From Pseudaquabacterium pictum (GTDB taxonomy: Bacteria > Pseudomonadota > Gammaproteobacteria > Burkholderiales > Burkholderiaceae_C): 64,000 nt of DNA. The DNA is taken from the NCBI RefSeq assembly GCF_005403045.1, contig NZ_BJCL01000003.1:248001-312000 (forward strand), given 5' to 3'. Positions 1-64,000 of the stretch are shown here, one piece after another. Made by a program: the position numbers and the translations under genes. Below the pieces are notes generated by a model that saw only the letters and a program-made list of their open reading frames with translations, made no database searches and was not told where the DNA came from. Numbering within the stretch: the stretch's first letter is position 1; each line of letters begins with the position of its first letter.

Positions 1-290
1 ATGATGTCCTCGCTGTCGGTGTAGCCCGAGATGACGATGCGCACCGTGTCGGGCCAGCGCGCACGCACTTCCTTGAGGAACACCACGCCGCTGGTGCCGG
101 GCATGCGCTGGTCGCACAGGATCACCGCCACCGGCTGGCTTTCCAGCAGGCTGCGGGCGGCATCGGCCGAGCTGGCGGTGAGCACGTGGAAATCCTCGTC
201 CAGCGTGCGGCGGATGGCGTCCTGCGAGCGCACCTCGTCATCGACCACCAGCACGGTGGGAAGGTCGGGGTGGGCGGCGCTGGGGAGCAT
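1..290 (-). CDS. hoxA: HoxA-type response regulator, N-terminal part (cut by window edge)
   Basis: The gene reads leftward off the window edge, so only about 96 residues are visible. They form a receiver domain: the acidic pair in VVDDE near residues 15-19, the phospho-acceptor aspartate in ILCDQRMPG near residue 60, and the ISGYTD strand. The resemblance is to HoxA/HupR, the NtrC-family activator of hydrogenase genes, and its place directly after hypE is where hoxA sits in Ralstonia eutropha. HoxA normally activates sigma-54 promoters; the AAA+ and DNA-binding domains would lie outside the window. The start is the ATG at 288-290, 56 bp after hypE. hypX, present between hypE and hoxA in R. 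eutropha, is absent here. Confidence 0.85.
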
Positions 291-346
291 GCTGCGGGGG
301 ATTGTGGGGCAGCTTGTGGGGCGGTCGGCAGACCGTCTGCGGCGTG

Positions 347-1402
347 TCAGCAGATGCGCGGCAGCTGCTCGCCACTGAGCCAGTCGACCACCCGGCGGCC
401 GCCGAAGCGGGTGTCCATCTGCACGAAGTGCTGCGGGTCGTCGGTCACCATGCCGATGCGGCAGGCCTGGCGGCCCAGCGGATGGGCCTGCATCGCCGCC
501 AGCACGGCATCGGCCGCCTCGGGCGCCACCACGGCCACCAGCTTGCCCTCGTTGGCCACGTACAGCGGGTCCAGGCCCAGCAGCTCGCAGGCGGCATCCA
601 CCTGGGGCAGCACCGGGATGGCGGCCTCCTGCAGGTGCAGGCCCACGGCCGACTGGCGGGCGATCTCGTTGAGCGTGGTGGCCAGGCCGCCGCGGGTGGG
701 ATCACGCAGCACCCGCACGCCGCCGGGCGCGCTGTGCAGCATCGCGGCCACCAGGGTGTGCAGGGCGGCGGTGTCGCTGGTGATGCTGGTCTCGAAGCCC
801 AGGCTTTCGCGCTGCGACAGCACCGCCACGCCATGCTCGCCGATGCTGCCCGACAGCAGCAGCACATCGCCCGGCCGGGCATTGGCGCCGCTCACTTCCA
901 CCCCCGGCGGCACCGCGCCCAGGCCGGTGGTGCAGATGAACACGCCATCGCCCTTGCCCTGCTCCACCACCTTGGTGTCGCCGGTGACGATGGGCACACC
1001 GGCCTCCCGCGCGGCCGCCGCCATCGACGCGACGATGCGCTGCAGGTCGGCCAGCGGAAAGCCTTCCTCCAGGATGAAGCTGGCCGTGAGGTACAGCGGC
1101 ACCGCGCCGCACATGGCGACATCGTTGACCGTGCCGTGCACGCTGAGGCAGCCCACATCGCCACCTGGAAAGAACAGCGGCGAGACCACATGCCCGTCGG
1201 TGGCCAGCACCAGCCGGTGGCCGGGCGGCGGCGCGGGCAGGCAGGCACCGTCGTTGCCCTGGCCGAGGAAGCGGTTGTGAAAGGCGCGGGCGAAGAGTTC
1301 GTCGATCAGTTGCGCAGCGGCGCGGCCACCGGCACCGTGGCCCATGTCGATGCGGCCATGCTTGATGTCCAGCGGCCGCACGTAGTCCGGCCGGGTGCTC
1401 AT
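347..1402 (-). CDS. hypE: Hydrogenase maturation protein HypE
   Basis: HypE (351 aa) dehydrates the S-carbamoyl group received from HypF on its C-terminal cysteine to a thiocyanate, the source of the cyanide ligands of the NiFe centre. It is an AIR-synthase (PurM)-like ATPase. Visible are [17 protein letters not shown] at the N-terminus, the nucleotide-binding stretch with [29 protein letters not shown], and the diagnostic last residues PRIC with the acceptor cysteine at the very end. The ATG overlaps the hypD stop by 4 bp, indicating translational coupling. Cytoplasmic. Confidence 0.97.
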
Positions 1403-2568
1403 GCCGCCGCTCCTGCAGCCGCTTCGACCCGGATCGGAATGTCCCGGAACCGCCCGTAGGCATAGTGCGCCGCGCAGGCGCCTTCGGACGACACCATGCA
1501 GGCGCCCACCGGGTTCTCCGGCGTGCACACCGTGCCGAAGATCTTGCAGTCGGTCGGCTGCTTCACGCCGCGCAGGATGGGACCGCACTCGCAGGCCTTG
1601 TTGTCGGCCACCGGCGTGTAGGTCAGCGGGAACTTCCGCTCCGCATCGAAGGCGGCGAAGCCGGGGCGGATCTGCAGCGCACTGTGCGGCACCTCGCCCA
1701 GGCCGCGCCACTCGAAACTGTCGCGCGGCATGAAGACATCGTCCACCAGCGCCTGGGCGGTGCGGTTGCCGTCCCGGCTGACGGCACGGGTGAACTCGTT
1801 CTCCACCTCGGCGCGGCCGTCGTTGACCTGGCGCACCAGCATCAGGATGGCCTGCATCACGTCCAGCGGCTCGAAGCCGGCGATGACCACCGGCTGGCGC
1901 CAGGCACGGGCGAACGGCTCGTAGGGCGCCGAGCCGATGACGATGCTGACATGCGCCGGGCCAACGAAGCCGTCGAGCGGGGCCGCGCTGCCCTCCGACG
2001 CATCGGCGCTGGCCAGGATGTGGGTGATGGCGGCCGGCGTCAGCACATGGCAGCACAGCACGCTGAAGTTGGTGAGGCCCGCGCGCTCGGCGTCGCGCAG
2101 CGCCACCGCGGTGGGCGGCGTGGTGGTCTCGAAGCCGATGGCGAAGAACACCACCTCGCGGTCGGGGTTCTCGCGGGCGATGCGCAGCGCATCGGTGGCG
2201 GCATAGACCATGCGGATGTCGCCGCCGCGGGCCTTGGCCTTGGTCAGCGACAGGCCGTGGCTGGCCGGCACGCGCATGGTGTCGCCATAGGTGCAGACGA
2301 TGGCGCCATGCTGCAGCGCCAGCTGGATGGCCAGGTCGATGCGGCCGATGGGCAGCACGCACACCGGGCAGCCGGGGCCGTGGATCATGCGCACCGCCGG
2401 TGGCAGCAGCTCGGCGATGCCGTAGCGCGAGATGGCATGGGTGTGGCCGCCGCAGAACTCCATGAAGTTGTAGCGCCGCCCGGGCTGCACCTCGGCGGCC
2501 AGGCGGTCGGCGATCTTGCGTGCCAGCGTGCCGTCGCGGAACTCGTCGATGTAGGTCATCTGGCCCAT
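1399..2568 (-). CDS. hypD: Hydrogenase maturation protein HypD
   Basis: HypD (389 aa) is the Fe-S scaffold that, with HypC, carries the Fe(CN)2CO unit during NiFe-site assembly. Conserved motifs seen are FMEFCGGHTHAISRYG, HGPGCPVCVLP, GFETTTPPTA and the C-terminal cysteine set including ACECGPILRG and FGTVCTPENPVGACMVSSEG. The start is the ATG at 2566-2568, preceded by GGAG about 8 nt upstream; a second ATG three codons on is possible. It overlaps the hypC 3' end by 13 bp and hypE by 4 bp. Usual family length. Confidence 0.97.
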   Translation of the reverse strand: MGQMTYIDEFRDGTLARKIADRLAAEVQPGRRYNFMEFCGGHTHAISRYGIAELLPPAVRMIHGPGCPVCVLPIGRIDLAIQLALQHGAIVCTYGDTMRVPASHGLSLTKAKARGGDIRMVYAATDALRIARENPDREVVFFAIGFETTTPPTAVALRDAERAGLTNFSVLCCHVLTPAAITHILASADASEGSAAPLDGFVGPAHVSIVIGSAPYEPFARAWRQPVVIAGFEPLDVMQAILMLVRQVNDGRAEVENEFTRAVSRDGNRTAQALVDDVFMPRDSFEWRGLGEVPHSALQIRPGFAAFDAERKFPLTYTPVADNKACECGPILRGVKQPTDCKIFGTVCTPENPVGACMVSSEGACAAHYAYGRFRDIPIRVEAAAGAAA

Positions 2569-2822
2569 GTGGTGGTCTCCATGGTGCTGGTGTCTGCCAA
2601 GGCGGCCTGGGCCGCCAGTTCTCCAAACAGCGCCAGCGTGCGCGCGGCCTCGGCGGCATCGATGCGGCCGATGGCATGGCCCACATGCACGATGACGTAC
2701 TCGCCGATGGCGGCATCGGGCACCAGGGCGATGGACACCGTCTTGCGGATGCCGCCGAGGTCGACCACGGCCTCGTCCGGGCCGGTGAGCGCGATCACCC
2801 GCGCAGGGATGGCGAGGCACAT
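2556..2822 (-). CDS. hypC: Hydrogenase maturation chaperone HypC
   Basis: An 88-residue HypC/HupF-family protein starting MCLAIPARV, with the functionally essential Cys2 after the initiator Met. HypC shuttles the Fe(CN)2CO group from HypD to the large-subunit precursor. The start is fixed by the MCLAIP motif; the longer frame upstream only translates the end of hypF. It overlaps hypF by 28 bp and hypD by 13 bp. A paralogue, hoxL, lies at 8674-9015 in the same cluster, as in R. eutropha. Confidence 0.95.
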   Translation of the reverse strand: MCLAIPARVIALTGPDEAVVDLGGIRKTVSIALVPDAAIGEYVIVHVGHAIGRIDAAEAARTLALFGELAAQAALADTSTMETTTWAR

Positions 2823-4018
2823 GCGGTGGTCTCCAGGTCGGGTGGGGTGGAGGTGGGGGCGGCGCGCAGCGGCTGCGCCGCCACCCAGGCCTGGCCCAGT
2901 GCCAGGCCGGCATCGCCGGCCGGCCACTGGCGCGGCCGCAGCACCTGCAGGCCGCGGGTGTGCAGCTGCTGCACCAGGCGCGTGGTCAGCACCCGGTTGG
3001 CCAGGCAGCCGCCGCCCAGCGCCACGGTGGTGGTGCCATGTGCAGCGGCGGCGTCGGCGGCCCAGCCGGCCAGCCCATCGGCCAGGCCGAGGTGGAAGCC
3101 GGCGGCGGCCGCATCCCGCTGGGCTGCATCGGCTTCGGCCGGCAGGTCGAACAGCCGCGCCAGCAGCGGCCGGATGTCGAGCTGGCCCTGGCGGTCGGCG
3201 GCGACTATGCCCGCTGGCGGCGCCAGCGCATCGGCTGGCTGGCTGGCCAGCGCACGCTGCGCGGCCTGCTCCAGCGCCATGGCGGCCTCGGCCTCATGGG
3301 CCTGGCGCCCGGCATGCAGGCCCAGCGCCGCCGCGGCGGCATCGAACCAGCGGCCGGCACTGCTGGTGGGCGGGCAGTGCAGGCCCTGCTGCAGCATCCG
3401 GGCCACGCCGGCGGCCTTCAGCGCGCCGGCCAGCGGCCCCAGGCGCGTCACGATCTCCGCGGCGCGGCCCAGGGCCTGCAGCGCGGCGGCGGCCATGCGC
3501 CAGGGCTCGCGGGCCGCGGCATCGCCGCCGGGCAGGGCCAGCGGCCACAGCCCGCCCAGGTGTTGCCAGCGCGCGCCGTGCAGCCACAGCAGCTCGCCGC
3601 CCCAGGCCTCGCCGGCCGGGCCCAGGCCGAAGCCGTCCAGCGCCAGGCCCAGCACCGGCCGGGCATCGGCGTCGGGCTGCTGCAGCGCGGCCTCGGCCAG
3701 CACCGCGGCGATGTGGGCATGGTGGTGCTGCACGCCCACCGCCGCAACGCCCAGCGCCGCGGCCAGCTGCCGGGCCAGCCGGGTGCTGAAGAAGTCCGGG
3801 TGCAGGTCATGCGCCACCGCCACCACGCGGTGGCCGCGGGCCTGCAGCGCCAGCACCGAGGCCTGCAAATCGGCGCAGGCCCGCGGGTCGCCCAGGTCGC
3901 CGTGCAGCGGGCTCCAGAGCGGGGCGGCGCCGGGCTGCAGCGGCAGCAGGCAGGCGGTGTTCTTCAGCCAGGCGCCCAGGGCCAGCACCGCGGGTGCGGC
4001 GATGGTGGCATCAGCCAT
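2795..4018 (-). CDS. hypF: Short-form carbamoyltransferase HypF
   Basis: 407 residues that match only the C-terminal Kae1-like carbamoyltransferase part of HypF, with the metal-binding motif [22 protein letters not shown] and [11 protein letters not shown]. The N-terminal acylphosphatase, zinc-finger and YrdC-like domains of full HypF (about 750 aa) are missing. R. eutropha HypF1 is a known natural short form, so this is probably not decay. HypF transfers the carbamoyl group to HypE. The ATG at 4016-4018 overlaps the hypB stop by 8 bp. Whether it works alone or needs a full-length HypF elsewhere cannot be told from the window. Confidence 0.9.
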
Positions 4019-4910
4019 GGTGGTGGTGCGTGGGATGGCCACAGCCCGGGCCATGCACATGCGGCGTGGCGGCGTCCAGGTCGTCGGGCTGGCAGGCCAG
4101 CAGCCAGTCCAGCCAGGCGTCCAGCCCCTCGCCGGTGGTGGCCGACAGCTGCAGCACCGCGATGCCGGGGTTCACCCGCCGGGCCATCGCGATGCAGCGC
4201 GCCACATCGAACTGCAGGTGCGGCAGCAGGTCGGTCTTGTTCAGCACCATCAGCGAGGCGGCGGCGAACATGTCGGGGTACTTCAGCGGCTTGTCTTCGC
4301 CCTCGGTCACCGACAGGATGGCCACCTTGGCGGCCTCGCCCAGATCCCACAGCGCGGGGCAGACCAGGTTGCCGACGTTCTCGATGAACAGCAGGCTGCG
4401 CGCGTCATGGTCGTGGCCATGGTCGTTGTGGTGGTGGTGATGGTGGTGCAGCCGGTGGAAGGCTTCGGCCACCATCGGCGCATCCAGGTGGCAGCCGCGG
4501 CCGGTGTTGACCTGGATGGCCGGCGCGCCGGTGGCACGGATGCGGTCGGCATCGAAGCTGGTCTGCTGGTCGCCCTCGATCACTGCCACATGCAGCTGCG
4601 GCGCCCGCTGCCGCAGCGCGGCGATGGTGGCGCACAGCAGCGTGGTCTTGCCCGAGCCGGGGCTGGAGACCAGGTTCAGTGCGGTGACGCCATGGGCCAG
4701 GAAATGCGCCCGGTTGCGCCGTGCCACCCGGTTGTTCTGGCCCAGGATGTCGGCCTCCATCTGCAGCGTGCGGCCCTGGCTGAGCCCCGGCACCGACACC
4801 CGCGCCGCACCGGCGCCGAAGTGCAGGTCGCCCTGCTGCGGATCCATCCTCAAGGCGCTGGCCGATTCGACCGCGGCTTGTCCGTCACCACATCCACACA
4901 CCACGCACAT
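4011..4910 (-). CDS. hypB: Hydrogenase nickel-incorporation GTPase HypB
   Basis: HypB (299 aa) is the SIMIBI GTPase that drives nickel insertion into the large subunit with HypA. Visible are the N-terminal nickel site MCVVCGCG, the P-loop SSPGSGKTT near residue 85, [14 protein letters not shown] and NKTDLL (NKxD). Histidine-rich stretches lie in the middle (about residues 153-168, seven consecutive His followed by NDHGHDHD) and at the C-terminus ([16 protein letters not shown]). In most His-rich HypBs the run is near the N-terminus, so the internal run beside the GTPase core is unusual. It may store nickel. Confidence 0.96.
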
Positions 4911-4943
4911 GCTGTTCTCCTCGTCCCGGGCCGCCGGCGGCGC

Positions 4944-5291
4944 TCAGGTGTCTTCCACGGTCATGTCGACCACCCGCAACGCGGTGCCGCCGGTGGCTTG
5001 CAGTTGCCAGCCGCCGCACAGCGGGCAGGCATCACCACGCTGGCCGATGGCCACCGTGGTGCCGCAGGGCAGGCACCAGGCCTGGCCCGGCGGCTCGTCG
5101 ATCTCCAGCGTGCTGCCCTGCAGGCAGGTGCCGGGGGCCAGGGCCTCCAGCGCGAAACGCAGCGCGCGTGGTTCCACGCCGGCCAGCTGGCCGGCCTCCA
5201 GCCGCAGCCGGGTGACCCGCACGAAGCCCTCGCGGCGGGCGGCGTCTTCCACCAGCTGCAGGATGCCGCCGGCCAGGCTGGCCTCATGCAT
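4944..5291 (-). CDS. hypA: Hydrogenase nickel-insertion protein HypA
   Basis: 115-residue HypA. It starts MHEASLAGGI, where His2 is the nickel ligand, and carries a zinc ribbon CLPC-(x)n-CPLC at about residues 73-93. It works with HypB to deliver nickel. The start is set by the MHE motif. It overlaps the hoxV 3' end by 8 bp and is separated from hypB by 33 bp. Confidence 0.95.
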   Translation of the reverse strand: MHEASLAGGILQLVEDAARREGFVRVTRLRLEAGQLAGVEPRALRFALEALAPGTCLQGSTLEIDEPPGQAWCLPCGTTVAIGQRGDACPLCGGWQLQATGGTALRVVDMTVEDT

Positions 5292-6447
5292 CGGCGGCCT
5301 CCGTCGTGGCAGGGCGGACCGGGGCGGCGGTGGTGATCTGGCAGGGCACGCAGGGATCGTACGCGGCGACCAGCGCGTGCACGGCCGCTGTCGGCGCATC
5401 GGCATCCAGCTGCGACAGCGCCTGCGCCCAGCCACCGGCCGGATGGGCATGCCAGTCGGTCGGCGCCAGCACCCGCACATCGGCCACCAGCGGCCCGGCG
5501 GCGCCAGGCGCCAGCTGCACCGCTTGCAGCAGCAGGCCGCGGCCGGTCTCCACCCAGGCGATGGCCGCGTCCGGGCCGGCGGGCTCGGCGCCCAGCGACA
5601 GGCGGTGGGCGCCGAGGTGGTTGGCGGGATCGTCGGGCAGGGCCAGCTGCGCCAGATCGGCCAGGCGGGCACCCAGACGCAGCCACGGTGTGGTGAGGCA
5701 CTGCAGCGCCTGCGCGCCGTCGGCCAGCCGGGCGCCGGGGCCGGTCTCGGCGCAGCGGCCCTGCCATTGCGGCGTGGCGCCCCAGGCCGGCAGGTCGGCA
5801 GCCAGCGCGTGCAGCGCTGCGGCATCGGCATGCACCCGCAGCGCGGGCATGGCCGGCAGTGCCTGGCGGGCCGAGGGTTCGGCCGCCAGCAGCCATGCGG
5901 CCACCGGCCCGCTGCCGGCATGCCGCTGCGCCCAGGCTTGCAGCGCCGGTTGTGGCGCGTGCCGCCAGGCCGCCAGCCAGTCGGGCAGCGGCTGGCGGAA
6001 GACCTGCGCTTCCAGCCAGCGGGCCGCTGCGGCCACGTCAGCGTCGTCGATGGCAGCGTCGGCGGCGCGCAGGCGCAGCGGGCTGCCGGCCAGCAGTGCC
6101 AGGCCCTGGTCGGTTGTGCCCGGCGCCGGGCCGCTGCGGCCATGCAGCCCGCGGGGCCAGTCCAGCGCGATGTGCTGCAGGTGGGTGCACAGGGTGTGCC
6201 ACTGCAGCCGGCGCCGGTCGCCCAGGCCGGGCGGGCTGGCCTGGCCGCCGGCAGCGCTGCGCAGGGCCAGCGTGGCGCCCAGGTGGTGCACCGGGCCGCA
6301 CAGGCTGAACAGGCCGGCCAACAGCCCGGGCAAGGCCGCGGCCGGCTGGCCGCGCAGCCAGCGCGCCAGGCCCGCCGGCCGGGTGCTGACCAGGCTGTGG
6401 CCCAGCGGTGCGCCGGGCTGCAGCAGCAGCTGGCCGGCCAGGCTCAT
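5284..6447 (-). CDS. hoxV: HoxV/HupK, hydrogenase assembly scaffold related to the large subunit
   Basis: 387-residue protein in the HupK/HoxV position. It has a weak large-subunit-like layout: FSLCGPVHHLGA near residue 47 resembles the first NiFe motif with one cysteine, and YDPCVPC near the C-terminus resembles the second (DPCxxC). In R. eutropha HoxV is thought to act as a scaffold for building the NiFe(CN)2CO cofactor in the oxygen-tolerant hydrogenase. The sequence is Ala-rich and less conserved than its neighbours. Its start ATG overlaps the hoxT stop by 4 bp. Confidence 0.85.
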   Translation of the reverse strand: MSLAGQLLLQPGAPLGHSLVSTRPAGLARWLRGQPAAALPGLLAGLFSLCGPVHHLGATLALRSAAGGQASPPGLGDRRRLQWHTLCTHLQHIALDWPRGLHGRSGPAPGTTDQGLALLAGSPLRLRAADAAIDDADVAAAARWLEAQVFRQPLPDWLAAWRHAPQPALQAWAQRHAGSGPVAAWLLAAEPSARQALPAMPALRVHADAAALHALAADLPAWGATPQWQGRCAETGPGARLADGAQALQCLTTPWLRLGARLADLAQLALPDDPANHLGAHRLSLGAEPAGPDAAIAWVETGRGLLLQAVQLAPGAAGPLVADVRVLAPTDWHAHPAGGWAQALSQLDADAPTAAVHALVAAYDPCVPCQITTAAPVRPATTEAADA

Positions 6448-7043
6448 GCGGTGGCCCCCGGGCTGGCGGTGCGGCCGAACAGGAAGCCCCGGCGCGACGG
6501 CGGGCTGCCGGCCTGGACGGCTGCCGGCTGCGGGACCACCAGCGTTGGCACACCGGCCGGCGGTACCGCGCCGTCCTGCAGCCCGGCCGCCGGCCGGCGC
6601 AGCGCCTCCAGCACCGCCATCGCGGTGGCGCGTGCTGCGGCGGCGCTGGCGAAGTCCTGCATCGGAGAGAACAGCGAGCAGCAGCCAAAGCTGCCCAGAT
6701 CGGGCTCGTGGCTGGAGAGGAAGGGCAGGGCATGGCCGCCGATGTGCAGCAGGCGGGCCTGGCCTGTCGGCGGGCAGCGGTCGTCGCGCAGCAGCGGCAG
6801 GCAGACCAGGTTCATGAACCAGGGCGTGACCAGCACGCCCAGGCACAGCGGCGGCAGCCAGTGCCGGCCATCGGCCACCGCCGCGGGCCCGGCCAGGCCG
6901 CTGGCCCGCAGGTCGGCCTGGCGCACCGGCTCGAAGCCCAGCGCCTCCACCTCCAGCCGCGGGTTGCACACCGGCAGGCCGGCCATGCGGGTCTCGGCGA
7001 TCTCGGTGAACACCGCCTGCAGCACGGCCACGCGGGTGTTCAT
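6444..7043 (-). CDS. hoxT: HoxT/HupJ, HybE-family hydrogenase assembly chaperone
   Basis: 199-residue HybE-family protein with the typical core LCLGVLVTPWFMNLVCLP and the following GCCSLFSPMQDFAS. HybE-family proteins act in assembly and quality control of the Tat-exported hydrogenase. It is wedged between hoxR (4-bp overlap) and hoxV (4-bp overlap), the same place as in R. eutropha. The start is the ATG at 7041-7043. Confidence 0.9.
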   Translation of the reverse strand: MNTRVAVLQAVFTEIAETRMAGLPVCNPRLEVEALGFEPVRQADLRASGLAGPAAVADGRHWLPPLCLGVLVTPWFMNLVCLPLLRDDRCPPTGQARLLHIGGHALPFLSSHEPDLGSFGCCSLFSPMQDFASAAAARATAMAVLEALRRPAAGLQDGAVPPAGVPTLVVPQPAAVQAGSPPSRRGFLFGRTASPGATA

Positions 7044-7264
7044 GCCGTCACCACCATGAACTGGGCGGCGTCGCCGTCGCACTGCGGGCAGCGCCAGTGG
7101 CCGGGCAGGGCGGTGAAGGGCGTGCCGGCCGGCACCTGCCACTGCGGATCGCCCAGGTCGGGGTCGTAGACCCACCAGCAGATCTTGCATTCCAGCCGGG
7201 CGCGGTCGGGCAGCCGGGCGGCCTGGCCCAGGTAGCTGCCCTCGAAGCCGGCGGTGGGGTTCAC
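7040..7264 (-). CDS. hoxR: HoxR/HupI rubredoxin
   Basis: 74-residue rubredoxin with both iron-binding pairs, CKICWWVYDP and CPQCDGD, and the usual aromatic core. In R. eutropha HoxR is needed for the MBH under oxygen, probably for the special proximal cluster. The start is a GTG at 7262-7264 that overlaps the hoxQ stop (GTGA), so it is translationally coupled; no ATG fits. Confidence 0.93.
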   Translation of the reverse strand: MNPTAGFEGSYLGQAARLPDRARLECKICWWVYDPDLGDPQWQVPAGTPFTALPGHWRCPQCDGDAAQFMVVTA

Positions 7265-8139
7265 GATCCGTCCACCCAGGCCAGCACCTCGGCCAGGCGC
7301 GCGTGGGAATCGGCGATGTCTTCCGGCGCGGCCTGGGCCACGGCCGGCAGGTCGACCAGCTCGACGGTGTTGAGGATCACCACGTCCTGCGAGTTGTAGT
7401 ACACGACCCGCCAGCCATGAGCGCGCAGCGTGTTGCTGATGCGGCAGTTGCCATAACCGCGCGACAGGATCAGCACCCGGCCGGTGCCCAGGTGGTGGTC
7501 GAGGAAGCCGATGTCGGCCGGGCTCATCGGCAGCAGCGTCAGGTTGATCACATGGGCCGGCTGGCCGGGGCCGCAGCGCGGCAGCTGGTCGTCGATCTCG
7601 GCCAGCAGGGCGGGGGCGTTCTGCACCTCGGGTGGCAGGGCGCCGGTCCAGCGCGGCGGCGGCGTGGCGGTGGCGGCATCGGCCAGCGCGGCCTCGTGCA
7701 GCGCCTGGGGGATGGCGGCCACCTCCAGCGTGTCGTGCAGCACCACGCCGCCGGCTGACGTGATCACCCGCCACAGCCCGGCGAACACCGATTCCTGCAC
7801 CTGCACGCTGGCGCCGCCGGGCTGGGCCGGCTGCACCACGGCGCTGACCTCGCCTTCACCCAGCACCTGGTTGACCAGGCGCAGGTCGGCCGCGGGCAGG
7901 CCGTCCAGCGGCACGCTCCGGCGGCCGCCTTCAGCCTGCACGGCGGCCAGCGCGGCCAGCGCCTGGTGCAGCACCTGCCGGCCCTGGTGGCAGGGCGCGG
8001 CGGCCTCGGGCTCGGGCAGCAGCGGCGGCTGGAAGGTGGCCATGCCGCCGGGCATGGGCAGGTAGTCCAGCGTCTCGTCCTCGGCCTGGCTGCCGGGGCC
8101 GACCAGGGCGGCCACCACGGGGATCGGAAACTCCTTCAT
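7261..8139 (-). CDS. hoxQ: HoxQ/HupH hydrogenase expression protein
   Basis: 292-residue HupH-family protein starting MKEFPIPVVAALVGPGSQ. It has the conserved VNQVLGEGEVSA, WRV..GG and LSRGYGNCRISNTLRAHGWRV regions, ending in YYNSQDVVILNTVE. It acts in maturation of the small subunit with HoxO. An ATG two codons upstream (8143-8145) exists, but GAGGAG spacing favours 8137-8139. Overlaps hoxR by 4 bp. Confidence 0.93.
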   Translation of the reverse strand: MKEFPIPVVAALVGPGSQAEDETLDYLPMPGGMATFQPPLLPEPEAAAPCHQGRQVLHQALAALAAVQAEGGRRSVPLDGLPAADLRLVNQVLGEGEVSAVVQPAQPGGASVQVQESVFAGLWRVITSAGGVVLHDTLEVAAIPQALHEAALADAATATPPPRWTGALPPEVQNAPALLAEIDDQLPRCGPGQPAHVINLTLLPMSPADIGFLDHHLGTGRVLILSRGYGNCRISNTLRAHGWRVVYYNSQDVVILNTVELVDLPAVAQAAPEDIADSHARLAEVLAWVDGS

Positions 8140-8149
8140 CGCCATCTCC

Positions 8150-8674
8150 TCAGGCCTGGCAGGCCGAGGCGGCGCCGGCGCTGACCAGCGGAATGCCGAT
8201 GCCCGGCACCCGGCTGGCCGGCAGGGCCAGCAGGGCCTGCAACTGGGCCAGGAAGGGCTGCCAGTCATGCATGCCGCTGAGGGTGCCGAGGTAGGCGCCG
8301 TCGCACAGCGCCACCAGCGATGGCCAGCGCTGCACGCCGTAGCGGCGGGCGACGGCGTCTTCCTGGTCGGCCGGCACGATGCCCAGCGCGAACGGCGTGC
8401 CGGCGCAGCGCTGCAGCTCGGGCAGCACGGCGGCCACGTCCTGGCCTTCGGGGAAGCGCACGGCATCGCCGGCCAGCAGCAGCACCCGGTGGCCGCCGGC
8501 GGCGGCCCAGGCCTGCACGCTGGTGGCATCCACCCAGCTGGCGCCGGCATGGCTGGCCAGGCGCTGCACCTGCGGCGCATGCGGTTCGGAGGCAGCCGCG
8601 GCGCGGCCGGCGGGTGCCTGCACAGGCAGGTGCAGCAGGGTGCTGCTGCCGGTGTCGGGGAGCATGGTGGTCAT
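8150..8674 (-). CDS. hoxO: HoxO/HupG, HyaE-family small-subunit chaperone
   Basis: 174-residue thioredoxin-fold protein of the HyaE/HupG family with LLLAGDAVRFPEGQDVAAVLPEL and ALGIVPADQEDAVARRYGV. It lacks the thioredoxin CxxC, as expected for the family. It is thought to bind the Tat signal of the small subunit until its Fe-S clusters are in place. The ATG at 8672-8674 forms ATGA with the hoxL stop; a TTG one codon earlier is less likely. Confidence 0.9.
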   Translation of the reverse strand: MTTMLPDTGSSTLLHLPVQAPAGRAAAASEPHAPQVQRLASHAGASWVDATSVQAWAAAGGHRVLLLAGDAVRFPEGQDVAAVLPELQRCAGTPFALGIVPADQEDAVARRYGVQRWPSLVALCDGAYLGTLSGMHDWQPFLAQLQALLALPASRVPGIGIPLVSAGAASACQA

Positions 8675-9015
8675 CAAGGCGCCTCAGGCGTGGATGCGGA
8701 AACAGGCTGGCCGGACAGCGCATGCAGCTGCGCGGTGGTCCAGCGCGAGGGCAGGTCGAAGCCGGCGTCACCGGATGAATCCAGCTGCCGGCCCGCCATG
8801 GCGCCGGCCAGCAGCGCCAGGGTGTGGCGGATCTCGGCGGCACGCGCCGGGCTGAGGCGCTCGATGGCGTTGTCGAGGAACACCAGCAGCCAGTCGCCCG
8901 GCGTGATGCCGTCGCCCAGCAGCGTGGTGCGAACCTGGCGCGGCGTGCCGGCGTCGTCGCACAGCGCGTGGCCTGGCGACAGGGCCAGCACCTGCAGAGG
9001 AATGCCGATGCACAT
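8674..9015 (-). CDS. hoxL: HoxL/HupF, HypC-family chaperone
   Basis: 113-residue HypC-like protein starting MCIGIPLQVLALSPGHA, with Cys2 conserved and a C-terminal extension beyond HypC length (ends around LPSRWTTAQLHALSGQP). In R. eutropha and Rhizobium, HoxL/HupF works with HypC and protects the cofactor-loaded large subunit in air. It follows hoxM by 5 bp. Confidence 0.92.
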   Translation of the reverse strand: MCIGIPLQVLALSPGHALCDDAGTPRQVRTTLLGDGITPGDWLLVFLDNAIERLSPARAAEIRHTLALLAGAMAGRQLDSSGDAGFDLPSRWTTAQLHALSGQPVSASTPEAP

Positions 9016-9020
9016 GGACG

Positions 9021-9641
9021 CTAGGCCGCAGTGGGAAAGAACCGTGCATCGCCGACGCGGCAGGCCGCGTCTTCCGGCGGGCGCTGGCCCTCGTACAGCG
9101 GCAGGGCCAGCGGCGCGAAGGTGACCGACTCCTGCGGGCCCAGCGGTGTGCGCCGGGCCACCGGCTGCGCGCCCCAGCGGCGCAGCGCGTCCACGCCCAG
9201 CGCCAGCGCATCCTCCATCGCCTGGCGCACCACCGGCCGCAGGCTGCCGCCGTAGTCGTCCAGCTGCTCGGGCTGGCAGCCGACCAGCAGCACCCGCTGC
9301 GGGTACTGCTCGGTCAGCTGGGCCAGCATCAGCACCTCCTGGAAGCCGGTCTGGTGCAGGCTCATCTTCTTGGCGCCCATGAAGCGCGGCACGTCGTCGT
9401 CCTCGATCAGGCGCAGCGTGCCGGGCGCCAGCCCGTAGTCGATGGCGTCGAAGATCAGCAGGCTGTGGGCCTGCTGCACATGCTGGACCAGGTACAGGCC
9501 CTGGGTGCCACCGTCGATCAACTGCACCTGCGGCGCGAACTCGTAGCGCTGCTGCAGCGCCTCGATGCAGCGCACGCCGAAGCCTTCGTCGGCCCACAGC
9601 ACATTGCCGATGCCGAGGATGGTGATGGTCGGGGCATCCAT
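9021..9641 (-). CDS. hoxM: HoxM/HupD hydrogenase maturation endopeptidase
   Basis: 206-residue HyaD-type nickel-dependent protease. It shows GIGNVLWADEGFGVRCIEAL with the metal-binding Glu, LLIFDAIDYG with the metal-binding Asp, and LLVGCQPEQLDDYGGSL. It removes the short C-terminal peptide of HoxG after nickel insertion; that substrate end (DPCLACSTH followed by 15 residues) is present in the HoxG of this cluster. It starts 5 bp after hoxZ. Confidence 0.95.
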   Translation of the reverse strand: MDAPTITILGIGNVLWADEGFGVRCIEALQQRYEFAPQVQLIDGGTQGLYLVQHVQQAHSLLIFDAIDYGLAPGTLRLIEDDDVPRFMGAKKMSLHQTGFQEVLMLAQLTEQYPQRVLLVGCQPEQLDDYGGSLRPVVRQAMEDALALGVDALRRWGAQPVARRTPLGPQESVTFAPLALPLYEGQRPPEDAACRVGDARFFPTAA

Positions 9642-9646
9642 GGGGG

Positions 9647-10378
9647 TCAGTCCTTGAAGGTCCGATGGCCAGAGACCATGGTGCTGATCAGGCTGGTGCG
9701 GCCCATGATGTCCTCGCGCACCGCGGCGTAGATGTGCAGCACCGCGAAGATCACCAGCCCCCACATGCCCAGGTGGTGCCAGGTGTGCACGTCCTGGCTC
9801 TGGCCCATCAGCGGGATCACCCAGCCGAACAGCCGGTCGGCCCAGGAGCCGGCCTGCGCGCCCTCGCCATACAGCGCCAGGCCGGTGACCACCATGAACA
9901 CCGCCAGCACCAGGAAGCCGAACACCATCGCGAAGCGGGCCAGCGGGTTGTGGCCGACGAAGCGGCCGGGCCGCGGCGTGAGGAAGGCATACCACTTCAG
10001 CATCACGCCGATGTCGCGCCAGTAGGCGGCGCTGAACAGCGGCACCCAGAACAGCTCGCGGGCATGGTGGTTGCCCACCACCGCCCACCAGGCGCGCGCC
10101 AGCAGGCCCACCGCCATCACCTGCCCGGCGGCGAAGTGGGCAAAGCGGATGTAGCCCATCAGGAAGTTGGCGCTGGCCTCGCCCGGCTGGGTGGGCAGCG
10201 GGCTGGCGATGAAGTAGCCGGTGATGCACAGCACGGTGATGGCCAGCGCGTTGATCCAGTGCCAGATGCGCACCGGCGCCTCGTACACATAGACCGTCTT
10301 CAGCGCACTGGCGCTGGCGAATTCGCGGCTGTCGGCATCGGGCGCCTCGGCGCCGTAGGTCTGGGACTGGATGGCCAT
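9647..10378 (-). CDS. hoxZ: HoxZ/HupC, Ni/Fe-hydrogenase b-type cytochrome
   Basis: 243-residue membrane dihaem cytochrome b. Four transmembrane stretches are visible (about residues 38-58, 78-98, 148-170, 200-222). Haem-ligand histidines appear in VRIWHWINAL, FAHFAAG and VHTWHHLGMW. It anchors the HoxKG dimer on the periplasmic face and passes electrons to quinone. It starts 21 bp after the small ORF at 10400-10693. Confidence 0.96.
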   Translation of the reverse strand: MAIQSQTYGAEAPDADSREFASASALKTVYVYEAPVRIWHWINALAITVLCITGYFIASPLPTQPGEASANFLMGYIRFAHFAAGQVMAVGLLARAWWAVVGNHHARELFWVPLFSAAYWRDIGVMLKWYAFLTPRPGRFVGHNPLARFAMVFGFLVLAVFMVVTGLALYGEGAQAGSWADRLFGWVIPLMGQSQDVHTWHHLGMWGLVIFAVLHIYAAVREDIMGRTSLISTMVSGHRTFKD

Positions 10379-10399
10379 GGCGGGCTCCGCGGTGGGTGC

Positions 10400-10693
10400 T
10401 CAGCCGCGGGCCAGCACGGCCAGGCCGGTGGCTGAGACCGCCGCGCCGGCCACCAGGGCCAGTGCCAGCGGGCTGCGGGCCCGGAACGCGCCCAGGGTGA
10501 ACACGCGGCCGGCCACGCAGACCAGCAGCAACAAGGTGAGCAGTTCGCGCAGGTCCAGCGGATGGGCCAGCGTGGCCAGCACGCCCAGGCTGTCGTGGCT
10601 GCCGTGGCCGTCATGGGCGCGGGCGGCGGTGGTGGCCAGCAGGGCCAGGCCAGCGGCCAGCACCCGCCGTGCGGTCGTGGGAAAGCATGTCAT
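10400..10693 (-). CDS. Small His-motif membrane protein between hoxG and hoxZ, possibly a reduced HupE/UreJ-like protein
   Basis: 97 residues. An N-terminal signal-like segment (ARRVLAAGLALLATTAARA) is followed by AHDGHGSHD, then LAHPL and two predicted transmembrane helices (about 48-66 and 75-93). The placement of a His-rich start before a membrane helix with AHPL recalls the N-terminal half of HupE/UreJ nickel transporters, but the protein is about half their length and the GLDHL motif is lost. No such gene lies between hoxG and hoxZ in R. eutropha. A nickel-related role is an inference from context only. Confidence 0.6.
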   Translation of the reverse strand: MTCFPTTARRVLAAGLALLATTAARAHDGHGSHDSLGVLATLAHPLDLRELLTLLLLVCVAGRVFTLGAFRARSPLALALVAGAAVSATGLAVLARG

Positions 10694-10722
10694 CGTCGGT
10701 CTCCTCGGGGGTGGTGCGTTCG

Positions 10723-12579
10723 TCAGCGCACCTTGACGTGGGCCAGCTCGGCGCCGTCGGGGCTCATCACATGGGTGCTGCAGGCCAGGCAGGGGTCGAA
10801 GCTGTGCAGCGTGCGCAGGATCTCCAGCGGCTGCTCCGGGTTGGCCATGGGCGTGTTCATCAGGCTGGCCTCGAAGGCGCCGATCTGGCCCTTGTTGTCA
10901 CGCGGGCTGCCGTTCCAGGTGGTGGGCACCACGCACTGGTAGTTCTCGATGCGGCCGTCCTTGATGCGGATCCAGTGGCCCAGTGCGCCGCGCGGCGCGG
11001 CCACCGTGCCCACGCCCTTGGCCTCCTTGGGCCAGGTGCTCGGATCCCACTTTTCGACGTTGGCGGTGGCGCGGTCACCGGCCTTGATGTTGGCCACCAG
11101 CGCGTGGTAGTCGTCCATCATCATCTCGGCGCAATACTGCGATTCCAGCGCGCGGGCCAGGGTGCGGCCGATGGTGGTGGGCAGCAGTTGCTTGGCGGTG
11201 AACTGCGTCTCGGGGAGACCCAGGGCCTTGGGGATGCCGCTGTTGATGGCGGCGGCCGAGGACTCGATCTGTTCCTTCACCCGCAGGCTGTTCTTGTTGC
11301 CCTGCAGCGCATGGGCATAGCCCAGGATGTAGCGCGACAGCGGACCTACCTCCATCGCATGGCCGCGCCAGCGCGGGCTCTTGATCCACGAGTACTTGGC
11401 GCTCTCGTCGATCTCCTGGATGTTGGTGCGTGTGCCCTTGGTGGCCTTGCCCAGCTCGTAGTTGGGTTCGGTCACGCCGTCCCAGGGGTGCAGGCCCTTG
11501 GTCTCGTCGGCGTACTTGTACCAGCTGTGGGGCACGAACTCCTGAACCTGCTCCGGGTCGCGTGGGTCCACCGGCAGGATCTTGCTCCAATCGCCGCCCA
11601 GGATGGCGCCGCCGGGCAGCTGCTGGGTGCTGGTGTCGTAGGGCACCTTCTCGTAGGTGCCGTAGTCCATCACGTTGGTGGCGGCCAGGCCGCCGCCATA
11701 CAGCCAGCCAGCCTGCTTGTAGAGCGTGCCGATGGCCAGCACGTCAGGGACGTAGACGTTGTTGTTGAAGTCGATCATCTCCTGGATGCGGGCCTGCACG
11801 AAGTTCAGCCGCTCCATGTTGATCGGCGCGCCGGCGGCGCCGTCGCCGTCGATGTTGATGGCGCAGGGCACGCCGCCCACCAGGTAGTTGGGATGCGGAT
11901 TCTTGCCACCGAAGATGGTGTGCACCTTGACCCATTCCTTCTGCAGGTCCAGGGCCTCCAGGTAGTGGGTCACGGCCATCAAGTTGGCCTCGGGCGGCAG
12001 CACATAGGCCTTGCTGCCCCAGTAGCCGTTCATGAAGGGGCCGAGCTGGCCGCTCTCGACGAACTTCTTCAGCCGGTTCTGGATGTCGCGGAAATAGCCG
12101 GCCGCTGACAACGGGTGTTGGGGAGAGACCAGGGTCTGCAGCTCGCTGGTCTTCTTCGGGTCGGCCTTCAGCGCCGAGACCACGTCCACCCAGTCGAGTG
12201 CATGCAGGTGGTAGAAGTGCACCGCATGGTCATGCACCTGCAGGGTCTTGGCCATGATCTCGCGGATCAGGTGCGCGTTCTTCGGGATGCGGATGCCCAG
12301 CGCATCCTCCACCGCACGCACGCTGGTCAGCGCATGGCAGCCGGTGCACACGCCGCAGATGCGCTCCACGAACGCCCAGGCATCGCGCGGATCACGGCCC
12401 TTGAGGATGACTTCCAGCCCGCGCCACATGGTGCCGGTGGACACCGCGTTGCGGATGACGTTGTTGCTGTCGAGGTTGACCTCGCAGCGCATGTGGCCCT
12501 CGATGCGGGTGACCGGGTCGACGACGATGCGCCGGCCGGTGTTGTCCATCTTGAAGCCTTGTGTTTCGTACGCGCCCAT
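10723..12579 (-). CDS. hoxG: [NiFe] uptake hydrogenase large subunit
   Basis: 618-residue large subunit that holds the NiFe active site and oxidises H2 on the periplasmic face. N-terminal motif [10 protein letters not shown] (near residue 75) and C-terminal motif DPCLACSTH provide the four cysteine ligands. The last 15 residues after His ([15 protein letters not shown]) form the peptide removed by Hox[13 protein letters not shown] near the start is typical. The ATG at 12577-12579 has GGAG nine bases upstream. It has no signal and is co-exported with HoxK. 22 bp separate it from hoxK. Confidence 0.98.
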
Positions 12580-12601
12580 GCTGCGGTTCTCCGTCTGGCG
12601 C

Positions 12602-13705
12602 TCAGGCCGTTGTCTTGTCGCTGGCGTGGTCGGCGGTCTTGTCGGCCACGCTCTTGTCGGTGGCCCGCTTGATGGCCGAGACCGCCGCATGTGCCACCGC
12701 CGCCGCGCCCACCACGCCGGCCGCGGTGCCGCCGATCTGGTCGGCATTGGCCTCCACGCCGAAGGCATGGATGTCGGTCAGCCGGCTGTAGAACGAGCCC
12801 TTGTCCCAGAAGCCGTCCTCGCTGCAGCCGATGCAGCCGTGGCCGGCCTTGATCGGGAAGCTGGTGCCCTCGTTCCACTGCACCGTGCTGCAGGCGTTGT
12901 AGGTGGTAGGGCCCTTGCAGCCCACCTTGTAGAGGCAGTAGCCGCGGCGCGCGCTCTCGTCGTCCCAGGCCTCGACGAACTGGCCGGCGTCGAAGTGCGG
13001 CCGGCGGTAGCACTTGTCGTGGATGCGCTGGCTGTAGAACATCTTGGGCCGGCCCTGGCGGTCCAGCTCGGGGATGCGGTCGAAGGTCAGCATGTAGGTG
13101 ATGACGCCGGTCATCACCTCGGCGATCGGCGGGCAGCCGGGCACCTTGATGATGGGCTTGTCGAAGATCACCTTGTGCACCGGCGTGGCCTGCGTGGGGT
13201 TGGGCTTGGCCGCCTGCACGCAGCCCCAGCTGGCGCACGAGCCCCAGCTGATGATGGCCTTGGCATCCTTGGCCACGTGCTTGAGCTGCTCGATGAAGGG
13301 CTTGCCGCCGATGATGCAGCTCATGCCGTCCTGGTTGAGCGGCGGGTTGCCCTCCACCGCCAGGATGTAGTTGCCCTTGTACTTGGCCATCACCTCTTCC
13401 AGGATGGCCTCGGCCTGGTGGCCGGCGGCGGCCATCAGGGTGTCGTCGTAGTCCAGGCTGATCATCGACAGCACCACGTCCTTGGCCAGCGGGTGGGCGC
13501 TGCGGATGAAGCTCTCGCTGCAGCAGGTGCATTCCAGCCCGTGCAGCCACAGCACCGGCGTGCGCGGCTTGGTCTCCATCGCGTGGGCGATCTGCGGCAC
13601 GAAGGCCGGGCCCAGCCCCAGGGATGTGGCGGTGAGCGAGCAGTATTTGAGGAAGCTGCGGCGCGAAATGCCCTGGCGTCGCATCACCTCGTAGAAAGTC
13701 TCCAT
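12602..13705 (-). CDS. hoxK: [NiFe] uptake hydrogenase small subunit, oxygen-tolerant type
   Basis: 367-residue small subunit with three Fe-S clusters. A Tat signal is clear (SRRSFLK at residues 14-20, cleavage after AHA at 42). In mature numbering ECTCCSE gives Cys17, Cys19 and Cys20, and GSCASWGC gives Cys115 and Cys120. Cys19 and Cys120 are the two extra ligands of the [4Fe-3S] proximal cluster in oxygen-tolerant group 1d enzymes. The C-terminus has a hydrophobic Gly/Ala anchor helix, then a Lys/Asp/Ala tail. First gene of the operon; a candidate sigma-54 site lies about 85 bp upstream. Confidence 0.98.
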
Positions 13706-14009
13706 GCGGGGTCTCCTCCGGATCGTCGGCTGGTGGTTGTTCTGGCCCGGCTGGCCGTTGGGGCCGCTGGTGGCCGCCAGGTCCTGGGGGCGCTGGCAGT
13801 GCCAGGAACAACACAAGTTGCATACCCGCCGGACCTGCGCCGCGGGTAAGCACCGAGAGGCCGCTGCAAGTGCTTGATCTGACGCAACTTCTTCCGGCGA
13901 GACAGCGCCAGCCCAGGCACGGCATGCCAGGCAGTGGCAGCCGGGCTGCCAGGCGGCCAGGCGAAGTGGAAGCCGGGTTGCCGGCGGGCTGGCGCCGTGC
14001 TGCGCCGGG
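13706..14009. other. Intergenic region upstream of hoxK
   Basis: About 300 bp between slyX (same strand, upstream) and hoxK, with no gene. It holds the candidate sigma-54 site described separately and would have to contain any upstream HoxA-binding site; I could not pick out a clear dyad for that. Confidence 0.6.
13790..13804 (-). promoter_or_regulatory. Candidate sigma-54 (-24/-12) promoter of the hydrogenase operon
   Basis: On the minus strand TGGCAC, five bases, then GCGC. The -24 box is perfect; the -12 box matches TTGC only in its final GC, so the match is partial. GG and GC are spaced as required. It lies about 85 bp before hoxK, and a HoxA-type NtrC-family activator gene ends the cluster. 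Confidence 0.4.
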
Positions 14010-14222
14010 TCAGTAGTGCGGCGGCAGCTCGTCGCGCAGGCTGCGGAAGGGCCGTGCCCCGTCGGCATCGGGCAGCTGGTCGCGCAGGGCCGCCAGCTCG
14101 CGCAGCAGCGCGTCGATCTGCTGCTGCTGGCGCACCACCACCGCGTTCAGCTGGTCCAGCGCGTCTTCCTGGAAGCTGGCCTTGATCTCCAGGTCGGTGA
14201 GGCGTTGTTCCAGGGCGGACAT
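14010..14222 (-). CDS. slyX: SlyX family protein
   Basis: 70-residue protein of unknown biochemical role. SlyX proteins are short coiled coils; here residues 3-50 form one ([20 protein letters not shown], then the Gln-run [13 protein letters not shown]). It ends with the family-typical PPHY. The start is the ATG at 14220-14222. It faces away from the oxidoreductase-like gene at 14300, sharing a 77-bp intergenic region with it. Confidence 0.9.
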
Positions 14223-14299
14223 GGCAGGCGGGCAGGGCGGTCGCGGGCCCGGATTGTCGCCCCGCCGGTGCCGGCCCGCGCATGTGCGACCATGGCCGC

Positions 14300-15529
14300 A
14301 TGCACAACCCCGCCCTGCCCGTCGACGTGGTGCTGTTCGGCGCCACCGGCTTCACCGGCCGGCTGGTCGCCGAGGTCCTGCTGGCCCGCGCCCAGGCCGG
14401 CGCCGGTTTCCGCTGGGCGCTGGCCGGCCGCAGTGCCGAGCGCCTGGCCGCCGTGCGGCAGGCCATCGGCGCGCCCGCCACGCTGCCCCTGCTGACCGCC
14501 GACGCCACCGACCCCGCCGCGCTGGCCAGCCTGGTGCGCCAGACCCGGCTGGTGATCACCACCGTCGGCCCCTACACCCGGCATGGCACGGCACTGGCCA
14601 CGGCCTGTGCCGAGGCCGGCACCGACTACGTGGACCTGTGCGGCGAGCCGCTGTGGATGGCGCAGATGATCCGCAAGCTGCAGGCGCCGGCGGCCACCAG
14701 CGGGGCGCGCATCGTGTTCTCCTGCGGCTTTGATTCGGTGCCGTTCGACCTGGGCGTGCTGTTCCTGCAGACCGAGGCGCAGCAGCGCTTTGGCCAGCCG
14801 TTGCAGCGGGTGCAGGGCCGGGTGCAGCGCCTGCGCGGCGGCCTGTCGGGCGGCACGGCAGCCAGCATGCTGGCCACGCTGGAGGCCATCGATGGCAACC
14901 CGGCAGCGGCCCGTCTGCTGGCCGACCCGTTCGCCTTGACACCCGGCTGGCACGGCCCGGTGCAGCCCGACGGCGGTGGCGCGCACCAGGACCGGCCCGG
15001 CGGCGCCTGGAGCGGCCCGTTCGTGATGGCGATGATCAACACCAAGAACGTGCACCGCAGCAATGCCCTGCGCGGCCATCCCTGGGGCCGCGACTTCGCC
15101 TACGACGAGCGCCTGGTGACCGGCCGCGGCCTGGGCGGCCGGGTGGCGGCCGAGTTGCTGGCCGGGGGCACACGGTTGCAGAACCTGGCGCTGGCCTGGT
15201 CACCTGCGCGGGCGCTGATCGGCCGCCTGGCCTTGCCGCAGCCTGGTCAGGGCCCCAGTCGCCGCCAGCGCGAGGCCGGCAGCTACGACCTGCTGTTCAC
15301 CGGCCAGACGGTGGACGGCCGCAGCCTGGCGGCCACGGTGCACGGTGACCGCGACCCGGGCTACGGCTCCACATCGCGCATGCTGGCCGAGGCCGCGCTG
15401 TGCCTGCTGCAGGATGTGCCGCGCCAGGCCACGCCCGGTGGCGTGTGGACGCCCGGTGCCGCCATGGGCCTGGCCCTGCTGCGGCGCCTGCAGGCCCATG
15501 CCGGCCTGCGGTTTGTGCTGAAGGACTGA
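14300..15529 (+). CDS. Saccharopine dehydrogenase-like / trans-acting enoyl reductase family protein
   Basis: About 409 residues. An N-terminal Rossmann fold has VDVVLFGATGFTGRLVAEVLL (GxTGxTG dinucleotide site), followed by ALAGRS and VGPYTRHG. This is the saccharopine dehydrogenase NADP-binding domain seen in the enoyl-reductase-like family (mycobacterial Rv2449c type), common in proteobacteria as uncharacterised oxidoreductases. I prefer the ATG at 14300 (MHNPALP) over the one at 14282. The substrate is unknown. It is followed after 3 bp by a small gene on the same strand. Confidence 0.8.
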   Translation: MHNPALPVDVVLFGATGFTGRLVAEVLLARAQAGAGFRWALAGRSAERLAAVRQAIGAPATLPLLTADATDPAALASLVRQTRLVITTVGPYTRHGTALATACAEAGTDYVDLCGEPLWMAQMIRKLQAPAATSGARIVFSCGFDSVPFDLGVLFLQTEAQQRFGQPLQRVQGRVQRLRGGLSGGTAASMLATLEAIDGNPAAARLLADPFALTPGWHGPVQPDGGGAHQDRPGGAWSGPFVMAMINTKNVHRSNALRGHPWGRDFAYDERLVTGRGLGGRVAAELLAGGTRLQNLALAWSPARALIGRLALPQPGQGPSRRQREAGSYDLLFTGQTVDGRSLAATVHGDRDPGYGSTSRMLAEAALCLLQDVPRQATPGGVWTPGAAMGLALLRRLQAHAGLRFVLKD

Positions 15530-15532
15530 GCG

Positions 15533-15736
15533 ATGGCCAAGCCCGTGCCGCGGCTGTCGGCCGACGAGATCGAACGCATCATCGCCACCGCCTGGGACGA
15601 CCAGCCGCCGTTCGACCGGGTGCTGCGCCTGCATGGCCTGAACCCCGGCCAGGTGGTGCAGCTGCTCAAGCGCGAGCTGACGCCCAACGCCTACAAGGTG
15701 TGGACCGCGCGCACCCGGGGCAAGCCGGGGCGCTGA
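15533..15736 (+). CDS. TIGR03643/DUF2805 family small protein
   Basis: 67 residues with LSADEIERIIATAWDD at the N-terminus and YKVWTARTRG near the end, the recognisable frame of the DUF2805/TIGR03643 family. It is basic and probably helical. Function unknown. It starts 3 bp after the preceding gene, so it is likely co-transcribed. Confidence 0.85.
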   Translation: MAKPVPRLSADEIERIIATAWDDQPPFDRVLRLHGLNPGQVVQLLKRELTPNAYKVWTARTRGKPGR

Positions 15737-15745
15737 TGCTGCGGA

Positions 15746-16417
15746 TCAGTCCGCGGCGAAGCAGTAGAACAGCCCGGCGCCGCCGGTGGATTTCAGCGCC
15801 TCCTGGCCGCAGCCGCGGGTCTGGTGCGAGGAGTTCCAGCTCAGCGCCCAGGGGTCGGTCACCAGGCCGGTGCGGTCATGGTGGCCGATCATCGCGGCAC
15901 CCTCGCCGCTGCTCGTCCAGTTGCCGCAGGTGAGGTTGGGCATGGGCGAGAAGGCGGTGCCGTCGGGGCGCGATCCGGTGAGGATGTCGTGCTCGTTCGG
16001 CGTGTCGCCGCGGCCCTTCACCAGATTGCCGCGCTCGTCCAGCGCATTGGCCTTGGTGATGCCATTGTCGCCGTGCAGCTGCGCCAGGTCGGCGGCGATC
16101 AGCGTGCCCTTGGCGTTGTACCAGGGGCCCTTGCCGATGCGGTCGCGCGCATGCACCGCGGCTTGGGTGGTGCCCACCGCGCTGGCGCTGAGGTAGGCGC
16201 GCCAGTTGCGCTGGCCGGCGCCTGCCGCGGTGGCCAGGCGCTTGCAGTGGGCATCGGCGCCGTCCAGCCCGCCCAGGTCGGCGCCCTTGCCACTGCCGGT
16301 GCTGGTGACGAAGAAGCCCATCGGCCCGGTGGTGGGCGTGCTGGCACAGCCGGCCAGCAGGCCGGCGGCAAGGGTGGCGGCGGCCAGGCTGCGCAGGGGC
16401 AGGCGGAGGTTGGGCAT
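15746..16417 (-). CDS. Lectin-like (endostatin-fold) lipoprotein
   Basis: 223 residues. Signal peptide II with lipobox LLAGC (Cys24), then GFFVTSTGSGKGADLGGLDGADAHCKRLA, the start of the collagen XV/XVIII endostatin-like or DUF1554 lectin fold found in many proteobacterial surface lipoproteins. Cysteines later in the protein (CGNW, RGCGQEA, FYCFA) would make the expected disulfides. Convergent with the DUF2805 gene. Role unknown, probably cell-surface. Confidence 0.75.
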   Translation of the reverse strand: MPNLRLPLRSLAAATLAAGLLAGCASTPTTGPMGFFVTSTGSGKGADLGGLDGADAHCKRLATAAGAGQRNWRAYLSASAVGTTQAAVHARDRIGKGPWYNAKGTLIAADLAQLHGDNGITKANALDERGNLVKGRGDTPNEHDILTGSRPDGTAFSPMPNLTCGNWTSSGEGAAMIGHHDRTGLVTDPWALSWNSSHQTRGCGQEALKSTGGAGLFYCFAAD

Positions 16418-16546
16418 GGAAACGTCTCCTGGAAAGGTGGAACCCGATTTACGTGCGAGCGGGCCGTTCCATTGCTAGGTGCCTTCCCGGATGGCGGGCG
16501 CCAGACCCGAGCCCGGCGCTACAGTGGCCCGATTAACACACGCATC

Positions 16547-17536
16547 GTGCTGGCCAGGCGGCCCGTGGGCTGGGTCGACGAAGGCTGCTTCGCCACCGAG
16601 GACGTGGCCGAACCCGAGATCGGCCCCGAGGACGTGCTGCTGCAGAGCGTCTACCTCTCGCTGGACCCGTACCTGCGCGGCCGCATGAACGAAGGGCCGT
16701 CGTATGCGCCGGGCTTTGCGCTGGGTGCGCCCATCGTCTCGCGGGTGGTGGCGCGGGTGATCGCCTCGCGCAACGCACGGTTTGCGGTGGGTGAGCATGT
16801 CTGGGGCTTCCTCGACTGGGCCGAGCGGGTGCGCGTGCCCCGCGGCGAGGGCCTGCACAAGATCGACCCGGCGCTGGGGCGCATCAGCCATGCGGTGTCG
16901 GTGCTGGGCATGCCCGGGCTCACGGCCTGGATCGGTGCCATCCAGATCGGCCAGCCGGTGCCTGGCGACACGGTCTATGTCTCGTCGGCGGCGGGCGCCG
17001 TCGGCCAGCTGGCTGGCCAGTTTGCCAAGCGGGCCGGTGCGCGGGTGGTGGGCTCGGTGGGCAGCGAGGCCAAGCGTGCCCACCTGCTGGCGCGTGGTGG
17101 TTTCGACGCAGTCTTCAACTACAAGACCACGCCACCGGACGAGGCGCTGCGCAGCCACTGCCCGCGCGGCATCGATGTCTACTTCGACAACGTGGGCGGC
17201 ACCACGCTGGAGGCGGCGCTGCGCCATGCCAACGCGGCGGCACGTTTTCCGGTGTGCGGGATGATCTCGGCCTACAACACCGAGGGGGATGCCGGCATCC
17301 GCGGCCTGCAGGCGGTGCTGACCAAGCGCATCACGATGACCGGCTTCATCATCTACGACCATGTGCACCACTTGCCGGCCTACCAGGCCCGGGTGGCGCC
17401 CTGGCTGCGCAGCGGTGAACTCTGGTTCGACGAGGACATCGTGCCGGGCGGCCTGGCCCAGGCGCCCGCCGCGCTGGTGGGCCTGTTCAAGGGCGAGGCC
17501 ATGGGCAAGCGGCTGGTGCAGGTGGCGCCCGAGTAG
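16547..17536 (+). CDS. NADP-dependent medium-chain oxidoreductase (CurA/leukotriene B4 dehydrogenase-like)
   Basis: 329 residues beginning near VLARRPVGW. Conserved features: LSLDPYLRGRMN, GLTAWIGA, the Rossmann GxGxxG-like VSSAAGAVGQLAGQFAKRAGARVVG at about residues 148-172, VYFDNVGG and GFIIYDH. The family reduces alpha,beta-unsaturated carbonyls with NADPH and does not bind zinc. No ATG is in place: a GTG at 16547 is the simplest start, and an ATT at 16532 would fit the family N-terminus slightly better. Confidence 0.85.
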   Translation: MLARRPVGWVDEGCFATEDVAEPEIGPEDVLLQSVYLSLDPYLRGRMNEGPSYAPGFALGAPIVSRVVARVIASRNARFAVGEHVWGFLDWAERVRVPRGEGLHKIDPALGRISHAVSVLGMPGLTAWIGAIQIGQPVPGDTVYVSSAAGAVGQLAGQFAKRAGARVVGSVGSEAKRAHLLARGGFDAVFNYKTTPPDEALRSHCPRGIDVYFDNVGGTTLEAALRHANAAARFPVCGMISAYNTEGDAGIRGLQAVLTKRITMTGFIIYDHVHHLPAYQARVAPWLRSGELWFDEDIVPGGLAQAPAALVGLFKGEAMGKRLVQVAPE

Positions 17537-17576
17537 CGCGCCGCGGCAGCGGCATGCTTCCTGCGTGCTTTGGGGC

Positions 17577-18191
17577 ATGTCCAGCACCGCAAAGGCCGTG
17601 GCCGGCCACACCGCCTTCGAGGATGTGCAGGCGATCTTCACCGGCACGCTGTTCGTGTCGCTGGCGCTGATCCTGTTCGGCCAGGCCGGCCTGATCACTG
17701 GCGGCACGGCAGGCGCTGCGTTTCTGCTGCACTACGCCACCGGCGTCAGCCTGGGCAAGCTGTTCTTCCTGATCAACCTGCCGTTCTACTGGTTTGCCTG
17801 GCAACGCATGGGCCGGGTCTTCACGCTGAAGACCTTTGCCGCCATCACGCTGCTGTCGGCCATGACCGAGTGGTCGCCCCGGCTGTTCGCCATCGACAGG
17901 CTGCACCCACTGTACGCCGCAGTGCTGGGCGGGCTGCTGCTGGGCTCGGGCTGCCTGTTCCTGGCGCGGCACCATGCCAGCCTGGGCGGCGCCACCATCG
18001 TGTCGCTGTACCTGCAGCGCGCCCATGGCTGGCGCGCCGGCAAGGTGCAGATGGCCATTGACTGCAGCGTGTTGGCGCTGGCGCTGACGGTGCTGCCGGC
18101 TGTTCAGGTGGGCTGGTCGGTGCTGGCCGCGATGGTGATGAACCTGTTCATCGCGATCAACCACAAGCCCGGGCGCTACGCCGTGCTCTGA
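17577..18191 (+). CDS. YitT/DUF161-like membrane protein
   Basis: 204 residues with five to six hydrophobic helices. ILFGQAGLITGGTAGAAFLLHYATG matches the repeated motif of the YitT/DUF161 membrane family (GLxxGGxxGxA). Transport role unknown. It starts 40 bp after the oxidoreductase; a common transcript is possible. Start ATG at 17577-17579. Confidence 0.75.
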   Translation: MSSTAKAVAGHTAFEDVQAIFTGTLFVSLALILFGQAGLITGGTAGAAFLLHYATGVSLGKLFFLINLPFYWFAWQRMGRVFTLKTFAAITLLSAMTEWSPRLFAIDRLHPLYAAVLGGLLLGSGCLFLARHHASLGGATIVSLYLQRAHGWRAGKVQMAIDCSVLALALTVLPAVQVGWSVLAAMVMNLFIAINHKPGRYAVL

Positions 18192-18212
18192 GCGCGGCGC
18201 CGCCGTGCGGCA

Positions 18213-18461
18213 TCAGGCCGACTGGTCTTGCCTGGGCTGCAGATTCGGCCGCAGGTTCTTGCCGATGTACGGCTTGAGCGCGTCGATGCCTTCCTTGACC
18301 GAGAAACCGTTGACCGCGAGCTTGCGGGCGAAGCCGTCCGCCAGCACTTTCAGTTCTTCGACACGGCGTTCGGCGATGGCGGCATCGGTCTGGGCCAGCA
18401 GGCGCTGGAGGTCGGCCATGGCCAGGCCGTCGAGCTGGGGAGGGGTCATCGGAGCAGACAT
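18213..18461 (-). CDS. Small hypothetical protein
   Basis: 82 residues, mostly helical and charged (LQRLLAQTDAAIAERRVEELKVLA), ending in ALKPYIGKNLRP. I do not recognise the family. The coiled-coil-like front with a short basic tail loosely recalls H-NS-type proteins, but the H-NS DNA-binding motif is absent. It converges on the membrane protein gene and is the last chromosomal gene before the integron remnant. Confidence 0.6.
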   Translation of the reverse strand: MSAPMTPPQLDGLAMADLQRLLAQTDAAIAERRVEELKVLADGFARKLAVNGFSVKEGIDALKPYIGKNLRPNLQPRQDQSA

Positions 18462-18501
18462 GGTGGCGTGCAGTCGGATTCAGGGGATCGCAGAACGACA
18501 A

Positions 18502-18525
18502 AGGGCCTGGCAGATGCCAAGCCCT
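18502..18525. terminator. Inverted repeat, possible terminator
   Basis: AGGGC and TGGCA pair with TGCCA and GCCCT, each arm interrupted by one base. There is no strong T-run, so termination is uncertain. It lies between the last chromosomal gene and the integron end. Confidence 0.3.
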
Positions 18526-18589
18526 CGCTGATTGGTTCTTGTTGTTGTGTCTTGCCGGAAGTCCCGGTGCTGGTCTTGTGCACATCTAG

Positions 18590-18712
18590 GCAGTCCAACA
18601 CCGCACACCCGCAACTCCGATCTTACTGGCTGGACGCCCAGCGTGAAACGGGGCGGCGGCGGGCGCTTTGCCGCATGACGCCATGGGTCCGGTTGAGCGG
18701 ATGGTCAGGTCG
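18590..18712 (-). repeat. attC remnant, cassette 61 (distal end of array)
   Basis: Right half still reads GGGTCCGGTTGAGCGGATGG, but the outer core is GTCAGG instead of GTTAGGC, and the left half is heavily diverged (GTCCAAC start). Probably the inactivated last attC marking the old end of the integron. Boundaries approximate. Confidence 0.7.
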
Positions 18713-19241
18713 CGTTGTGGGGGACTGTGAAGGCAAGCATGTCACTCGGCTGCCAGACATGGCCAGACCAAGATGTGTAACCCCGCAGCCAGAGCTTGCC
18801 ATCGATGCGACGCAGATAGAAGCCTTGGTACTCGGACTGGTCCTTGTCGGGACGTTGATCGACCACCGTGATGGATTGCGGTGGCGCCTGATGCTTGCTG
18901 GGTTCAAAGCCAACTGAACCTTCCTCTTGATTCAGATAAGCAAGTCGAAGATGTGGGCCCAGCTCAAGAGGACAAAGTCTGTAGCCAAGCGCCGCCGCGG
19001 CATCGATTGCTTCGCCAAGCGTCCCGCCATTTGGCAAGCCCAATTCGTTCAATGACTGAATGGTGACCTTGACCCGGTAGGTCGATACGCAAAACTTGAA
19101 GTTCTGACCCTTCAATATTTTCCGCGCAATCTCATTCAGTTGGATGTCAGATTCTTCCAGGCGCGCGAGCAGTTCCAATCCCGACAGTCCTCCAACTGTG
19201 ATCTCCTCTTCGCGCATCCGCATGAATTCATGCTGTGGCAT
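18705..19241 (-). CDS. Hypothetical protein (cassette 61)
   Basis: 178 residues with no signal or membrane segment. A recognisable stretch is GGTLGEAIDAAAALGYRLCPLELGPHLRLAYLNQ, and the C-terminus is rich in Trp/Tyr (KLWLRGYTSWSGHVWQPSD). I do not recognise the family. It may be a small globular enzyme or binding protein. Its 3' end runs into the degenerate attC. The oldest surviving cassette in the array by position. Confidence 0.6.
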   Translation of the reverse strand: MPQHEFMRMREEEITVGGLSGLELLARLEESDIQLNEIARKILKGQNFKFCVSTYRVKVTIQSLNELGLPNGGTLGEAIDAAAALGYRLCPLELGPHLRLAYLNQEEGSVGFEPSKHQAPPQSITVVDQRPDKDQSEYQGFYLRRIDGKLWLRGYTSWSGHVWQPSDMLAFTVPHNAT

Positions 19242-19366
19242 AGCGACGTTGTTGGTGTCAGCGGCCTAGCGTTTGAACCAACCGGGCCGTTGGGATATTT
19301 GACCATAGGTCTGGAATGAAATGCCGGGCCTTTGGACGCATATCGGAATGGGTCCGGTTGAGCGAA

Positions 19367-20833
19367 TACGAAGGGACTTCCCCAGCCCTGAGACGGTATC
19401 GAGGTACCAAGATTGACTTGCGGAAGTTCAATCTGAGCGGAAAGGGGAAGTCATGGCGGAGGTTACACGCGGCGAGGCCGCACGGGTAGGGGTGGATCTG
19501 TCCAAGCGCGTGTTCCAGGTGCACGCAGTGGACCGGGCGGGTCGGGTGGTGATGGCCGAGCCGATGGCGCCGGAGAAGTTCTTCGCCTGGTGCGCGCAGT
19601 TGCCAGCTGGCTGTGAGGTGGCGGTGGAGGCGTGCGGTGGTGCGCACCATGTGGCGAGGCGGCTGCGCTCGCTGGGCCTGGATGCGAGGCTGATCGCGGG
19701 CCATTTCGTCACGCCGTACCGCATGGCCGGCAAGAGCGGGAAGAACGACGCGAACGATCCTGCGGCGATCTGCGAGGCTGCGGGCCGGCCGCACATGCGG
19801 TTCGTGCCGGTGAAGACAACCGAGCAGCAGGGCCAGCTCAGCGTGCACCGCCTGCGCGAAGGCGACAAGGCCGAACGCACCGCGTTGATCAACCGCATCC
19901 GCGGCGTGCTGGTCGAGTTCGGCATGAGCTTCCCGCAAAGCCCCGAAGCGCTGCGCCGGGTGCTGGCCGAATTGATCGAGGATGGCAGCAATGAACGCAC
20001 CGGCATCGCCCGCCTGGTGCTGCAACGAGCGCACCTGCACTGGATCGAGTTGAACTTGCAGATGAAGTGGTGCGAAGAACGCATCGGGACCCACGTGCGC
20101 AGCGATGAGCGGGCCAGCAAGGCTGCGGCTCTGCAGGGGATTGGTCCGATCGGCGCGTCAGCGCTGGTGGCAAGCGTTGACGACTTCTCGCAGTTCGCCA
20201 GCGCCAAGCAGTTCAGCGCCTGGTTGGGCCTGGTGCCTGGCCAGAACTCCACCGGCGGCAGGGCCAGCCTGGGCCGCATCACCAAACGCGGCGACGACGA
20301 CTTGCGCACGTTGTTGATCCAGGGCGCGAAGTCGGCCGTGATGACGGCGCACAAACGCAGCGACCGCATCAGCCAGTGGCTGGTGCAAGTGAAGGAGCGG
20401 GCAGGCTGGCAGAAAGCGGTGGTGGCGCTGGCCAACAAGAACGCGCGCATCCTGTGGGCGATGCTCACCCGGGATGGCGAGTTCGACGCGAATCACCTGC
20501 CCGAGCGCCCGGCGCCACATTGCGCCTTGAGCCAATGCCCGGAAACCTGAAGAGAATCGATTCCACCGCAGACGCGACACGCAGATATCACCACAGGTCA
20601 GACCGGCGGCAGGTGAACTCGGTAACCCTCAAGGACCAAAGACGCGTTGAGCGAATGGAGTCCTGCAGAGCGGTTCGTATCTGGGGTCTCGGTGCAACAC
20701 CAAAACAAGCCCGCCTGTAGATGTGCAGTCTGTCCCTTGTCGGGGATATCAACGCATTGCGCTGCTGCGAAATCAATCGACTCGATTCGAGAGTCAATTC
20801 AAACCGTTGACCGGTTGGGGAGTCCCTGGAGAA
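19367..20833 (+). mobile_element. IS1111-group (IS110 family) insertion sequence in an attC site
   Basis: About 1467 bp. Sub-terminal inverted repeats AGGGACTTCCCC (19371-19382) and GGGGAGTCCCT near 20817-20827 match apart from one extra T, as in the IS1111 group, whose repeats lie a few bases inside the ends. No target duplication: the flanks join to give a normal 112-bp attC. This agrees with the IS1111-attC elements known to target cassette recombination sites. The transposase fills 19453-20550; the remaining 280 bp on the right carry no other gene. Confidence 0.85.
19453..20550 (+). CDS. IS110-family (IS1111 group) DEDD transposase
   Basis: 365 residues. The N-terminal DEDD domain has VGVDLSKRVFQVHAVD (first Asp), VAVEACGGAHHVARRL (Glu) and KNDANDPAAICEA (the two Asp). 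The C-terminal transposase_20 domain has LQGIGPIGASALVASV and FSAWLGLVPGQNSTGG with the Ser of the IS110 family. The frame is intact, so the element may be active. IS110-family enzymes use a bridge RNA transcribed from a non-coding end; in this group the candidates are the 86-bp left end or the 280-bp right end. Confidence 0.97.
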   Translation: MAEVTRGEAARVGVDLSKRVFQVHAVDRAGRVVMAEPMAPEKFFAWCAQLPAGCEVAVEACGGAHHVARRLRSLGLDARLIAGHFVTPYRMAGKSGKNDANDPAAICEAAGRPHMRFVPVKTTEQQGQLSVHRLREGDKAERTALINRIRGVLVEFGMSFPQSPEALRRVLAELIEDGSNERTGIARLVLQRAHLHWIELNLQMKWCEERIGTHVRSDERASKAAALQGIGPIGASALVASVDDFSQFASAKQFSAWLGLVPGQNSTGGRASLGRITKRGDDDLRTLLIQGAKSAVMTAHKRSDRISQWLVQVKERAGWQKAVVALANKNARILWAMLTRDGEFDANHLPERPAPHCALSQCPET

Positions 20834-20852
20834 GGGTTAGGCCGCACTGTCA

Positions 20853-21368
20853 CTACTCTACGCGGAATATCTGCCAGAGCGGGAACTCCATTTGGCACGG
20901 AGATCCGGTGCAGACCGCAGGCTTGAATCTCGTTAGCAACATGACAGACGATGCAAACCTGACCATCTCGGGGCTTGGCGATCCGATAGCCTTGACGTTG
21001 GTAACTACGCCAGTGGAGTCAACTGTTGCGATTGGAAAAAGGTCGCCAGTGACAAAAAGCTTATCTTGGGCCTTGCGAAGAGCATCGAGGATGGGCCGTA
21101 AGCCGTCTTTGGGAAATGGTGGTTCGTCGGCCTCTGGCATGGACTCGTACCAGTTCCTTACCTGCTCGCGTTCCGATTCAGTTAGCTTTTCGTAGGGCCT
21201 ATTTATCGGAATTCTGCTTCCGCTCACTGCCTCTCGTCGGATCATCGATCCTGTGGGCGGACGATCGGACTTGATTCCAAACTGTGGCGTGTCGGATTGT
21301 GCCTGAGCGGGTGTAGCAAGCACTCCGATAAAAACGGCGGCCACTGCGATGTGGAGATGGGGATACAT
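20853..21368 (-). CDS. Secreted TonB-C-like hypothetical protein (cassette 60)
   Basis: 171 residues. Signal peptide MYPHLHIAVAAVFIGVLATP..AQA, then a Pro/Arg-rich linker, and a C-terminal domain (FPIATVDSTGVVTNVKAIGS..MVRFASSVMLLTRFKPAVC) that resembles the TonB C-terminal or energy-transducer fold. Probably periplasmic. The start at 21366-21368 is chosen because the longer frame upstream only translates attC. The gene ends 11 bp from its attC. Confidence 0.65.
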   Translation of the reverse strand: MYPHLHIAVAAVFIGVLATPAQAQSDTPQFGIKSDRPPTGSMIRREAVSGSRIPINRPYEKLTESEREQVRNWYESMPEADEPPFPKDGLRPILDALRKAQDKLFVTGDLFPIATVDSTGVVTNVKAIGSPSPEMVRFASSVMLLTRFKPAVCTGSPCQMEFPLWQIFRVE

Positions 21369-21391
21369 GATGTGCTGGTCCTTGGTGTGCG

Positions 21392-21503
21392 ACCTAACGT
21401 TTGAGCTAGCCGGACCGTTGCGGTATGTGGCTAAAGGCCCAGAATCAAATGGAGGGTCTTTAGCCACATACCGCAATGGGTTCGGTTGAGCGAATGGTTA
21501 GGC
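21392..21503 (-). repeat. attC, cassette 59
   Basis: 112 bp, major hairpin type; left core ACCTAAC, right core GTTAGGC. Confidence 0.95.
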
Positions 21504-21518
21504 GTCGCTGCTTCGAGC

Positions 21519-21830
21519 CTAGAAAGACCTCGGGCAAATACAATTGCCATCAAAACCAGAAACAAGTACGCCGACGCCAACGATATCCAGAAATGCGACA
21601 CCAAGTTTGGCAGGTAATGTGCTTTGGTAACTGTCGGTCAGGCTTTTCCAGTATTTAAAGGTGAGCGCCACTATAACAATGCCGCAAACAATATTCACTA
21701 AGTCAAACCCATCGCATTCGCGCACGAATCCGTTGACACAGGTCGCTCGTGAAGAGCCGAAGTCAAAGACCGCTGCGACGACGACTAGCGCCCAAGCAAT
21801 GTAAATTCTCTTCTTGACCGTAACGTCCAT
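21519..21830 (-). CDS. Small membrane protein (cassette 59)
   Basis: 103 residues from the ATG at 21828-21830, which has GGGAG seven bases upstream; longer starts exist upstream to 21968. Three hydrophobic stretches (IYIAWALVVVAAVFDFG, LVNIVCGIVIVALTF, LGVAFLDIVGVGVLVSGF) and cysteines near the ends. Inner-membrane protein of unknown function. Confidence 0.6.
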   Translation of the reverse strand: MDVTVKKRIYIAWALVVVAAVFDFGSSRATCVNGFVRECDGFDLVNIVCGIVIVALTFKYWKSLTDSYQSTLPAKLGVAFLDIVGVGVLVSGFDGNCICPRSF

Positions 21831-21994
21831 CGAGTGCTCCCAGAGTTCTGCAAACGCGCTTCTCGGAAACATCCAGCTTCGCTGGCGTAACCATGTCACT
21901 GGTGTTTTAGGCCCAACAAGGATGTTCGACATCGTCACGAGTGTGGATGGCACAGTACGGTTCAGCATGGCCCAGTACGGCGATTGATTGCGAC

Positions 21995-22106
21995 GCCTAA
22001 CGTTGAAGCTAATCGGACCGTTGCGGCGTGCGGCTAAAGGCCCAGAATGAAATGGAGGGCCTTTAGCCACACGCCGCAATGGGTCCGGTTGAGTGATCTA
22101 TTTGGC
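21995..22106 (-). repeat. attC, cassette 58 (degenerate outer core)
   Basis: 112 bp; inner arm has the GTTGAAGC variant seen with family A cassettes. The outer core reads ATTTGGC rather than GTTAGGC, so recombination may be weakened. Confidence 0.9.
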
Positions 22107-22517
22107 CGCACTGGTGGAAGTGTGCAGACCCAACCAGCTTTGGACGAGCGCACTGGACTGGCGCGTGCGCAGGGCGATGCTGGAAGAGGCGCAAGCGCTG
22201 GGCCAAACGGCATGCGGCCCACGCTAACCGATGAGGTGCTGTGGTGCAACAAGGGCCGCACCCAAGACTGGATTGCGCGGCGCATCACGCCGGCGCGGAG
22301 CGCCAACCACAAACTGGCCAAGTGACCTGTGATGCGCAACCGGCCCAACATAGAAAGTGCAGGAGCGAATTGACGCTTCGAACTGCGATGACGCCGAAGG
22401 ACGGCCAAGTCGATATTGGATTCTCCTCTGGCCAGTTGCGCGACGGATTGAAACCTGCAGACCAGCACTTGGCTTGAATTCAACGCCGCGATCTAGGCGC
22501 GGCTTCTCAACTGTGCG
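22107..22517. other. Gene-less cassette, family A (cassette 58)
   Basis: 411 bp. Most diverged copy: hairpin II is shortened (TTGCG-CGG-CGCAT, end pair lost) while hairpin III keeps its stem with loop GGA (GGCGC-GGA-GCGCC, near 22292-22304). Open frames occur on both strands but run into attC and have no ribosome-binding site. Confidence 0.65.
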
Positions 22518-22631
22518 GCCTAACTTTTTAGCTAACAGGCACCTTGCGGCGTGACGGCATTTGGCCCAGAATGAAATGACCGGGCAAATGGCGGCAAGCC
22601 GCAATGTGTCCGGTTGAGCGAACGGTTAGCC
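22518..22631 (-). repeat. attC, cassette 57
   Basis: 114 bp hybrid type with GCATTTGGCCCAG in the stem. Right core is GTTAGCC, matching the first bases of its own cassette (GGCTAAC at 23324). Confidence 0.93.
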
Positions 22632-23039
22632 ATCAGTCGGACCCCAAAGCCGAAATTCAACGTGCAATGACGCTGATCTGAAATCATTGTCAGCAGTTAA
22701 GATCTGAAGGTCGTGTCGTCTCGCCAGTTGTATTAGCAAAGCGTCGATGGTTCCAATCTGAACGCCATGCCTGCGACAGGCATTCCGAATCTCAGCTGCG
22801 TCAATGTAATCCTGCCGGTCCGGTTCGACGAACGCCAGGGCAGTGAATCGTTCTACGATGCTGTCGCGCGCCTTGGGGCCAGCAAAGCCCTGCAGGAGTT
22901 CCTGCAGCACAAGACCAGTGCTGAATACTTGATCGGTTCCAAGTAGAGCATTGCGCAGCGCAACAACTTCTAGCGTTTGGAGTTCCCCATCCCGTCGGAG
23001 TGCGAGAGACCAAACACTTGTGTCTACGAGCAGGCTCAT
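22626..23039 (-). CDS. vapC: VapC-type PIN-domain toxin (cassette 57)
   Basis: 137-residue PIN ribonuclease. Acidic active-site residues are placed as expected: LLVDTSVW (Asp6), VLQELLQG (Glu), IGTIDALLI (Asp) and LTADNDF (Asp). It would cut RNA, typically tRNA or rRNA, when free of antitoxin. Its start overlaps the antitoxin stop by 4 bp. The TAA stop lies inside the attC core. Confidence 0.92.
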   Translation of the reverse strand: MSLLVDTSVWSLALRRDGELQTLEVVALRNALLGTDQVFSTGLVLQELLQGFAGPKARDSIVERFTALAFVEPDRQDYIDAAEIRNACRRHGVQIGTIDALLIQLARRHDLQILTADNDFRSASLHVEFRLWGPTDG

Positions 23040-23239
23040 GGCTCGCGAGAGCGCTCAGCTTTGTAATCGAACGAGGCGTCCCAGTCGAGCTTGCCGAAAA
23101 GTTCGGCAACGCGCTTCTGCTCGCGGCGGGCGATGAACTCCTGCAGAGCGCGTGTGACTGCAGCCTTCTTGGTCGCTTCTCCGCTGAGGAGGAAGGCGCG
23201 TTCCAGGAGGTCTTGATCTAGGGCGAGGTTGGTGGCCAT
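23036..23239 (-). CDS. vapB: VapB-type antitoxin (cassette 57)
   Basis: 67 residues from ATG 23237-23239 (MATNLALDQDLLERAF), the VapB_antitoxin (PF09957-like) layout. The N-terminal part with KKAAVTRALQEFIARRE is probably the DNA-binding helix pair, and the acidic/aromatic C-terminus (LFGKLDWDASFDY) would plug the toxin. The longer upstream frame has no better start. The pair has its own promoter space of about 85 bp before the next attC. Confidence 0.88.
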   Translation of the reverse strand: MATNLALDQDLLERAFLLSGEATKKAAVTRALQEFIARREQKRVAELFGKLDWDASFDYKAERSREP

Positions 23240-23323
23240 GTGTGACTCCTTTGTCGGCAGTCTACACATCCTGTGCGACGGCAGCAATCACAGTCTTGGC
23301 AGTGCGCGGGTGGCGTTTCTGAT

Positions 23324-23435
23324 GGCTAACGTCTGAGCTAACCGAACCGTTGCGGTATGTGGCTAAAGGCTCGGAATGAAATGGCGGGCCTCTAGCCGCA
23401 TGCCGCAATGGGTCCGGTTGAGCGAATGGTTAGGC
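23324..23435 (-). repeat. attC, cassette 56
   Basis: 112 bp, major type; left core GGCTAAC belongs to the start of the vapBC cassette, right core GTTAGGC. Confidence 0.95.
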
Positions 23436-23542
23436 GTCACTGCATTGTCTGCAGTAGTCCCAAAATAGCTCTTCTGCAAGTGTTCATTTGTAACCCTCAG
23501 GCGCATACACTTGAGGCCAAAGTCAAAAAAGCACTTTAAGCT

Positions 23543-24010
23543 CTATATGCGTGTCAACAGTGCTGTCAATTTCTCATTTGAAGGTGTGCGATAAGCTAAA
23601 AACTCTTCGCATTCCTGGATGAGCAAGTTTGTAAGATTCTCGACGCGACCCATTGGTGAGTCACGAAAGGCCTCGCCGTACCATGATTTGAAGATTTTCT
23701 GGGGAAAACCCGTTGAGTAGCCTTGGGCATGCGCTAGTATCTCAGCTGCGACAGATATTCTATACTGACCATGTTTCCAAGCTAGTTCGTAAATTTCGGC
23801 TGTAGTTATGCATATTTCTTCTGGGGTCAACATGTTGGTAGTCATTGACGACCTAATCCTCTCCAAGTGGGGGGCTAGTGATGCCCGAAACTGATCTCGA
23901 TTACGCTGCCACTCTTCTAACCGCCGGTTTTGTTCGATAAGCAAATTACAGCCGTAGGGGTCATCTGGGTCCACCCCGTACTTTTCGTTCAAAAAACGTT
24001 CAAAGTGCAT
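23543..24010 (-). CDS. Hypothetical protein (cassette 56)
   Basis: 155 residues, soluble, helical and charged. N-terminus MHFERFLNEKYGVDPDDPYG, middle TPEEICITTAEIYELAWKHG, and a C-terminus with NLLIQECEEFLAY. I do not recognise the family. It is AT-richer than the chromosome, typical of an imported cassette. Leaves 107 bp non-coding before its attC. Confidence 0.6.
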   Translation of the reverse strand: MHFERFLNEKYGVDPDDPYGCNLLIEQNRRLEEWQRNRDQFRASLAPHLERIRSSMTTNMLTPEEICITTAEIYELAWKHGQYRISVAAEILAHAQGYSTGFPQKIFKSWYGEAFRDSPMGRVENLTNLLIQECEEFLAYRTPSNEKLTALLTRI

Positions 24011-24050
24011 AGTCTACGTTGACTGAGTAATACCTTTGGGTGTTTGTGAC

Positions 24051-24162
24051 GCCTAACGTTTGAGCTAACCGGACCGTTGGGGTATGTGGCTAAAGGGCCA
24101 GAATGAAATGTAGGGCCTTTAGCCGCATGCCGCAATGGGTCCGGTTGAGCGAGGGGTTAGGC
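24051..24162 (-). repeat. attC, cassette 55
   Basis: 112 bp, major type; outer arm GAGCGAGGGGTTAGGC. Confidence 0.95.
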
Positions 24163-24594
24163 GTCGCACTTCGGCGGTAGGAACGGGATCACCCACCAGT
24201 TGTTTCCCGATGGATCCGAAATTTGGAAGCTTCCTTCATCGCTTTCTGAAGAAGTTCCGCTTCGCTGATTCAAAACGCCTCGTAGTTCTAGCTCACTTCT
24301 ATAGTGCGCTGGGTTTGCTGCGTGAATAAATAGCATTGGTGCATAGCAGCCGTGATGTTCCCTGTCATGCGCAAGACTCGGAAGTCCTGGACTTAGGCAG
24401 ATGCTCATTTGAGCCGGGCCCTTTGGCCGCAATACAACGTAGCGGCTGTCGCAAGAGTTGGCATCGTCTAGTACATCAAAATCGAGGCGATCACGATAGA
24501 AGTGAAGTGCGGCTTCGAAATCGTCCACTAGGACATTGGTTGATCTATGTGGCCAAGCTGGGATGGAGGAGTTGGCGCTACGCTTTCGAGCCAT
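24157..24594 (-). CDS. VOC (glyoxalase/bleomycin-resistance) family protein (cassette 55)
   Basis: 145 residues in one VOC unit: TNVLVDDFEAALHFYRDRLDF at the front, YVVLRPKG, MLFIHAANPAHYRSELELRG and a C-terminal FQISDPSGNNWWVIPF, where metal ligands would lie. The family covers metal-dependent isomerases, dioxygenases and antibiotic-binding proteins; the substrate cannot be read from sequence. Its TAA stop is supplied by the attC core. The frame is complete. Confidence 0.82.
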   Translation of the reverse strand: MARKRSANSSIPAWPHRSTNVLVDDFEAALHFYRDRLDFDVLDDANSCDSRYVVLRPKGPAQMSICLSPGLPSLAHDREHHGCYAPMLFIHAANPAHYRSELELRGVLNQRSGTSSESDEGSFQISDPSGNNWWVIPFLPPKCDA

Positions 24595-24599
24595 GAGTT

Positions 24600-24910
24600 G
24601 TTCAAAAGTTGGTCGACAACAGTGGGATAGTTGAATTGCTATAGGTGCAGAAGCTGCCCAGCCCGCTGCGAGAATTTGAGAGCTTCGTCGCCAAAGACCT
24701 GCAAATGGCGCTAGGAGGCTGCGCTTAGAAGATTGCGACCTATTAAAAATTTACGAAGACTGACATCAATTTCTAGACTCGCATACACTGCCCAAGAGTT
24801 GTCCAATCTATTTGGACTATACCGCTGCGCTGTGCTTCCATTGCACTGACCGCGGTAGGTTTAGTACCTTGGCCTTGCCAGTGAATCGCGGACTCGGGAG
24901 CGTTTGCGGC
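24600..24910. other. Non-coding part of cassette 55
   Basis: About 310 bp between the VOC gene start and the next attC. I see no gene on either strand. It is long for a cassette 5' region and may be the remains of a second gene or carry a promoter. Confidence 0.5.
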
Positions 24911-25022
24911 GCATAACGTTTGAGCTAACCGGACCGTTGCAGTATGTGGCTAAAGGACCAGAATGAAATGGAGGGCCTTTAGCCGCATGCCGCAATGGGT
25001 CCGGTTGAGTGAATGGTTAGTC
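24911..25022 (-). repeat. attC, cassette 54
   Basis: 112 bp, major type, unusual cores GCATAAC and GTTAGTC. Confidence 0.94.
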
Positions 25023-25023
25023 G

Positions 25024-25563
25024 TCACTGCGCGCCCTGAGCTGAATGGATAAGGTTAAAGAGCTGCTGGTTCCAGAGAGCGTGCGCACGAGGATGGAGAT
25101 GGTTCTTAGATCGCTCGGGCAGCGTTACGCCAGCGGTAGTTGCGGCCGCATTTAGGTCCTCAACAGAGGTCGTCCAGCTACTCGGCCAAGGGTTGATCAA
25201 GGATCGGAGCATCTGGATGTCGATGTCGCGGCAGCGCTCGTAGACCGAGGCAGCCTCTGCACCCAGTTTCGCCCAGGCTGTGAAGCTCGTTAGGGTTGGG
25301 ATCCAGGCCCAGAACTGGACAGACTCTCCGCAGAACTGTCGGACTTCTGAAGACAGTGCTTGTCGCGACAGTCTTGGTACATCAGGGGTGATGATCGCAA
25401 GCAGCGTCTCGGTGTACTGCTCGTACGACGGATGCACCTGATAGTCGAGGTTGAAGCCGCAGAAGGTTGCCCCTGCCGAGTCGGCGAGGCTGATCCACAG
25501 CAGATCGCGATGCTCTGACCAGGGAGTCGCGGTCCACTCGGTGTCGACAATGATGCGACGCAT
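25024..25563 (-). CDS. Possible DEDD-type 3'-5' exonuclease-like protein (cassette 54)
   Basis: 179 residues. The start MRRIIVDTEWTATPW has the DxE of a DEDD exonuclease motif I, followed by LLWISLADSAGATFCGFNLDY (a beta-hairpin typical of the RNase H fold). A late HPRAHALWNQQLF is like the HxxxD/H-A-D motif III but with Asn. It recalls small RNase-AS-like exoribonucleases in integrons. Motif II is unclear, so catalysis is uncertain. Could be an inactive RNase H-fold protein. Confidence 0.55.
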   Translation of the reverse strand: MRRIIVDTEWTATPWSEHRDLLWISLADSAGATFCGFNLDYQVHPSYEQYTETLLAIITPDVPRLSRQALSSEVRQFCGESVQFWAWIPTLTSFTAWAKLGAEAASVYERCRDIDIQMLRSLINPWPSSWTTSVEDLNAAATTAGVTLPERSKNHLHPRAHALWNQQLFNLIHSAQGAQ

Positions 25564-25582
25564 GCGGCCCTCTGTTTGTGAC

Positions 25583-25694
25583 GCCTAACGTTTGAGCTAA
25601 CCGGACCGTTGCGGCATGTGGCTAAAGGCCCAGAATGAAACGGCGGGCCTTTAGCCGCATGCCGCAATGGGTCCGGTTGAGCGAATTGTTAGGC
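25583..25694 (-). repeat. attC, cassette 53
   Basis: 112 bp, major type; outer arm GAATTGTTAGGC. Confidence 0.95.
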
Positions 25695-25988
25695 GTCAGT
25701 TTTGGCTCTAGGAACGGGCCCTTTGGCCAAACGCTCCGCCATCCTGGTTTGCCAACCTGGACCTGTTGAACGCCAACGTTCAATGACTTCAGGAGGAAGG
25801 CGAAGACTGATCAGCTGCCGCGGGTTCTCCGATTTAGGACGCCCACCTTTGTTGACGACAGCGCGCTTCAGCATGCCATCTGTCAGTTCTGGGAGATCTT
25901 TGTATTCATGTGGCTTCACCACATGAGAATCCACTTTGGTGAGATCAGAGCCCAAAGTACGAGGCGAGGCGGGTTTGCTCACGATCAT
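25689..25988 (-). CDS. brnA: BrnA-type antitoxin (cassette 53)
   Basis: 99 residues. The C-terminal ribbon-helix-helix shows KGGRPKSENPRQLISLRLPPEVIERWRSTG-like features (RPKSENPR, then beta-strand, then helix), as in BrnA. The N-terminal part (DLPELTDGMLKRAVV) would bind the toxin. It overlaps brnT by 44 bp. The TAA stop is inside the attC core. Confidence 0.85.
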   Translation of the reverse strand: MIVSKPASPRTLGSDLTKVDSHVVKPHEYKDLPELTDGMLKRAVVNKGGRPKSENPRQLISLRLPPEVIERWRSTGPGWQTRMAERLAKGPVPRAKTDA

Positions 25989-26220
25989 TTGCCTTTCGCA
26001 TGCTGAAGATGTGTCTGACAGCGCCGCGGGGTGTATAGCCCACGACTACGAGGCGTCCGCGAAGAAGCCCGAAGCAGAGTACACGGCGTTCGCCATAGTC
26101 CTTTCGTTCGTCATCGACCTCCATGGTGACGCCTTTGAAGACTTCTTGTGCGTCTTGGAAGTCCAGTCCGCGCTCTTCTAGGGTCTTGGTCCGCTTGGTG
26201 GGATCGAACGCGATGCGCAT
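25945..26220 (-). CDS. brnT: BrnT-type ribonuclease toxin (cassette 53)
   Basis: 91 residues: FDPTKRTKTLEERGLDFQDA, then ERRVLCFGLLRGRLVVVGYTPRG and the C-terminal MRKANDREQ, the regular BrnT frame (RelE-like fold). In this family the toxin gene precedes the antitoxin gene, as here. Both lie in the cassette's normal orientation. Confidence 0.88.
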   Translation of the reverse strand: MRIAFDPTKRTKTLEERGLDFQDAQEVFKGVTMEVDDERKDYGERRVLCFGLLRGRLVVVGYTPRGAVRHIFSMRKANDREQTRLASYFGL

Positions 26221-26290
26221 GCGGTAAGTGTAGATACAAAAACGCTAGACTGCAAGGGTCTTGATCAGCCACAGGCGCTGCGAGTCCGAC

Positions 26291-26402
26291 GCCTAAAGTT
26301 TGAGCTAACAGGGCCGTTGCGGTATGTGGCTAAAGGCCCAGAATGAAATGGAGGGCCTTTAGCCGCATGCCGCAATGGGCCCGGTTGAGCGAATGGTTAG
26401 GC
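26291..26402 (-). repeat. attC, cassette 52
   Basis: 112 bp, major type; left core mutated to GCCTAAA, and two other point changes (AACAGGGCC, GGGCCCGG) that compensate each other in the stem. Confidence 0.93.
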
Positions 26403-26426
26403 CACACTGCTTGGCTGTGCAAACGC

Positions 26427-26816
26427 CTATTTTGCAGGCTTGGCTGCGATGACCTCGCACTCGACAAGCAATTTTGGATCGACGAGTTGAGAAATGAACA
26501 CCGCAGTAGAAGTTGGCTTGTGATCGCCAAGGAACTGGGCGCGTGCGCTGCGAACAACCCGGATGTCTTGACCAGCCACAATAAACAGCGTGATCTTGAC
26601 GGTAGAAGATGCATCTAGTCCATGAGCAAGTAGGAGGGACTTGATGTTGTTGAACATCTGAACAGACTGCTCTTCCAGAGTCGAAGGAACTGACCCATCC
26701 GGTTTGATGCCAACTTGGCCAGAGAGGAAGATCAGTTCTGTGCCTGTTGGTACCACTGCCGTGTGGCTGTATCCGGTGGGCGTGTGAACGTCTTGCGGAT
26801 TGATAAATGCAGTCAT
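26427..26816 (-). CDS. Rid (YjgF/YER057c/UK114) superfamily protein, copy 1 (cassette 52)
   Basis: 129 residues with the Rid fold: GYSHTAVVPTGTELIFLSGQVG, EQSVQMFNNIKSLLLAHGLD, VKITLFIVAGQDI and a C-terminal VECEVIAAK. The arginine of the RidA PARS motif is replaced (TSTAVFISQL), so it is probably not a classical enamine deaminase but one of the other Rid subfamilies. A near-identical copy sits in cassette 11, 26 kb away. Confidence 0.88.
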   Translation of the reverse strand: MTAFINPQDVHTPTGYSHTAVVPTGTELIFLSGQVGIKPDGSVPSTLEEQSVQMFNNIKSLLLAHGLDASSTVKITLFIVAGQDIRVVRSARAQFLGDHKPTSTAVFISQLVDPKLLVECEVIAAKPAK

Positions 26817-26874
26817 GGGTGTGGTCTCCTGGAGTTCAATCAGATGCTGAAATGCGCAGGTCTCGAATAGTGGG

Positions 26875-26986
26875 GTCTAACGTTTGAGCTAACCGGACCG
26901 TTGCGGTATGTGGCTAAAGGCCCAGAATGAAATGGAGGCCCTTTAGCCGCATGCCGCAATGGGTCCGGTTGAGCGAAGTGTTAGGC
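26875..26986 (-). repeat. attC, cassette 51
   Basis: 112 bp, major type; left core GTCTAAC, outer arm GAAGTGTTAGGC. Confidence 0.95.
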
Positions 26987-27028
26987 CGCAGCGCCAGGCT
27001 GGCGCCAGGCGGTTACATGTGCCACAAT

Positions 27029-27045
27029 GCAACCACATTGGTTGC
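27029..27045. promoter_or_regulatory. Palindrome upstream of the plus-strand toxin-antitoxin pair
   Basis: GCAACC, five bases, GGTTGC: a perfect 6-bp inverted repeat 15 bp before the antitoxin ATG. Position and symmetry fit an operator for the RHH antitoxin. A second inverted repeat of the type CGCCAG/CTGGCG lies just upstream at about 26992-27004. Confidence 0.5.
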
Positions 27046-27060
27046 CTTTTGGTGTGAGAC

Positions 27061-27306
27061 ATGCCCACGACCTTGACGTTGAAGAACATACCCGATGCCG
27101 TGTACGAGCGGTTGAAGAGCGCTGCAGAGATGCACCGACGAAGCTTGAACAGCGAAGCGATTGTGTGCCTTGAGGCTGTGCTGCTCCCGACGAAGCTGGC
27201 GCCGAGCGAGAGGCTTGCCAGGGCCAGAGAACTGCGTGCTGCGTTGCCAAGGCAGACGTTCTTTGCTGAGGACATTGAGAACGCGAAGCGAGATGGCAGG
27301 CCATGA
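27061..27306 (+). CDS. FitA/Arc-like RHH antitoxin, reverse orientation (cassette 51)
   Basis: 81 residues: TTLTLKNIPDAVYERLKSAAEMHRRSLNSEAI is a ribbon-helix-helix DNA-binding domain like FitA/VapB, and the C-terminus (LPRQTFFAEDIENAKRDGRP) would bind the PIN toxin. It faces the integrase, opposite to most cassettes, and has its own promoter/operator region. It overlaps the toxin by 4 bp. Confidence 0.87.
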   Translation: MPTTLTLKNIPDAVYERLKSAAEMHRRSLNSEAIVCLEAVLLPTKLAPSERLARARELRAALPRQTFFAEDIENAKRDGRP

Positions 27307-27698
27307 TCGTAGTTGATACGAACGTGCTGGCCTACCTGTACTTGCCAGGCGAGCACACGGCCGCGGCGGAAGCGCTACTTGAGCGAGCTCCGGACTGGAG
27401 CGCACCGATTCTTTGGAGAAGCGAATTCCGAAACATCTTGGCCGGCTATGTGCGACGGAACGACATTTCTTTTGAGCAAGCTGTGAGCTTGCAGGCAGAA
27501 GCTGAAAGCCTGTTGGCAGGCGGTGAATATGAGGTCGAATCCCGCGCAGTTATGGAGCTTGGTCGAGATAGCGACTGCTCCGCGTACGACTGCGAGTTCG
27601 TTGCTCTAGCGATGAAGTTGGACACGAAGCTCTTCACAATGGACAAGAAGCTTTTACGAGCCTTCCCGAACCGCGCGCTGCCAATTTCTGCGGCCTAA
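27303..27698 (+). CDS. VapC/FitB-like PIN-domain toxin, reverse orientation (cassette 51)
   Basis: 131 residues: IVVDTNVLAYLYLPGE (Asp), LWRSEFRNILAGY (Glu), DCSAYDCEFVALA (Asp) and LFTMDKKLLRAFP (Asp) make the PIN active site. The ATG overlaps the antitoxin stop (ATGA). Its TAA stop uses the GCCTAAC core of the neighbouring attC at 27693. Confidence 0.9.
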   Translation: MIVVDTNVLAYLYLPGEHTAAAEALLERAPDWSAPILWRSEFRNILAGYVRRNDISFEQAVSLQAEAESLLAGGEYEVESRAVMELGRDSDCSAYDCEFVALAMKLDTKLFTMDKKLLRAFPNRALPISAA

Positions 27699-27804
27699 CG
27701 TTTGAGCTAACCTGACCGTTGCGGCATGTGGCTAAAGGCCCAGAATGAAATGGCGGGCCTTTTGCCGCATGCCGCAATGGGTCCTGTTGAGCGAACGGTT
27801 AGGC
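27693..27804 (-). repeat. attC, cassette 50
   Basis: 112 bp, major type with paired changes CCTGACCG and GGTCCTG in the stem. Confidence 0.95.
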
Positions 27805-28401
27805 ATCACGCGAGGTCTTCGGGCGCCATTGGTTTGCCCTTTCATTTCTGCTCGCGAGTGTTGCCGTTTCTGTAACGCGTTTCGCCCGTGTTGCTGGGGT
27901 CTTGGCACTAACGATCCACTCTAGGATGCCACGTTTGACAGACCTTGGGAACAGATTGAAGTTCTCGCTGGCTTGCGGATAGCTCGCAAGCGCTTGACCA
28001 AGGTCCTCTGGGACGATTAAGTCTTCTACGGCATCTAGTTTCGACCATGTTCCGTCTGCTTTCGCGAGTTCGACCTTGCGCAAGCCTGCTTCAGCCATCA
28101 GGCCGGCCTGAGTCAGCCTATCAACCCGGATCTTGTTTGGTCTTGACCAGCCGGTGCCGGACTTTCGCGGCGCGAACCATAGAAGGGTACGTTCTGCATC
28201 CAACTTGTTGGGCTTGCTATCTACCCATCCAAAACACAAAGCTTCTTCGACAGCTTCATCGTATTCGAATCTTGGCTTCCCAGTGTCCTTCTTGAAGGAC
28301 ACCAGCCAAACGCCAGTCGTTCGAGTGTGATTCTGCTCAAGCCATATTCGCCAGTCCCCGCGCGTGAGCGGTTGTATTGATGGTTGAGGTGCTTCGGTCA
28401 A
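27799..28401 (-). CDS. YdeI/OmpD-associated family protein (cassette 50)
   Basis: 200 residues. LTRGDWRIWLEQNHTRTTGVWLVSFKK, then YDEAVEEALCFGWVDSKPNKLD and WFAPRKSGTGWSRPNKIRVDRLTQAGLM, the recognisable core of the YdeI/OmpD-associated (bacteriocin-protection) family. Function is not biochemically settled. The C-terminus has an Arg/Thr-rich helix-rich tail (ETATLASRNERANQW). The stop is supplied by attC. Confidence 0.88.
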   Translation of the reverse strand: MTEAPQPSIQPLTRGDWRIWLEQNHTRTTGVWLVSFKKDTGKPRFEYDEAVEEALCFGWVDSKPNKLDAERTLLWFAPRKSGTGWSRPNKIRVDRLTQAGLMAEAGLRKVELAKADGTWSKLDAVEDLIVPEDLGQALASYPQASENFNLFPRSVKRGILEWIVSAKTPATRAKRVTETATLASRNERANQWRPKTSRDA

Positions 28402-28410
28402 TTTGGTGAG

Positions 28411-28522
28411 GCCTAACGTTTGAGCTAACCGGACCGTTGCGGCGTGTGGCTAAAAGCCCAGAATGAAATGGCGGGCTTTTGGCCGCCCGCCGCAATGGGT
28501 CCGGTTGAGTGATTGGTTAGGC
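28411..28522 (-). repeat. attC, cassette 49
   Basis: 112 bp, major type; outer arm GAGTGATTGGTTAGGC. Confidence 0.95.
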
Positions 28523-28556
28523 GTCACTTTGGACGCATCCGTTGGCGCGGTAGTTC

Positions 28557-28937
28557 TCAACTCGGTTTATCCTTCGGGTCTTTCGAGAAGACTTGAAAGT
28601 AGACTGAAATCGGCTTGCCAGTCATTGGCCAGTTACAGTTATCAAACCAGACCCAGACAGTTTGTCCTATTGCCAATTCAATTCTATCGATATCCCCGCC
28701 AAAGGCGCTATATATCTCGGCCTTGTTGCGTAGGCGAATAGTTACAAGCCTTTTAGTGCTTGTTTGACGGATTGTTACATCAAGTCCATCGAGCACTGCT
28801 ATCGTCCCATGCAGATTCGCCGGTGATGGTTTCACGTCTGATCCATCTGGGACGGGTAATCTACAGCCTGCTGCGGATGAACTCCCAAATGAAGCCATAG
28901 CAAGAATCAGTATGGGCATCGCGAGTGGTCGCAGCAT
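28557..28937 (-). CDS. Putative lipoprotein (cassette 49)
   Basis: 126 residues from ATG 28935-28937. N-terminal hydrophobic stretch MLRPLAMPILILAMASF, then SSSAAGCRLPVPDG, a plausible lipobox with Cys at about residue 24. The rest looks like a small beta-rich domain (GTIAVLDGLDVTIRQTSTKRL, IGQTVWVWFDNCNWP). Unknown function, probably envelope. The longer frame includes translated attC. Confidence 0.62.
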   Translation of the reverse strand: MLRPLAMPILILAMASFGSSSAAGCRLPVPDGSDVKPSPANLHGTIAVLDGLDVTIRQTSTKRLVTIRLRNKAEIYSAFGGDIDRIELAIGQTVWVWFDNCNWPMTGKPISVYFQVFSKDPKDKPS

Positions 28938-28948
28938 GACTTTGTGAC

Positions 28949-29060
28949 GCCTAACGTTTGAGCTAACCGGACCGTTGCGGCATGCGGCTAAAGGCTCAGA
29001 ATGCAATGGAGGGCCTTTAGCCGCATGCCGCAATGGGTCCGGTTGAGCGAATGGTTAGGC
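28949..29060 (-). repeat. attC, cassette 48
   Basis: 112 bp, major type, cores GCCTAAC and GTTAGGC. Confidence 0.95.
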
Positions 29061-29061
29061 G

Positions 29062-29691
29062 TCACTTGCGCTGCAGCACAGCAACTAGTTCAAAGTTGGG
29101 ATCGTCTGCGAAGTCTCCGGGCGCAATGAATCCTAGTTCATTCCACTTTACCTTGAGCCCGGCTTCTTCGTAGCAACGAGCGACATATTCGGAGCAGATG
29201 TATTCGCTGTCCGGTTCAATTTTTTTCTTTTGCTTCTTGGAGAAAGGAATTCTCGATGCCATGATTCTTGCTGCAATCTTCGCGATCTCGTCATTGTCAT
29301 AAGGGTAGCCAAACTGATCAATGGCGAACTGAGAAAGCTGAGTTAGAGCACCATGCTTCGCGACGCTCTCAAATTCGGTGTGCCGGATAACGGCGATGCC
29401 GCCAGGGTAGGGGTTGCCATCCTTTTTGTAGTTCTCAAGATATTTGGACAGGCGAACGGTTCTTACACCGATGGACTCTACGCTCTCAAGCAGTATGATT
29501 CGATCAATTTCGTCAAGGCGTAGGACGAATGCCACATGACTCCAGACGCTGTCCGTAGCGTTCTGGATCATCGCCGAGAAGAAGCCGGTACCCGAGCACA
29601 GTACGACGTCGCCGTTTCGCAGTTCGCTTCTCACATCGTTGTAGTAGTTGCGAACCTTGTTAGTAGGAAACGTTTTTCGAGATAGTGCCAT
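29062..29691 (-). CDS. YiiX/NlpC-P60-like cysteine hydrolase (cassette 48, gene 2)
   Basis: 209 residues from ATG 29689-29691, which has AGAGGA upstream. NGDVVLCSGTGFFSAMIQ followed by SVWSHVAFVLR gives the start of a permuted NlpC/P60 (YiiX/YebB) fold with the catalytic His, and YICSEYVARCYEEAG carries the catalytic Cys. Such enzymes hydrolyse amide or ester bonds in peptides or lipids. No signal peptide is visible, so it may act in the cytoplasm. Shares its cassette with the gene at 29737-30138. Confidence 0.75.
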   Translation of the reverse strand: MALSRKTFPTNKVRNYYNDVRSELRNGDVVLCSGTGFFSAMIQNATDSVWSHVAFVLRLDEIDRIILLESVESIGVRTVRLSKYLENYKKDGNPYPGGIAVIRHTEFESVAKHGALTQLSQFAIDQFGYPYDNDEIAKIAARIMASRIPFSKKQKKKIEPDSEYICSEYVARCYEEAGLKVKWNELGFIAPGDFADDPNFELVAVLQRK

Positions 29692-29736
29692 GTTGTCCTC
29701 TCTAATTGTAATGTACACGCGAGATATCTGTCGCGG

Positions 29737-30138
29737 CTAACAAGCGGGTTGGAGCCAGATGCGTGCGAGAACCGCAGTTGCTGTGAGGATACTCAGTCCG
29801 ATGTGCATCCCCTTAATGAGGGTTGGATCATCCGGTTGATTGAGGTCAAGAATTGGAAGAAACTGTGGAGTGATTGGCTCTGAAGGTTGTTCCTTGTACT
29901 TCTGAATCGCCCTCCAGACAGCAAGCGCCACTTCTTGCGATGACACCACAAGGCGACAGTTCAGAAAAGCGAAGATCGCATAAGCGACCGTAAGTCCAAT
30001 GAGTAGTTCAGGCGGGGGCTTGCTCGATGCCCACGCGAACCCAATTACGCCCGCGGTGACGGCTTGGTAGTAGGCCCAGAACTTGTGAGTTTGATCAGAG
30101 ATGCTGCGTAGGTGTGACATCGCATCGGTGAGTTTCAT
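29737..30138 (-). CDS. Small membrane protein (cassette 48, gene 1)
   Basis: 133 residues from ATG 30136-30138 (GGAAAC upstream). Helices at about 26-43 (AVTAGVIGFAWASS), 48-66 (LLIGLTVAYAIFAFLNC) and 110-127 (HIGLSILTATAVLARIW). Unknown function. A GTTAGCC (rc of 29735-29741) overlaps its stop codon, exactly like an attC R' core but without the rest of an attC, suggesting that two cassettes fused here. Confidence 0.62.
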   Translation of the reverse strand: MKLTDAMSHLRSISDQTHKFWAYYQAVTAGVIGFAWASSKPPPELLIGLTVAYAIFAFLNCRLVVSSQEVALAVWRAIQKYKEQPSEPITPQFLPILDLNQPDDPTLIKGMHIGLSILTATAVLARIWLQPAC

Positions 30139-30298
30139 GTCGTTTCCAGTGGTGGTTGAACCCTGTATTGTTGAAGAAAAGCTGATGAGGCCTGTACAAG
30201 CGCTCGAAGTTGCGCATTGGCACATTTGGGTTTCGATGTGTGCGGCAATGCTGAGCGGCTTTGCTCGTGCTGCGTTGGGGTGCGCGTTCTTGTGTGAC

Positions 30299-30410
30299 GC
30301 CTAACGTTTGAGCTAACCGGACCGTTGCGGTATGTGGCTAAAGGCCCAGAATGAAATGGCGGGCCTTTAGCCGCATGCCGCAATGGGTCCGGTTGAGCGA
30401 ATGGTTAGGC
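30299..30410 (-). repeat. attC, cassette 47
   Basis: 112 bp, major type. Confidence 0.95.
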
Positions 30411-30437
30411 ATCGGCGGTTCAATCATTAAAGTGAGT

Positions 30438-30935
30438 TCATTCACGCTTGAATGCAGTATGACCGGTTTCGCACATTTGATTTGACTCATCGGATTGCGT
30501 TGGGCGTTGCTTCTTGCATTCGGTGTACTGATGACCAGAATGCCACCATACCTCACAACCGGCGCGTTTCACGTCCAAAAAAGTCTTGTATTTAGCAAGA
30601 CCGGGCTCGATAAACACAACATTGCTTGCGGAATCCTGCATCGGATTCTCTGTCGCCACAAATTCAGAATAACCAACATACCCGCCCAACGAATTCTTGG
30701 AATTGACCAGGCCGCATAGAGATTTGCCATTGTCGCCACTAGATGCGGTAAGGTTTTTGAACTGTGCCGATTCAGGATCCTTGAGCCGAACCTTCACGAG
30801 ATCGATCAGCTTCGCATTGTCCTTCTGAATTTGCTGCTGTAATTTGATGTATTTCTGCTCAGTGGTTTCCGAGCATGAGGAGAGCAGTGCAAGAGAAAGC
30901 AGCATCGGTACAGTGACTAAAAGTCGTTGAGCCAT
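30438..30935 (-). CDS. Putative lipoprotein (cassette 47)
   Basis: 165 residues. Signal with lipobox LLSSC (MAQRLLVTVPMLLSLALLSSC, Cys21). A helical stretch QKYIKLQQQIQKDNAKLIDL is followed by VRLKDPESAQFKNL and CGLVNSKNSLGGYVGYSEFV, a pattern met in several uncharacterised proteobacterial lipoproteins. Paired cysteines later (CEVWWHS, CKKQ, MCETG). Envelope protein of unknown role. Confidence 0.68.
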   Translation of the reverse strand: MAQRLLVTVPMLLSLALLSSCSETTEQKYIKLQQQIQKDNAKLIDLVKVRLKDPESAQFKNLTASSGDNGKSLCGLVNSKNSLGGYVGYSEFVATENPMQDSASNVVFIEPGLAKYKTFLDVKRAGCEVWWHSGHQYTECKKQRPTQSDESNQMCETGHTAFKRE

Positions 30936-30984
30936 AGTGATGTAGAGAGAGATTTGAGGTAGAGCGCAGGTGACGGATTCCGAT

Positions 30985-31096
30985 GCCTAACGTTTGAGGT
31001 AACCGGACCGTTGCGGTATGTGGCTAAAGGCCCAGAATGAAATGGCGGGCCTTTAGCCGCATGCCGCAATGGGTCCGGTTGAGCGCCGTGTTATGC
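30985..31096 (-). repeat. attC, cassette 46
   Basis: 112 bp, major hairpin but outer core GTTATGC, matching family C. Confidence 0.95.
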
Positions 31097-31360
31097 GTAG
31101 CGCCAACGACGAAGCGGTGACGCCAGCAGTGTACGGACGCGGGTTGAAGCTGAGCCAGCCGGCAAGAGCCAATGCGCGGCAGGTGGTTGAGCGCGGGACA
31201 CAAAACCTTTGCGGACGGAACTGATTGACGCGTGGCGATGGCAGTCTCTGTGCGCTGACATGGTTCTCGGTGCACCGAGGGAACAACTGCCAGAGCGGCG
31301 GAGTTTTGCTGAGGTTCGGGCCGGCCACCGAATGCATTTGATTTTCGCGGGGTACCTGAC
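31097..31360. other. Gene-less cassette, family C (cassette 46)
   Basis: 264 bp, the same length as five other copies. Begins CGTAGCGCCAACGACGAAGCG next to attC and ends GGGGTACCTGAC. Overlapping frames are open on the minus strand but diverge freely between copies. Confidence 0.7.
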
Positions 31361-31471
31361 GCATAACGTTCTAGCTAACCGGACCGTTGCGGTGTGGCGG
31401 CATTTGGGCTACGGTTTTGTAGCCCAAATGGCGGCACGCCGCAATGGGTCCGGTTGAGCGCAGTGTTATGC
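31361..31471 (-). repeat. attC, cassette 45
   Basis: 111 bp, second hairpin type (GGCATTTGGGCTACGG / GTAGCCCAAATGGCGGC arms); cores GCATAAC and GTTATGC. Confidence 0.95.
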
Positions 31472-31735
31472 GTAGCGCCAACGACGAAGCGGAAACGCCC
31501 GCCGCGCGTGGTGGCTGATTGAAGCTGAGCCAGCCTGCATGAGCCAATGCGCGGCAGGTGGTTGAGCGCGGGACACAAAACCGTTGCATGCGGAACTGAT
31601 TGACGCGTGGCGATGGCAGTCTCTGTGCGCTGACATGGTTCTCGGTGCACCGAGACAATGGCTGCCAGAGCGATGGAGTCTTGTCGAGGTCAACGCTGGC
31701 CACCGACTGCATTTGATTTGCGCGGGGTACCTGAC
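31472..31735. other. Gene-less cassette, family C (cassette 45)
   Basis: 264 bp. As far as I can compare by eye it is identical to 35641-35904, and the identity extends through the flanking attC sites. Confidence 0.7.
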
Positions 31736-31847
31736 GCATAACGTTTGAGCTAACCGGACCGTTGCGGTATGTGGCTAAAGGCCCAGAATGAAATGGCGGG
31801 CCTTTAGCCGCATGCCGCAATGGGTCCGGTTGAGCGAATGGTTAGGC
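31736..31847 (-). repeat. attC, cassette 44
   Basis: 112 bp, major type; left core GCATAAC from the family C cassette on its left. Confidence 0.95.
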
Positions 31848-31915
31848 GTCACCGCGTTTATTGGGCGGTTGAGAATGCTAATCACTGATAGCTCCTGTTC
31901 TTCGCGTTGGTGGCT

Positions 31916-32239
31916 TCACGCAAACTCCAAGTAGAGCGCAAATAGGGTTGAAGCAAACCCCAACCAGAACACGGCGCTGAGTAGACGAGCAACGATGATC
32001 AGCCTTCTGGTCTGGGGCTCAGTCATCAGTGCGCGGGACTCGCGCCCCCAGATGAACTGCCGCTTGATTGGCGTTGCATAACCCGGTAGTCCTGCGCTGA
32101 ACGTCCAGTCGGAGATTTGTTGCGCTATGGGATGTCCGGCTGCTTGCAACTTAGCAACCAACCGCTCACGCACTAGTTGAAGTCCGGCGACTGGAATCAC
32201 CAGTGCGAAAGGAAAGATCCAGAAGATGGTGTCCGACAT
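31916..32239 (-). CDS. Small membrane protein (cassette 44)
   Basis: 107 residues from ATG 32237-32239. N-terminal helix DTIFWIFPFALVIPVAGLQL and C-terminal helix LIIVARLLSAVFWLGFASTL frame a cytosolic or periplasmic middle (GYATPIKRQFIWGRESRAL). Family not recognised. The upstream extension of the frame is translated attC. Confidence 0.6.
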   Translation of the reverse strand: MSDTIFWIFPFALVIPVAGLQLVRERLVAKLQAAGHPIAQQISDWTFSAGLPGYATPIKRQFIWGRESRALMTEPQTRRLIIVARLLSAVFWLGFASTLFALYLEFA

Positions 32240-32259
32240 GCGACGGTGGTGCCTGTGAC

Positions 32260-32371
32260 GCCTAACGTTTGAGCTAACCGGACCGTTGCGGTATGTGGCT
32301 AAAGGCCCAGAATGAAATGGAGGGCCTTTAGCCGCATGCCGCAATGGGTCCGGTTGAGCGAATGGTTAGGC
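32260..32371 (-). repeat. attC, cassette 43
   Basis: 112 bp, major type. Confidence 0.95.
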
Positions 32372-32505
32372 CGCATTTTTGGCGTTGATGGAAGGCGACG
32401 ATTTATTGAAGCCTACTGCGGGCCTGACTGATGCTTGCGCCGCATGTAACGTACCGACTTACTTCACACAAGTAGGTTACACAACGAGTATTACCGTGAC
32501 GCCGA

Positions 32506-32892
32506 TCATGTCTTCGGCTTGAACACTTTAGTTTGCTTGAGCTCACCGCTCCTGTCGTACAGCTTCCACTCGCCAACTTTCTTCCCGTCTTCGTAGTTGC
32601 CCTCGTCCCACAACTGGCCGTTCTCGTAGTAGCGCTTCCATGGACCCACCTGATGCCCACAGTTGAAGGCTCCCGCCTGAAGTGGCGCGCCATTTTCACG
32701 CCACCACTCCCAGAAGCCATCAAGCTCTCCATCCGAGTAGTTACCCACAGCCTTCAGTCCGCCGCTTTTATAGTACCAATCCCATTTCCCATCCCGCTTC
32801 CCATCCTTCATGTGTCCTTTGCCAGACAGGCCTCCATCGGCGAACAGTTCCGTGCAGGGACCATCTAGCGGTGTTGGATTCTCTGACTTCAT
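32506..32892 (-). CDS. MORN-variant repeat protein, YwqK-like (cassette 43)
   Basis: 128 residues made of about five MORN_2-type repeats with the pattern GxxKDGKRDGKWxWYYxSGxL: GHMKDGKRDGKWDWYYKSG, GNYSDGELDGFWEWWREN, HQVGPWKRYYENGQL, GNYEDGKKVGEWKLYDRSG. Such proteins are often annotated as YwqK-family antitoxins, though no toxin gene lies in the cassette. It ends 134 bp before its attC, so the cassette has an unusually long 3' untranslated part (32372-32505). Confidence 0.82.
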   Translation of the reverse strand: MKSENPTPLDGPCTELFADGGLSGKGHMKDGKRDGKWDWYYKSGGLKAVGNYSDGELDGFWEWWRENGAPLQAGAFNCGHQVGPWKRYYENGQLWDEGNYEDGKKVGEWKLYDRSGELKQTKVFKPKT

Positions 32893-32919
32893 GGCACCTC
32901 TGAAAGTGACCGATATGCG

Positions 32920-33031
32920 GCCTAACGTTGAAGCTAACCGGACCGTTGCGGCATGCGGCTAAAAGCCCAGAATGAAATGGCGGGCTTTTGGCCGCATGCC
33001 GCAATGGGTCCGGTTGAGCGACCTGTTAGGC
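32920..33031 (-). repeat. attC, cassette 42
   Basis: 112 bp with the family A features GTTGAAGC and GACCTGTTAGGC. Confidence 0.95.
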
Positions 33032-33481
33032 CGCATTTGTGGACGGCTGCCGACCTGGACAGCGATGGCCAAGCGCGCCGGTAACACGACTGCGCAAGAA
33101 CTTGGTGCTTTAGGCCACGGACTTGAACGAAGCGGCATGCGGCCCACGCTAACCGAACAAGAGGCACGGTGCAACAAGGGCCGCACCGAAGAACTGACTG
33201 CGCGGCGCAGCACGCCGGCGCGACGCGCCAACCAACAACAAGAGAAAGCAGCGTTCGCAAGCTGGCAGGGACTGCACGCCAGAACAGCCACCGGGCCTAT
33301 GTTCTTCATGGTGCCCGCAGCCGCCTCGACGCCTAGAACGACCACCGTGCGTGCCTTGTCTTGACTTTGCGCGCTGGCCTTGCCGGAAGCGGGCTGACTG
33401 TGCCGACCAGTGTGGAAACTGCCGAGCGCGCGCAGAACTGCATTCATTGCCGTTGGCAAGCGGCGCCGGTTCAAATATGCG
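33032..33481. other. Gene-less cassette, family A, long copy (cassette 42)
   Basis: 450 bp, about 40 bp longer than other copies; the right third differs. Hairpin III keeps its stem with loop GAC (GGCGC-GAC-GCGCC near 33213-33225), and the GCGGCCC/GGGCCGC outer stem is present. Confidence 0.65.
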
Positions 33482-33593
33482 GCCTAACGTTTGAGCTAAC
33501 CGGACCGTTGCGGTTTGTGGCTAAAGGCCCAGAATGAAATGGCGGGCCTTTGGCCGCATGCCGCAATGGGTCCGGTTGAGCGAATGGTTAGGC
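33482..33593 (-). repeat. attC, cassette 41
   Basis: 112 bp, major type. Confidence 0.95.
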
Positions 33594-34163
33594 ATCAGTG
33601 TTCGTTGTGAGCCTGCGCAGAAGCGCTAGTGCCGCCTGCGTTGAAGACACAAGCTCATGATCGGACATTTGCTGCCTCGAAGCTAGGGCATTGAGCAAAT
33701 GCTGTCTAGCTTCGCCGTACAGACCTGCTTGCAGCTCGGCCTTGCCAAGGTGGTGATACGCAAAGTGCTGAAGGTCAGCGAGCGCTGGATCTGCGTTGCT
33801 TCTGGACAGTGCTGCTCGGGCAATCTCAACTGCTGCGGCAGCATCGTTGATCGCCTGGAGGGCTTGGACTTGTCGCAGTTGTGTCGCAATCAGGCCTCTG
33901 TAGTCCTGGATCGACTCTTGTGAGCGGGCGCAGTCATGCAGTGTCTTGAGCGCTTCATCTTTGCGACCAAAGCAGATGAACATGAAGGCAACTTGGCTAC
34001 GTGACCGCGAAGCTTGTCTTTGGTCCCTTTCGAACTCCAGATTTGCCAGCAGGCTGTTTATTGCAGCTTGCATGAGCTCTGGTCGGGATGCCTCTGGAAG
34101 CAACCAAGGTGGGCCCAGAACGTATTCAGTATTGACCGTACCGTCGACGGTTAAAGCCTTCAC
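33588..34163 (-). CDS. TPR-like helical repeat protein (cassette 41)
   Basis: 191 residues from a GTG at 34161-34163; no ATG lies between attC and the first conserved-looking residues. Alpha-solenoid pattern: KDEALKTLHDCARSQESIQDY, LRQVQALQAINDAAAAVEIARAALS, FAYHHLGKAELQAGLYGEARQHLLNAL, which are TPR-like pairs. Probably a protein-binding scaffold. The stop codon is in the attC core. Confidence 0.62.
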   Translation of the reverse strand: MKALTVDGTVNTEYVLGPPWLLPEASRPELMQAAINSLLANLEFERDQRQASRSRSQVAFMFICFGRKDEALKTLHDCARSQESIQDYRGLIATQLRQVQALQAINDAAAAVEIARAALSRSNADPALADLQHFAYHHLGKAELQAGLYGEARQHLLNALASRQQMSDHELVSSTQAALALLRRLTTNTDA

Positions 34164-34171
34164 TACCTGAT

Positions 34172-34283
34172 GCCTAACGTTTGAGCTAACCGGACCGTTG
34201 CGGTATGTGGCTAAAGGCCCAGAATGAAATGGCGGGCCTTTAGCCGCATGCCGCAATGGGTCCGGTTGAGCGAAGGGTTAGGC
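34172..34283 (-). repeat. attC, cassette 40
   Basis: 112 bp, major type; outer arm GAAGGGTTAGGC. Confidence 0.95.
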
Positions 34284-34790
34284 CGCACTTTCGATCACGG
34301 TTGACAATCTTATCTCACAGAGGCGCATGAACTCTGTATTCCCCCGTGCTTCAAGGGTGCCGCTACTTATCAGTGCCGCCACACGCTGAGCATAGAAGCC
34401 AAGTGGAACAGCTGAGAACCGATTATCAAGTGACACTAGGGTCTCACCAATGACTCGTATGGCTTTCGTCCAGGTACATGTGGTATTGGTCAATAGTTCA
34501 TGGTCGATAGTGTCGATATCTGCGTTCTTTAGTTGCGCTACAGCCTTCTGTTCCGACTCGTGCAAACAATGATCAGAAGTAGGCTCTACTTCCTCTAGTT
34601 CTGGACAAAGTGCTATTGCGTGTGATCTCAGCACTTCATGACTGCCTACCAGCATAGTTGCAAGGGCCCTTAGGTGGCCGCTTCTTTCGGCGGGATCTGT
34701 TGCTGCCATAACATCTGCGACTGATGCAGTCAGCGCAGCTTTGGCGTGTTCAAGCGCGGCTTGAAGATCAATAGATTTTTCTTGAGGCAT
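34278..34790 (-). CDS. Hypothetical protein (cassette 40)
   Basis: 170 residues, soluble, mostly helical (LQAALEHAKAALTASVADVM, HLRALATMLVGSHEVLRSHA, TWTKAIRVIGETLVSLDNRF). Acidic. No known motif found. The stop codon is in the attC core. Only 27 bp separate its start from the next attC, so it must rely on read-through or the 5' attC region for expression. Confidence 0.6.
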   Translation of the reverse strand: MPQEKSIDLQAALEHAKAALTASVADVMAATDPAERSGHLRALATMLVGSHEVLRSHAIALCPELEEVEPTSDHCLHESEQKAVAQLKNADIDTIDHELLTNTTCTWTKAIRVIGETLVSLDNRFSAVPLGFYAQRVAALISSGTLEARGNTEFMRLCEIRLSTVIESAA

Positions 34791-34817
34791 TTCTTAGTGC
34801 GCGATGGCTGCTGTGCG

Positions 34818-34926
34818 GCCTAACGTTTGAGCTAACCGGCATTTTGCGGCATGCGGCAGTTGGGCGAGAATAATGAAGCCCAACTGCCGCATGCCGCAAA
34901 ATGTCCGGTTGAGCGATTGGTTAGGC
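34818..34926 (-). repeat. attC, cassette 39
   Basis: 109 bp variant with GGCATTTTGCGGCATGCGG arms; cores standard. Confidence 0.93.
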
Positions 34927-34987
34927 GTCGGTGTTCGATGGCGCCGGCTAGTGCGACAGCGCCTGGCAAGTGCTAGACTCATGACCC

Positions 34988-35212
34988 ATGAACGCTCGCA
35001 TTGACCACCTGTTGGACGAGGCACTGTCTCTTCCTACTGACGACAGATCTGCACTCGTTGTAGCGCTGCTCGACAGTCTTGAAGGAAGTGATGATGCCAG
35101 CGTCTCTGACGCTTGGCGACAAGAAATTCGTCGCCGGCGCGCTGGGTTACGTGATGGGACGATAGTGCCGGTGGCTTGGGCAGAGGCTAAAGCAAGGCTT
35201 TCTGCGCTGTGA
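34988..35212 (+). CDS. Addiction-module antitoxin (TIGR02574-like), reverse orientation (cassette 39)
   Basis: 74 residues: IDHLLDEALSLPTDDRSALVVALLDSLEG and AWRQEIRRRRAGLRDG..PVAWAEAKARL, the standard layout of the putative addiction module component family paired with ParE-type toxins. It faces the integrase. The TGA stop overlaps the toxin GTG. Confidence 0.87.
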   Translation: MNARIDHLLDEALSLPTDDRSALVVALLDSLEGSDDASVSDAWRQEIRRRRAGLRDGTIVPVAWAEAKARLSAL

Positions 35213-35505
35213 GTCTATTTGATGTTCAGATCCTGCCCGATGCTGAGGCAGAGATTGGTGCTATCTATCTTTGGTACTTCGAGAGAAATCCGCAAGCTGC
35301 AATTGCGTTTCGGGATGAAGCGCTCAGTTCCATGGACGACTTGGCTGAATCTGCAGGTAAGTGGAGGGAAGACGACGATGGAACTCGTCGTCGCCTACTT
35401 CGGCACTTTCCATACACAGTTTTCTATGAGGTCGATCAAAGGACTGTCATCGTTCTTGCGGTAGCACACAACCGGCGTGCACCTGGATACTGGCGTGGTC
35501 GTTGA
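35209..35505 (+). CDS. ParE/RelE-family toxin, reverse orientation (cassette 39)
   Basis: 98 residues from a GTG at 35209-35211. VQILPDAEAEIGAIYLWYFERN, RRRLLRHFPYTVFYEVDQRTVIVLAVAHNRRAPGYW: the conserved FPYxVFY and HxRRxPxYW of the ParE superfamily. The target (gyrase or ribosome) cannot be told. Coupled to its antitoxin. Confidence 0.9.
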   Translation: MSLFDVQILPDAEAEIGAIYLWYFERNPQAAIAFRDEALSSMDDLAESAGKWREDDDGTRRRLLRHFPYTVFYEVDQRTVIVLAVAHNRRAPGYWRGR

Positions 35506-35529
35506 CGGCGGGAAGTTGCAGTTTCCGAC

Positions 35530-35640
35530 GCCTAACGTTCTAGCTAACCGGACCGTTGCGGTGTGGCGGCATTTGGGCTACGGTTTTGTAGCCCAAATGG
35601 CGGCACGCCGCAATGGGTCCGGTTGAGCGCAGTGTTATGC
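35530..35640 (-). repeat. attC, cassette 38
   Basis: 111 bp, second hairpin type; outer core GTTATGC. Confidence 0.95.
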
Positions 35641-35904
35641 GTAGCGCCAACGACGAAGCGGAAACGCCCGCCGCGCGTGGTGGCTGATTGAAGCTGAGCC
35701 AGCCTGCATGAGCCAATGCGCGGCAGGTGGTTGAGCGCGGGACACAAAACCGTTGCATGCGGAACTGATTGACGCGTGGCGATGGCAGTCTCTGTGCGCT
35801 GACATGGTTCTCGGTGCACCGAGACAATGGCTGCCAGAGCGATGGAGTCTTGTCGAGGTCAACGCTGGCCACCGACTGCATTTGATTTGCGCGGGGTACC
35901 TGAC
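35641..35904. other. Gene-less cassette, family C (cassette 38)
   Basis: 264 bp, apparently identical to cassette 45, 4169 bp away. Confidence 0.7.
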
Positions 35905-36016
35905 GCATAACGTTTGAGCTAACCGGACCGTTGCGGTATGTGGCTAAAGGCCCAGAATGAAATGGCGGGCCTTTAGCCGCATGCCGCAATGGGTCCGGTT
36001 GAGCGAATGGTTAGGC
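35905..36016 (-). repeat. attC, cassette 37
   Basis: 112 bp, major type; left core GCATAAC. Confidence 0.95.
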
Positions 36017-36017
36017 A

Positions 36018-36482
36018 TCACTGCGTAGTTCCCGCGATCGACTGGCCAAGTGAGACCAAAGTTGGAGCATTGGTGAAAAGTGACTCAACCACTTTCTTTA
36101 CCGCTTCGGCGCTAGCCTCTTTCATCCCGCCTTTGACTACACCGCGAATCTTGTCGGAAACGCTGACCTGAGGTTCTAGAGCCGACGGAACTTGACCAAG
36201 TAAGGCAAGACTCTTTGTGGTCAACCTTGCTTGTACGAATGTAGTTCCGTCAAGTGTGGCCTCGCTGTATTCAATGAAACCTTCTTTGCGTAGGAACTCA
36301 ATCGTCCAATAAACCGGCTCGATCGCTTTAAAAGACTCGTCGTATTCTGCGTCTGAAGGCAGTGTGTCCATTGCAACTTTGGACGCACTGATTTCGACTG
36401 GTATCGGAAATGCGAGGTAGAGCTTGTCAAGAACAAGCAGTGTGGTCTTGTTGAAGCGATCGATGTTCGGCGGTACTGACAT
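36018..36482 (-). CDS. Hypothetical protein (cassette 37)
   Basis: 154 residues. FNKTTLLVLDKLYLAFPIPVEI and IEPVYWTIEFLRKEGFIEYSEAT look like a winged-helix arrangement (recognition helix then beta-wing GTTFVQARLTTKSLALLG). The C-terminal half is an amphipathic helix pair (SAEAVKKVVESLF). DNA or protein binding is possible but unproven. The gene ends 1 bp from the attC. Confidence 0.58.
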   Translation of the reverse strand: MSVPPNIDRFNKTTLLVLDKLYLAFPIPVEISASKVAMDTLPSDAEYDESFKAIEPVYWTIEFLRKEGFIEYSEATLDGTTFVQARLTTKSLALLGQVPSALEPQVSVSDKIRGVVKGGMKEASAEAVKKVVESLFTNAPTLVSLGQSIAGTTQ

Positions 36483-36504
36483 GGTAGTGGAGTGAATTTG
36501 TGAT

Positions 36505-36616
36505 GCCTAACGTTTGAGCTAACCGGACCGTTGCGGTATGTGGCTAAAGGCCCAGAATGAAATGGCGGGCCTTTAGCCGCATGCCGCAATGGGTCCGGTT
36601 GAGCGAATGGTTAGGC
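36505..36616 (-). repeat. attC, cassette 36
   Basis: 112 bp, major type. Confidence 0.95.
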
Positions 36617-36630
36617 ATCACTGCGAGCAA

Positions 36631-37425
36631 CTAGTGCTTAACAAGGGCCAAAAGTAGCGTGGATACAATATCCGAGCGTCTTATGATTCCGGCATACTTC
36701 CCAGAGGCGTCTATGACGACGGCTGACTCTGCGCCGCTTGCATCCAGCATCGAAAGTGCCTCTGCATTCGATGTGGTGGTCTTGATCTTGAGCTGCCGCC
36801 CTTCGTTCTCTGCTCGGGCCTTTGGGTATGCGACCAAATCCCAGAGCTGCGTTTGTTCCAACTGTTGGTAAACGCGTTTGTAGTCGTATTCAGATCGATC
36901 ACCTCGCATCATCTGCTCTAGCTCAATGCGAAGGAGATCAAAGAAGTATTGTTTGTGAAAGTATCCAAGAACCTTGGTTTCGCTGTCGAGAACTACAAGC
37001 ATCTCGAACGTTCCATCAAGTAAACCTGGATAAATGCTCCGAGCAACTGGGTTGACTTGATGCGCTTTGATCTCTCGGTCTTCCGCGGGGGCCGTCAGTA
37101 GCACGACCTGGGAACCCATTCCCATGAAGGTCTTTGCTTGAGCGACCGATTGGATGGCCGAAGCAGATGGAGATACAGGCTTGATGTTTCCAGTGGGATT
37201 AACAGCTTGTGAGGCAACGCTCTGGAACTTGGCTTCGACTCCAAGTCCCTTGAACTCAACGAGTCGACCCGAAAGGCCTAGATAGAGGACAGTCGGAGCG
37301 AAAATGACGGCGACGAGAAGGGCGCCGCTATCTGACTTGAGTTTTCTGTCACACCACCAAGCCAACGTCAGGCCAACCATGAGGGAAACAGCCGTAGCTA
37401 GGAGCGATGCGAAGTCAACGTTCAT
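36631..37425 (-). CDS. Membrane protein with C-terminal CBS-like domain (cassette 36)
   Basis: 264 residues. Two N-terminal helices (LLATAVSLMVGLTLAWWC, ALLVAVIFAPTVLYLGLSG), then a soluble part. The regions GTFEMLVVLDSETKVLGYFHKQYFFDLL and NAEALSMLDASGAESAVVIDASGKYAGIIRRSDIV are CBS-like repeats (the second is clear). CBS pairs bind adenine nucleotides, so a ligand-sensing membrane protein is likely. Confidence 0.68.
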   Translation of the reverse strand: MNVDFASLLATAVSLMVGLTLAWWCDRKLKSDSGALLVAVIFAPTVLYLGLSGRLVEFKGLGVEAKFQSVASQAVNPTGNIKPVSPSASAIQSVAQAKTFMGMGSQVVLLTAPAEDREIKAHQVNPVARSIYPGLLDGTFEMLVVLDSETKVLGYFHKQYFFDLLRIELEQMMRGDRSEYDYKRVYQQLEQTQLWDLVAYPKARAENEGRQLKIKTTTSNAEALSMLDASGAESAVVIDASGKYAGIIRRSDIVSTLLLALVKH

Positions 37426-37449
37426 GGCGCGCGTCAGTTTGAATGTGAT

Positions 37450-37561
37450 GCCTAACGTTTGAGCTAACCGGACCGTTGCGGTGTGTGGCTAAAGGCCCAG
37501 AATGAAATGGCGGGCCTTTGGCCGCACGCCGCAATGGGTCTGGTTGAGCGAATGGTTAGGC
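37450..37561 (-). repeat. attC, cassette 35
   Basis: 112 bp, major type; GGTCTGG in the outer arm. Confidence 0.95.
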
Positions 37562-38062
37562 CGCATTTCGCACCATTGTGACGAACTCAACCAGATCTGA
37601 TACCACTGGTATTTGATGATAGCCAGATTGGGATTTGGCATGCGGAGCTAGCCAGACGCCTTGAACGCCGAAGCTTCGAGGGCCAATGGCATCGTTTTCA
37701 AGTGAGTCGCCAACCATTGCAATCTGTTCCAGCGGCAGTTTTGTCACTGATTCCACCACCTGCCAAAATTCTTTCTGATTCTTCTTGAATCCAATATCCA
37801 TAAAGCAGAAGACATCGGTAAAGTAGGTGGATAGCCCGCCACGGTTTAAGGCGGCAACAATGTCGGGCTTGTACGAAATGGAGGCATTAGTGGCGACAAA
37901 GAGGGGCATTGTTCTGGATAGATCTGCAACTGCTTCCAGGGCTGAGTTGATCACCTCGACTTTTGGCCAGTACGCCATCGAACGATCTTGAGGTCCGATC
38001 TCGGACATTAGCGTGCCGCCCCAGTCAAAACAGGCGGCTCGAACTGGTGCGGTGATTCGCAT
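37556..38062 (-). CDS. HAD-superfamily hydrolase (cassette 35)
   Basis: 168 residues from ATG 38060-38062. Motif I CFDWGGTL (nucleophile Asp), motif II PLFVATNAS, motif III Lys in FKKNQKEF, motif IV MVGDSLENDAIG. The cap is small. HAD enzymes are mostly phosphatases; the substrate is unknown. The stop is in the attC core. The longer frame upstream is translated attC. Confidence 0.85.
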   Translation of the reverse strand: MRITAPVRAACFDWGGTLMSEIGPQDRSMAYWPKVEVINSALEAVADLSRTMPLFVATNASISYKPDIVAALNRGGLSTYFTDVFCFMDIGFKKNQKEFWQVVESVTKLPLEQIAMVGDSLENDAIGPRSFGVQGVWLAPHAKSQSGYHQIPVVSDLVEFVTMVRNAA

Positions 38063-38067
38063 ATGCG

Positions 38068-38179
38068 GCCTAACGTTTGAACTAACCGGACCGTTGCGGC
38101 ATGTGGCTAAAGGCCCAGAATGAAATGGCGGGCCTTTAGCCGCATGCCGCAATGGGTCCGGTTGAGCGAATGGTTAGGC
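38068..38179 (-). repeat. attC, cassette 34
   Basis: 112 bp, major type; inner arm GTTTGAACTAACC. Confidence 0.95.
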
Positions 38180-38214
38180 CGCGATGCTTGGTCGTGGACG
38201 GGCAAGCGCCGAAA

Positions 38215-38874
38215 CTAGCCTGCCAACTTCTTGCACTGAGTTCGACATGATTCGTCCATCTTGTTGGCAGCCCCTTCAACGAACTTTCGCCAAGCGAGAA
38301 CATGACCCTTGCGTAGCGTGTCAGGTACCATGCCCGTATGCACAATTTCACCTCTGAGTTCAACGAGCGCGTTGATTGCCTCGGTCACTGTTTTCTTAGT
38401 GCTGCCCAGATAGCTTGGAATAATGCTAGCGGCGATTGACTTATAAGGATCATCAACCCCTGTTTGTGCGAGGAGATTCTTTACTTGGCCTGCTTTGGCG
38501 GTATTCATTCCGAACTTGTCGCTGTCATTTCCAATTGCTTGTGTTCTGACAATTTCGATCCAGAGGGAGCGCCAGCCGGGAATGACAGTCAGTTCCCAAG
38601 CAGTCCGCTTTTCTAAAGATTTCCGGATTTGTTCGGGGACTTTGTCCGGTGCAACTTCATTGGCAACATTTTGGACAAGCTCAACGGCGAGCTGTTCTAC
38701 AAAGTTCTCCCAAATCCCATAGGTGAACACGACTGCCGCAGCGAAGAGTGCGCGTTCCTTTACGGATGGTTTACCTTGGCCGTCCTTCACGTAACTCAAC
38801 AAGTTGTCGACGACGCCAAGTGCATCTGCGATGTTGTGGTGTGCGGTCGTTCGTTCGTCTGTCCAGTGAGGCAT
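38215..38874 (-). CDS. HEPN-domain protein, RiboL-PSP-HEPN-like (cassette 34)
   Basis: 219 residues, almost all helical. The R-x4-H motif of HEPN ribonucleases is present in ELRGEIVHTG (about residues 174-181), preceded by AINALVEL. Early SVKERALFAAAVVFTYGIWENFVEQLA is typical of the RiboL-PSP/MAE_28990 group. HEPN proteins are often RNases in toxin-antitoxin or abortive-infection systems. No partner gene is in the cassette, so it would act alone or with another locus. Confidence 0.72.
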   Translation of the reverse strand: MPHWTDERTTAHHNIADALGVVDNLLSYVKDGQGKPSVKERALFAAAVVFTYGIWENFVEQLAVELVQNVANEVAPDKVPEQIRKSLEKRTAWELTVIPGWRSLWIEIVRTQAIGNDSDKFGMNTAKAGQVKNLLAQTGVDDPYKSIAASIIPSYLGSTKKTVTEAINALVELRGEIVHTGMVPDTLRKGHVLAWRKFVEGAANKMDESCRTQCKKLAG

Positions 38875-38922
38875 GGTTACTTCCGTCTTCAGTTTGGAGT
38901 GGGCGCGATTGCGTCTCTCGCT

Positions 38923-39048
38923 GCCTAACGTTTGAGCTGAGCAGACACCACCAGCTTAGCGCTTGGCCCGCGAAGCGGATGATGACTCTGGCCGTTTCGC
39001 GGGCCAAGCGCTAAGCCGGTGCGGGTCCGCTCGAGCGAAGGGTTAGGC
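38923..39048 (-). repeat. attC of foreign type, cassette 33
   Basis: 126 bp. Same cores (GCCTAAC, GTTAGGC) but the stem (GCTTAGCGCTTGGCCCGCGAA / TTCGCGGGCCAAGCGCTAAGC) is unrelated to the array's own type. Confidence 0.92.
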
Positions 39049-39103
39049 CGCGCCACCCTCAAGCCCTGAGTGTTTGAAACTAGTGCGGCTGACAACATGC
39101 TGC

Positions 39104-39679
39104 TCAGCTTGGCCTCCAACCTCGTGGGAGTAGATTGACATCGATTGGACACTTGGACTCGAGAACACCTCGCAGCAGTTCACGGCGCTCCCCGTCCAGC
39201 TTCTCGCGAAGAGACTTGAGGCGAGTGACTGTAGCTTCGTACTCCTTGGTCGCAGTGGCTGGGTCTTGGCCGCCCAGCCTGCCATAAATTTGGTCGCTAC
39301 GAGCCTTCGTGAAGTTGGCGTTGTTCTGAGCAATCTGAACGTTTATTGCAGTGATCTGCGCTTGTACCGCCTCACATCTAGTCTTCTCGGAGTTGCGAAG
39401 TCCCTCGATCTCGTTGCGACGTTGCTTGAGTTCCTCGTCTCTAAGTCGCAGCTCTACATCCTTCTGCGACAATTCGCGATTTTTGAGTTGCAGTTCTGAC
39501 GTTTTCTGGTCCAGTTCTCGGGACTTGTTTCGATGCTCCATCCACTGGAGCGCATTCCCCGACAGAGAAAGTGCCAGTCCGACGACCGCGGCGTAACTGC
39601 TCCAGCGCGAGGTGATTTTCGGCACGGTAGGCGACGACTGGTCTTTCATGGGGGTGGTGTCCGACTTCGCCTCGTTCAC
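39104..39679 (-). CDS. Membrane-anchored coiled-coil protein (cassette 33)
   Basis: 191 residues from a GTG at 39677-39679, chosen because AGGAG lies five bases upstream; an ATG six codons earlier lacks this. One helix (WSSYAAVVGLALSLSGNAL), then a long coiled coil of Leu/Glu/Lys/Arg heptads (ELDQKTSELQLKNRELSQKD and on to about residue 105), and a C-terminal CPIDVNLLPRGW. Comes with a foreign attC, so recently acquired from another integron. Confidence 0.6.
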   Translation of the reverse strand: MNEAKSDTTPMKDQSSPTVPKITSRWSSYAAVVGLALSLSGNALQWMEHRNKSRELDQKTSELQLKNRELSQKDVELRLRDEELKQRRNEIEGLRNSEKTRCEAVQAQITAINVQIAQNNANFTKARSDQIYGRLGGQDPATATKEYEATVTRLKSLREKLDGERRELLRGVLESKCPIDVNLLPRGWRPS

Positions 39680-39732
39680 GTGTACTCCTGATTTCATGCA
39701 TTAGTCGCGCTGGGGCAGTGTGTGTTTGCGCG

Positions 39733-39844
39733 GCCTAACGTTTGAGCTAACCGGACCGTTGCGGTATGCGGCTAAAGGCCCAGAATGGAATGGCCGGCCT
39801 TTAGCCGCATGCCGCAATGGGTCCGGTTGAGCGAATGGTTAGGC
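39733..39844 (-). repeat. attC, cassette 32
   Basis: 112 bp, major type; ATGGAATGGCC apical part. Confidence 0.95.
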
Positions 39845-39906
39845 CACACTGGGCAACTGTTGTAGTTGAAGTGAGCGTTCCATGGATCTGCAAGGTGTCT
39901 CTAGTT

Positions 39907-40317
39907 TCAGCGGCGACCATTCCTATCATCTCTCTTCTTCTTTGAGTTCCAATCGCAACTGCCACAATCACAGCATTGAAGGAAGTTGCCGACTCTCGAT
40001 AGACATTTTCCATCATTCGAATCCAAGCCTCCATCGCATGGTAGATCGCATCCAGGATCGCATTCACCCCGTTGAGACTTGAGACCGAAGTTTTGAGGCC
40101 GGACATTTGCATGCTTCCTAAACTCGTTCCCACAGCATTGCACTCTAGCGTTTAGAACTGCCCAACCCTTAACTACACCGAAGCGACGTACTGCACGAAA
40201 TCCCAGCGTTGAACAACTCTGCTTTCCGGTATGTATTCTGTAGGCGCAAGAGAAGCCCTTGTACGGTGAAATGTAGGACTTGTAGATTTTGATTGCAGCC
40301 AGGAGGGCACGGCGCAT
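39907..40317 (-). CDS. YidD-like membrane-insertion factor homologue (cassette 32)
   Basis: 136 residues from ATG 40315-40317. The front AAIKIYKSYISPYKG and the middle CSTLGFRAVRRFGVVKGWAVLNARVQCC parallel YidD (IxxYqxxISP, CSxYxxxAixxxGxxkG, RixRC). The key CSxY Tyr is replaced and a 10-residue insertion precedes it. C-terminus has an extra Cys-rich tail (CDPGCDLPCDGG, FLQCCDCGSCDW). A divergent cassette-borne relative of a housekeeping factor. Confidence 0.66.
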   Translation of the reverse strand: MRRALLAAIKIYKSYISPYKGFSCAYRIHTGKQSCSTLGFRAVRRFGVVKGWAVLNARVQCCGNEFRKHANVRPQNFGLKSQRGECDPGCDLPCDGGLDSNDGKCLSRVGNFLQCCDCGSCDWNSKKKRDDRNGRR

Positions 40318-40325
40318 GTTGTGGG

Positions 40326-40437
40326 GCCTAACGTTGAAGCTAACCGGACCGTTGCGGCATGCGGCTAAAGGCCCAGAATGAAATGGCGGGCCTTTGGCCG
40401 CATGCCGCAATGGGTCCGGTTGAGCGACCTGTTAGGC
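40326..40437 (-). repeat. attC, cassette 31
   Basis: 112 bp with family A marks GTTGAAGC and GACCTGTTAGGC. Confidence 0.95.
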
Positions 40438-40847
40438 CGCGCTGGTGGAAGTGTGCAGCCCCAAACAGCTTTGTGCGGGCGCACTGACCTCGCGATTGCG
40501 CAGGACCTTGGTGAAAGCGGCACAGGCGCTGGATGAAGCGGCATGCGGCCCACGCTAACCGATGAAGTGTCACGCTGCAACACGGGCCGCACCTACGAAC
40601 TGACTGCGCGGCGCAGCACGCCGGCGCGTAGCGCCAACCAATAAGTAGCTTGGTGAGGTTCGAGGCGGCACTGGAGCAGCAAAGGTAGCGCAGTTGCCAA
40701 CAGTGCAACGAGTTGCGGCGACCATGATAGTTGGCCCAGCTGCCTTCGGTTTTGTGTTTGAGCTGCCGAGAAGGGACCCGCGGGTTGCGTGCGAAGCCTT
40801 GGCTGATACTCGGCGCGGCAATAGCGGCAGGGCGTTTCAACTGTGCG
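40438..40847. other. Gene-less cassette, family A (cassette 31)
   Basis: 410 bp. Hairpin II intact (CTGCG-CGG-CGCAG), hairpin III with loop GTA (GGCGC-GTA-GCGCC near 40623-40635), outer stem GCGGCCC/GGGCCGC present. Right half is closely similar to cassette 14. Confidence 0.7.
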
Positions 40848-40958
40848 GCCTAACGTTGAAGCTAACCGGACCGTTGCGGTGTGGCGGCATTTGGGCTAGG
40901 GTTTTCTAGCCCAAATGGCGGCACGCCGCAATGGGTCCGGTTGAGCGACCTGTTAGGC
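40848..40958 (-). repeat. attC, cassette 30
   Basis: 111 bp, second hairpin type with family A arms (GTTGAAGC, GACCTGTTAGGC). Confidence 0.95.
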
Positions 40959-41369
40959 CGCACTGGTGGAAGTGTGCTGACCCAACCAGTTTGTGATGAG
41001 CGCACTGGCCTGGCGAATGCGCAGGACCTTGGCGGACACGCCGGAAGCGGTGGACGTAGCGGCATGCGGCCCACGCTAACCGATGAAGTGCCATGCTGCA
41101 ACATGGGCGGCACCCAAGAACTGACTGCGCGGCGCAGCACGCGGGCGCGAAGCGCCAACCAAAAACTGGCTTGGTGACTTTTGAAGCGCCACTGGCGCAG
41201 CAATGGAAGCGCAGGAGCCGAACCTTGCTTGGTTTCGCGGAGACGCCGAAGGGCGGCCAGGTCGGCTTTGGTTGTTCGGGGTGCTGGCTGCGCAACAAAC
41301 TGAACGATGCGCACCAAAACTTGGTTCGAACTCAACGCGGAGATTCCGGCAGGGCGATTCAACTGTGCG
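40959..41369. other. Gene-less cassette, family A (cassette 30)
   Basis: 411 bp, directly adjacent to another family A cassette. One strand of the outer stem has changed (GGGCGGC), hairpins II and III are intact. Confidence 0.7.
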
Positions 41370-41480
41370 GCCTAACGTTCTAGCTAACCGGACCGTTGCG
41401 GTGTGGTGGCATTTGGGCTACGGTTTTGTAGCCCAAATGGCGGCACGCCGCAATGGGTCCGGTTGAGCGCCGTGTTATGC
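41370..41480 (-). repeat. attC, cassette 29
   Basis: 111 bp, second hairpin type; outer core GTTATGC. Confidence 0.95.
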
Positions 41481-41744
41481 GTAGCGCCAACGACGAAGCG
41501 GCGACGCCAGCAGTGTATGAATGCTGGTTGAAGCTGAGCCAGCTGGCAAGAGCCAATGCGCGGCAGGTGGTTGAGCGCGGGACACAAAACTGTTGCATGC
41601 GGACCTGGTTGACGCGTGGCGATGGCGGTCTCTGTTCGCTGTCATGGTTCTCGGTGCACCGAGCCAATGGTTGCCAGAGCGATGGAGAACCGCGGAAACG
41701 GACGCAAGGCACGGTTTGCATTTGATTTCCGCGAGGTACCTGAC
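41481..41744. other. Gene-less cassette, family C (cassette 29)
   Basis: 264 bp, one of the more diverged copies; length unchanged despite many substitutions. Confidence 0.7.
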
Positions 41745-41856
41745 GCATAACGTTTGAGCTAACCGGACCGTTGCGGTATGTGGCTAAAGGCCCAGAATGA
41801 AATGGAGGGCCTTTGGCCGCATGCCGCAATGGGTCCGGTTGAGCGAATGGTTAGGC
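41745..41856 (-). repeat. attC, cassette 28
   Basis: 112 bp, major type; left core GCATAAC. Confidence 0.95.
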
Positions 41857-42780
41857 GTCATCTGGTAGCCGTCGCATAGTAAAGTGTGTTTCACCCGAGT
41901 CCGCCATTCTGTGCAGTTCAAGCGCAAGGTTCATTCCCAAAATTGACTGTGGTGCGAACGCTGCGAGTTGAGAGATGGGTTCGCCTGTTTCTGCATGCCG
42001 ATACTCTGCTGTCTTCATGACTGGCACTTTGCATTCCTCCACACGAAGTTCGCCAATAAAGTCGATATTTGAAACCCTAACTCGACCGTGGGGAGTTTCG
42101 ATAAGAAAATGGTCTTCATCGCGGTAGCTGGAGTGCAATTGCACTTGGCATGGCTGCCCGACCACAACATCTTTGAACGCGTCGTTGACCGACTGAATTG
42201 CGGCGAAGAAGGCTTGGGTTAAATTGGCTCGCTCGCCTGTAGATGAGGAAATGAGAATCGCATCGTTTCCAGCGGCTTTGGCGATAACGTCCAATGCGGC
42301 CTCCAACAGATCGTCGTTCAATGTTGGGCTGAGGATCAAGGACGCATGTTTTAGATCGACGACGCGCCGAATCTGTTGCATTTCCATGATATGCAGCCGG
42401 TCTTTGAATTCATTCGGATCCAAGCTGGCCACTTCCCTGAGTTCAATTCCCTGTTGTTTTGCAAAATCGATTGCACCCGCTGCGAAGCCTGTTGTAGAGA
42501 CTGCAGTGACCTTGTTGAAACCGAAGCGCATTCTGCGGCCGACAAGTTGTTCAATCCAGGAGCCTGGTGCGGCGCCATGTCCAGGGCGATCACGGCATTC
42601 AATGAGCCAGGAGATTGTGGTTGAGCCAATCTTTCCATTAATCTCGATATCAAATTCTGCAATCTGTACGCCCTCGTCGTTGAACACTCTCTCATTGGAC
42701 TTGACCGTAAATCCAGGTGGAAGGAGTTCTTGCTCAACGAAAGCGACTAGGGCTTCAAGCTGCTTGCCATCGGAGGACAT
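41851..42780 (-). CDS. Mrr/restriction-endonuclease-like protein (cassette 28)
   Basis: 309 residues. IAEFDIEINGKIGSTTISWLIECRDRPG has the D-x(n)-ExK-like core of PD-(D/E)XK nucleases, with Arg/Asp after ECR, followed by SWIEQLVGRRMRFGFNKVTAVSTTGFAAGAIDFAKQQGIEL, the usual Mrr_cat order. The C-terminal 150 residues look like a separate alpha/beta domain with no match I know. A role in DNA cleavage or phage defence is likely but unproven. Stop in the attC core. One of the largest cassette genes here. Confidence 0.7.
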   Translation of the reverse strand: MSSDGKQLEALVAFVEQELLPPGFTVKSNERVFNDEGVQIAEFDIEINGKIGSTTISWLIECRDRPGHGAAPGSWIEQLVGRRMRFGFNKVTAVSTTGFAAGAIDFAKQQGIELREVASLDPNEFKDRLHIMEMQQIRRVVDLKHASLILSPTLNDDLLEAALDVIAKAAGNDAILISSSTGERANLTQAFFAAIQSVNDAFKDVVVGQPCQVQLHSSYRDEDHFLIETPHGRVRVSNIDFIGELRVEECKVPVMKTAEYRHAETGEPISQLAAFAPQSILGMNLALELHRMADSGETHFTMRRLPDDA

Positions 42781-42792
42781 GGTTTTGATGAC

Positions 42793-42904
42793 GCCTAACG
42801 TTTGAGCTAACCGGACCGTTGCGGTATGTGGCTAAAGGCCCAGAATGAAATGGCGGGCCTTTGGCCGCATGCCGCAATGGGTCCGGTTGAGCGAATGGTT
42901 AGGC
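42793..42904 (-). repeat. attC, cassette 27
   Basis: 112 bp, major type. Confidence 0.95.
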
Positions 42905-42980
42905 GTCAGTGCTATGCCTGATTCGATGAGGAAGTTGAGGCCCATGAGATTAAATCGTGATTTCATGGTTTCTATGCCAT

Positions 42981-43367
42981 TCAGCTAGCCTCTGCAACTA
43001 GATCGTCAAGCAATCGCAGCAATTCAGTCGAATTGTTAGTGCTGCCTTGGGCATCATGGAGCAGGGCCTCGTCTAACAAAGCAGTAGCAGACAGGCCAGC
43101 ATAAAAGAACAATGGTGTTGAGTCGCCTCGGGCGCGCATGAGATCTAGGAGGCGAAAGCCTTCACGCTGGCCTTCCTTCCTGCCCATATCCGAGATTACA
43201 GCGAGATATTTGTTCCGTTCAAGAAGTGTGAGTGCGAGTCCGGTTGTCAACGCGTAAGAAATGTGTATTCCACGCCGCTCAATGTCGAAGGCGAGGTTCT
43301 CGTTATTCTCGGGCCGGTCATCCACCCACAGAACTCGATACTTGGGTGCTTGATATGAAAGTTGCAC
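42981..43367 (-). CDS. Stand-alone receiver-like domain protein (cassette 27)
   Basis: 128 residues: RVLWVDDRPENN (acidic pair), YLAVISDMGRKEGQREGFRLLDLMR (phospho-acceptor Asp), TPLFFYAGLSA (Thr/Ser-Lys region, Lys not evident). A single REC fold with no output domain, as in CheY-like or stress-related atypical receivers. Phosphorylation is uncertain because the conserved Lys is not visible. Confidence 0.75.
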   Translation of the reverse strand: MQLSYQAPKYRVLWVDDRPENNENLAFDIERRGIHISYALTTGLALTLLERNKYLAVISDMGRKEGQREGFRLLDLMRARGDSTPLFFYAGLSATALLDEALLHDAQGSTNNSTELLRLLDDLVAEAS

Positions 43368-43407
43368 TTGGTCTTCAATCGGGAGAGCGTGGCGATCGTT
43401 TTCTGAC

Positions 43408-43519
43408 GCCTAACGTTTGAGCTAACCGGACCGTTGCGGTATGTGGCTAAAGGCCCAGAATGAAATGGCGGGCCTTTAGCCGCATGCCGCAATGGGTCCG
43501 GTTGAGCGAATGGTTAGGC
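43408..43519 (-). repeat. attC, cassette 26
   Basis: 112 bp, major type. Confidence 0.95.
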
Positions 43520-44188
43520 CGCACTGTACGCAAGTGCTGATGAGTTAACTTCTTGTAGAGTGCAGCCGCCTTTGCTGTAGGTATAGGCGTATATGTATGA
43601 CTCTTCATCGGGACCCACCAACCAGATGGTATTTGGCTTTGTATCAAGCAATGCATTCCACTTTCTCGCCGAATTGATCGATACAGACTCTGCGGGCGCG
43701 CCATCAGAAAGACCAATAAGTTCTATTCGGAGACGCTTCAGTTCTGCACTAGACTTCTTGACTTCACCAAGGATTCGAGGTGCATGAATAGCGCCTTTAT
43801 CATAGGCGGCTAAGTCAAATGCCCATCCTTTGGTTTGCATGCCGAGTTTCTCTTTTGGCCAGTTGTGGGTAAGGTGTAGGCGTGCGAGCGCCGCGAATGT
43901 AATGACAGGTTCTTGCCAAAGTGTGATTCTGCGGATCGGTTTGTCCTTACGACCCTCCCAGAATAGAACTTCGTTAGCAGAACTCATGCATGCACGGTAT
44001 CGCCCGCCTTGCAAGTCATAAACCACCCCGTGGTCAATCGCGAGCATGCAGTCCCTAGCGTCTGCTTCTGCCACCTTGATTGATGTCTCGTCAAACCCCT
44101 GCGGGTCGTAGCTACGCTTCATGTCGTTGCAGTAGACCTTTAGCCAATCCTCGGTGACGCGATGAATGAATTGTTGAAGGGCATCCAT
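43514..44188 (-). CDS. Possible PD-(D/E)XK-like hypothetical protein (cassette 26)
   Basis: 224 residues. N-terminal helix ALQQFIHRVTEDWLKVYCND, a middle beta-rich part (DLQGGRYRACMSSANEVLFWEGR), then KGWAFDLAAYDKGAIHAPRILGEVKKSSAELKRL, where Asp and EVKK could form a nuclease-like D...ExK site. Weak evidence. Stop in the attC core. Otherwise unknown. Confidence 0.52.
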   Translation of the reverse strand: MDALQQFIHRVTEDWLKVYCNDMKRSYDPQGFDETSIKVAEADARDCMLAIDHGVVYDLQGGRYRACMSSANEVLFWEGRKDKPIRRITLWQEPVITFAALARLHLTHNWPKEKLGMQTKGWAFDLAAYDKGAIHAPRILGEVKKSSAELKRLRIELIGLSDGAPAESVSINSARKWNALLDTKPNTIWLVGPDEESYIYAYTYSKGGCTLQEVNSSALAYSAA

Positions 44189-44200
44189 GGTGTTTGTGCG

Positions 44201-44312
44201 GCCTAACGTTTGAGCTAACCGGACCGTTGCGGTATGTGGCTAAAGGCCCAGAATGAAATGGCGGGCCTTTGGCCGCATGCCGCAATGGGTCCGGTTGAGC
44301 GATTGGTTAGCC
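44201..44312 (-). repeat. attC, cassette 25
   Basis: 112 bp, major type; outer core GTTAGCC as in all family B cassettes. Confidence 0.95.
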
Positions 44313-44783
44313 AGCATTGGTTGCCAACTGTGAGCGTTCAGGCATTGCACAGTGCCAAGACGGATTTGGCAAGGCGTGCGAACGCAGCACGCTGACACTT
44401 GATGACGGCCAAGGCCACCGGCGTTGCCGAGGCACGGACTGCGGAGCGCTCTTGCGCGCCGCCTGGCGGACTGACTGCGCGGCGCAGCACGCTGGCGCGA
44501 AGCGCCAACGGCGAACAAGCTGTGAGTTCTTGGCTGCGGTACAGCCGTGCAACTGAAGTGCTGGACGGGACCTGACTCTACGACCTGGCAACCCCTGGGA
44601 GATGAATACAACCCGCGACCTGCACAAGGCGAATTGCAACCTTTGCAAGCATGACTGCGCCAGTGGCGCGCGAAGCAGGCGTGCAGCAGGGCAGAGGCGA
44701 GAGTTTGCTGCGAGATGGTGAGCGGGCACCGAAGCTGAGCATGCAAAGCAGATTGATGCGGCGAACGTTTGCGATTGCATGCT
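44313..44783. other. Gene-less cassette, family B (cassette 25)
   Basis: 471 bp. Contains hairpin II (CTGCG-CGG-CGCAG) and hairpin III (GGCGC-GAA-GCGCC near 44495-44507). Minus-strand frames are open but differ between the three copies. Confidence 0.7.
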
Positions 44784-44895
44784 GGCTAACGTTTGAGCTA
44801 ACCGGACCGTTGCGGTATGTGGCTAAAGGCCCAGAATGAAATGGAGGGCCTTTGGCCGCATGCCGCAATGGGTCCGGTTGAGCGAATGGTTAGAC
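44784..44895 (-). repeat. attC, cassette 24
   Basis: 112 bp, major type; left core GGCTAAC (family B), right core GTTAGAC. Confidence 0.95.
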
Positions 44896-44931
44896 GGCAT
44901 TGCGTGCAAGTGCGACCTCCTTGAGTTCTTG

Positions 44932-45399
44932 CTAACCCAACTTAAAAACTTGGCTTGAGCTTGGTTCGATAGCAAAACCGCATGACTGGTAAAAGGCTAT
45001 GGCTCTATTGTTGTCCTGAAGCACCCAGACCAGAACATTTTCGAATCCCGAAGACCTAAGGGAAGTTAAGGCTTCGGTCATGAGCGCTTTGCCAACCCCG
45101 CACCGCCAATATTGCGGGTCAACGTAAAGAGTCCAAATTTCGCCTGTTGCCTTTGGTGACTGCTCCGACCGGGATTCTCCAAATGTTGTGAACCCAGCAA
45201 CCTTGCCATCAATCTTCGCGACTATAAAATCACACGTTTGATCGCGAATCACCTCCAACCATCGCGCTGCCCTAGACCGAACATCTAGGTTATTGAGGTA
45301 CTCGTCCGCCACGATGTGGCGGTAGCCGGTTTGCCACGCTCTAATGTGAACAGCTGCGATGCCGTTCTCGTCTCCGATTGCTGCAGGGTGTATTTGCAT
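44932..45399 (-). CDS. GNAT-family N-acetyltransferase (cassette 24)
   Basis: 155 residues. N-terminal HPAAIGDENGIAAVHIRAWQTGYRHI, then VDPQYWRCGVGKALMTEALTSLR (motif A, R-x-x-G-V-G-K binding acetyl-CoA) and VLVWVLQDNNRAIAFYQSCGF (motif B, NxxAxxFYxxxGF). Similar to RimI/PhnO-like single-domain acetyltransferases. Acceptor unknown; integron GNATs include drug-modifying enzymes, but nothing here points to one. Confidence 0.9.
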   Translation of the reverse strand: MQIHPAAIGDENGIAAVHIRAWQTGYRHIVADEYLNNLDVRSRAARWLEVIRDQTCDFIVAKIDGKVAGFTTFGESRSEQSPKATGEIWTLYVDPQYWRCGVGKALMTEALTSLRSSGFENVLVWVLQDNNRAIAFYQSCGFAIEPSSSQVFKLG

Positions 45400-45402
45400 G
45401 CC

Positions 45403-45513
45403 GTCTAACGTTCTAGCTAACCGGACCGTTGCGGTGTGGTGGCATTTGGGCTACGGTTTTGTAGCCCAAATGGCGGCACGCCGCAATGGGTCCGGTTGAG
45501 CGCCGTGTTATGC
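45403..45513 (-). repeat. attC, cassette 23
   Basis: 111 bp, second hairpin type; left core GTCTAAC matches the GTTAGAC of cassette 24, right core GTTATGC. Confidence 0.95.
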
Positions 45514-45777
45514 GTAGCGCCAACGACGAAGCGGAAACGCCCGCCTCGCCTGGAGGCTGATTGAAGCTGAGCCAGCCCGCATGAGCCAATGCGCGGCAGG
45601 TGGTTGAGCGCGGGACACAAAACCGTTGCATGCGGAACTGATTGACGCGTGGCGATGGCAGTCTCTGTGCGCTGACATGGTTCTCGGTGCACCGAGGCAA
45701 TTGCTGCCAGAGCGACGGAGTCTTGCTGAGGTCGACGCTGGCCACCGACTGCATTTGATTTCCGCGGGGTACCTGAC
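45514..45777. other. Gene-less cassette, family C (cassette 23)
   Basis: 264 bp, close to cassettes 38 and 45 with about a dozen differences. Confidence 0.7.
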
Positions 45778-45889
45778 GCATAACGTTTGAGCTAACCGGA
45801 CCGTTGCGGTATGTGGCTAAAGGCCCAGAATGAAGTGGCGGGCCTTTAGCCGCATGCCGCAATGGGTCCGGTTGAGCGAATGGTTAGGC
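45778..45889 (-). repeat. attC, cassette 22
   Basis: 112 bp, major type; left core GCATAAC; apical GAAGTGGCG. Confidence 0.95.
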
Positions 45890-46441
45890 ATCACTTGGCG
45901 TGCTTCTCGAATGATGGTTTGCTCGCCTTTTGGCGCCTGCCAACTGATAAGACAGTAACGCCAACACAGCCAAACTGAGTGCTTGAAAATCCGTCAGCCA
46001 ATGCCACTCCGTTACCCAGTAGCAAATTCGAGGAACACCGAATAGTACGAGCCATATCGATACGAAGTGGACGATTGTATCCTCCAGGATTGCCTTTTCG
46101 CGATTAGGATAGTTAGGCGGTAGATTGATGCTCAAGAATCTTGCTAGCCCAAGTGCGCGACTTGCGCCAATTCCGCATGCAACTATGCGGGGTGTCCAGT
46201 AGTAGTCTTGCTTCATCCATAAGTAAGATGCACAGACAACAGCAATGCAACCAAGGAGTTCAATGTAGTTCAAGGATGAAAAAATGCTAACGCCTCTGCG
46301 AATTGAAAAGCTCGGTCGATGAGTGCGATAAGCTGACTTTAACCAATCGGTGAGGAGATTAGTAGCAACACCAATGACTATCCCGACAAGAGCGAGGATC
46401 CAGTATTTGCTACTCTGAATTTCTTGTATAGCCTCCGCCAA
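45884..46441 (-). CDS. Membrane protein (cassette 22)
   Basis: 185 residues with about five helices: WILALVGIVIGVATNLLTDWL, YIELLGCIAVVCASYLW, IVACGIGASRALGLARFL, IVHFVSIWLVLFGVPRICYW, ALSLAVLALLSYQLAGAKR. Unknown family. Stop in the attC core. It could be a small transporter or a membrane-active cassette protein. Confidence 0.62.
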   Translation of the reverse strand: MAEAIQEIQSSKYWILALVGIVIGVATNLLTDWLKSAYRTHRPSFSIRRGVSIFSSLNYIELLGCIAVVCASYLWMKQDYYWTPRIVACGIGASRALGLARFLSINLPPNYPNREKAILEDTIVHFVSIWLVLFGVPRICYWVTEWHWLTDFQALSLAVLALLSYQLAGAKRRANHHSRSTPSDA

Positions 46442-46459
46442 CAGCGTCTCCCTTGTGAT

Positions 46460-46571
46460 GCCTAACGTTTGAGCTAACCGGACCGTTGCGGTATGTGGCT
46501 AAAGGCCCAGAATGAAATGGCGGGCCTTTAGCCGCATGCCGCAATGGGTCCGGTTGAGCGAATGGTTAGGC
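46460..46571 (-). repeat. attC, cassette 21
   Basis: 112 bp, major type. Confidence 0.95.
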
Positions 46572-46578
46572 GTCGCCG

Positions 46579-47109
46579 TCATGGCCTGCACACTGGTGCT
46601 GAGGCTGCGACTAAGCAGCAAGCGAAACACCCTGTTGGCTTTGAGGCGCTCGCTGGCTTTTCCAGTTTCGTGAACCCAGATGCGATTGCTGCCGACAAAA
46701 TTAGCAAACTGACCCAAAAGAACGCGTGCTCTAGCATTGCCCAAGTCTTTCCTTTGGCTTGTAGGAACGGAATGCTTTGCGGTCCCTGCGCCTTTTCCCA
46801 GAAGTCTCCGAAGTTCTTGTGCTCAATAGTGCTGCTGGCAACAACCCCACCACACATCCCAGCCATAACCATAAACGCAAGGGCAAGGTAGAGCGGAACG
46901 CGATTGTTCTCGGTGATTAGAGCGGAAACAAACCAACCGGCCTTCTCGGAACCCAGAAGAGTTGCAAGACCTGCTGCCGCAGACAGGTAGATCCCGATGT
47001 GGAACTTTGTGTAGTCATATAGGCGCTCCAGTCGCTTGTCATCTGGTGCGCTTGGCGCGTCCGGTGGGGGTGGCAATACTGGGCTAGTATTGGATTGATT
47101 ATCTGACAC
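46579..47109 (-). CDS. Membrane protein with Pro-rich N-terminus (cassette 21)
   Basis: 176 residues. Pro-rich cytosolic start (SPVLPPPPDAPSAPDD), then FHIGIYLSAAAGLATLLGSEKAG, VPLYLALAFMVMAGMCGGVVASS and HAFFWVSLLILSAAIASGF as helices. Cys-rich C-terminus (GCFACCLVAASAPVC). Family not known to me. Confidence 0.62.
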   Translation of the reverse strand: MSDNQSNTSPVLPPPPDAPSAPDDKRLERLYDYTKFHIGIYLSAAAGLATLLGSEKAGWFVSALITENNRVPLYLALAFMVMAGMCGGVVASSTIEHKNFGDFWEKAQGPQSIPFLQAKGKTWAMLEHAFFWVSLLILSAAIASGFTKLEKPASASKPTGCFACCLVAASAPVCRP

Positions 47110-47137
47110 TGGACACCTCTGTTCTGTGGATTGCGAC

Positions 47138-47263
47138 GCCTAACGTTGGAGGTGAGGCGCACGCAGCGGCATGGCGCCCTGGCCGCGCGACGCATGATGG
47201 GCCACCGCGTTGCGCGGCCAGGGTGCCATGCCGTTGCGTGTCGCCTCGACCGACGGGTTAGGC
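47138..47263 (-). repeat. attC of foreign type, cassette 20
   Basis: 126 bp. Cores standard, stem GCGGCATGGCGCCCTGGCCGC paired with its complement near 47211-47235; unrelated to the local type. Confidence 0.92.
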
Positions 47264-47329
47264 GTCGCCGTGCGTCGTGTACTCGCGAGTCCAGAATACA
47301 GAGCGAGAAGCCGCTGAAAAGTGGTTCTA

Positions 47330-47650
47330 CTACTGTTGATCCACATTCTCTTTCCGCTTTCGATACTCGCCAATATCAATCTCACCATCGATGAGCGCCG
47401 CAACGTCTTGGTCAGGATGCTGTGATTTCGTTGCATCTTGCCTCGCCAGGGTCAGTCCGACAACTCCGTACACGAAGTTCGCTGCGAAGAGAATGCCGAA
47501 TACAGGAAAGAAGACGTTGTCCCACTCCCTTGAGATTGCTCCCTCGACGCCTGCCCAGATGTATAGGAGTGTGCCGACCCACAGAGGGAAGAAGAGCCAG
47601 TTTCCTCGGCGGAAATGAGCTTTGGTTCGTTCTGAGGGTCTGAAGAGCAT
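47330..47650 (-). CDS. Small two-helix membrane protein (cassette 20)
   Basis: 106 residues. Two helices (LFFPLWVGTLLYIWAGVEG, NVFFPVFGILFAANFVYGVVGLTLA) and an acidic C-terminal tail (DQDVAALIDGEIDIGEYRKRK). Travels with a foreign attC. Function unknown. Confidence 0.6.
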   Translation of the reverse strand: MLFRPSERTKAHFRRGNWLFFPLWVGTLLYIWAGVEGAISREWDNVFFPVFGILFAANFVYGVVGLTLARQDATKSQHPDQDVAALIDGEIDIGEYRKRKENVDQQ

Positions 47651-47677
47651 GACGCAGCGCGGATGGTTGGTTGCGAC

Positions 47678-47789
47678 GCCTAACGTTTGAGCTAACCGGA
47701 CCGTTGCGGTATGTGGCTAAAGGCCCAGAATGAAATGGAGGGCCTTTAGCCGCATGCCGCAATGGGTCCGGTTGAGCGAATGGTTAGGC
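47678..47789 (-). repeat. attC, cassette 19
   Basis: 112 bp, major type. Confidence 0.95.
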
Positions 47790-47827
47790 CGCATTTTAAG
47801 TGATGTTTCAGTTGCGAGTTTGAAAGA

Positions 47828-48232
47828 TTAATTGCGAGGTAGCGGTACGCTGGGCGGTTTGAGTGGAAGCCAATGCTCCGGTTTCCTAAACGGTGCGCAA
47901 GATGGCGATGCGCCTGTAGGGGTGTCGTACTTAAAAGACTGGAAACGATCGCTAGTGCAGTACACCGTAGCGAAAGAGAACTTTGGATGACCGTCACTAC
48001 CTGGGCAGTAAAGTAGCACTTTTGCACCATCTGGTGGGTGCCTATAGATTACAAAACCGGAACCACTCGCGCCTAAAACTCTTTGCTGTAATGTTTGCCA
48101 TGATGGAGGAATGGCTTCATACTCTTTCTCGCTCATGCAGTGAGACTGCAGTCTGCCTACTTGTGCCTGTGAGGCGTTTGAGGTCGCGATCGATGCGATC
48201 GCGAGAGACAGAGTGAGAGCAAATTTGGACAT
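47828..48232 (-). CDS. Secreted hypothetical protein (cassette 19)
   Basis: 134 residues. Signal peptide MSKFALTLSLAIASIATSNASQAQ, mature part with four cysteines (SHCMSEKEYEAIP, VLLYCPGS, TVYCTSDR, PSCAPFRK), so probably disulfide-bonded and periplasmic. Pro-rich C-terminus. Unknown. Confidence 0.66.
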   Translation of the reverse strand: MSKFALTLSLAIASIATSNASQAQVGRLQSHCMSEKEYEAIPPSWQTLQQRVLGASGSGFVIYRHPPDGAKVLLYCPGSDGHPKFSFATVYCTSDRFQSFKYDTPTGASPSCAPFRKPEHWLPLKPPSVPLPRN

Positions 48233-48293
48233 TGCGTCTTGCCAAGTTTTTTTAAAGAGATGGCTAGTGTGGCTGCCAGATTCTCGCTATGCG

Positions 48294-48405
48294 GCCTAAC
48301 GTTTGAGCTAACCGGACCGTTGCGGTATGTGGCTAAAGGCCCAGAATGAAATGGCGGGCCTTTGGCCGCATGCCGCAATGGGTCCGGTTGAGCGAGGGGT
48401 TAGGC
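48294..48405 (-). repeat. attC, cassette 18
   Basis: 112 bp, major type; outer arm GAGGGGTTAGGC. Confidence 0.95.
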
Positions 48406-48477
48406 CGCACACTCGTGCGGTGACCGTTGCTCAGTTTTTTGTACAAGGCGAAACGTGTTGAACGCGTTAGATTTCGA

Positions 48478-49059
48478 TTACAGCGGCCTGCCGCCCCCTT
48501 CCGAGCCGGGTCGAGCAGACTGCAGTCCAACATTGACGTTGCACTTGTCTTGAGAGGCCGCATTAAACCCGCAGACGGCCGAAATGTAGGCTGCGCCAGA
48601 CTTCCACTCATAGGTAAGTTGATTCCACTTCGCGCCATACGAATTAGACTTCTCTACCTGAAACGTCCTTGGCTCACCAAACTTTTTTCTGAAGTCTTGA
48701 ATGGCAGCGATCTGGACGCCAAAATGAACGTGGGAGATAACAGCTTGTCCATTCACAGATTGTGACGTGGTGATGGAGGCGTCCGCATTGCTAGAGAAGT
48801 TAGGAACAAGTCCGCTCGGACGCTCTTTGGCACTGAAATAGAAAGGCCGCTTATTACCGCGCATCGTTTGAGCGCAGGTATAGGGGACGCCGAGGGTTTG
48901 GCCGTCATATGGCGGACAATTGGGGATTTCGTACACTCCTCCAATAACTAGGCCGTACACGGACGTGGAGTTTCCGCTAGTCTCGCTCTGTGCGATCGCT
49001 ACCGACATACTCAGAGAAGTGACGAGTAGTGCTGTGAAGGATGCCGCTGAAGTAGTCAT
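48478..49059 (-). CDS. Secreted hypothetical protein (cassette 18)
   Basis: 193 residues. Signal peptide MTTSAASFTALLVTSLSMSVAIAQ. Mature protein has IGGVYEIPNCPPYDG, TCAQTMRGNKRPFYFS, VHFGVQIAAIQDFRKKFGEPRTFQVEK, TYEWKSGAAYISAVCGF. The FGEPxxF plus WxSG pattern recalls small envelope beta-barrel or BamE-like lipoprotein domains. Unknown role. Confidence 0.66.
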   Translation of the reverse strand: MTTSAASFTALLVTSLSMSVAIAQSETSGNSTSVYGLVIGGVYEIPNCPPYDGQTLGVPYTCAQTMRGNKRPFYFSAKERPSGLVPNFSSNADASITTSQSVNGQAVISHVHFGVQIAAIQDFRKKFGEPRTFQVEKSNSYGAKWNQLTYEWKSGAAYISAVCGFNAASQDKCNVNVGLQSARPGSEGGGRPL

Positions 49060-49159
49060 AGGATTCTCCTTGAAGAAGGCCTCGGGGAAGCTCCGAATTG
49101 TGCGAGCGACGCACGGTGTGGTGCGGCCCGTGATTTGCTCGGAAGGGTGGTGTTGTGCG

Positions 49160-49271
49160 GCCTAACGTTGAAGCTAACCGGACCGTTGCGGCGTGGGGCT
49201 AAAGGCCCAGAATGAAATGGAGGGCCTTTGGCCGCACGCCGCAATGGGTCCGGTTGAGCGACCTGTTAGGC
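49160..49271 (-). repeat. attC, cassette 17
   Basis: 112 bp with family A marks GTTGAAGC and GACCTGTTAGGC; GCGTGGGGCT stem. Confidence 0.95.
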
Positions 49272-49684
49272 CGCACTGGTGGAAGTGTGCTGACCCAAGA
49301 GACCTGGGACAAGCACCCGGGCCTGGCGTCGGCGCAGGACCTTGGTGAAGATACGAACGGCGCTGGACGAAGCGGCATGCGGCCCACGCTACCCCATGAG
49401 GTGATGTGCTGCAACAAGGGCCGCACCCAAGAACTGACTACGCGGCGTAGCACGCCGGCGCGAAGCGCCAACCATCAACCGGCTTGTGGACGTCCTACTT
49501 GGCACTGACGCCGCACAGGAAGTGCAGGTGCCAAACAGTGCATCTGCGCGTGGAGGTGCCGGACGACAGCCAGGCCGCGGGTTTGGCCTTGCAGGCTGCT
49601 GGCTTGGTAAAGCGGTGAATCGCGCGCGGAAGCTTGCTAACTGGATTCGACGCTGCGATCTCAGGAGGGCGGTGCAACTGTGCG
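49272..49684. other. Gene-less cassette, family A (cassette 17)
   Basis: 413 bp. Hairpin II at 49438-49450 carries the compensated form CTACG-CGG-CGTAG; hairpin III at 49457-49469 is GGCGC-GAA-GCGCC. Confidence 0.72.
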
Positions 49685-49796
49685 GCCTAACGTTTGAGCT
49701 AACCGGACCGTTGCGGTATGTGGCTAAAGGCCCAGAATGAAATGGCGGGCCTTTGGCCGCTTGCCGCAATGGGTCCGGTTGAGCGAATGGTTAGGC
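49685..49796 (-). repeat. attC, cassette 16
   Basis: 112 bp, major type; GCTTGCCGC in the outer arm. Confidence 0.95.
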
Positions 49797-49808
49797 GTCA
49801 CGGCGTAG

Positions 49809-50234
49809 CTACATGCACGATGGATAGCCGGCGAACACACAGCCAGCTACCCACCCTACGCCGAACAGACCAGGAGAGAGCAACCAACCGACCAGTGCTG
49901 CAAGGCCGAGCGCAATGCGTGTTGTCGAGGGTGCCGCCTGAGGCGTGGCAAACATGAAGCGACGGAGTGCAGCAAGCGCAATGAACGGCAGCGAGAGCAT
50001 GACCGCACTTCCTAACCAATAGCCGGCCTCCCTTTGAAGGACGAAGCCTTTGAACACGGAACCCTCGCCGCGCCCATAGAGGATCAAGAGCGTTGCAATC
50101 CACGCCCCTAGCCAAAGGGCCGTTGCTGTTTTCCATGTATGACTCGACAGCACACGCCATGAATTGCCCGTGGAGAGTGCCACTTGCGCGAATAGTGCGA
50201 CCCCGCAAGGTAGGAAGGTCAGGTAGTGCCACAT
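49809..50234 (-). CDS. Four-helix membrane protein (cassette 16)
   Basis: 141 residues: LTFLPCGVALFAQVALSTG, ATALWLGAWIATLLILYG, YWLGSAVMLSLPFIALAALRR and IALGLAALVGWLLSPGLFGVGWVAGC. Ends FAGYPSCM. Unknown family. Only about 30 bp separate its start from the next attC. Confidence 0.62.
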   Translation of the reverse strand: MWHYLTFLPCGVALFAQVALSTGNSWRVLSSHTWKTATALWLGAWIATLLILYGRGEGSVFKGFVLQREAGYWLGSAVMLSLPFIALAALRRFMFATPQAAPSTTRIALGLAALVGWLLSPGLFGVGWVAGCVFAGYPSCM

Positions 50235-50265
50235 GCGCGTTGGTGTGGGGTGTTGGGTTTGTGAC

Positions 50266-50377
50266 GCCTAACGTTGAAGCTAACCGGACCGTTGTGGCAT
50301 GCGGCTAAAGGCCCAAAATGAAATGGCGGGCCTTTGGCCGCATGCCGCAATGGGTCCGGTTGAGCGATTTGTTAGGC
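50266..50377 (-). repeat. attC, cassette 15
   Basis: 112 bp, GTTGAAGC inner arm; single changes CGTTGTGG and CCCAAAATG; outer arm GATTTGTTAGGC. Confidence 0.95.
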
Positions 50378-50790
50378 CGCACTGGTAGAAGTGTGCTGAC
50401 CCAACCGGCCATGGACAAGCAAGCCGGCTTGGCGAGTGCGCAGAAGCTTTGTGAAGAAGGCGAGAGCGCTGAACGTAGCGGCATGCGGCCCACGCTACCC
50501 GATGAAGTGACGCGCTGCAACAAGGGCCGCACCCAAGAACTGACTACGCGGCGTAGCACGCCGGCGCGAAGCGCCCACTAGCAACTGGCTTGTGGCCGTC
50601 CGATGCAGCACTGACGCTAAACAGGAAGCGCTAGTGCCAAACAGTGCCTCGGACCGCGGTGCTGCTGGACGACGGCCAGGCCAAGGTTTTGGTCTTGCGT
50701 GCTACTTGCGACACAGAGAGCTGGACCGTGCGAAAGAGCCCTTGGCATGATTTCAACGCGGCGATTCTTGTAGGGCGCTGCAACTGTGCG
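50378..50790. other. Gene-less cassette, family A (cassette 15)
   Basis: 413 bp. Hairpin II at 50544-50556 is the compensated CTACG-CGG-CGTAG form, as in cassette 17. Adjacent to another family A cassette. Confidence 0.72.
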
Positions 50791-50901
50791 GCCTAACGTT
50801 GAAGCTAACCGGACCGTTGCGGTGTGGCGGCATTTGGGCTAGGTTTTTCTAGCCCAAATGGCGGCACGCCGCAATGGGTCCGGTTGAGCGACCTGTTAGG
50901 C
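50791..50901 (-). repeat. attC, cassette 14
   Basis: 111 bp, second hairpin type with GTTGAAGC and GACCTGTTAGGC. Confidence 0.95.
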
Positions 50902-51311
50902 CGCACTGGTGGAAGTGTGCAGCCCCAAGCCGCTTTGTAAGAGCGCACTGACCTGGCGATTGCGGAGGACCTTGGCGAAAGCGGCACCGGCGTTGGGCGA
51001 AGCGGCATGCGGCCCACGCTAACCGATGAGGTGCCGCGCTGCAACACGGGCCGCACTTACGAACTGACTGCGCGGCGCAGCACGCCGGCGCGAAGCGCCA
51101 ACCAAGAACTAGCTTGGTGAGGTTCGAGGGGCCACTGGAGCAGCAAAGGCAGCTCAGGAGCCAACAGTGCATCGAGTTGCGGTGACCATGATGGTTGGCT
51201 CAGCTGCCTCCGGTTTTGTGTTTGAGCTGCCGAGAAGGGATCCGCAGGTTGCGTGCGAAGCCTTGGCTGATACTCGACGCGGCAATAGCGGCAAGGCGTT
51301 TCAACTGTGCG
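50902..51311. other. Gene-less cassette, family A (cassette 14)
   Basis: 410 bp. Hairpins II and III intact (loop GAA). Right half matches cassette 31 closely. Confidence 0.7.
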
Positions 51312-51422
51312 GCCTAACGTTCTAGCTAACCGGACCGTTGCGGTGTGGCGGCATTTGGGCTAGGGTTTTGTAGCCCAAATGGCGGCACGCCGCAATGGGT
51401 CCGGTTGAGCGCCGTGTTATGC
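51312..51422 (-). repeat. attC, cassette 13
   Basis: 111 bp, second hairpin type; outer core GTTATGC. Confidence 0.95.
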
Positions 51423-51686
51423 GTAGCGCCAACGACGGAGCGGAAACACCAGCAGTGAAGCGATGGTTCTTGAAGCTGAGCCAGCTTGCAAGAGCCAATG
51501 CGCGGCAGGCGATGGAGCGCGGGACACAAGACCGTTGCAAGCGGAGCTGGTTGACGCGTGGCGATAGCAGTCTCTGTGTGCTGACATGGTTCTCGGTGCA
51601 TCGAGAGATTGGTTGCCAGAGCGACGGAGTTTTGCGTGGCTGGACGTTGGCCACCGACTGCATTTGATCTCCGCGGGTTACCTGAC
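51423..51686. other. Gene-less cassette, family C (cassette 13)
   Basis: 264 bp, one of the most diverged family C copies, length conserved. Confidence 0.7.
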
Positions 51687-51798
51687 GCATAACGTTTGAG
51701 CTAACCGGACCGTTGCGGTATGTGGCTGGAGGCCCAGAATGAAATGGCGGGCCTTTAGCCGCATGCTGCAATGGGTCCGGTTGAGCGAATGGTTAGGC
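51687..51798 (-). repeat. attC, cassette 12
   Basis: 112 bp, major type with stem changes GGCTGGAGG and GCATGCTGC; left core GCATAAC. Confidence 0.94.
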
Positions 51799-51807
51799 CG
51801 CAATTCA

Positions 51808-52170
51808 CTACTCGAGCTTTGGACCAGCTACCACCGAAATAGGCTTGACCTCGCCGGTTGGCTTCTTGACAAGAAGCTTGACCGTCTGACCGATCTCGCG
51901 CTGCATATATGGTTGCAGGTCGTTGGCCTTGGCACCAACTACCGACTTCCCCTCAATTTCGACAATGGTGTCGCCCGCAGTGATGCCTGCCTTATCTGCC
52001 GACGATCCGGCTAAGACTCTGGCTACTTTTACTGACTTCAGTGTCGGGTTCCAAAAAACGCCTTCTCCTTCTACTGAGATGTCGATGCCTAAGTAGCCCT
52101 TCCCACCCGCCAGTGCCGTGACTGCGGCGGTGAGAAGGATAGTAAAGATAGAAATGCGATTGCGGTACAT
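51808..52170 (-). CDS. Secreted PDZ-domain protein (cassette 12)
   Basis: 120 residues. N-terminal membrane or signal segment ISIFTILLTAAVTALAGG, then GYLGIDISVEG (carboxylate-binding loop), VKVARVLAGSSADKAGITAGDTIVEIEGKSV and VKLLVKKPTGEVKPI, a nearly complete PDZ domain. Probably periplasmic, binding C-termini of unfolded or substrate proteins. No protease domain is attached, unlike DegP. Confidence 0.85.
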   Translation of the reverse strand: MYRNRISIFTILLTAAVTALAGGKGYLGIDISVEGEGVFWNPTLKSVKVARVLAGSSADKAGITAGDTIVEIEGKSVVGAKANDLQPYMQREIGQTVKLLVKKPTGEVKPISVVAGPKLE

Positions 52171-52228
52171 AAGTGTAGTATTTGCTGTTCAATGTGGCGA
52201 TTGCACAGGCACAGTGGAGGCTATTGCG

Positions 52229-52340
52229 GCCTAACGTTTGAGCTAACCGGACCGTTGCGGCATGCGGCTAAAGGCCCAGAATGAAATGGCGGGCCTTTAG
52301 CCGCATGCCGCAATGGGTCCGGTTGAGCAAATGGTTAGGC
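52229..52340 (-). repeat. attC, cassette 11
   Basis: 112 bp, major type; outer arm GAGCAAATGG. Confidence 0.95.
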
Positions 52341-52364
52341 CACACTGCTTGGCTGTGCAAACGC

Positions 52365-52754
52365 CTATTTTGCAGGCCTAGCTGCGATGGCTTCGCATTC
52401 GACAAGCAACTTTGGATCGACGAGTTGAGAAATGAAGACCGCAGTAGAAGTTGGCTTGTGATCGCCAAGCAACTGCGCGCGAGCGCTGCGGACAACCCGG
52501 ATGTCTTGACCAGCCACAACAAACAGCGTGATCTTGACAATAGAAGATGCATCTAGTCCATGAGCAAGTAGGAGGGACTTGATGTTGTTGAACATCTGAA
52601 CAGACTGCTCTTCCAGAGTCGAAGGAACTGACCCATCCGGTTTGATGCCAACCTGGCCAGAGAGGAAGATCAGTTCTGTGCCTGTTGGTACCACTGCCGT
52701 GTGGCTGTATCCCGTGGGTGTGTGAACGTCTTGCGGATTGATAAATGTAGTCAT
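52365..52754 (-). CDS. Rid (YjgF/UK114) superfamily protein, copy 2 (cassette 11)
   Basis: 129 residues, differing from the cassette 52 copy at about six positions (for example Thr3 for Ala, Leu for Phe in RAQLLGD, Arg for Lys near the end), all conservative. The flanking untranslated sequence is also nearly identical, so the whole cassette was copied. The same loss of the RidA PARS arginine applies. Confidence 0.88.
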   Translation of the reverse strand: MTTFINPQDVHTPTGYSHTAVVPTGTELIFLSGQVGIKPDGSVPSTLEEQSVQMFNNIKSLLLAHGLDASSIVKITLFVVAGQDIRVVRSARAQLLGDHKPTSTAVFISQLVDPKLLVECEAIAARPAK

Positions 52755-52812
52755 GGGTGTGGTCTCCTGGAGTTCAATCAGATGTTGAAGTGCGCAGGTC
52801 TCGAATAGTGGG

Positions 52813-52924
52813 GCCTAACGTTGAAGCTAACCGGACCGTTGCGGCGTGTGGCTAAAGGCCCAGAATGAAATGGCAGGCCTTTAGCCGCATGCCGCAATGG
52901 GTCCGGTTGAGCGAATGGTTAGGC
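52813..52924 (-). repeat. attC, cassette 10
   Basis: 112 bp, GTTGAAGC inner arm, GCAGGCC apical change. Confidence 0.95.
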
Positions 52925-53189
52925 GTCACTGCGGTGCTGCGCATGACTTTGGGCTTCGCCTGATGGAAGTTGAATATGTACATACCCAAGAGCGCGAAGG
53001 TGTGAGGAGGATGTTGGGCTAATTCTCTCTTCCAACATCCGTTGCCATTGTTTCATGTCTGCTTTCGTGAAGAGGGCGCTACGTAGACGGTATCCAGCAC
53101 CTCACGCAACTAGGTTGCCGGCATCTGGGAAAAGCTTGTGTACCTCATTGGTACCTCTGGCTGTTTCGCTATTCGATCTGGTGCGTTTT
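52925..53189. other. Non-coding part of cassette 10
   Basis: About 265 bp between attC and the 40-aa gene. No gene seen. It contains GTTGGAAGAGAGAATTAG-like AT-rich stretches but no clear structure. Confidence 0.5.
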
Positions 53190-53312
53190 CTATCGAATCA
53201 ATCCATAGATGATCCAGCCTGCAATGGCTGATATCACGATCCAATAGATTAATCGGGCTCTCGGACTCATCTTGCGGTAAGTCTCGGGATCGGGGCCTCC
53301 GGGTGCTGCCAT
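53190..53312 (-). CDS. 40-residue single-helix membrane protein (cassette 10)
   Basis: Starts ATG 53310-53312 (MAAPGGPDPETYRKMSPRA) and ends with one helix LIYWIVISAIAGWIIYGLIR. Positive residues before the helix predict an N-in orientation. It is the only plausible gene of this cassette and is just over 20 bp from the next attC, as for other cassette genes. Evidence is the clean frame, typical position and typical small-membrane-protein layout. Confidence 0.55.
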   Translation of the reverse strand: MAAPGGPDPETYRKMSPRARLIYWIVISAIAGWIIYGLIR

Positions 53313-53334
53313 GGGGTGCGTTTGTCTTTGTGAC

Positions 53335-53446
53335 GCCTAACGTTTGAGCTAACCGGACCGTTGCGGTATGCGGCTAAAGGCCCAGAATGAAATGGCGGGC
53401 CTTTGGCCGCATGCCGCAATGGGTCCGGTTGAGCGAATGGTTAGGC
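53335..53446 (-). repeat. attC, cassette 9
   Basis: 112 bp, major type. Confidence 0.95.
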
Positions 53447-53514
53447 CTCACCGTTTCCTCACTACGGTTACTGCAACTACTTCTAGGTCGACTTTGCGTA
53501 GGCTTGGTGTCAAG

Positions 53515-53829
53515 TTATTCGACCAATCGGAGGCTCATCGTCCCATTGCACTCGATCAAGTGTACTTCGCGTGTCTTTACTGCAGTTAGTTTGCCTCGTT
53601 CCAAACACGGTGTCGTTCGAGAGGTCTCAAAGTGCTTCTTGATCTTTTCTGTAACGTCCCACAGTGCTGAGACTCTTCCTTCGGTTTGGCCCTGACTGCG
53701 CCAGTTATCACGAACAGTTGGGATGACTAACAGCGCAAAGACTAGACTTGTTGCAAGACAACCTATAAGAAAAGGGCCTGCAACTGGCAAATTTAGAAGC
53801 GTACGCAATGATGTTCCCGGTGTCTGCAT
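53515..53829 (-). CDS. Single-pass membrane protein (cassette 9)
   Basis: 104 residues from ATG 53827-53829. One helix (VAGPFLIGCLATSLVFALLVIP) followed by an extra-cytoplasmic or cytosolic part with TEGRVSALWDVTEKIKKHFETSR and CLERGKLTAVKTREVHLIECNG (possible disulfide). Unknown. The upstream frame is translated attC. Confidence 0.6.
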   Translation of the reverse strand: MQTPGTSLRTLLNLPVAGPFLIGCLATSLVFALLVIPTVRDNWRSQGQTEGRVSALWDVTEKIKKHFETSRTTPCLERGKLTAVKTREVHLIECNGTMSLRLVE

Positions 53830-53864
53830 GAATAGCGGCGCGTGTTTGGCGGGCGGTTTGTGAG

Positions 53865-53976
53865 GCCTAACGTTTGAGCTAACCGGACCGTTGCGGTATG
53901 TGGCTAAAGGCCCAGAATGAAATGGCGGGCCTTTAGCCGCATGCCGCAATGGGTCCGGTTGAGCGAATGGTTAGGC
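53865..53976 (-). repeat. attC, cassette 8
   Basis: 112 bp, major type. Confidence 0.95.
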
Positions 53977-53982
53977 ATCGCT

Positions 53983-54534
53983 TTAGCCCGGTGACGCGGA
54001 GAAAACTACCCGGACAACTTTGTCGCCCAGAAAGTAAAGTGTGAGGTACTGCGGTAGCTCGCAAGTGCACTCCGCATTGAAGATCCAGACATCGGGATTT
54101 TGGTTCTCAGCTGGAGGCCCAAGGTTCTTCCGGACTTCTTCTCGAGTTGAGCCGAGCCGAAGAGCTTGCCAGTTTCCAAAGCCCTCATCGGGTTCAAGGT
54201 TCTTAGTGAGAGCTCGCGTGCGTTCATGCGGTGTCAGGCTGGTGTTGACCCCCTGTTCAAGTGCGATCTCGCCAACCAAGCTGTCTGTGAAGGTTGATAC
54301 CTTCATGGTCATCTTTGCTCCCGGATCGATGAAGTAGCGGACCCCTTCAGATTCCTTGGGTCTGTGTGCGCCTTTACCGAGTAGCCTCACAACGTGTTTG
54401 TCCCGAGACGTCCCAGCTATCACCCCTGCGTAGTGCATCGGCCAGCAGAACGTTCCGGGCTTCGAGATAACGTGCTGGGCCGCTACTGCGTCGATGGCCA
54501 GGGCGAGTAGAAGAAGAGCGAGACGTGGAGTCAC
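53983..54534 (-). CDS. Secreted protein with SmpA/OmlA (BamE)-like C-terminus (cassette 8)
   Basis: 183 residues. Signal peptide MTPRLALLLLALAIDAVAAQ. C-terminal NWQALRLGSTREEVRKNLGPPAENQNPDVWIFNAECTC..YLTLYFLGDKVVRVVFS follows the BamE/SmpA pattern (lxxGmsxxxVxxxlGxP...w.Y). Without a lipobox it would be soluble in the periplasm. Middle part (residues 40-120) not recognised. Confidence 0.66.
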   Translation of the reverse strand: MTPRLALLLLALAIDAVAAQHVISKPGTFCWPMHYAGVIAGTSRDKHVVRLLGKGAHRPKESEGVRYFIDPGAKMTMKVSTFTDSLVGEIALEQGVNTSLTPHERTRALTKNLEPDEGFGNWQALRLGSTREEVRKNLGPPAENQNPDVWIFNAECTCELPQYLTLYFLGDKVVRVVFSASPG

Positions 54535-54548
54535 GGTGTATTTGCGAT

Positions 54549-54659
54549 GCCTAACGTTCTAGCTAACCGGACCGTTGCGGTGTGACGGCATTTGGGCTAC
54601 GGTTTTGTAGCCCAAATGGCGGCACGCCGCAATGGGTCCGGTTGAGCGCCGTGTTATGC
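54549..54659 (-). repeat. attC, cassette 7
   Basis: 111 bp, second hairpin type (GTGACGGC variant); outer core GTTATGC. Confidence 0.95.
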
Positions 54660-54924
54660 GTAGCGCCAACGACGGAGCGGAAACGCCAGCTGCGCCTGGA
54701 AGTTGATTGAAGCTGAGCCAGCCTGCATGAGCCAATGCGCGGCAGGAGGTTGAGCGCGGGACACAAAACCGTTGCAGGCGGAACTGATTGACGCGTGGCG
54801 ATGGCAGTCTCTCTGCGCTGACATGGTTCTCGGTGCACCGAGGCAACAGCTGCCAGAGCGACGGAGTCTTGCCGAGGTTGACGCCGGCCAGCGAATGCAA
54901 TTTATTTTCCGCGGGGTACCTGAC
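54660..54924. other. Gene-less cassette, family C (cassette 7)
   Basis: 265 bp, one base longer than the other copies. Confidence 0.7.
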
Positions 54925-55036
54925 GCATAACGTTTGAGCTAACCGGACCGTTGCGGTATGTGGCTAAAGGCCCAGAATGAAATGGCGGGCCTTTTGCCGC
55001 ATGCCGCAATGGGTCCGGTTGAGCGAATGGTTAGGC
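54925..55036 (-). repeat. attC, cassette 6
   Basis: 112 bp, major type; left core GCATAAC. Confidence 0.95.
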
Positions 55037-55061
55037 GTCGCTGGCGATAGTCTGTAAGTCT

Positions 55062-55799
55062 TCATTTGGCGAATGGAACAGTCTTCGTTGCGGTGGCTGG
55101 AGCAAATATCTCAGAAAGTTTCTTCTCGTTCGCATCCCGGAGTTCCGCATCGCTCAGTCGAATTATCTGCAGTATTTTTGCTCGAAGCGGTGCTGAGACG
55201 TTCACTAGCGTTGCGCTGAGTTTCTTGCGTTCATCTTCAACTATATCGCGCAGAGCTTTGCCTATCAACGGACTTTCCTTCATGGAGAGTACTTTTTCAT
55301 CTCGAAGCACGTCCTGCAGACGAGACCTAAGGTTCTCTTGGGCCGCCCGCTCTGCCGATCGAATGCTGTCAATTGTCGTATCAAATATTCCCTGAAACGT
55401 AGGCACGTAGCCATACAGCTCCATATATGCAATCTGAAGCTGTTCATCGACGATTCGTTGCGATGCCTTTGCTTTCGCATCCATCAGTCCCTTAAAGAGC
55501 ATTCGATTTGCCGGCTGGGTGGAGTTGGTCTCGGCAACCTTCTCTGAAACATCTACCAGAGTCGGCTGAATGTCCTCAAAATAGCGTTGCGACAGTTCTC
55601 CCCACCTTTCAACTTTAGCTGTAACAATTGATGCGCTCTTTCTGACTCGATCTGCATACTCTCTGTCTTTGAGATACTGATCTTTGTTCCACGCGACTAT
55701 AAAGGCAACGAGTGATCCAACAATCGAGATCACTGTAAGTATCTGGCCAAGGTCTATTTCGCGCTTTAGGGTGAAGCTTCGATTACTTGATTCAGACAC
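55062..55799 (-). CDS. Membrane-anchored helical protein (cassette 6)
   Basis: 245 residues. Cytosolic start (MSESSNRSFTLKREIDLGQ), one helix ILTVISIVGSLVAFIVAW, then a long, highly charged helical region of about 200 residues (heptad-like runs such as AERAAQENLRSRLQDVLRDEK and LRDANEKKLSEIF). Topology resembles small sensor or scaffold membrane proteins. No known motif. GC lower than the flanks. Confidence 0.62.
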   Translation of the reverse strand: MSESSNRSFTLKREIDLGQILTVISIVGSLVAFIVAWNKDQYLKDREYADRVRKSASIVTAKVERWGELSQRYFEDIQPTLVDVSEKVAETNSTQPANRMLFKGLMDAKAKASQRIVDEQLQIAYMELYGYVPTFQGIFDTTIDSIRSAERAAQENLRSRLQDVLRDEKVLSMKESPLIGKALRDIVEDERKKLSATLVNVSAPLRAKILQIIRLSDAELRDANEKKLSEIFAPATATKTVPFAK

Positions 55800-55847
55800 T
55801 TGGCAGACTTCCTAAATAGTTTATGTACTACGAGCGCGGATTCCGAC

Positions 55848-55959
55848 GCCTAACGTTTGAGCTAACCGGACCGTTGCGGTATGTGGCTAAAGGCCCAGAA
55901 TGAAATGCCGGGCCTTTAGCCGCATGCCGCAATGGGTCCGGTTGAGCGAATGGTTAGGC
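55848..55959 (-). repeat. attC, cassette 5
   Basis: 112 bp, major type; GAAATGCCGGG apical change. Confidence 0.95.
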
Positions 55960-55963
55960 GGCA

Positions 55964-56332
55964 TTAGTACAGACTCAGGCACTTATAAACTTCAAATCCC
56001 GACTTCTTGATGTCATTCCCAATGCGGTCAAGCAGGTACAAGTATGGGATCTTGTCATCCCCGACCGCAATAAGCCCTTTGCAGGAGTAGGAACAACTTG
56101 TGTATGAGGTGGGCTTCAAGCATATCTCCCTGCCTCTGGTTGTTTTCAGTAGGTCCATCGGCCAACTAAGGCAATCATATTTGCCACCTATTGGGCACGG
56201 TACTTGATCAAAGTTTCCAGCATAAACAATTGTCTTTCCCTGCAGGTCTGGGAGGTCGTCAAGAATGCCAGCAACGGTGAGGTTCGGCACTAGAGCCAAG
56301 GTTGCGAGTGCTAGCGTGCGTGTCTTTTTCAT
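55964..56332 (-). CDS. Secreted cysteine-containing protein (cassette 5)
   Basis: 122 residues from ATG 56330-56332, chosen because MKKTRTLALATLALVPNLTVAG is a classical signal peptide; an ATG eight codons upstream also exists. Mature part has about six cysteines (VPCPIGGKYDCLSW, REICLKPTSYTSCSYSCKG, VYKCLSLY), so it is probably disulfide-rich and periplasmic. No family recognised. Confidence 0.65.
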   Translation of the reverse strand: MKKTRTLALATLALVPNLTVAGILDDLPDLQGKTIVYAGNFDQVPCPIGGKYDCLSWPMDLLKTTRGREICLKPTSYTSCSYSCKGLIAVGDDKIPYLYLLDRIGNDIKKSGFEVYKCLSLY

Positions 56333-56374
56333 CTTGGTATCTTGCTGTTCATTCACGGAACCTTTGCCTATGCC

Positions 56375-56486
56375 GCCTAACGTTTGAGCTAACCGGACCG
56401 TTGCGGTATGTGGCTAAAGGCCCAGAATGAAATGGCGGGCCTTTAGCCGCATGCCGCAATGGGTCCGGTTGAGCGACCTGTTAGGC
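56375..56486 (-). repeat. attC, cassette 4
   Basis: 112 bp; family A outer arm GACCTGTTAGGC but the common inner arm GTTTGAGC. Confidence 0.95.
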
Positions 56487-56896
56487 CGCACTGGTGGAAG
56501 TGTGCTGACCCAACCGACCCTGGACGAGCACGGCGGCCTGGTGAGTGCGCAGAACCTTGGTGAAGACGGCCAGGGCGCTGAGCGAAGCGGCATGCGGCCC
56601 ACGCTAACCGATGAAGTGCCGTGCTGCAACATGGGCCGCACCCAAGAGCTGACTGCGCGGCGCAGCACGCCGGCGCGAAGCGCCAACCAGCAACTGACTT
56701 GGGGACCATCGAGTTGGCGAAGACGCCACATAGGAAGTGCATTTGCCAAACATTGTTCGGACTGTGGCGGTATCTGTGGACGGCCAGACCGGCAGTTTGA
56801 ACTTGCGGGAAGCGGGCTTCGTAATTGAGCGCAAATTGCGTGAAATTGCGGCTTGAACTAATTGCGGCAATTTCGGCATGGCGATGCAACTGTGCG
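56487..56896. other. Gene-less cassette, family A (cassette 4), best structured copy
   Basis: 410 bp. Outer stem GCGGCCC (56594-56600) pairs with GGGCCGC (56633-56639). Hairpin II CTGCG-CGG-CGCAG at 56653-56665. Hairpin III GGCGC-GAA-GCGCC at 56672-56684. Open frames on both strands lack start signals and run into attC. Confidence 0.75.
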
Positions 56897-57008
56897 GCCT
56901 AACGTTTGAGCTAACCGGACCGTTGCGGCATGTGGCTAAAGGCCCAGAATGAAATGGAGGGCCTTTAGCCGCATGCCGCAATGGGTCCGGTTGAGCGATT
57001 GGTTAGCC
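56897..57008 (-). repeat. attC, cassette 3
   Basis: 112 bp, major type; outer core GTTAGCC. Confidence 0.95.
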
Positions 57009-57479
57009 AGCATTGGTTGCCAACTGTGGGCGTGCAGGCATTGCACAGTGCCAAGACGGATTTGGCAAGGCGTGCGGTTGCAGCATGCTGACACTTGATG
57101 ATGGCCAAGGCAACCGGCGGTGCCGAGGCACGGACTGCGGAGCGCTCTTGCGCGCCGCCTGACCGACTGACTGCGCGGCGCAGCACGCCGGCGCGGAGCG
57201 CCGATGGCGAACAAGCTTGGAGTTCTTGGCTGCGGCACAGCCATGCAACTCAAGTGCTGGACGGGACCTGACCACACGACCGGGCCACCCTCGGGAGATG
57301 AACAACACCGGCGACCTGCGCAAGCCGAAATGCAACCTTGGCTAGCATGACTCCGCCAGTGGCGCGCGAGGCAGGCATACAGCAAGCCACAAGCGAGAGT
57401 TCGCTGCGAGATGGTGAGGGGGCACCGAAGCTGAGCATGCAAAGCAAGCACATGCGGCGAGCGTTGGCAATTGCATGCT
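57009..57479. other. Gene-less cassette, family B (cassette 3)
   Basis: 471 bp. Hairpin II intact; hairpin III with loop GGA (GGCGC-GGA-GCGCC near 57192-57204). Confidence 0.7.
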
Positions 57480-57591
57480 GGCTAACGTTTGAGCTAACCG
57501 GACCGTTGCGGTATGTGGCTAAAGGCCCAGAATGAAATGTAGGGCCTTTAGCCACATGCCGCAATGGGTCCGGTTGAGCGAGGGGTTAGGC
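57480..57591 (-). repeat. attC, cassette 2
   Basis: 112 bp, major type; left core GGCTAAC (family B). Confidence 0.95.
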
Positions 57592-58053
57592 GTCTCCGCC
57601 AAAGTGCTTCTGCCAAGTCTTTAGATCTTCTTCTTTAACGAACAAGCCAGGCGAGTTCCTCGGACCGATCTTGAGCTTTGCTTCAATCGCCGTTACAACC
57701 GAGGCCCTGTCTTCGTCCGTAAGCGCGCCTTCTCGCTTCGCATCGAATACAAGCTTCATTAGTCTTTGCAAGTTGTTCACCTCGTGCGCCGCGTCTTCCT
57801 GTTTACTTTCCTGAAGTAAATAGATTGCTGAGCCTACGACAAGCGGGGCTATGTGCTTCTGGTGGCGCTTGCTTTCCCAGGCAAGACGCAACGCCGCTAT
57901 TCCTAGGTTCCTTTGCTGCGAACCCCCGGCCAAGTACTGCAGGCCGCTCAGGAAAAGCTCGTCTGCTTTCTGCCGGAACGTGTATCGGGCGACGATCAGG
58001 CCACCCAGAAAGCCAATCAGTGCGCCCAGAATTGTGGCTGTCGCGTCCGCCAT
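57586..58053 (-). CDS. Membrane-anchored helical protein (cassette 2)
   Basis: 155 residues from ATG 58051-58053 with a strong GGAGG site upstream. N-terminal helix ATILGALIGFLGGLIVARYTF, then a helical cytosolic part (GNLGIAALRLAWESKRHQKH-like, EVNNLQRLMKLVFDAKREGAL) ending in LKTWQKHFGGDA. Nearest coding cassette to attI, so likely the best expressed from an integron promoter. Function unknown. Stop in the attC core. Confidence 0.66.
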   Translation of the reverse strand: MADATATILGALIGFLGGLIVARYTFRQKADELFLSGLQYLAGGSQQRNLGIAALRLAWESKRHQKHIAPLVVGSAIYLLQESKQEDAAHEVNNLQRLMKLVFDAKREGALTDEDRASVVTAIEAKLKIGPRNSPGLFVKEEDLKTWQKHFGGDA

Positions 58054-58070
58054 AAAAGCCTCCTTGAGAC

Positions 58071-58182
58071 GCCTAACGTTTGAGCTAACCGGACCGTTGC
58101 GGTATGTGGCTAAAGGCCCAGAATGAAATGGCGGGCCTTTAGCCGCATGCCGCAATGGGTCCGGTTGAGCGATTGGTTAGCC
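58071..58182 (-). repeat. attC, cassette 1
   Basis: 112 bp, major type; outer core GTTAGCC. First attC after attI. Confidence 0.95.
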
Positions 58183-58653
58183 AGCATTGGTGACCAACGG
58201 TGAGGGTGCAGGCATTGCACAGTGCCAAGACGGATTTGGCAAGGCGTGCGGTTGCAGCATGCTGACACTTGATGATGGCCAAGGCCACCGGCGTTGCCGA
58301 GGCACGGACTGCGGAGCGCCCTTGCGCGCCGCCTGGCGAACTGACTGCGCGGCGTAGCACGCTGGCGCGAAGCGCCAACGGCGAACAAGCTTGGAGTTCT
58401 TGGCTGCGGCACAGCCATGCAACTGAAGTGCTGGACGGGACCTGACCACACGACCTGGCCACCCCTGGCAGGTGACTACAACTCGCGACCTACGCAAGCC
58501 GAATTGCAACCATCGCAAGCCTGGCTGTGTCAGGGCCGCGCGGAGCAGGCATGCAACAGGGCAGAGGCGGGAGTTCACTGCAAGATGGTGGGCGGGCACC
58601 GTAGCTGCGCATGCAGAGCAAACTGATGCGTCGAACGTCTGCAATTGCATGCT
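58183..58653. other. Gene-less cassette, family B (cassette 1)
   Basis: 471 bp, the first cassette of the array. Hairpin II at 58345-58357 shows the half-way state CTGCG-CGG-CGTAG, keeping pairing through a G-U (G-T) pair; hairpin III is intact with loop GAA. Because it occupies the first position, any promoter in or after attI reads through it into cassette 2. Confidence 0.72.
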
Positions 58654-58735
58654 GGCTAACGTGATGTAGCCATCATCACACCTGTCCAGCCATAGGCACA
58701 ACCACCCACCGGTACCGAGATCTTTCCATTTCCGC
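58654..58735 (-). other. attI recombination site (core at 58654-58660)
   Basis: The array ends at GGCTAAC (58654-58660), the complement of the G^TTAGCC crossover core, with no attC hairpin on its integrase side. The following sequence GTGATGTAGCCATCATCAC is a short imperfect dyad that could carry the weaker integrase-binding box. The right limit is a guess. I did not find a convincing Pc promoter. Confidence 0.75.
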
Positions 58736-58748
58736 TCTCCACCAATGG

Positions 58749-59102
58749 CTACTTCCGCACCAGCCGATCGTGCAACCCCAGGCGCTGGATCACTGATTTC
58801 TTCACCTGCCAAGCGCGTTGCCGTGGGTCCCACAGGCCGCCGGCATTCACAACCGCTCGGCGCAGTTCGGTCTCCATGGGCCGCAATCGCACCAGCAAGG
58901 CTCGGCGGCTGCGTTGGTCCTCGGGCATCGGTCCGGCATCGACCACGATTTCCACCGTGGTGTAGCGGCGTCCTGCCGGGCGGTCCTGGCGGTAGCGCAC
59001 GCACACCAGTTGTTCGCCGAATTGGCGCACCAGTTTCTTGGTCCCGTCCTGGCCGGGTTCCAGTTTCTTCAGGATGCGGGTCTGGCTGACGGGCAGGGGC
59101 AT
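58749..59102 (-). CDS. Conserved hypothetical protein between attI and intI
   Basis: 117 residues: [39 protein letters not shown] and [35 protein letters not shown]. The pattern LVCVRYR...KTVEL..., then AGGxWDPxxRxW is one I have seen in short hypothetical proteins of beta- and gammaproteobacteria, often near mobile elements; the function is unknown. It points toward the cassettes. Its high GC matches the chromosome rather than the cassettes, so it is not a recent cassette. Nothing normally lies between attI and intI except promoters. Confidence 0.7.
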
Positions 59103-59199
59103 GGCGGAGATCGGTGATGGCGGTGCCGCGGGCCGGGCAGCCGCACAACGGCGTCCGAGGGGCAGTGTGGTGTGCCGCCGCCGGCGGCCGCATGCCAGC

Positions 59200-59230
59200 T
59201 TGCAGCGAGGAGGCTTCCACCGGATACTGT
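59200..59230 (+). promoter_or_regulatory. Candidate intI promoter
   Basis: TTGCAG (59200-59205) and TACTGT (59225-59230) with 19-bp spacing. The -10 overlaps the LexA box, which is where LexA repression would act. Spacing is long, so the match is weak. Confidence 0.4.
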
Positions 59231-59242
59231 GGATATGTACAG
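59227..59242 (+). promoter_or_regulatory. LexA (SOS) box upstream of intI
   Basis: CTGT, eight bases (GGATATGT), ACAG: an exact match to the CTGT-N8-ACAG LexA consensus of beta- and gammaproteobacteria, 24 bp before the intI start. SOS control of intI by LexA is established in other integrons. Confidence 0.9.
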
Positions 59243-59266
59243 CAATGCGATGGATCGCGCAACGCC

Positions 59267-60502
59267 ATGTCCATGTTCTCTGCCCCTCCCCCGCCGCGTC
59301 TGCTGGACCAACTCCGCCAGGAGATCCGCTACCTGCACTACAGCATACGAACCGAGCAGGCCTACGTCCATTGGGTGCGGGCCTTCGTCCGCTTCCATGG
59401 CCTGCGCCACCCGGCCGAGCTGGGCCACAACGCGGTCGAGGCGTTCCTCACCTGGCTGGCCACTGAACAGCAGGTGTCGGTGTCCACCCACAAGCAGGCC
59501 TTGTCGGCGTTGCTGTTCCTGTACCAGAAGGTCTTGCGGCTCTCGGTCCCCTGGCTCAACGACATCGCCCGCCCGCAGCGTGCGCCCCGTCTGCCGGTCG
59601 TGCTGTCGCACGACGAGGTCGCCCGGGTGCTCGCCGCGCTGCCCGATGGTCACCGCCTGTTCGGCCAACTGCTCTATGGCACCGGCATGCGCCTGATCGA
59701 GGCATCCCGGCTGCGCGTCAAGGACATCGAGTTCGAGCGCCGCGCCATCATCGTGCGCGAGGGCAAGGGCGCAAAAGACCGCGTGGTGATGCTGCCCGCC
59801 TCGCTTGAGCAGCCGTTGCGCCAGCAGCTGGCTGCCGCCCATGCCATCTGGTCGGAGGATCGGGCCGCCGGCGTGCCCGGCGTGCAGGTGCCCAACGCAC
59901 TCGACCGCAAGTACCCGCGGGCGCCGCTGTCCTGGGCCTGGTTCTGGGTGTTCCCCCAGGCCACGCTGTCGGACGATCCGCGCGGCGCCGGCCGGCGCCG
60001 CCACCACCTGCATGAGCAGGCCTTCCAGCGCGCCTTCAAGCGGGCGCTGCAGGCCGCCGGCATCCACAAGCCGGCCTCGCCGCACACGCTGCGCCACTCC
60101 TTCGCCACCCACCTGCTGCTGTCGGGCTACGACATCCGCACCGTGCAGGAGCTGCTGGGCCACTCGGATGTCAGCACCACCATGGTCTACACCCATGTGC
60201 TCAAGCTGGGCGGTGGCGCGGTGCGCAGCCCGGTCGACAACCTCGCAGGTCTGGTGGGTGGCGGCAGTCCGGCCGCAGCCACCATGCCGGCTCCGCACCA
60301 GGCGCCTGCCGCAGCACCCATGCCGCCCGGCATCCCGCCGGCGGCCGAGCGCAAGGCACCGCCGCCTACCTGGCCGCCGGCCATGCCCCCAGGCCCCCGC
60401 CGTCGCCCACCCCAGGCCCGCGAGCCCGTCGCCGCCTACACCGTCCGGCCATGCTGCCCGCCTACGCCGAACTGCACTGCCGCAGCTGCTTCAGCTTCCT
60501 GA
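59267..60502 (+). CDS. intI: Integron integrase IntI with proline-rich C-terminal extension
   Basis: 411-residue tyrosine recombinase. Catalytic residues: Arg142 in GTGMR, a Lys near 170, His273/Arg276 in HTLRHSF, His299 in LLGHSD, Tyr308 in TTMVYTHV. The integron-specific insert [18 protein letters not shown] (about 211-230) that binds the extra-helical bases of attC is present, so this is a true IntI. After SPVDNL (about 325), where IntI usually ends, it continues about 85 residues, very rich in Pro/Ala, into dnaE2 (52-bp overlap). The ATG at 59267 is preferred; 59273 is also possible. Regulated by the LexA box above. Confidence 0.97.
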
Positions 60503-63500
60503 CCGGCGCCTCGCGCCCGACCGAGCTGGTGGCCGAGGCCCGGCGCCGCGGCTATGCGGCGCTGGCCATCACCGACGAGGGTTCGCTGTCCGGCGTCGTG
60601 CATGCGCACGAAGCTGCGCGCGAGGCCGAGCTGCCCCTGGTCATCGGCGCGCAGATGGACCTGTCGCCCCGCCCGCAGGGTGATGGCGCGGTGCTGGCCG
60701 GCCACGGCCCGCCGCGGCTGGTGCTGCTGGCGCAGACCCGCCGCGGCTACGGCAACCTGGCGCAGTGGATCAGCGTGGCCCGCCGCCGCGCGCCCAAGGG
60801 GCAGTACCTGGCCCATGCGGCCGATCTGGAAGGCCGCGTGCCGCAGGCCCCGTTCCTGGCCGGCCTGCCGGGCTGCTTCGCCATCCTGGCGCCGCGGCCC
60901 GGCCAGGGCTTCGAGGCGGTCTACGCCCAGGCCATGTGGCTCAAGACCTGGTTCGGGGCCGACCGCTGCGCCATCGCCATCACCCTGCTCGGCCACCCGC
61001 AGGATGCCCAGCGCCTGGCGGTGCTGCCGCGGGTGTCGGCCCTCACCGGCCTGCCGCTGGTGGCCTGTGGCGATGTGCTGATGCACGCCCGCGCCCGCAA
61101 GCCGCTGCAGGATGCGCTGACCGCCACCCGCCTGGGCTGCACCGTGGCCGCCGCCGGCCTGGCCCTGGCGCCCAATGCCGAGGCCCATCTGCGGTCGCGC
61201 CAGCGCCTGGCGCGGCTGTACGCACCGGCGTGGCTGGCGGCCAGCGTCGCCATCGCCGCCAGCTGCAGCTTCTCGCTGACCGAGCTGCGTTATGAATACC
61301 CCGAGGAGATCGTCCCGCCTGGCCACAGCCCCACCAGCTGGCTGCGCGCACTGACCGAGGCCGGCGTGCGCGACCGTTTTCCCGCCGGCGCGCCGCCTGC
61401 GGTGCTGCAGACCATCGAGGACGAACTGGCGCTGATCGCCCAGCTGAAGTTCGAGCCCTACTTCCTCACAGTGGCCGACATCGTGCAGTGGGCGCGCAGC
61501 CAGGGCATCCTGTGCCAGGGCCGTGGCAGCGCGGCCAATTCGGTGGTCTGCTTCTGCCTGGGCGTCACCGAGGTCAACCCCACCGCCAAGCACATGACGC
61601 TGCTGTTCGGCCGCTTCATCAGCGCCGAGCGCAACGAGCCGCCCGACATCGACATCGATTTCGAGCACCAGCGCCGCGAGGAGGTCATCCAGTACATCTA
61701 CCGCAAGTACGGTCGCCACCGCGCCGCGCTCACCGGCGTGATGATCAGCTACCGCCCGCGCTCGGCGCTGCGCGACATCGGCCGCGCGCTGGGCATCGAC
61801 ATCGACCGCATCAACGCCGTCAGCAAGGGCCAGCAGTGGTGGGACGGCCGCGGCATCGCGCCCGAGCGCCTGGCCGAGCAGGGCTTCGACCCCGATTCGC
61901 CGGTCTGCCGGCAATGGCTGGAGCTCACCCGCCAGCTGATCGGCTTTCCGCGCCACCTCAGCCAGCACCCGGGCGGCTTCGTCATCGCGCGTGACGACAT
62001 CTCGCGCCTGGTGCCGGTGGAAAACGCCGCGATGGACGACCGCACCGTCATCCAGTGGGACAAGGATGACCTCGATGCCCTGGGCCTGATCAAGGTCGAC
62101 ATCCTGGCCCTGGGCATGCTGAGTGCCATCCGCCGCGCGCTGGCCATGGTGGCGGCCAAGCAGGGCCTGGCGCAGTTGCAGATGCACCAGCTGCCGCAGG
62201 GCGATGACGCGGTGTACGACATGCTGTGCCGCGCCGACAGCATCGGCACCTTCCAGGTCGAGAGCCGCGCCCAGATGAGCATGCTGCCGCGCCTGAAACC
62301 GCGCGAGTTCTACGACCTGGTGATCGAGGTCGCCATCGTGCGGCCCGGCCCCATCCAGGGCGGCATGGTGCACCCCTACCTGCGCCGCCGGTCGGGTGAA
62401 GAACCCGAGGACTACCCCAACGAGGCCGTGCGCCAGGCCCTGGGCCGCACCAAGGGCGTGCCCATCTTCCAGGAGCAGGTGATGCAGCTGGCCATCCTGG
62501 CGGCCGATTTCACCCCTGGCGAGGCCGACGCCCTGCGCCGCGCCATGGCGGCCTGGAAGCGCAAGGGCGGCCTCGGCCCGTTCCATGAACGCCTGGTCGG
62601 CCGCATGGTGGCCAAGGGCTACGACCCGGCCTATGCCGAGCGCATCTTCAAGCAGATCGAGGGCTTCGGCGAATACGGCTTCCCCGAGAGCCATGCCGCC
62701 AGCTTCGCGCTGCTGGTCTATGTCAGCGCCTGGCTGAAATGCCACCACCCCGACGCCTTCCTGGCCGCCCTGCTCAACAGCCAGCCGATGGGCTTCTACG
62801 CCCCGGCCCAGCTGGTGCGCGATGCCCGCGCCCACGGCGTGCAGGTGCGGCCGGTGGATGTGCTGCACAGCGATTGGGACACCGTGCTGGAAGGGCAGGG
62901 CGGGGAGGACGGCGATGGCCTGCGCCGGGATGCCGCGCCGGGCCTGCGCCCGGACGCCCCGCCGGGCCTGCGCCCGGGTGCCCCGCCGGTTCTGCGCCCG
63001 GTGCGCCTGGGCTTGAACCGCATCATCGGCCTGGCCGAGGCCGATGCCCGCCGCCTGCTGGCCGCGCGCGCGGCGCTGGCCCCGGGCGAGGCCTTCGCCA
63101 GCGTCGAGGACCTGGCCCGCCGCGCCGCGCTGGATGCCCATGCGCTGCAGCTGCTGGCCCAGGCCGATGCGCTGCGCAGCCTGGCCAGCCACCGCCACCA
63201 GGCCGCCTGGGCGGTGCGCGGCATCGACACCCGTGCCACGCCGCTGCTGCAGGCCACCCGCACCCACGAGGCGCCGGCCGATCTGCAGGCGCCCGGCGCC
63301 GGCCAGGCCCTGCTGGCCGATTACCGCAGCACCGGCCTGTCGCTCACCAGCCACCCGCTGGCCCTGCTGCGCGATGAACTGGCCGCCTTCCAGGTGCAGC
63401 CCGCCGCGGTGCTGGCCCTCAGCCGCCATGGCCAGCTGGTGCGGGCCTCGGGCCTGGTCACCCACCGCCAGCGGCCCGAGACGGCCAAGGGCGTGGTCTT

Positions 63501-63726
63501 CGTCACCCTGGAGGACGAGACCGGCGCGGTCAACGTGATCGTCTGGCCCACGGTGGCCGAGGCCCAGCGCCAGCCGCTGCTGGCGGCCACGCTGCTCACC
63601 GTCTATGGCGTCTGGCAACGCGACCGCGAAGGCCCCGATGCCGTGCAGCACCTGGTCGCCCGGCGCCTGGTCGACCATTCCGGTCTGCTGCAGGGTCTGG
63701 TCAGCAAGAGCCGGGATTTCCACTGA
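60451..63726 (+). CDS. dnaE2: Error-prone DNA polymerase DnaE2 (ImuC)
   Basis: 1091 residues, usual length for DnaE2. N-terminal PHP domain ([28 protein letters not shown]), polymerase core with [16 protein letters not shown] and the catalytic PDIDIDFEH near residue 401, fingers/beta-binding region, and a C-terminal OB fold ([27 protein letters not shown]). DnaE2 performs SOS-induced mutagenic translesion synthesis, usually with ImuA/ImuB, neither of which is adjacent here. Its start overlaps the intI end by 52 bp, implying shared transcription. An in-frame 24-bp repeat lies near residue 825-850. Confidence 0.97.
62917..63003 (+). repeat. 24-bp tandem repeat inside dnaE2
   Basis: Three units of GGCCTGCGCCCGGACGCCCC-GCCG type (62917-62940, 62941-62964, 62965-62988) plus a partial fourth. 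Each adds the eight residues GLRPDAPP or a variant. In frame, so length changes would not break the gene. Confidence 0.9.
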
Positions 63727-63766
63727 CCGCCAGCCGCCCGCCGGCCGCTCGCCGAGAATGCGCGCC

Positions 63767-64000
63767 ATGTCTGCCGCCGACGCCGCTCCCCTGATGCCCG
63801 ACACCCTGCAGTGGCTGCCCGCCAGCGGCCAGCCCGAGCAGCTGATGCTGCTGCTGCACGGCTGGGGCGCCAGCGCGGCCGACATGGCGCCGCTGGCGCG
63901 CACGCTGCAGGCGGCGTTTCCGCAGGCCGCGCTGCTGGCGCCGCAGGGCTTCGAGCCGGTGGACAGCGGCCTGGCGGGACGCCAGTGGTTCAGCCTGGAC
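63767..64000 (+). CDS. Phospholipase/carboxylesterase family hydrolase (cut by window edge)
   Basis: 78 residues visible: LMLLLHGWGASAADMAPLARTLQAAFPQAALLAPQGFE..GLAGRQWFSLD. This is the start of the alpha/beta-hydrolase fold of the YpfH/carboxylesterase type (HGWGA oxyanion region, QWFS). The Ser nucleophile and the rest lie beyond the window. Start at ATG 63767 (MSAADAAP); an in-frame ATG at 63758 is possible. 40 bp after dnaE2, so perhaps co-transcribed. Confidence 0.85.
   Translation, partial: MSAADAAPLMPDTLQWLPASGQPEQLMLLLHGWGASAADMAPLARTLQAAFPQAALLAPQGFEPVDSGLAGRQWFSLD

Follow-up and report, generated by a model that had tools for sequence, protein, structure and literature searches.

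An integron integrase gene (intI) that leads directly into a gene for an error-prone DNA polymerase (dnaE2) is a real and recurrent arrangement in the genus of Pseudaquabacterium pictum and in its family. The comparison of these loci suggests that the pair is, in all likelihood, an SOS operon assembled in a new form from known components, through which cassette recombination would be coupled to mutagenic synthesis. We give a probability of roughly 0.8 to the reading that intI and dnaE2 are one SOS-regulated transcription unit and belong to a split imu cassette. The comparison lends good support to joint SOS control of both genes by a single LexA site, and DNA damage would probably turn on cassette shuffling and mutation together.

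The locus and its LexA box

The window, that is the whole stretch of 64,000 nucleotides that was analysed, covers positions 248001-312000 of contig C3 of P. pictum (genome of 6.137 Mb in 64 contigs, 99.97% complete). Its relevant parts, in window coordinates, are as follows.

21349-58412, no strand assigned: putative cassette array of the chromosomal integron with several dozen attC-like repeats, from a repeat search of 20000-60000
59227-59242, + strand: perfect LexA box CTGTGGATATGTACAG with palindromic half-sites, the sole perfect box between intI and dnaE2
59267-60268, + strand: intI integrase core (NCBIfam PRK15417 and TIGR02249; Pfam Phage_integrase)
60269-60502, + strand: Pro/Ala-rich C-terminal extension of IntI with the motif AREPxxxY, its stop 52 nt inside dnaE2
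60451-60502, + strand: overlap of intI and dnaE2, 52 bp in different frames
60451-63726, + strand: dnaE2 (imuC), error-prone DNA polymerase III of alpha type (NCBIfam PRK05672; Pfam domains)

NCBIfam identifies IntI as an integron integrase (PRK15417, 498.6 bits with a cut-off of 435; TIGR02249, 459.9 bits with a cut-off of 265; E 8e-150), and the residues R142, H273, R276, H299 and Y308, which we take to be its catalytic set, are invariant across 12 aligned IntI proteins. The dnaE2 frame, from the ATG at 60451 to a stop that ends at 63726, scores 1473 bits against the NCBIfam error-prone DNA polymerase (cut-off 939, E 0), with Pfam matches to PHP, DNA_pol3_alpha, finger, HHH_6 and OB. The attC-like array lies upstream of intI and is divergent from it. 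It was delimited by repeat search and holds 47 copies of a 159-nt repeat and 59 copies of its 51-nt core, spaced about 0.5-1.7 kb apart across 21-58 kb. A scan of 57901-59300 for GTTRRRY gave a single match at 58164 and did not locate attI, and an Rfam scan of the window gave no matches.

An earlier note on this DNA had placed a perfect LexA box 24 bp before intI, and its coordinates were confirmed, with the box at 59227-59242 and the intI ATG at 59267; the intI stop ends at 60502. The perfect pattern CTGT-N8-ACAG occurs at 22 places in the genome, compared with 13 for the reversed control pattern, and simple arithmetic from the genome count puts the chance of a perfect box in a given 100 bp at about 4e-4. 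ORFs were listed at the other 20 places, where imuA alone was identified by profile, and many of these places are probably chance occurrences. The boxes of the genome's own lexA and recA have 2 mismatches and 1 mismatch, respectively. Perfect sites are thus not the only working ones, and a missing perfect box does not mean missing control.

The imuA gene (NF033429, 167.8 bits, cut-off 150) lies on another contig (G000:C1, 206221-207282), with a perfect LexA box at 206198. It is followed by an imuB-like frame at 207309-208865, called by its start peptide and by its matches before dnaE2 in L067 and L235; a PF00817 search of this frame gave no match. There is no dnaE2 at this C1 locus and the dnaE2 gene is on C3, so the three genes are not one operon. 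The earlier note was right to associate dnaE2 with imuA-imuB, its usual companions; here, these two make up a locus of their own behind a perfect box. The mutagenesis cassette thus exists in two pieces, imuA-imuB and intI-dnaE2, both of which have a perfect LexA box. ImuA scored over the cut-off in 15 of the 21 genus genomes.

Distribution of the junction and of the dnaE2 box

A tight junction was defined as dnaE2 lying at most 400 nt downstream of intI on the same strand. Such junctions were found at 28 of 145 intI loci, of which 11 belong to the genus and 17 are spread over ten other genera; the junction that the earlier note proposed to look for in other genomes is thus recurrent, in 11 genera including its own. 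The 145 loci consist of 19 from the genus, 26 from the family and 100 further family loci (G025:C23 and G228:C13 were left out); some genomes contribute two loci, and some loci are near-copies of mobile integrons. In the family draw of 299 genomes, a close intI was found in 123 and a close dnaE2 in 211. Within the genus, 20 of 21 genomes carry dnaE2. Besides the 11 tight junctions, there are two loci with 0.6-0.8 kb between the genes (G008, G017), one at a contig edge where the 3' end of intI lies 77 nt before dnaE2 (G013), and six genomes with a stand-alone dnaE2 (G002, G004, G005, G006, G011, G018). A separate collection of 80 named loci has five tight junctions (L108, L109, L111, L122, L169), which are not counted as such among the 28; L108 is apparently G014 and L122 apparently G126. 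L111 comes from a Rubrivivax sp. MAG, while L169 comes from a Rhodocyclaceae MAG, a far relative with the same gene order and a perfect box before intI. L112 has an insert of 1.3 kb.

The perfect box before intI is kept in all 11 tight-junction members of the genus. It is present in 20 of 28 junction loci compared with 47 of the 117 remaining intI loci (p 0.003, with no weighting for kinship). Three junctions (G246, G222, G093) have just a box with 1 mismatch before intI, and in four (G213, G210, G283, G189) no box with fewer than 2 mismatches lies close to intI or dnaE2.

The boxes of dnaE2 itself show the reverse distribution. Stand-alone genes make up 21 of the 47 dnaE2 loci analysed, the set consisting of the six genus loci and the best-scoring dnaE2 loci of the 211 family genomes with a match; L065, which is a further fragment of the G018 gene, was excluded. 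In 18 of these 21, dnaE2 has a perfect LexA box of its own no more than 200 bp away, compared with only 1 of 28 behind intI (Fisher p 2e-9, kinship ignored), and within the genus the counts are 6/6 and 0/11 (Fisher p 8e-5, again ignoring kinship). Where dnaE2 follows imuB, it has no own perfect box (0/2). The same holds within 200 bp of dnaE2 in G008, G017, G266 and G078, where 0.6-1.3 kb lie between intI and dnaE2. The single junction with an own dnaE2 box, in G292, has an intI that lacks a box and stops 138 nt before dnaE2. This intI was considered as a degenerate copy, which was rejected because the TAG is the natural end of the G292 IntI.

Among the neighbours listed, genes downstream of dnaE2 are common to junction and stand-alone genomes, and hence both represent the same dnaE2 locus. 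In a DnaE2 tree of 50 rows, well-supported branches require the intI-linked state to have changed at least 9 times and the own-box state at least 10 times (quick method with SH-aLRT as the sole support measure; two long rows were flagged). Most simply read, dnaE2 requires SOS control, for which it would use a box of its own in some genomes and the intI box in others. An origin of the stand-alone state by deletion of intI was not borne out, as the repeats before dnaE2 in the four genomes checked (G018, G004, G011, G002) include no attC-like family.

The earlier note had claimed that the overlap leaves no gap for a separate promoter, and this is no proof, since overlapping frames by themselves leave room for a promoter inside intI. 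A promoter scan of 59050-60800 had no match, and as it was also blank before intI it is powerless here. The sequence thus leaves room for dnaE2 to be read from a non-SOS promoter of its own in the 3' part of intI, so that the two genes would share a neighbourhood and not regulation, and the four junctions without a clear LexA box would fit this. We nevertheless hold it to be the least probable of the alternatives, because the own box is present in 18/21 stand-alone genes and gone in 27/28 behind intI, and this pattern spans several switches on the tree; a dnaE2 independent of the intI box would leave the loss without a reason. The argument against an SOS promoter inside intI likewise comes from the comparison with other genomes and not from the overlap. 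As for joint SOS control itself, which the note had proposed, the reciprocal boxes and the lack of an intrinsic terminator-like site between the genes (none at 59050-60800) speak for it, while the 4/28 junctions without a clear box do not conform.

Two further explanations concern the origin of the junction. One old insertion could have been inherited and the pair kept without selection, and the clustering of many junctions within a single part of the family and among sister genomes is what such shared ancestry would leave. Against it stand the changes of the intI state on the quick DnaE2 tree (at least 9 on well-supported branches) and the Rhodocyclaceae locus with the same order and a perfect box before intI, and we find this explanation improbable, though the least so of the three. 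Slightly less probable still is that the junction is a by-product of the integron landing site, with only dnaE2 mattering and intI a passive passenger. Its presence does differ among close relatives, and intI is cut short in G017 and apparently broken in frame in G189. However, the IntI cores are under purifying selection (pairwise dN/dS 0.07-0.27 in 11 pairs), 27 of 28 junction cores have no stop or frameshift, and the junction is found in 11 genera, counting its own. The reading of one SOS-regulated unit accommodates these observations best.

The IntI tail and the start of dnaE2

The IntI proteins of the junctions extend beyond the usual end as a Pro/Ala-rich tail. The intI stop lies beyond the first base of dnaE2 in 17 of 28 junctions, exactly 52 nt inside it in 15, and between -40 and +80 nt from the dnaE2 start in 25; 11 of the 28 have no overlap. 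The overlap that the earlier note described is therefore correct at 52 bp here and not general. In the 11 genus junctions, the spacer has 11 different lengths from 99 to 285 nt, every one a multiple of three, and AREPxxxY sits at varying distance from dnaE2. By one pattern, the motif was found in 17 of 28 junction tails compared with 2 of 117 other tails (G046, G182); a few non-junction tails have loosely similar ends, and so the motif is not exclusive to junctions. For the AREP codons of 18 tails, differences occur at 0.55 of synonymous sites compared with 0.04 of nonsynonymous sites. Both the link of the motif to the junction and its constraint at the protein level are thus observed. For the whole tail, pN/pS over 8 pairs is lowest in the intI frame, at 0.58, with 0.79 and 0.93 for the two alternative frames. 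The chance of the tails being open frames (product 4e-4 over 15 tails) is weak evidence, given the relatedness and the high GC content of the tails. Taken together, the codon patterns indicate translation of the IntI tail, which would bring ribosomes to the dnaE2 start.

An ATG within 60 nt was found for 14/28 junction dnaE2 genes compared with 19/21 stand-alone genes (p 0.005), and three junction genes have no ATG, GTG or TTG within that distance. Such weak starts fit translational coupling. Shine-Dalgarno-like matches at dnaE2 do not differ (2/28 at junctions and 4/21 at stand-alone genes, p 0.38), and the RNA fold of 60381-60500 around the dnaE2 start is no better than that of shuffled sequences (z 1.25).

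It is also conceivable, although doubtful, that IntI and DnaE2 form a selected 'evolvability' unit, in which the AREPxxxY tail would dock to a replication partner or an ImuB/DnaE2 partner and DnaE2 would contribute to the DNA synthesis that resolves cassette recombination. Both the docking contact and the proposed role are guesses; if the idea were true, shuffled cassettes would also be mutated.

Proposed regulation and known integron systems

In the proposed operon, LexA bound at 59227-59242, over or beside the intI promoter, would repress both intI and dnaE2. RecA-triggered cleavage of LexA after damage is established for this family of boxes, and upon DNA damage it would release one messenger for the integrase and the mutagenic polymerase. 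Ribosomes would end IntI at the dnaE2 start or some tens of bases around it and may thereby aid dnaE2 translation, and DnaE2 would act with ImuA-ImuB supplied from the second LexA-boxed locus. In this arrangement, intI takes the place of imuAB before dnaE2, hence a split imu cassette. The single transcript, its induction and the translational coupling are what we infer from the loci compared.

Variation under stress can come from cassette shuffling as well as from error-prone synthesis, and SOS control is known for each. If the operon is true, both routes are tied to one promoter, in roughly fixed proportions, and the imu cassette is shown with its polymerase gene carried beside an integron. 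IntI-linked and stand-alone dnaE2 within one genus also provide many natural replicates for testing the value of coupling.

No description of an intI-dnaE2 unit was found in the literature searched, which was available in part, lay mostly outside subscription papers and did not include the main imu-cassette survey (it included PMC3108266, PMC3323433, PMC2864759, PMC9578287 and PMC13114513). The locus is similar to the imuA-imuB-dnaE2 cassette in being a LexA-boxed, operon-like unit that ends in dnaE2, with imuA and imuB present in the genome; it differs in that an integron integrase precedes dnaE2 and imuAB are at a separate locus. According to the accessible portions of the reports, the composition of the imu cassette varies, with an integrase not named as a member there (PMC9578287), and the cassette, where present, is persistently LexA-regulated (PMC3323433).

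When compared to the LexA-regulated chromosomal integrons, such as the Vibrio superintegron and others (PMC3108266), the P. pictum locus also has an intI that points away from a large, apparently attC-type array and has a LexA box just before it, but here intI leads operon-like into dnaE2. The main text of that source contains none of the words 'polymerase', 'operon' or 'dnaE'. LexA sites are reported there for 56.6% of the 1,103 intI sequences, and soil and freshwater species are said to have lost LexA control as a rule, in contrast to the perfect box kept in 20/28 of our junction loci. Vibrio species that carry an imu cassette as well as a superintegron (PMC3323433) likewise place the two functions under LexA control within a single organism; they are separate transcription units there, unlike the proposed intI-dnaE2 unit.

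Surroundings of the integrase gene in the window

The attC-like array upstream of intI contains long internal repeats of 300 nt, whose likeness reaches 100%, and these suggest that cassettes are repeated within it. The frame lying between the array and intI gave no match to NCBIfam and Pfam profiles.

30983-31657, long repeat within the array
35527-35826, long repeat within the array
41367-41666, long repeat within the array
45400-45699, long repeat within the array
51309-51608, long repeat within the array
54546-54845, long repeat within the array
58749-59102, minus strand, frame of 117 aa in the array-intI interval, oriented divergently to intI

To the left of the array, window positions 1-18000 carry frames that we take, by eye, to resemble genes of a nickel-iron hydrogenase and of hyp maturation. 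Also on this side, positions 19453-20550 presumably hold an IS110-like transposase, judged likewise.

Variation at the intI-dnaE2 junction

An intI that has a perfect LexA box also precedes dnaE2 in L349 (contig C15 of genome G009, 86000-97500), where no attC-like repeat family was seen in the 3.8 kb preceding intI. For three junction dnaE2 genes (L189 in G284, L319 in G211 and L338 in G093), in-frame ATG, GTG or TTG is absent within 60 nt before the conserved YAELHC; CTG was found in two of them.

Elsewhere the two genes are separated. In L040 (G008) and L044 (G017), 0.6-0.8 kb is inserted between them, with opposite-strand genes that look like toxin-antitoxin genes on inspection of the sequence; intI of G017 is truncated. 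The spacing of 1314 nt in L112 recurs in L195 and L242, all from one genus.

L112 2202-3410, 403-aa frame between intI and dnaE2, by eye a putative AAA-type ATPase

Integrases and dnaE2 outside the pair

Additional integrases, with 50-58% identity to the window IntI, occur in L042 (G006), L045 (G011), L046 (G012) and L047 (G007); they do not adjoin dnaE2, and no LexA box with 0-1 mismatch was found in front of them. Genome G010 has the intI-dnaE2 pair on contig C96 and, on C580, which may be a contaminant, a second dnaE2 (L067, 60% identity) preceded by an imuB-like gene.
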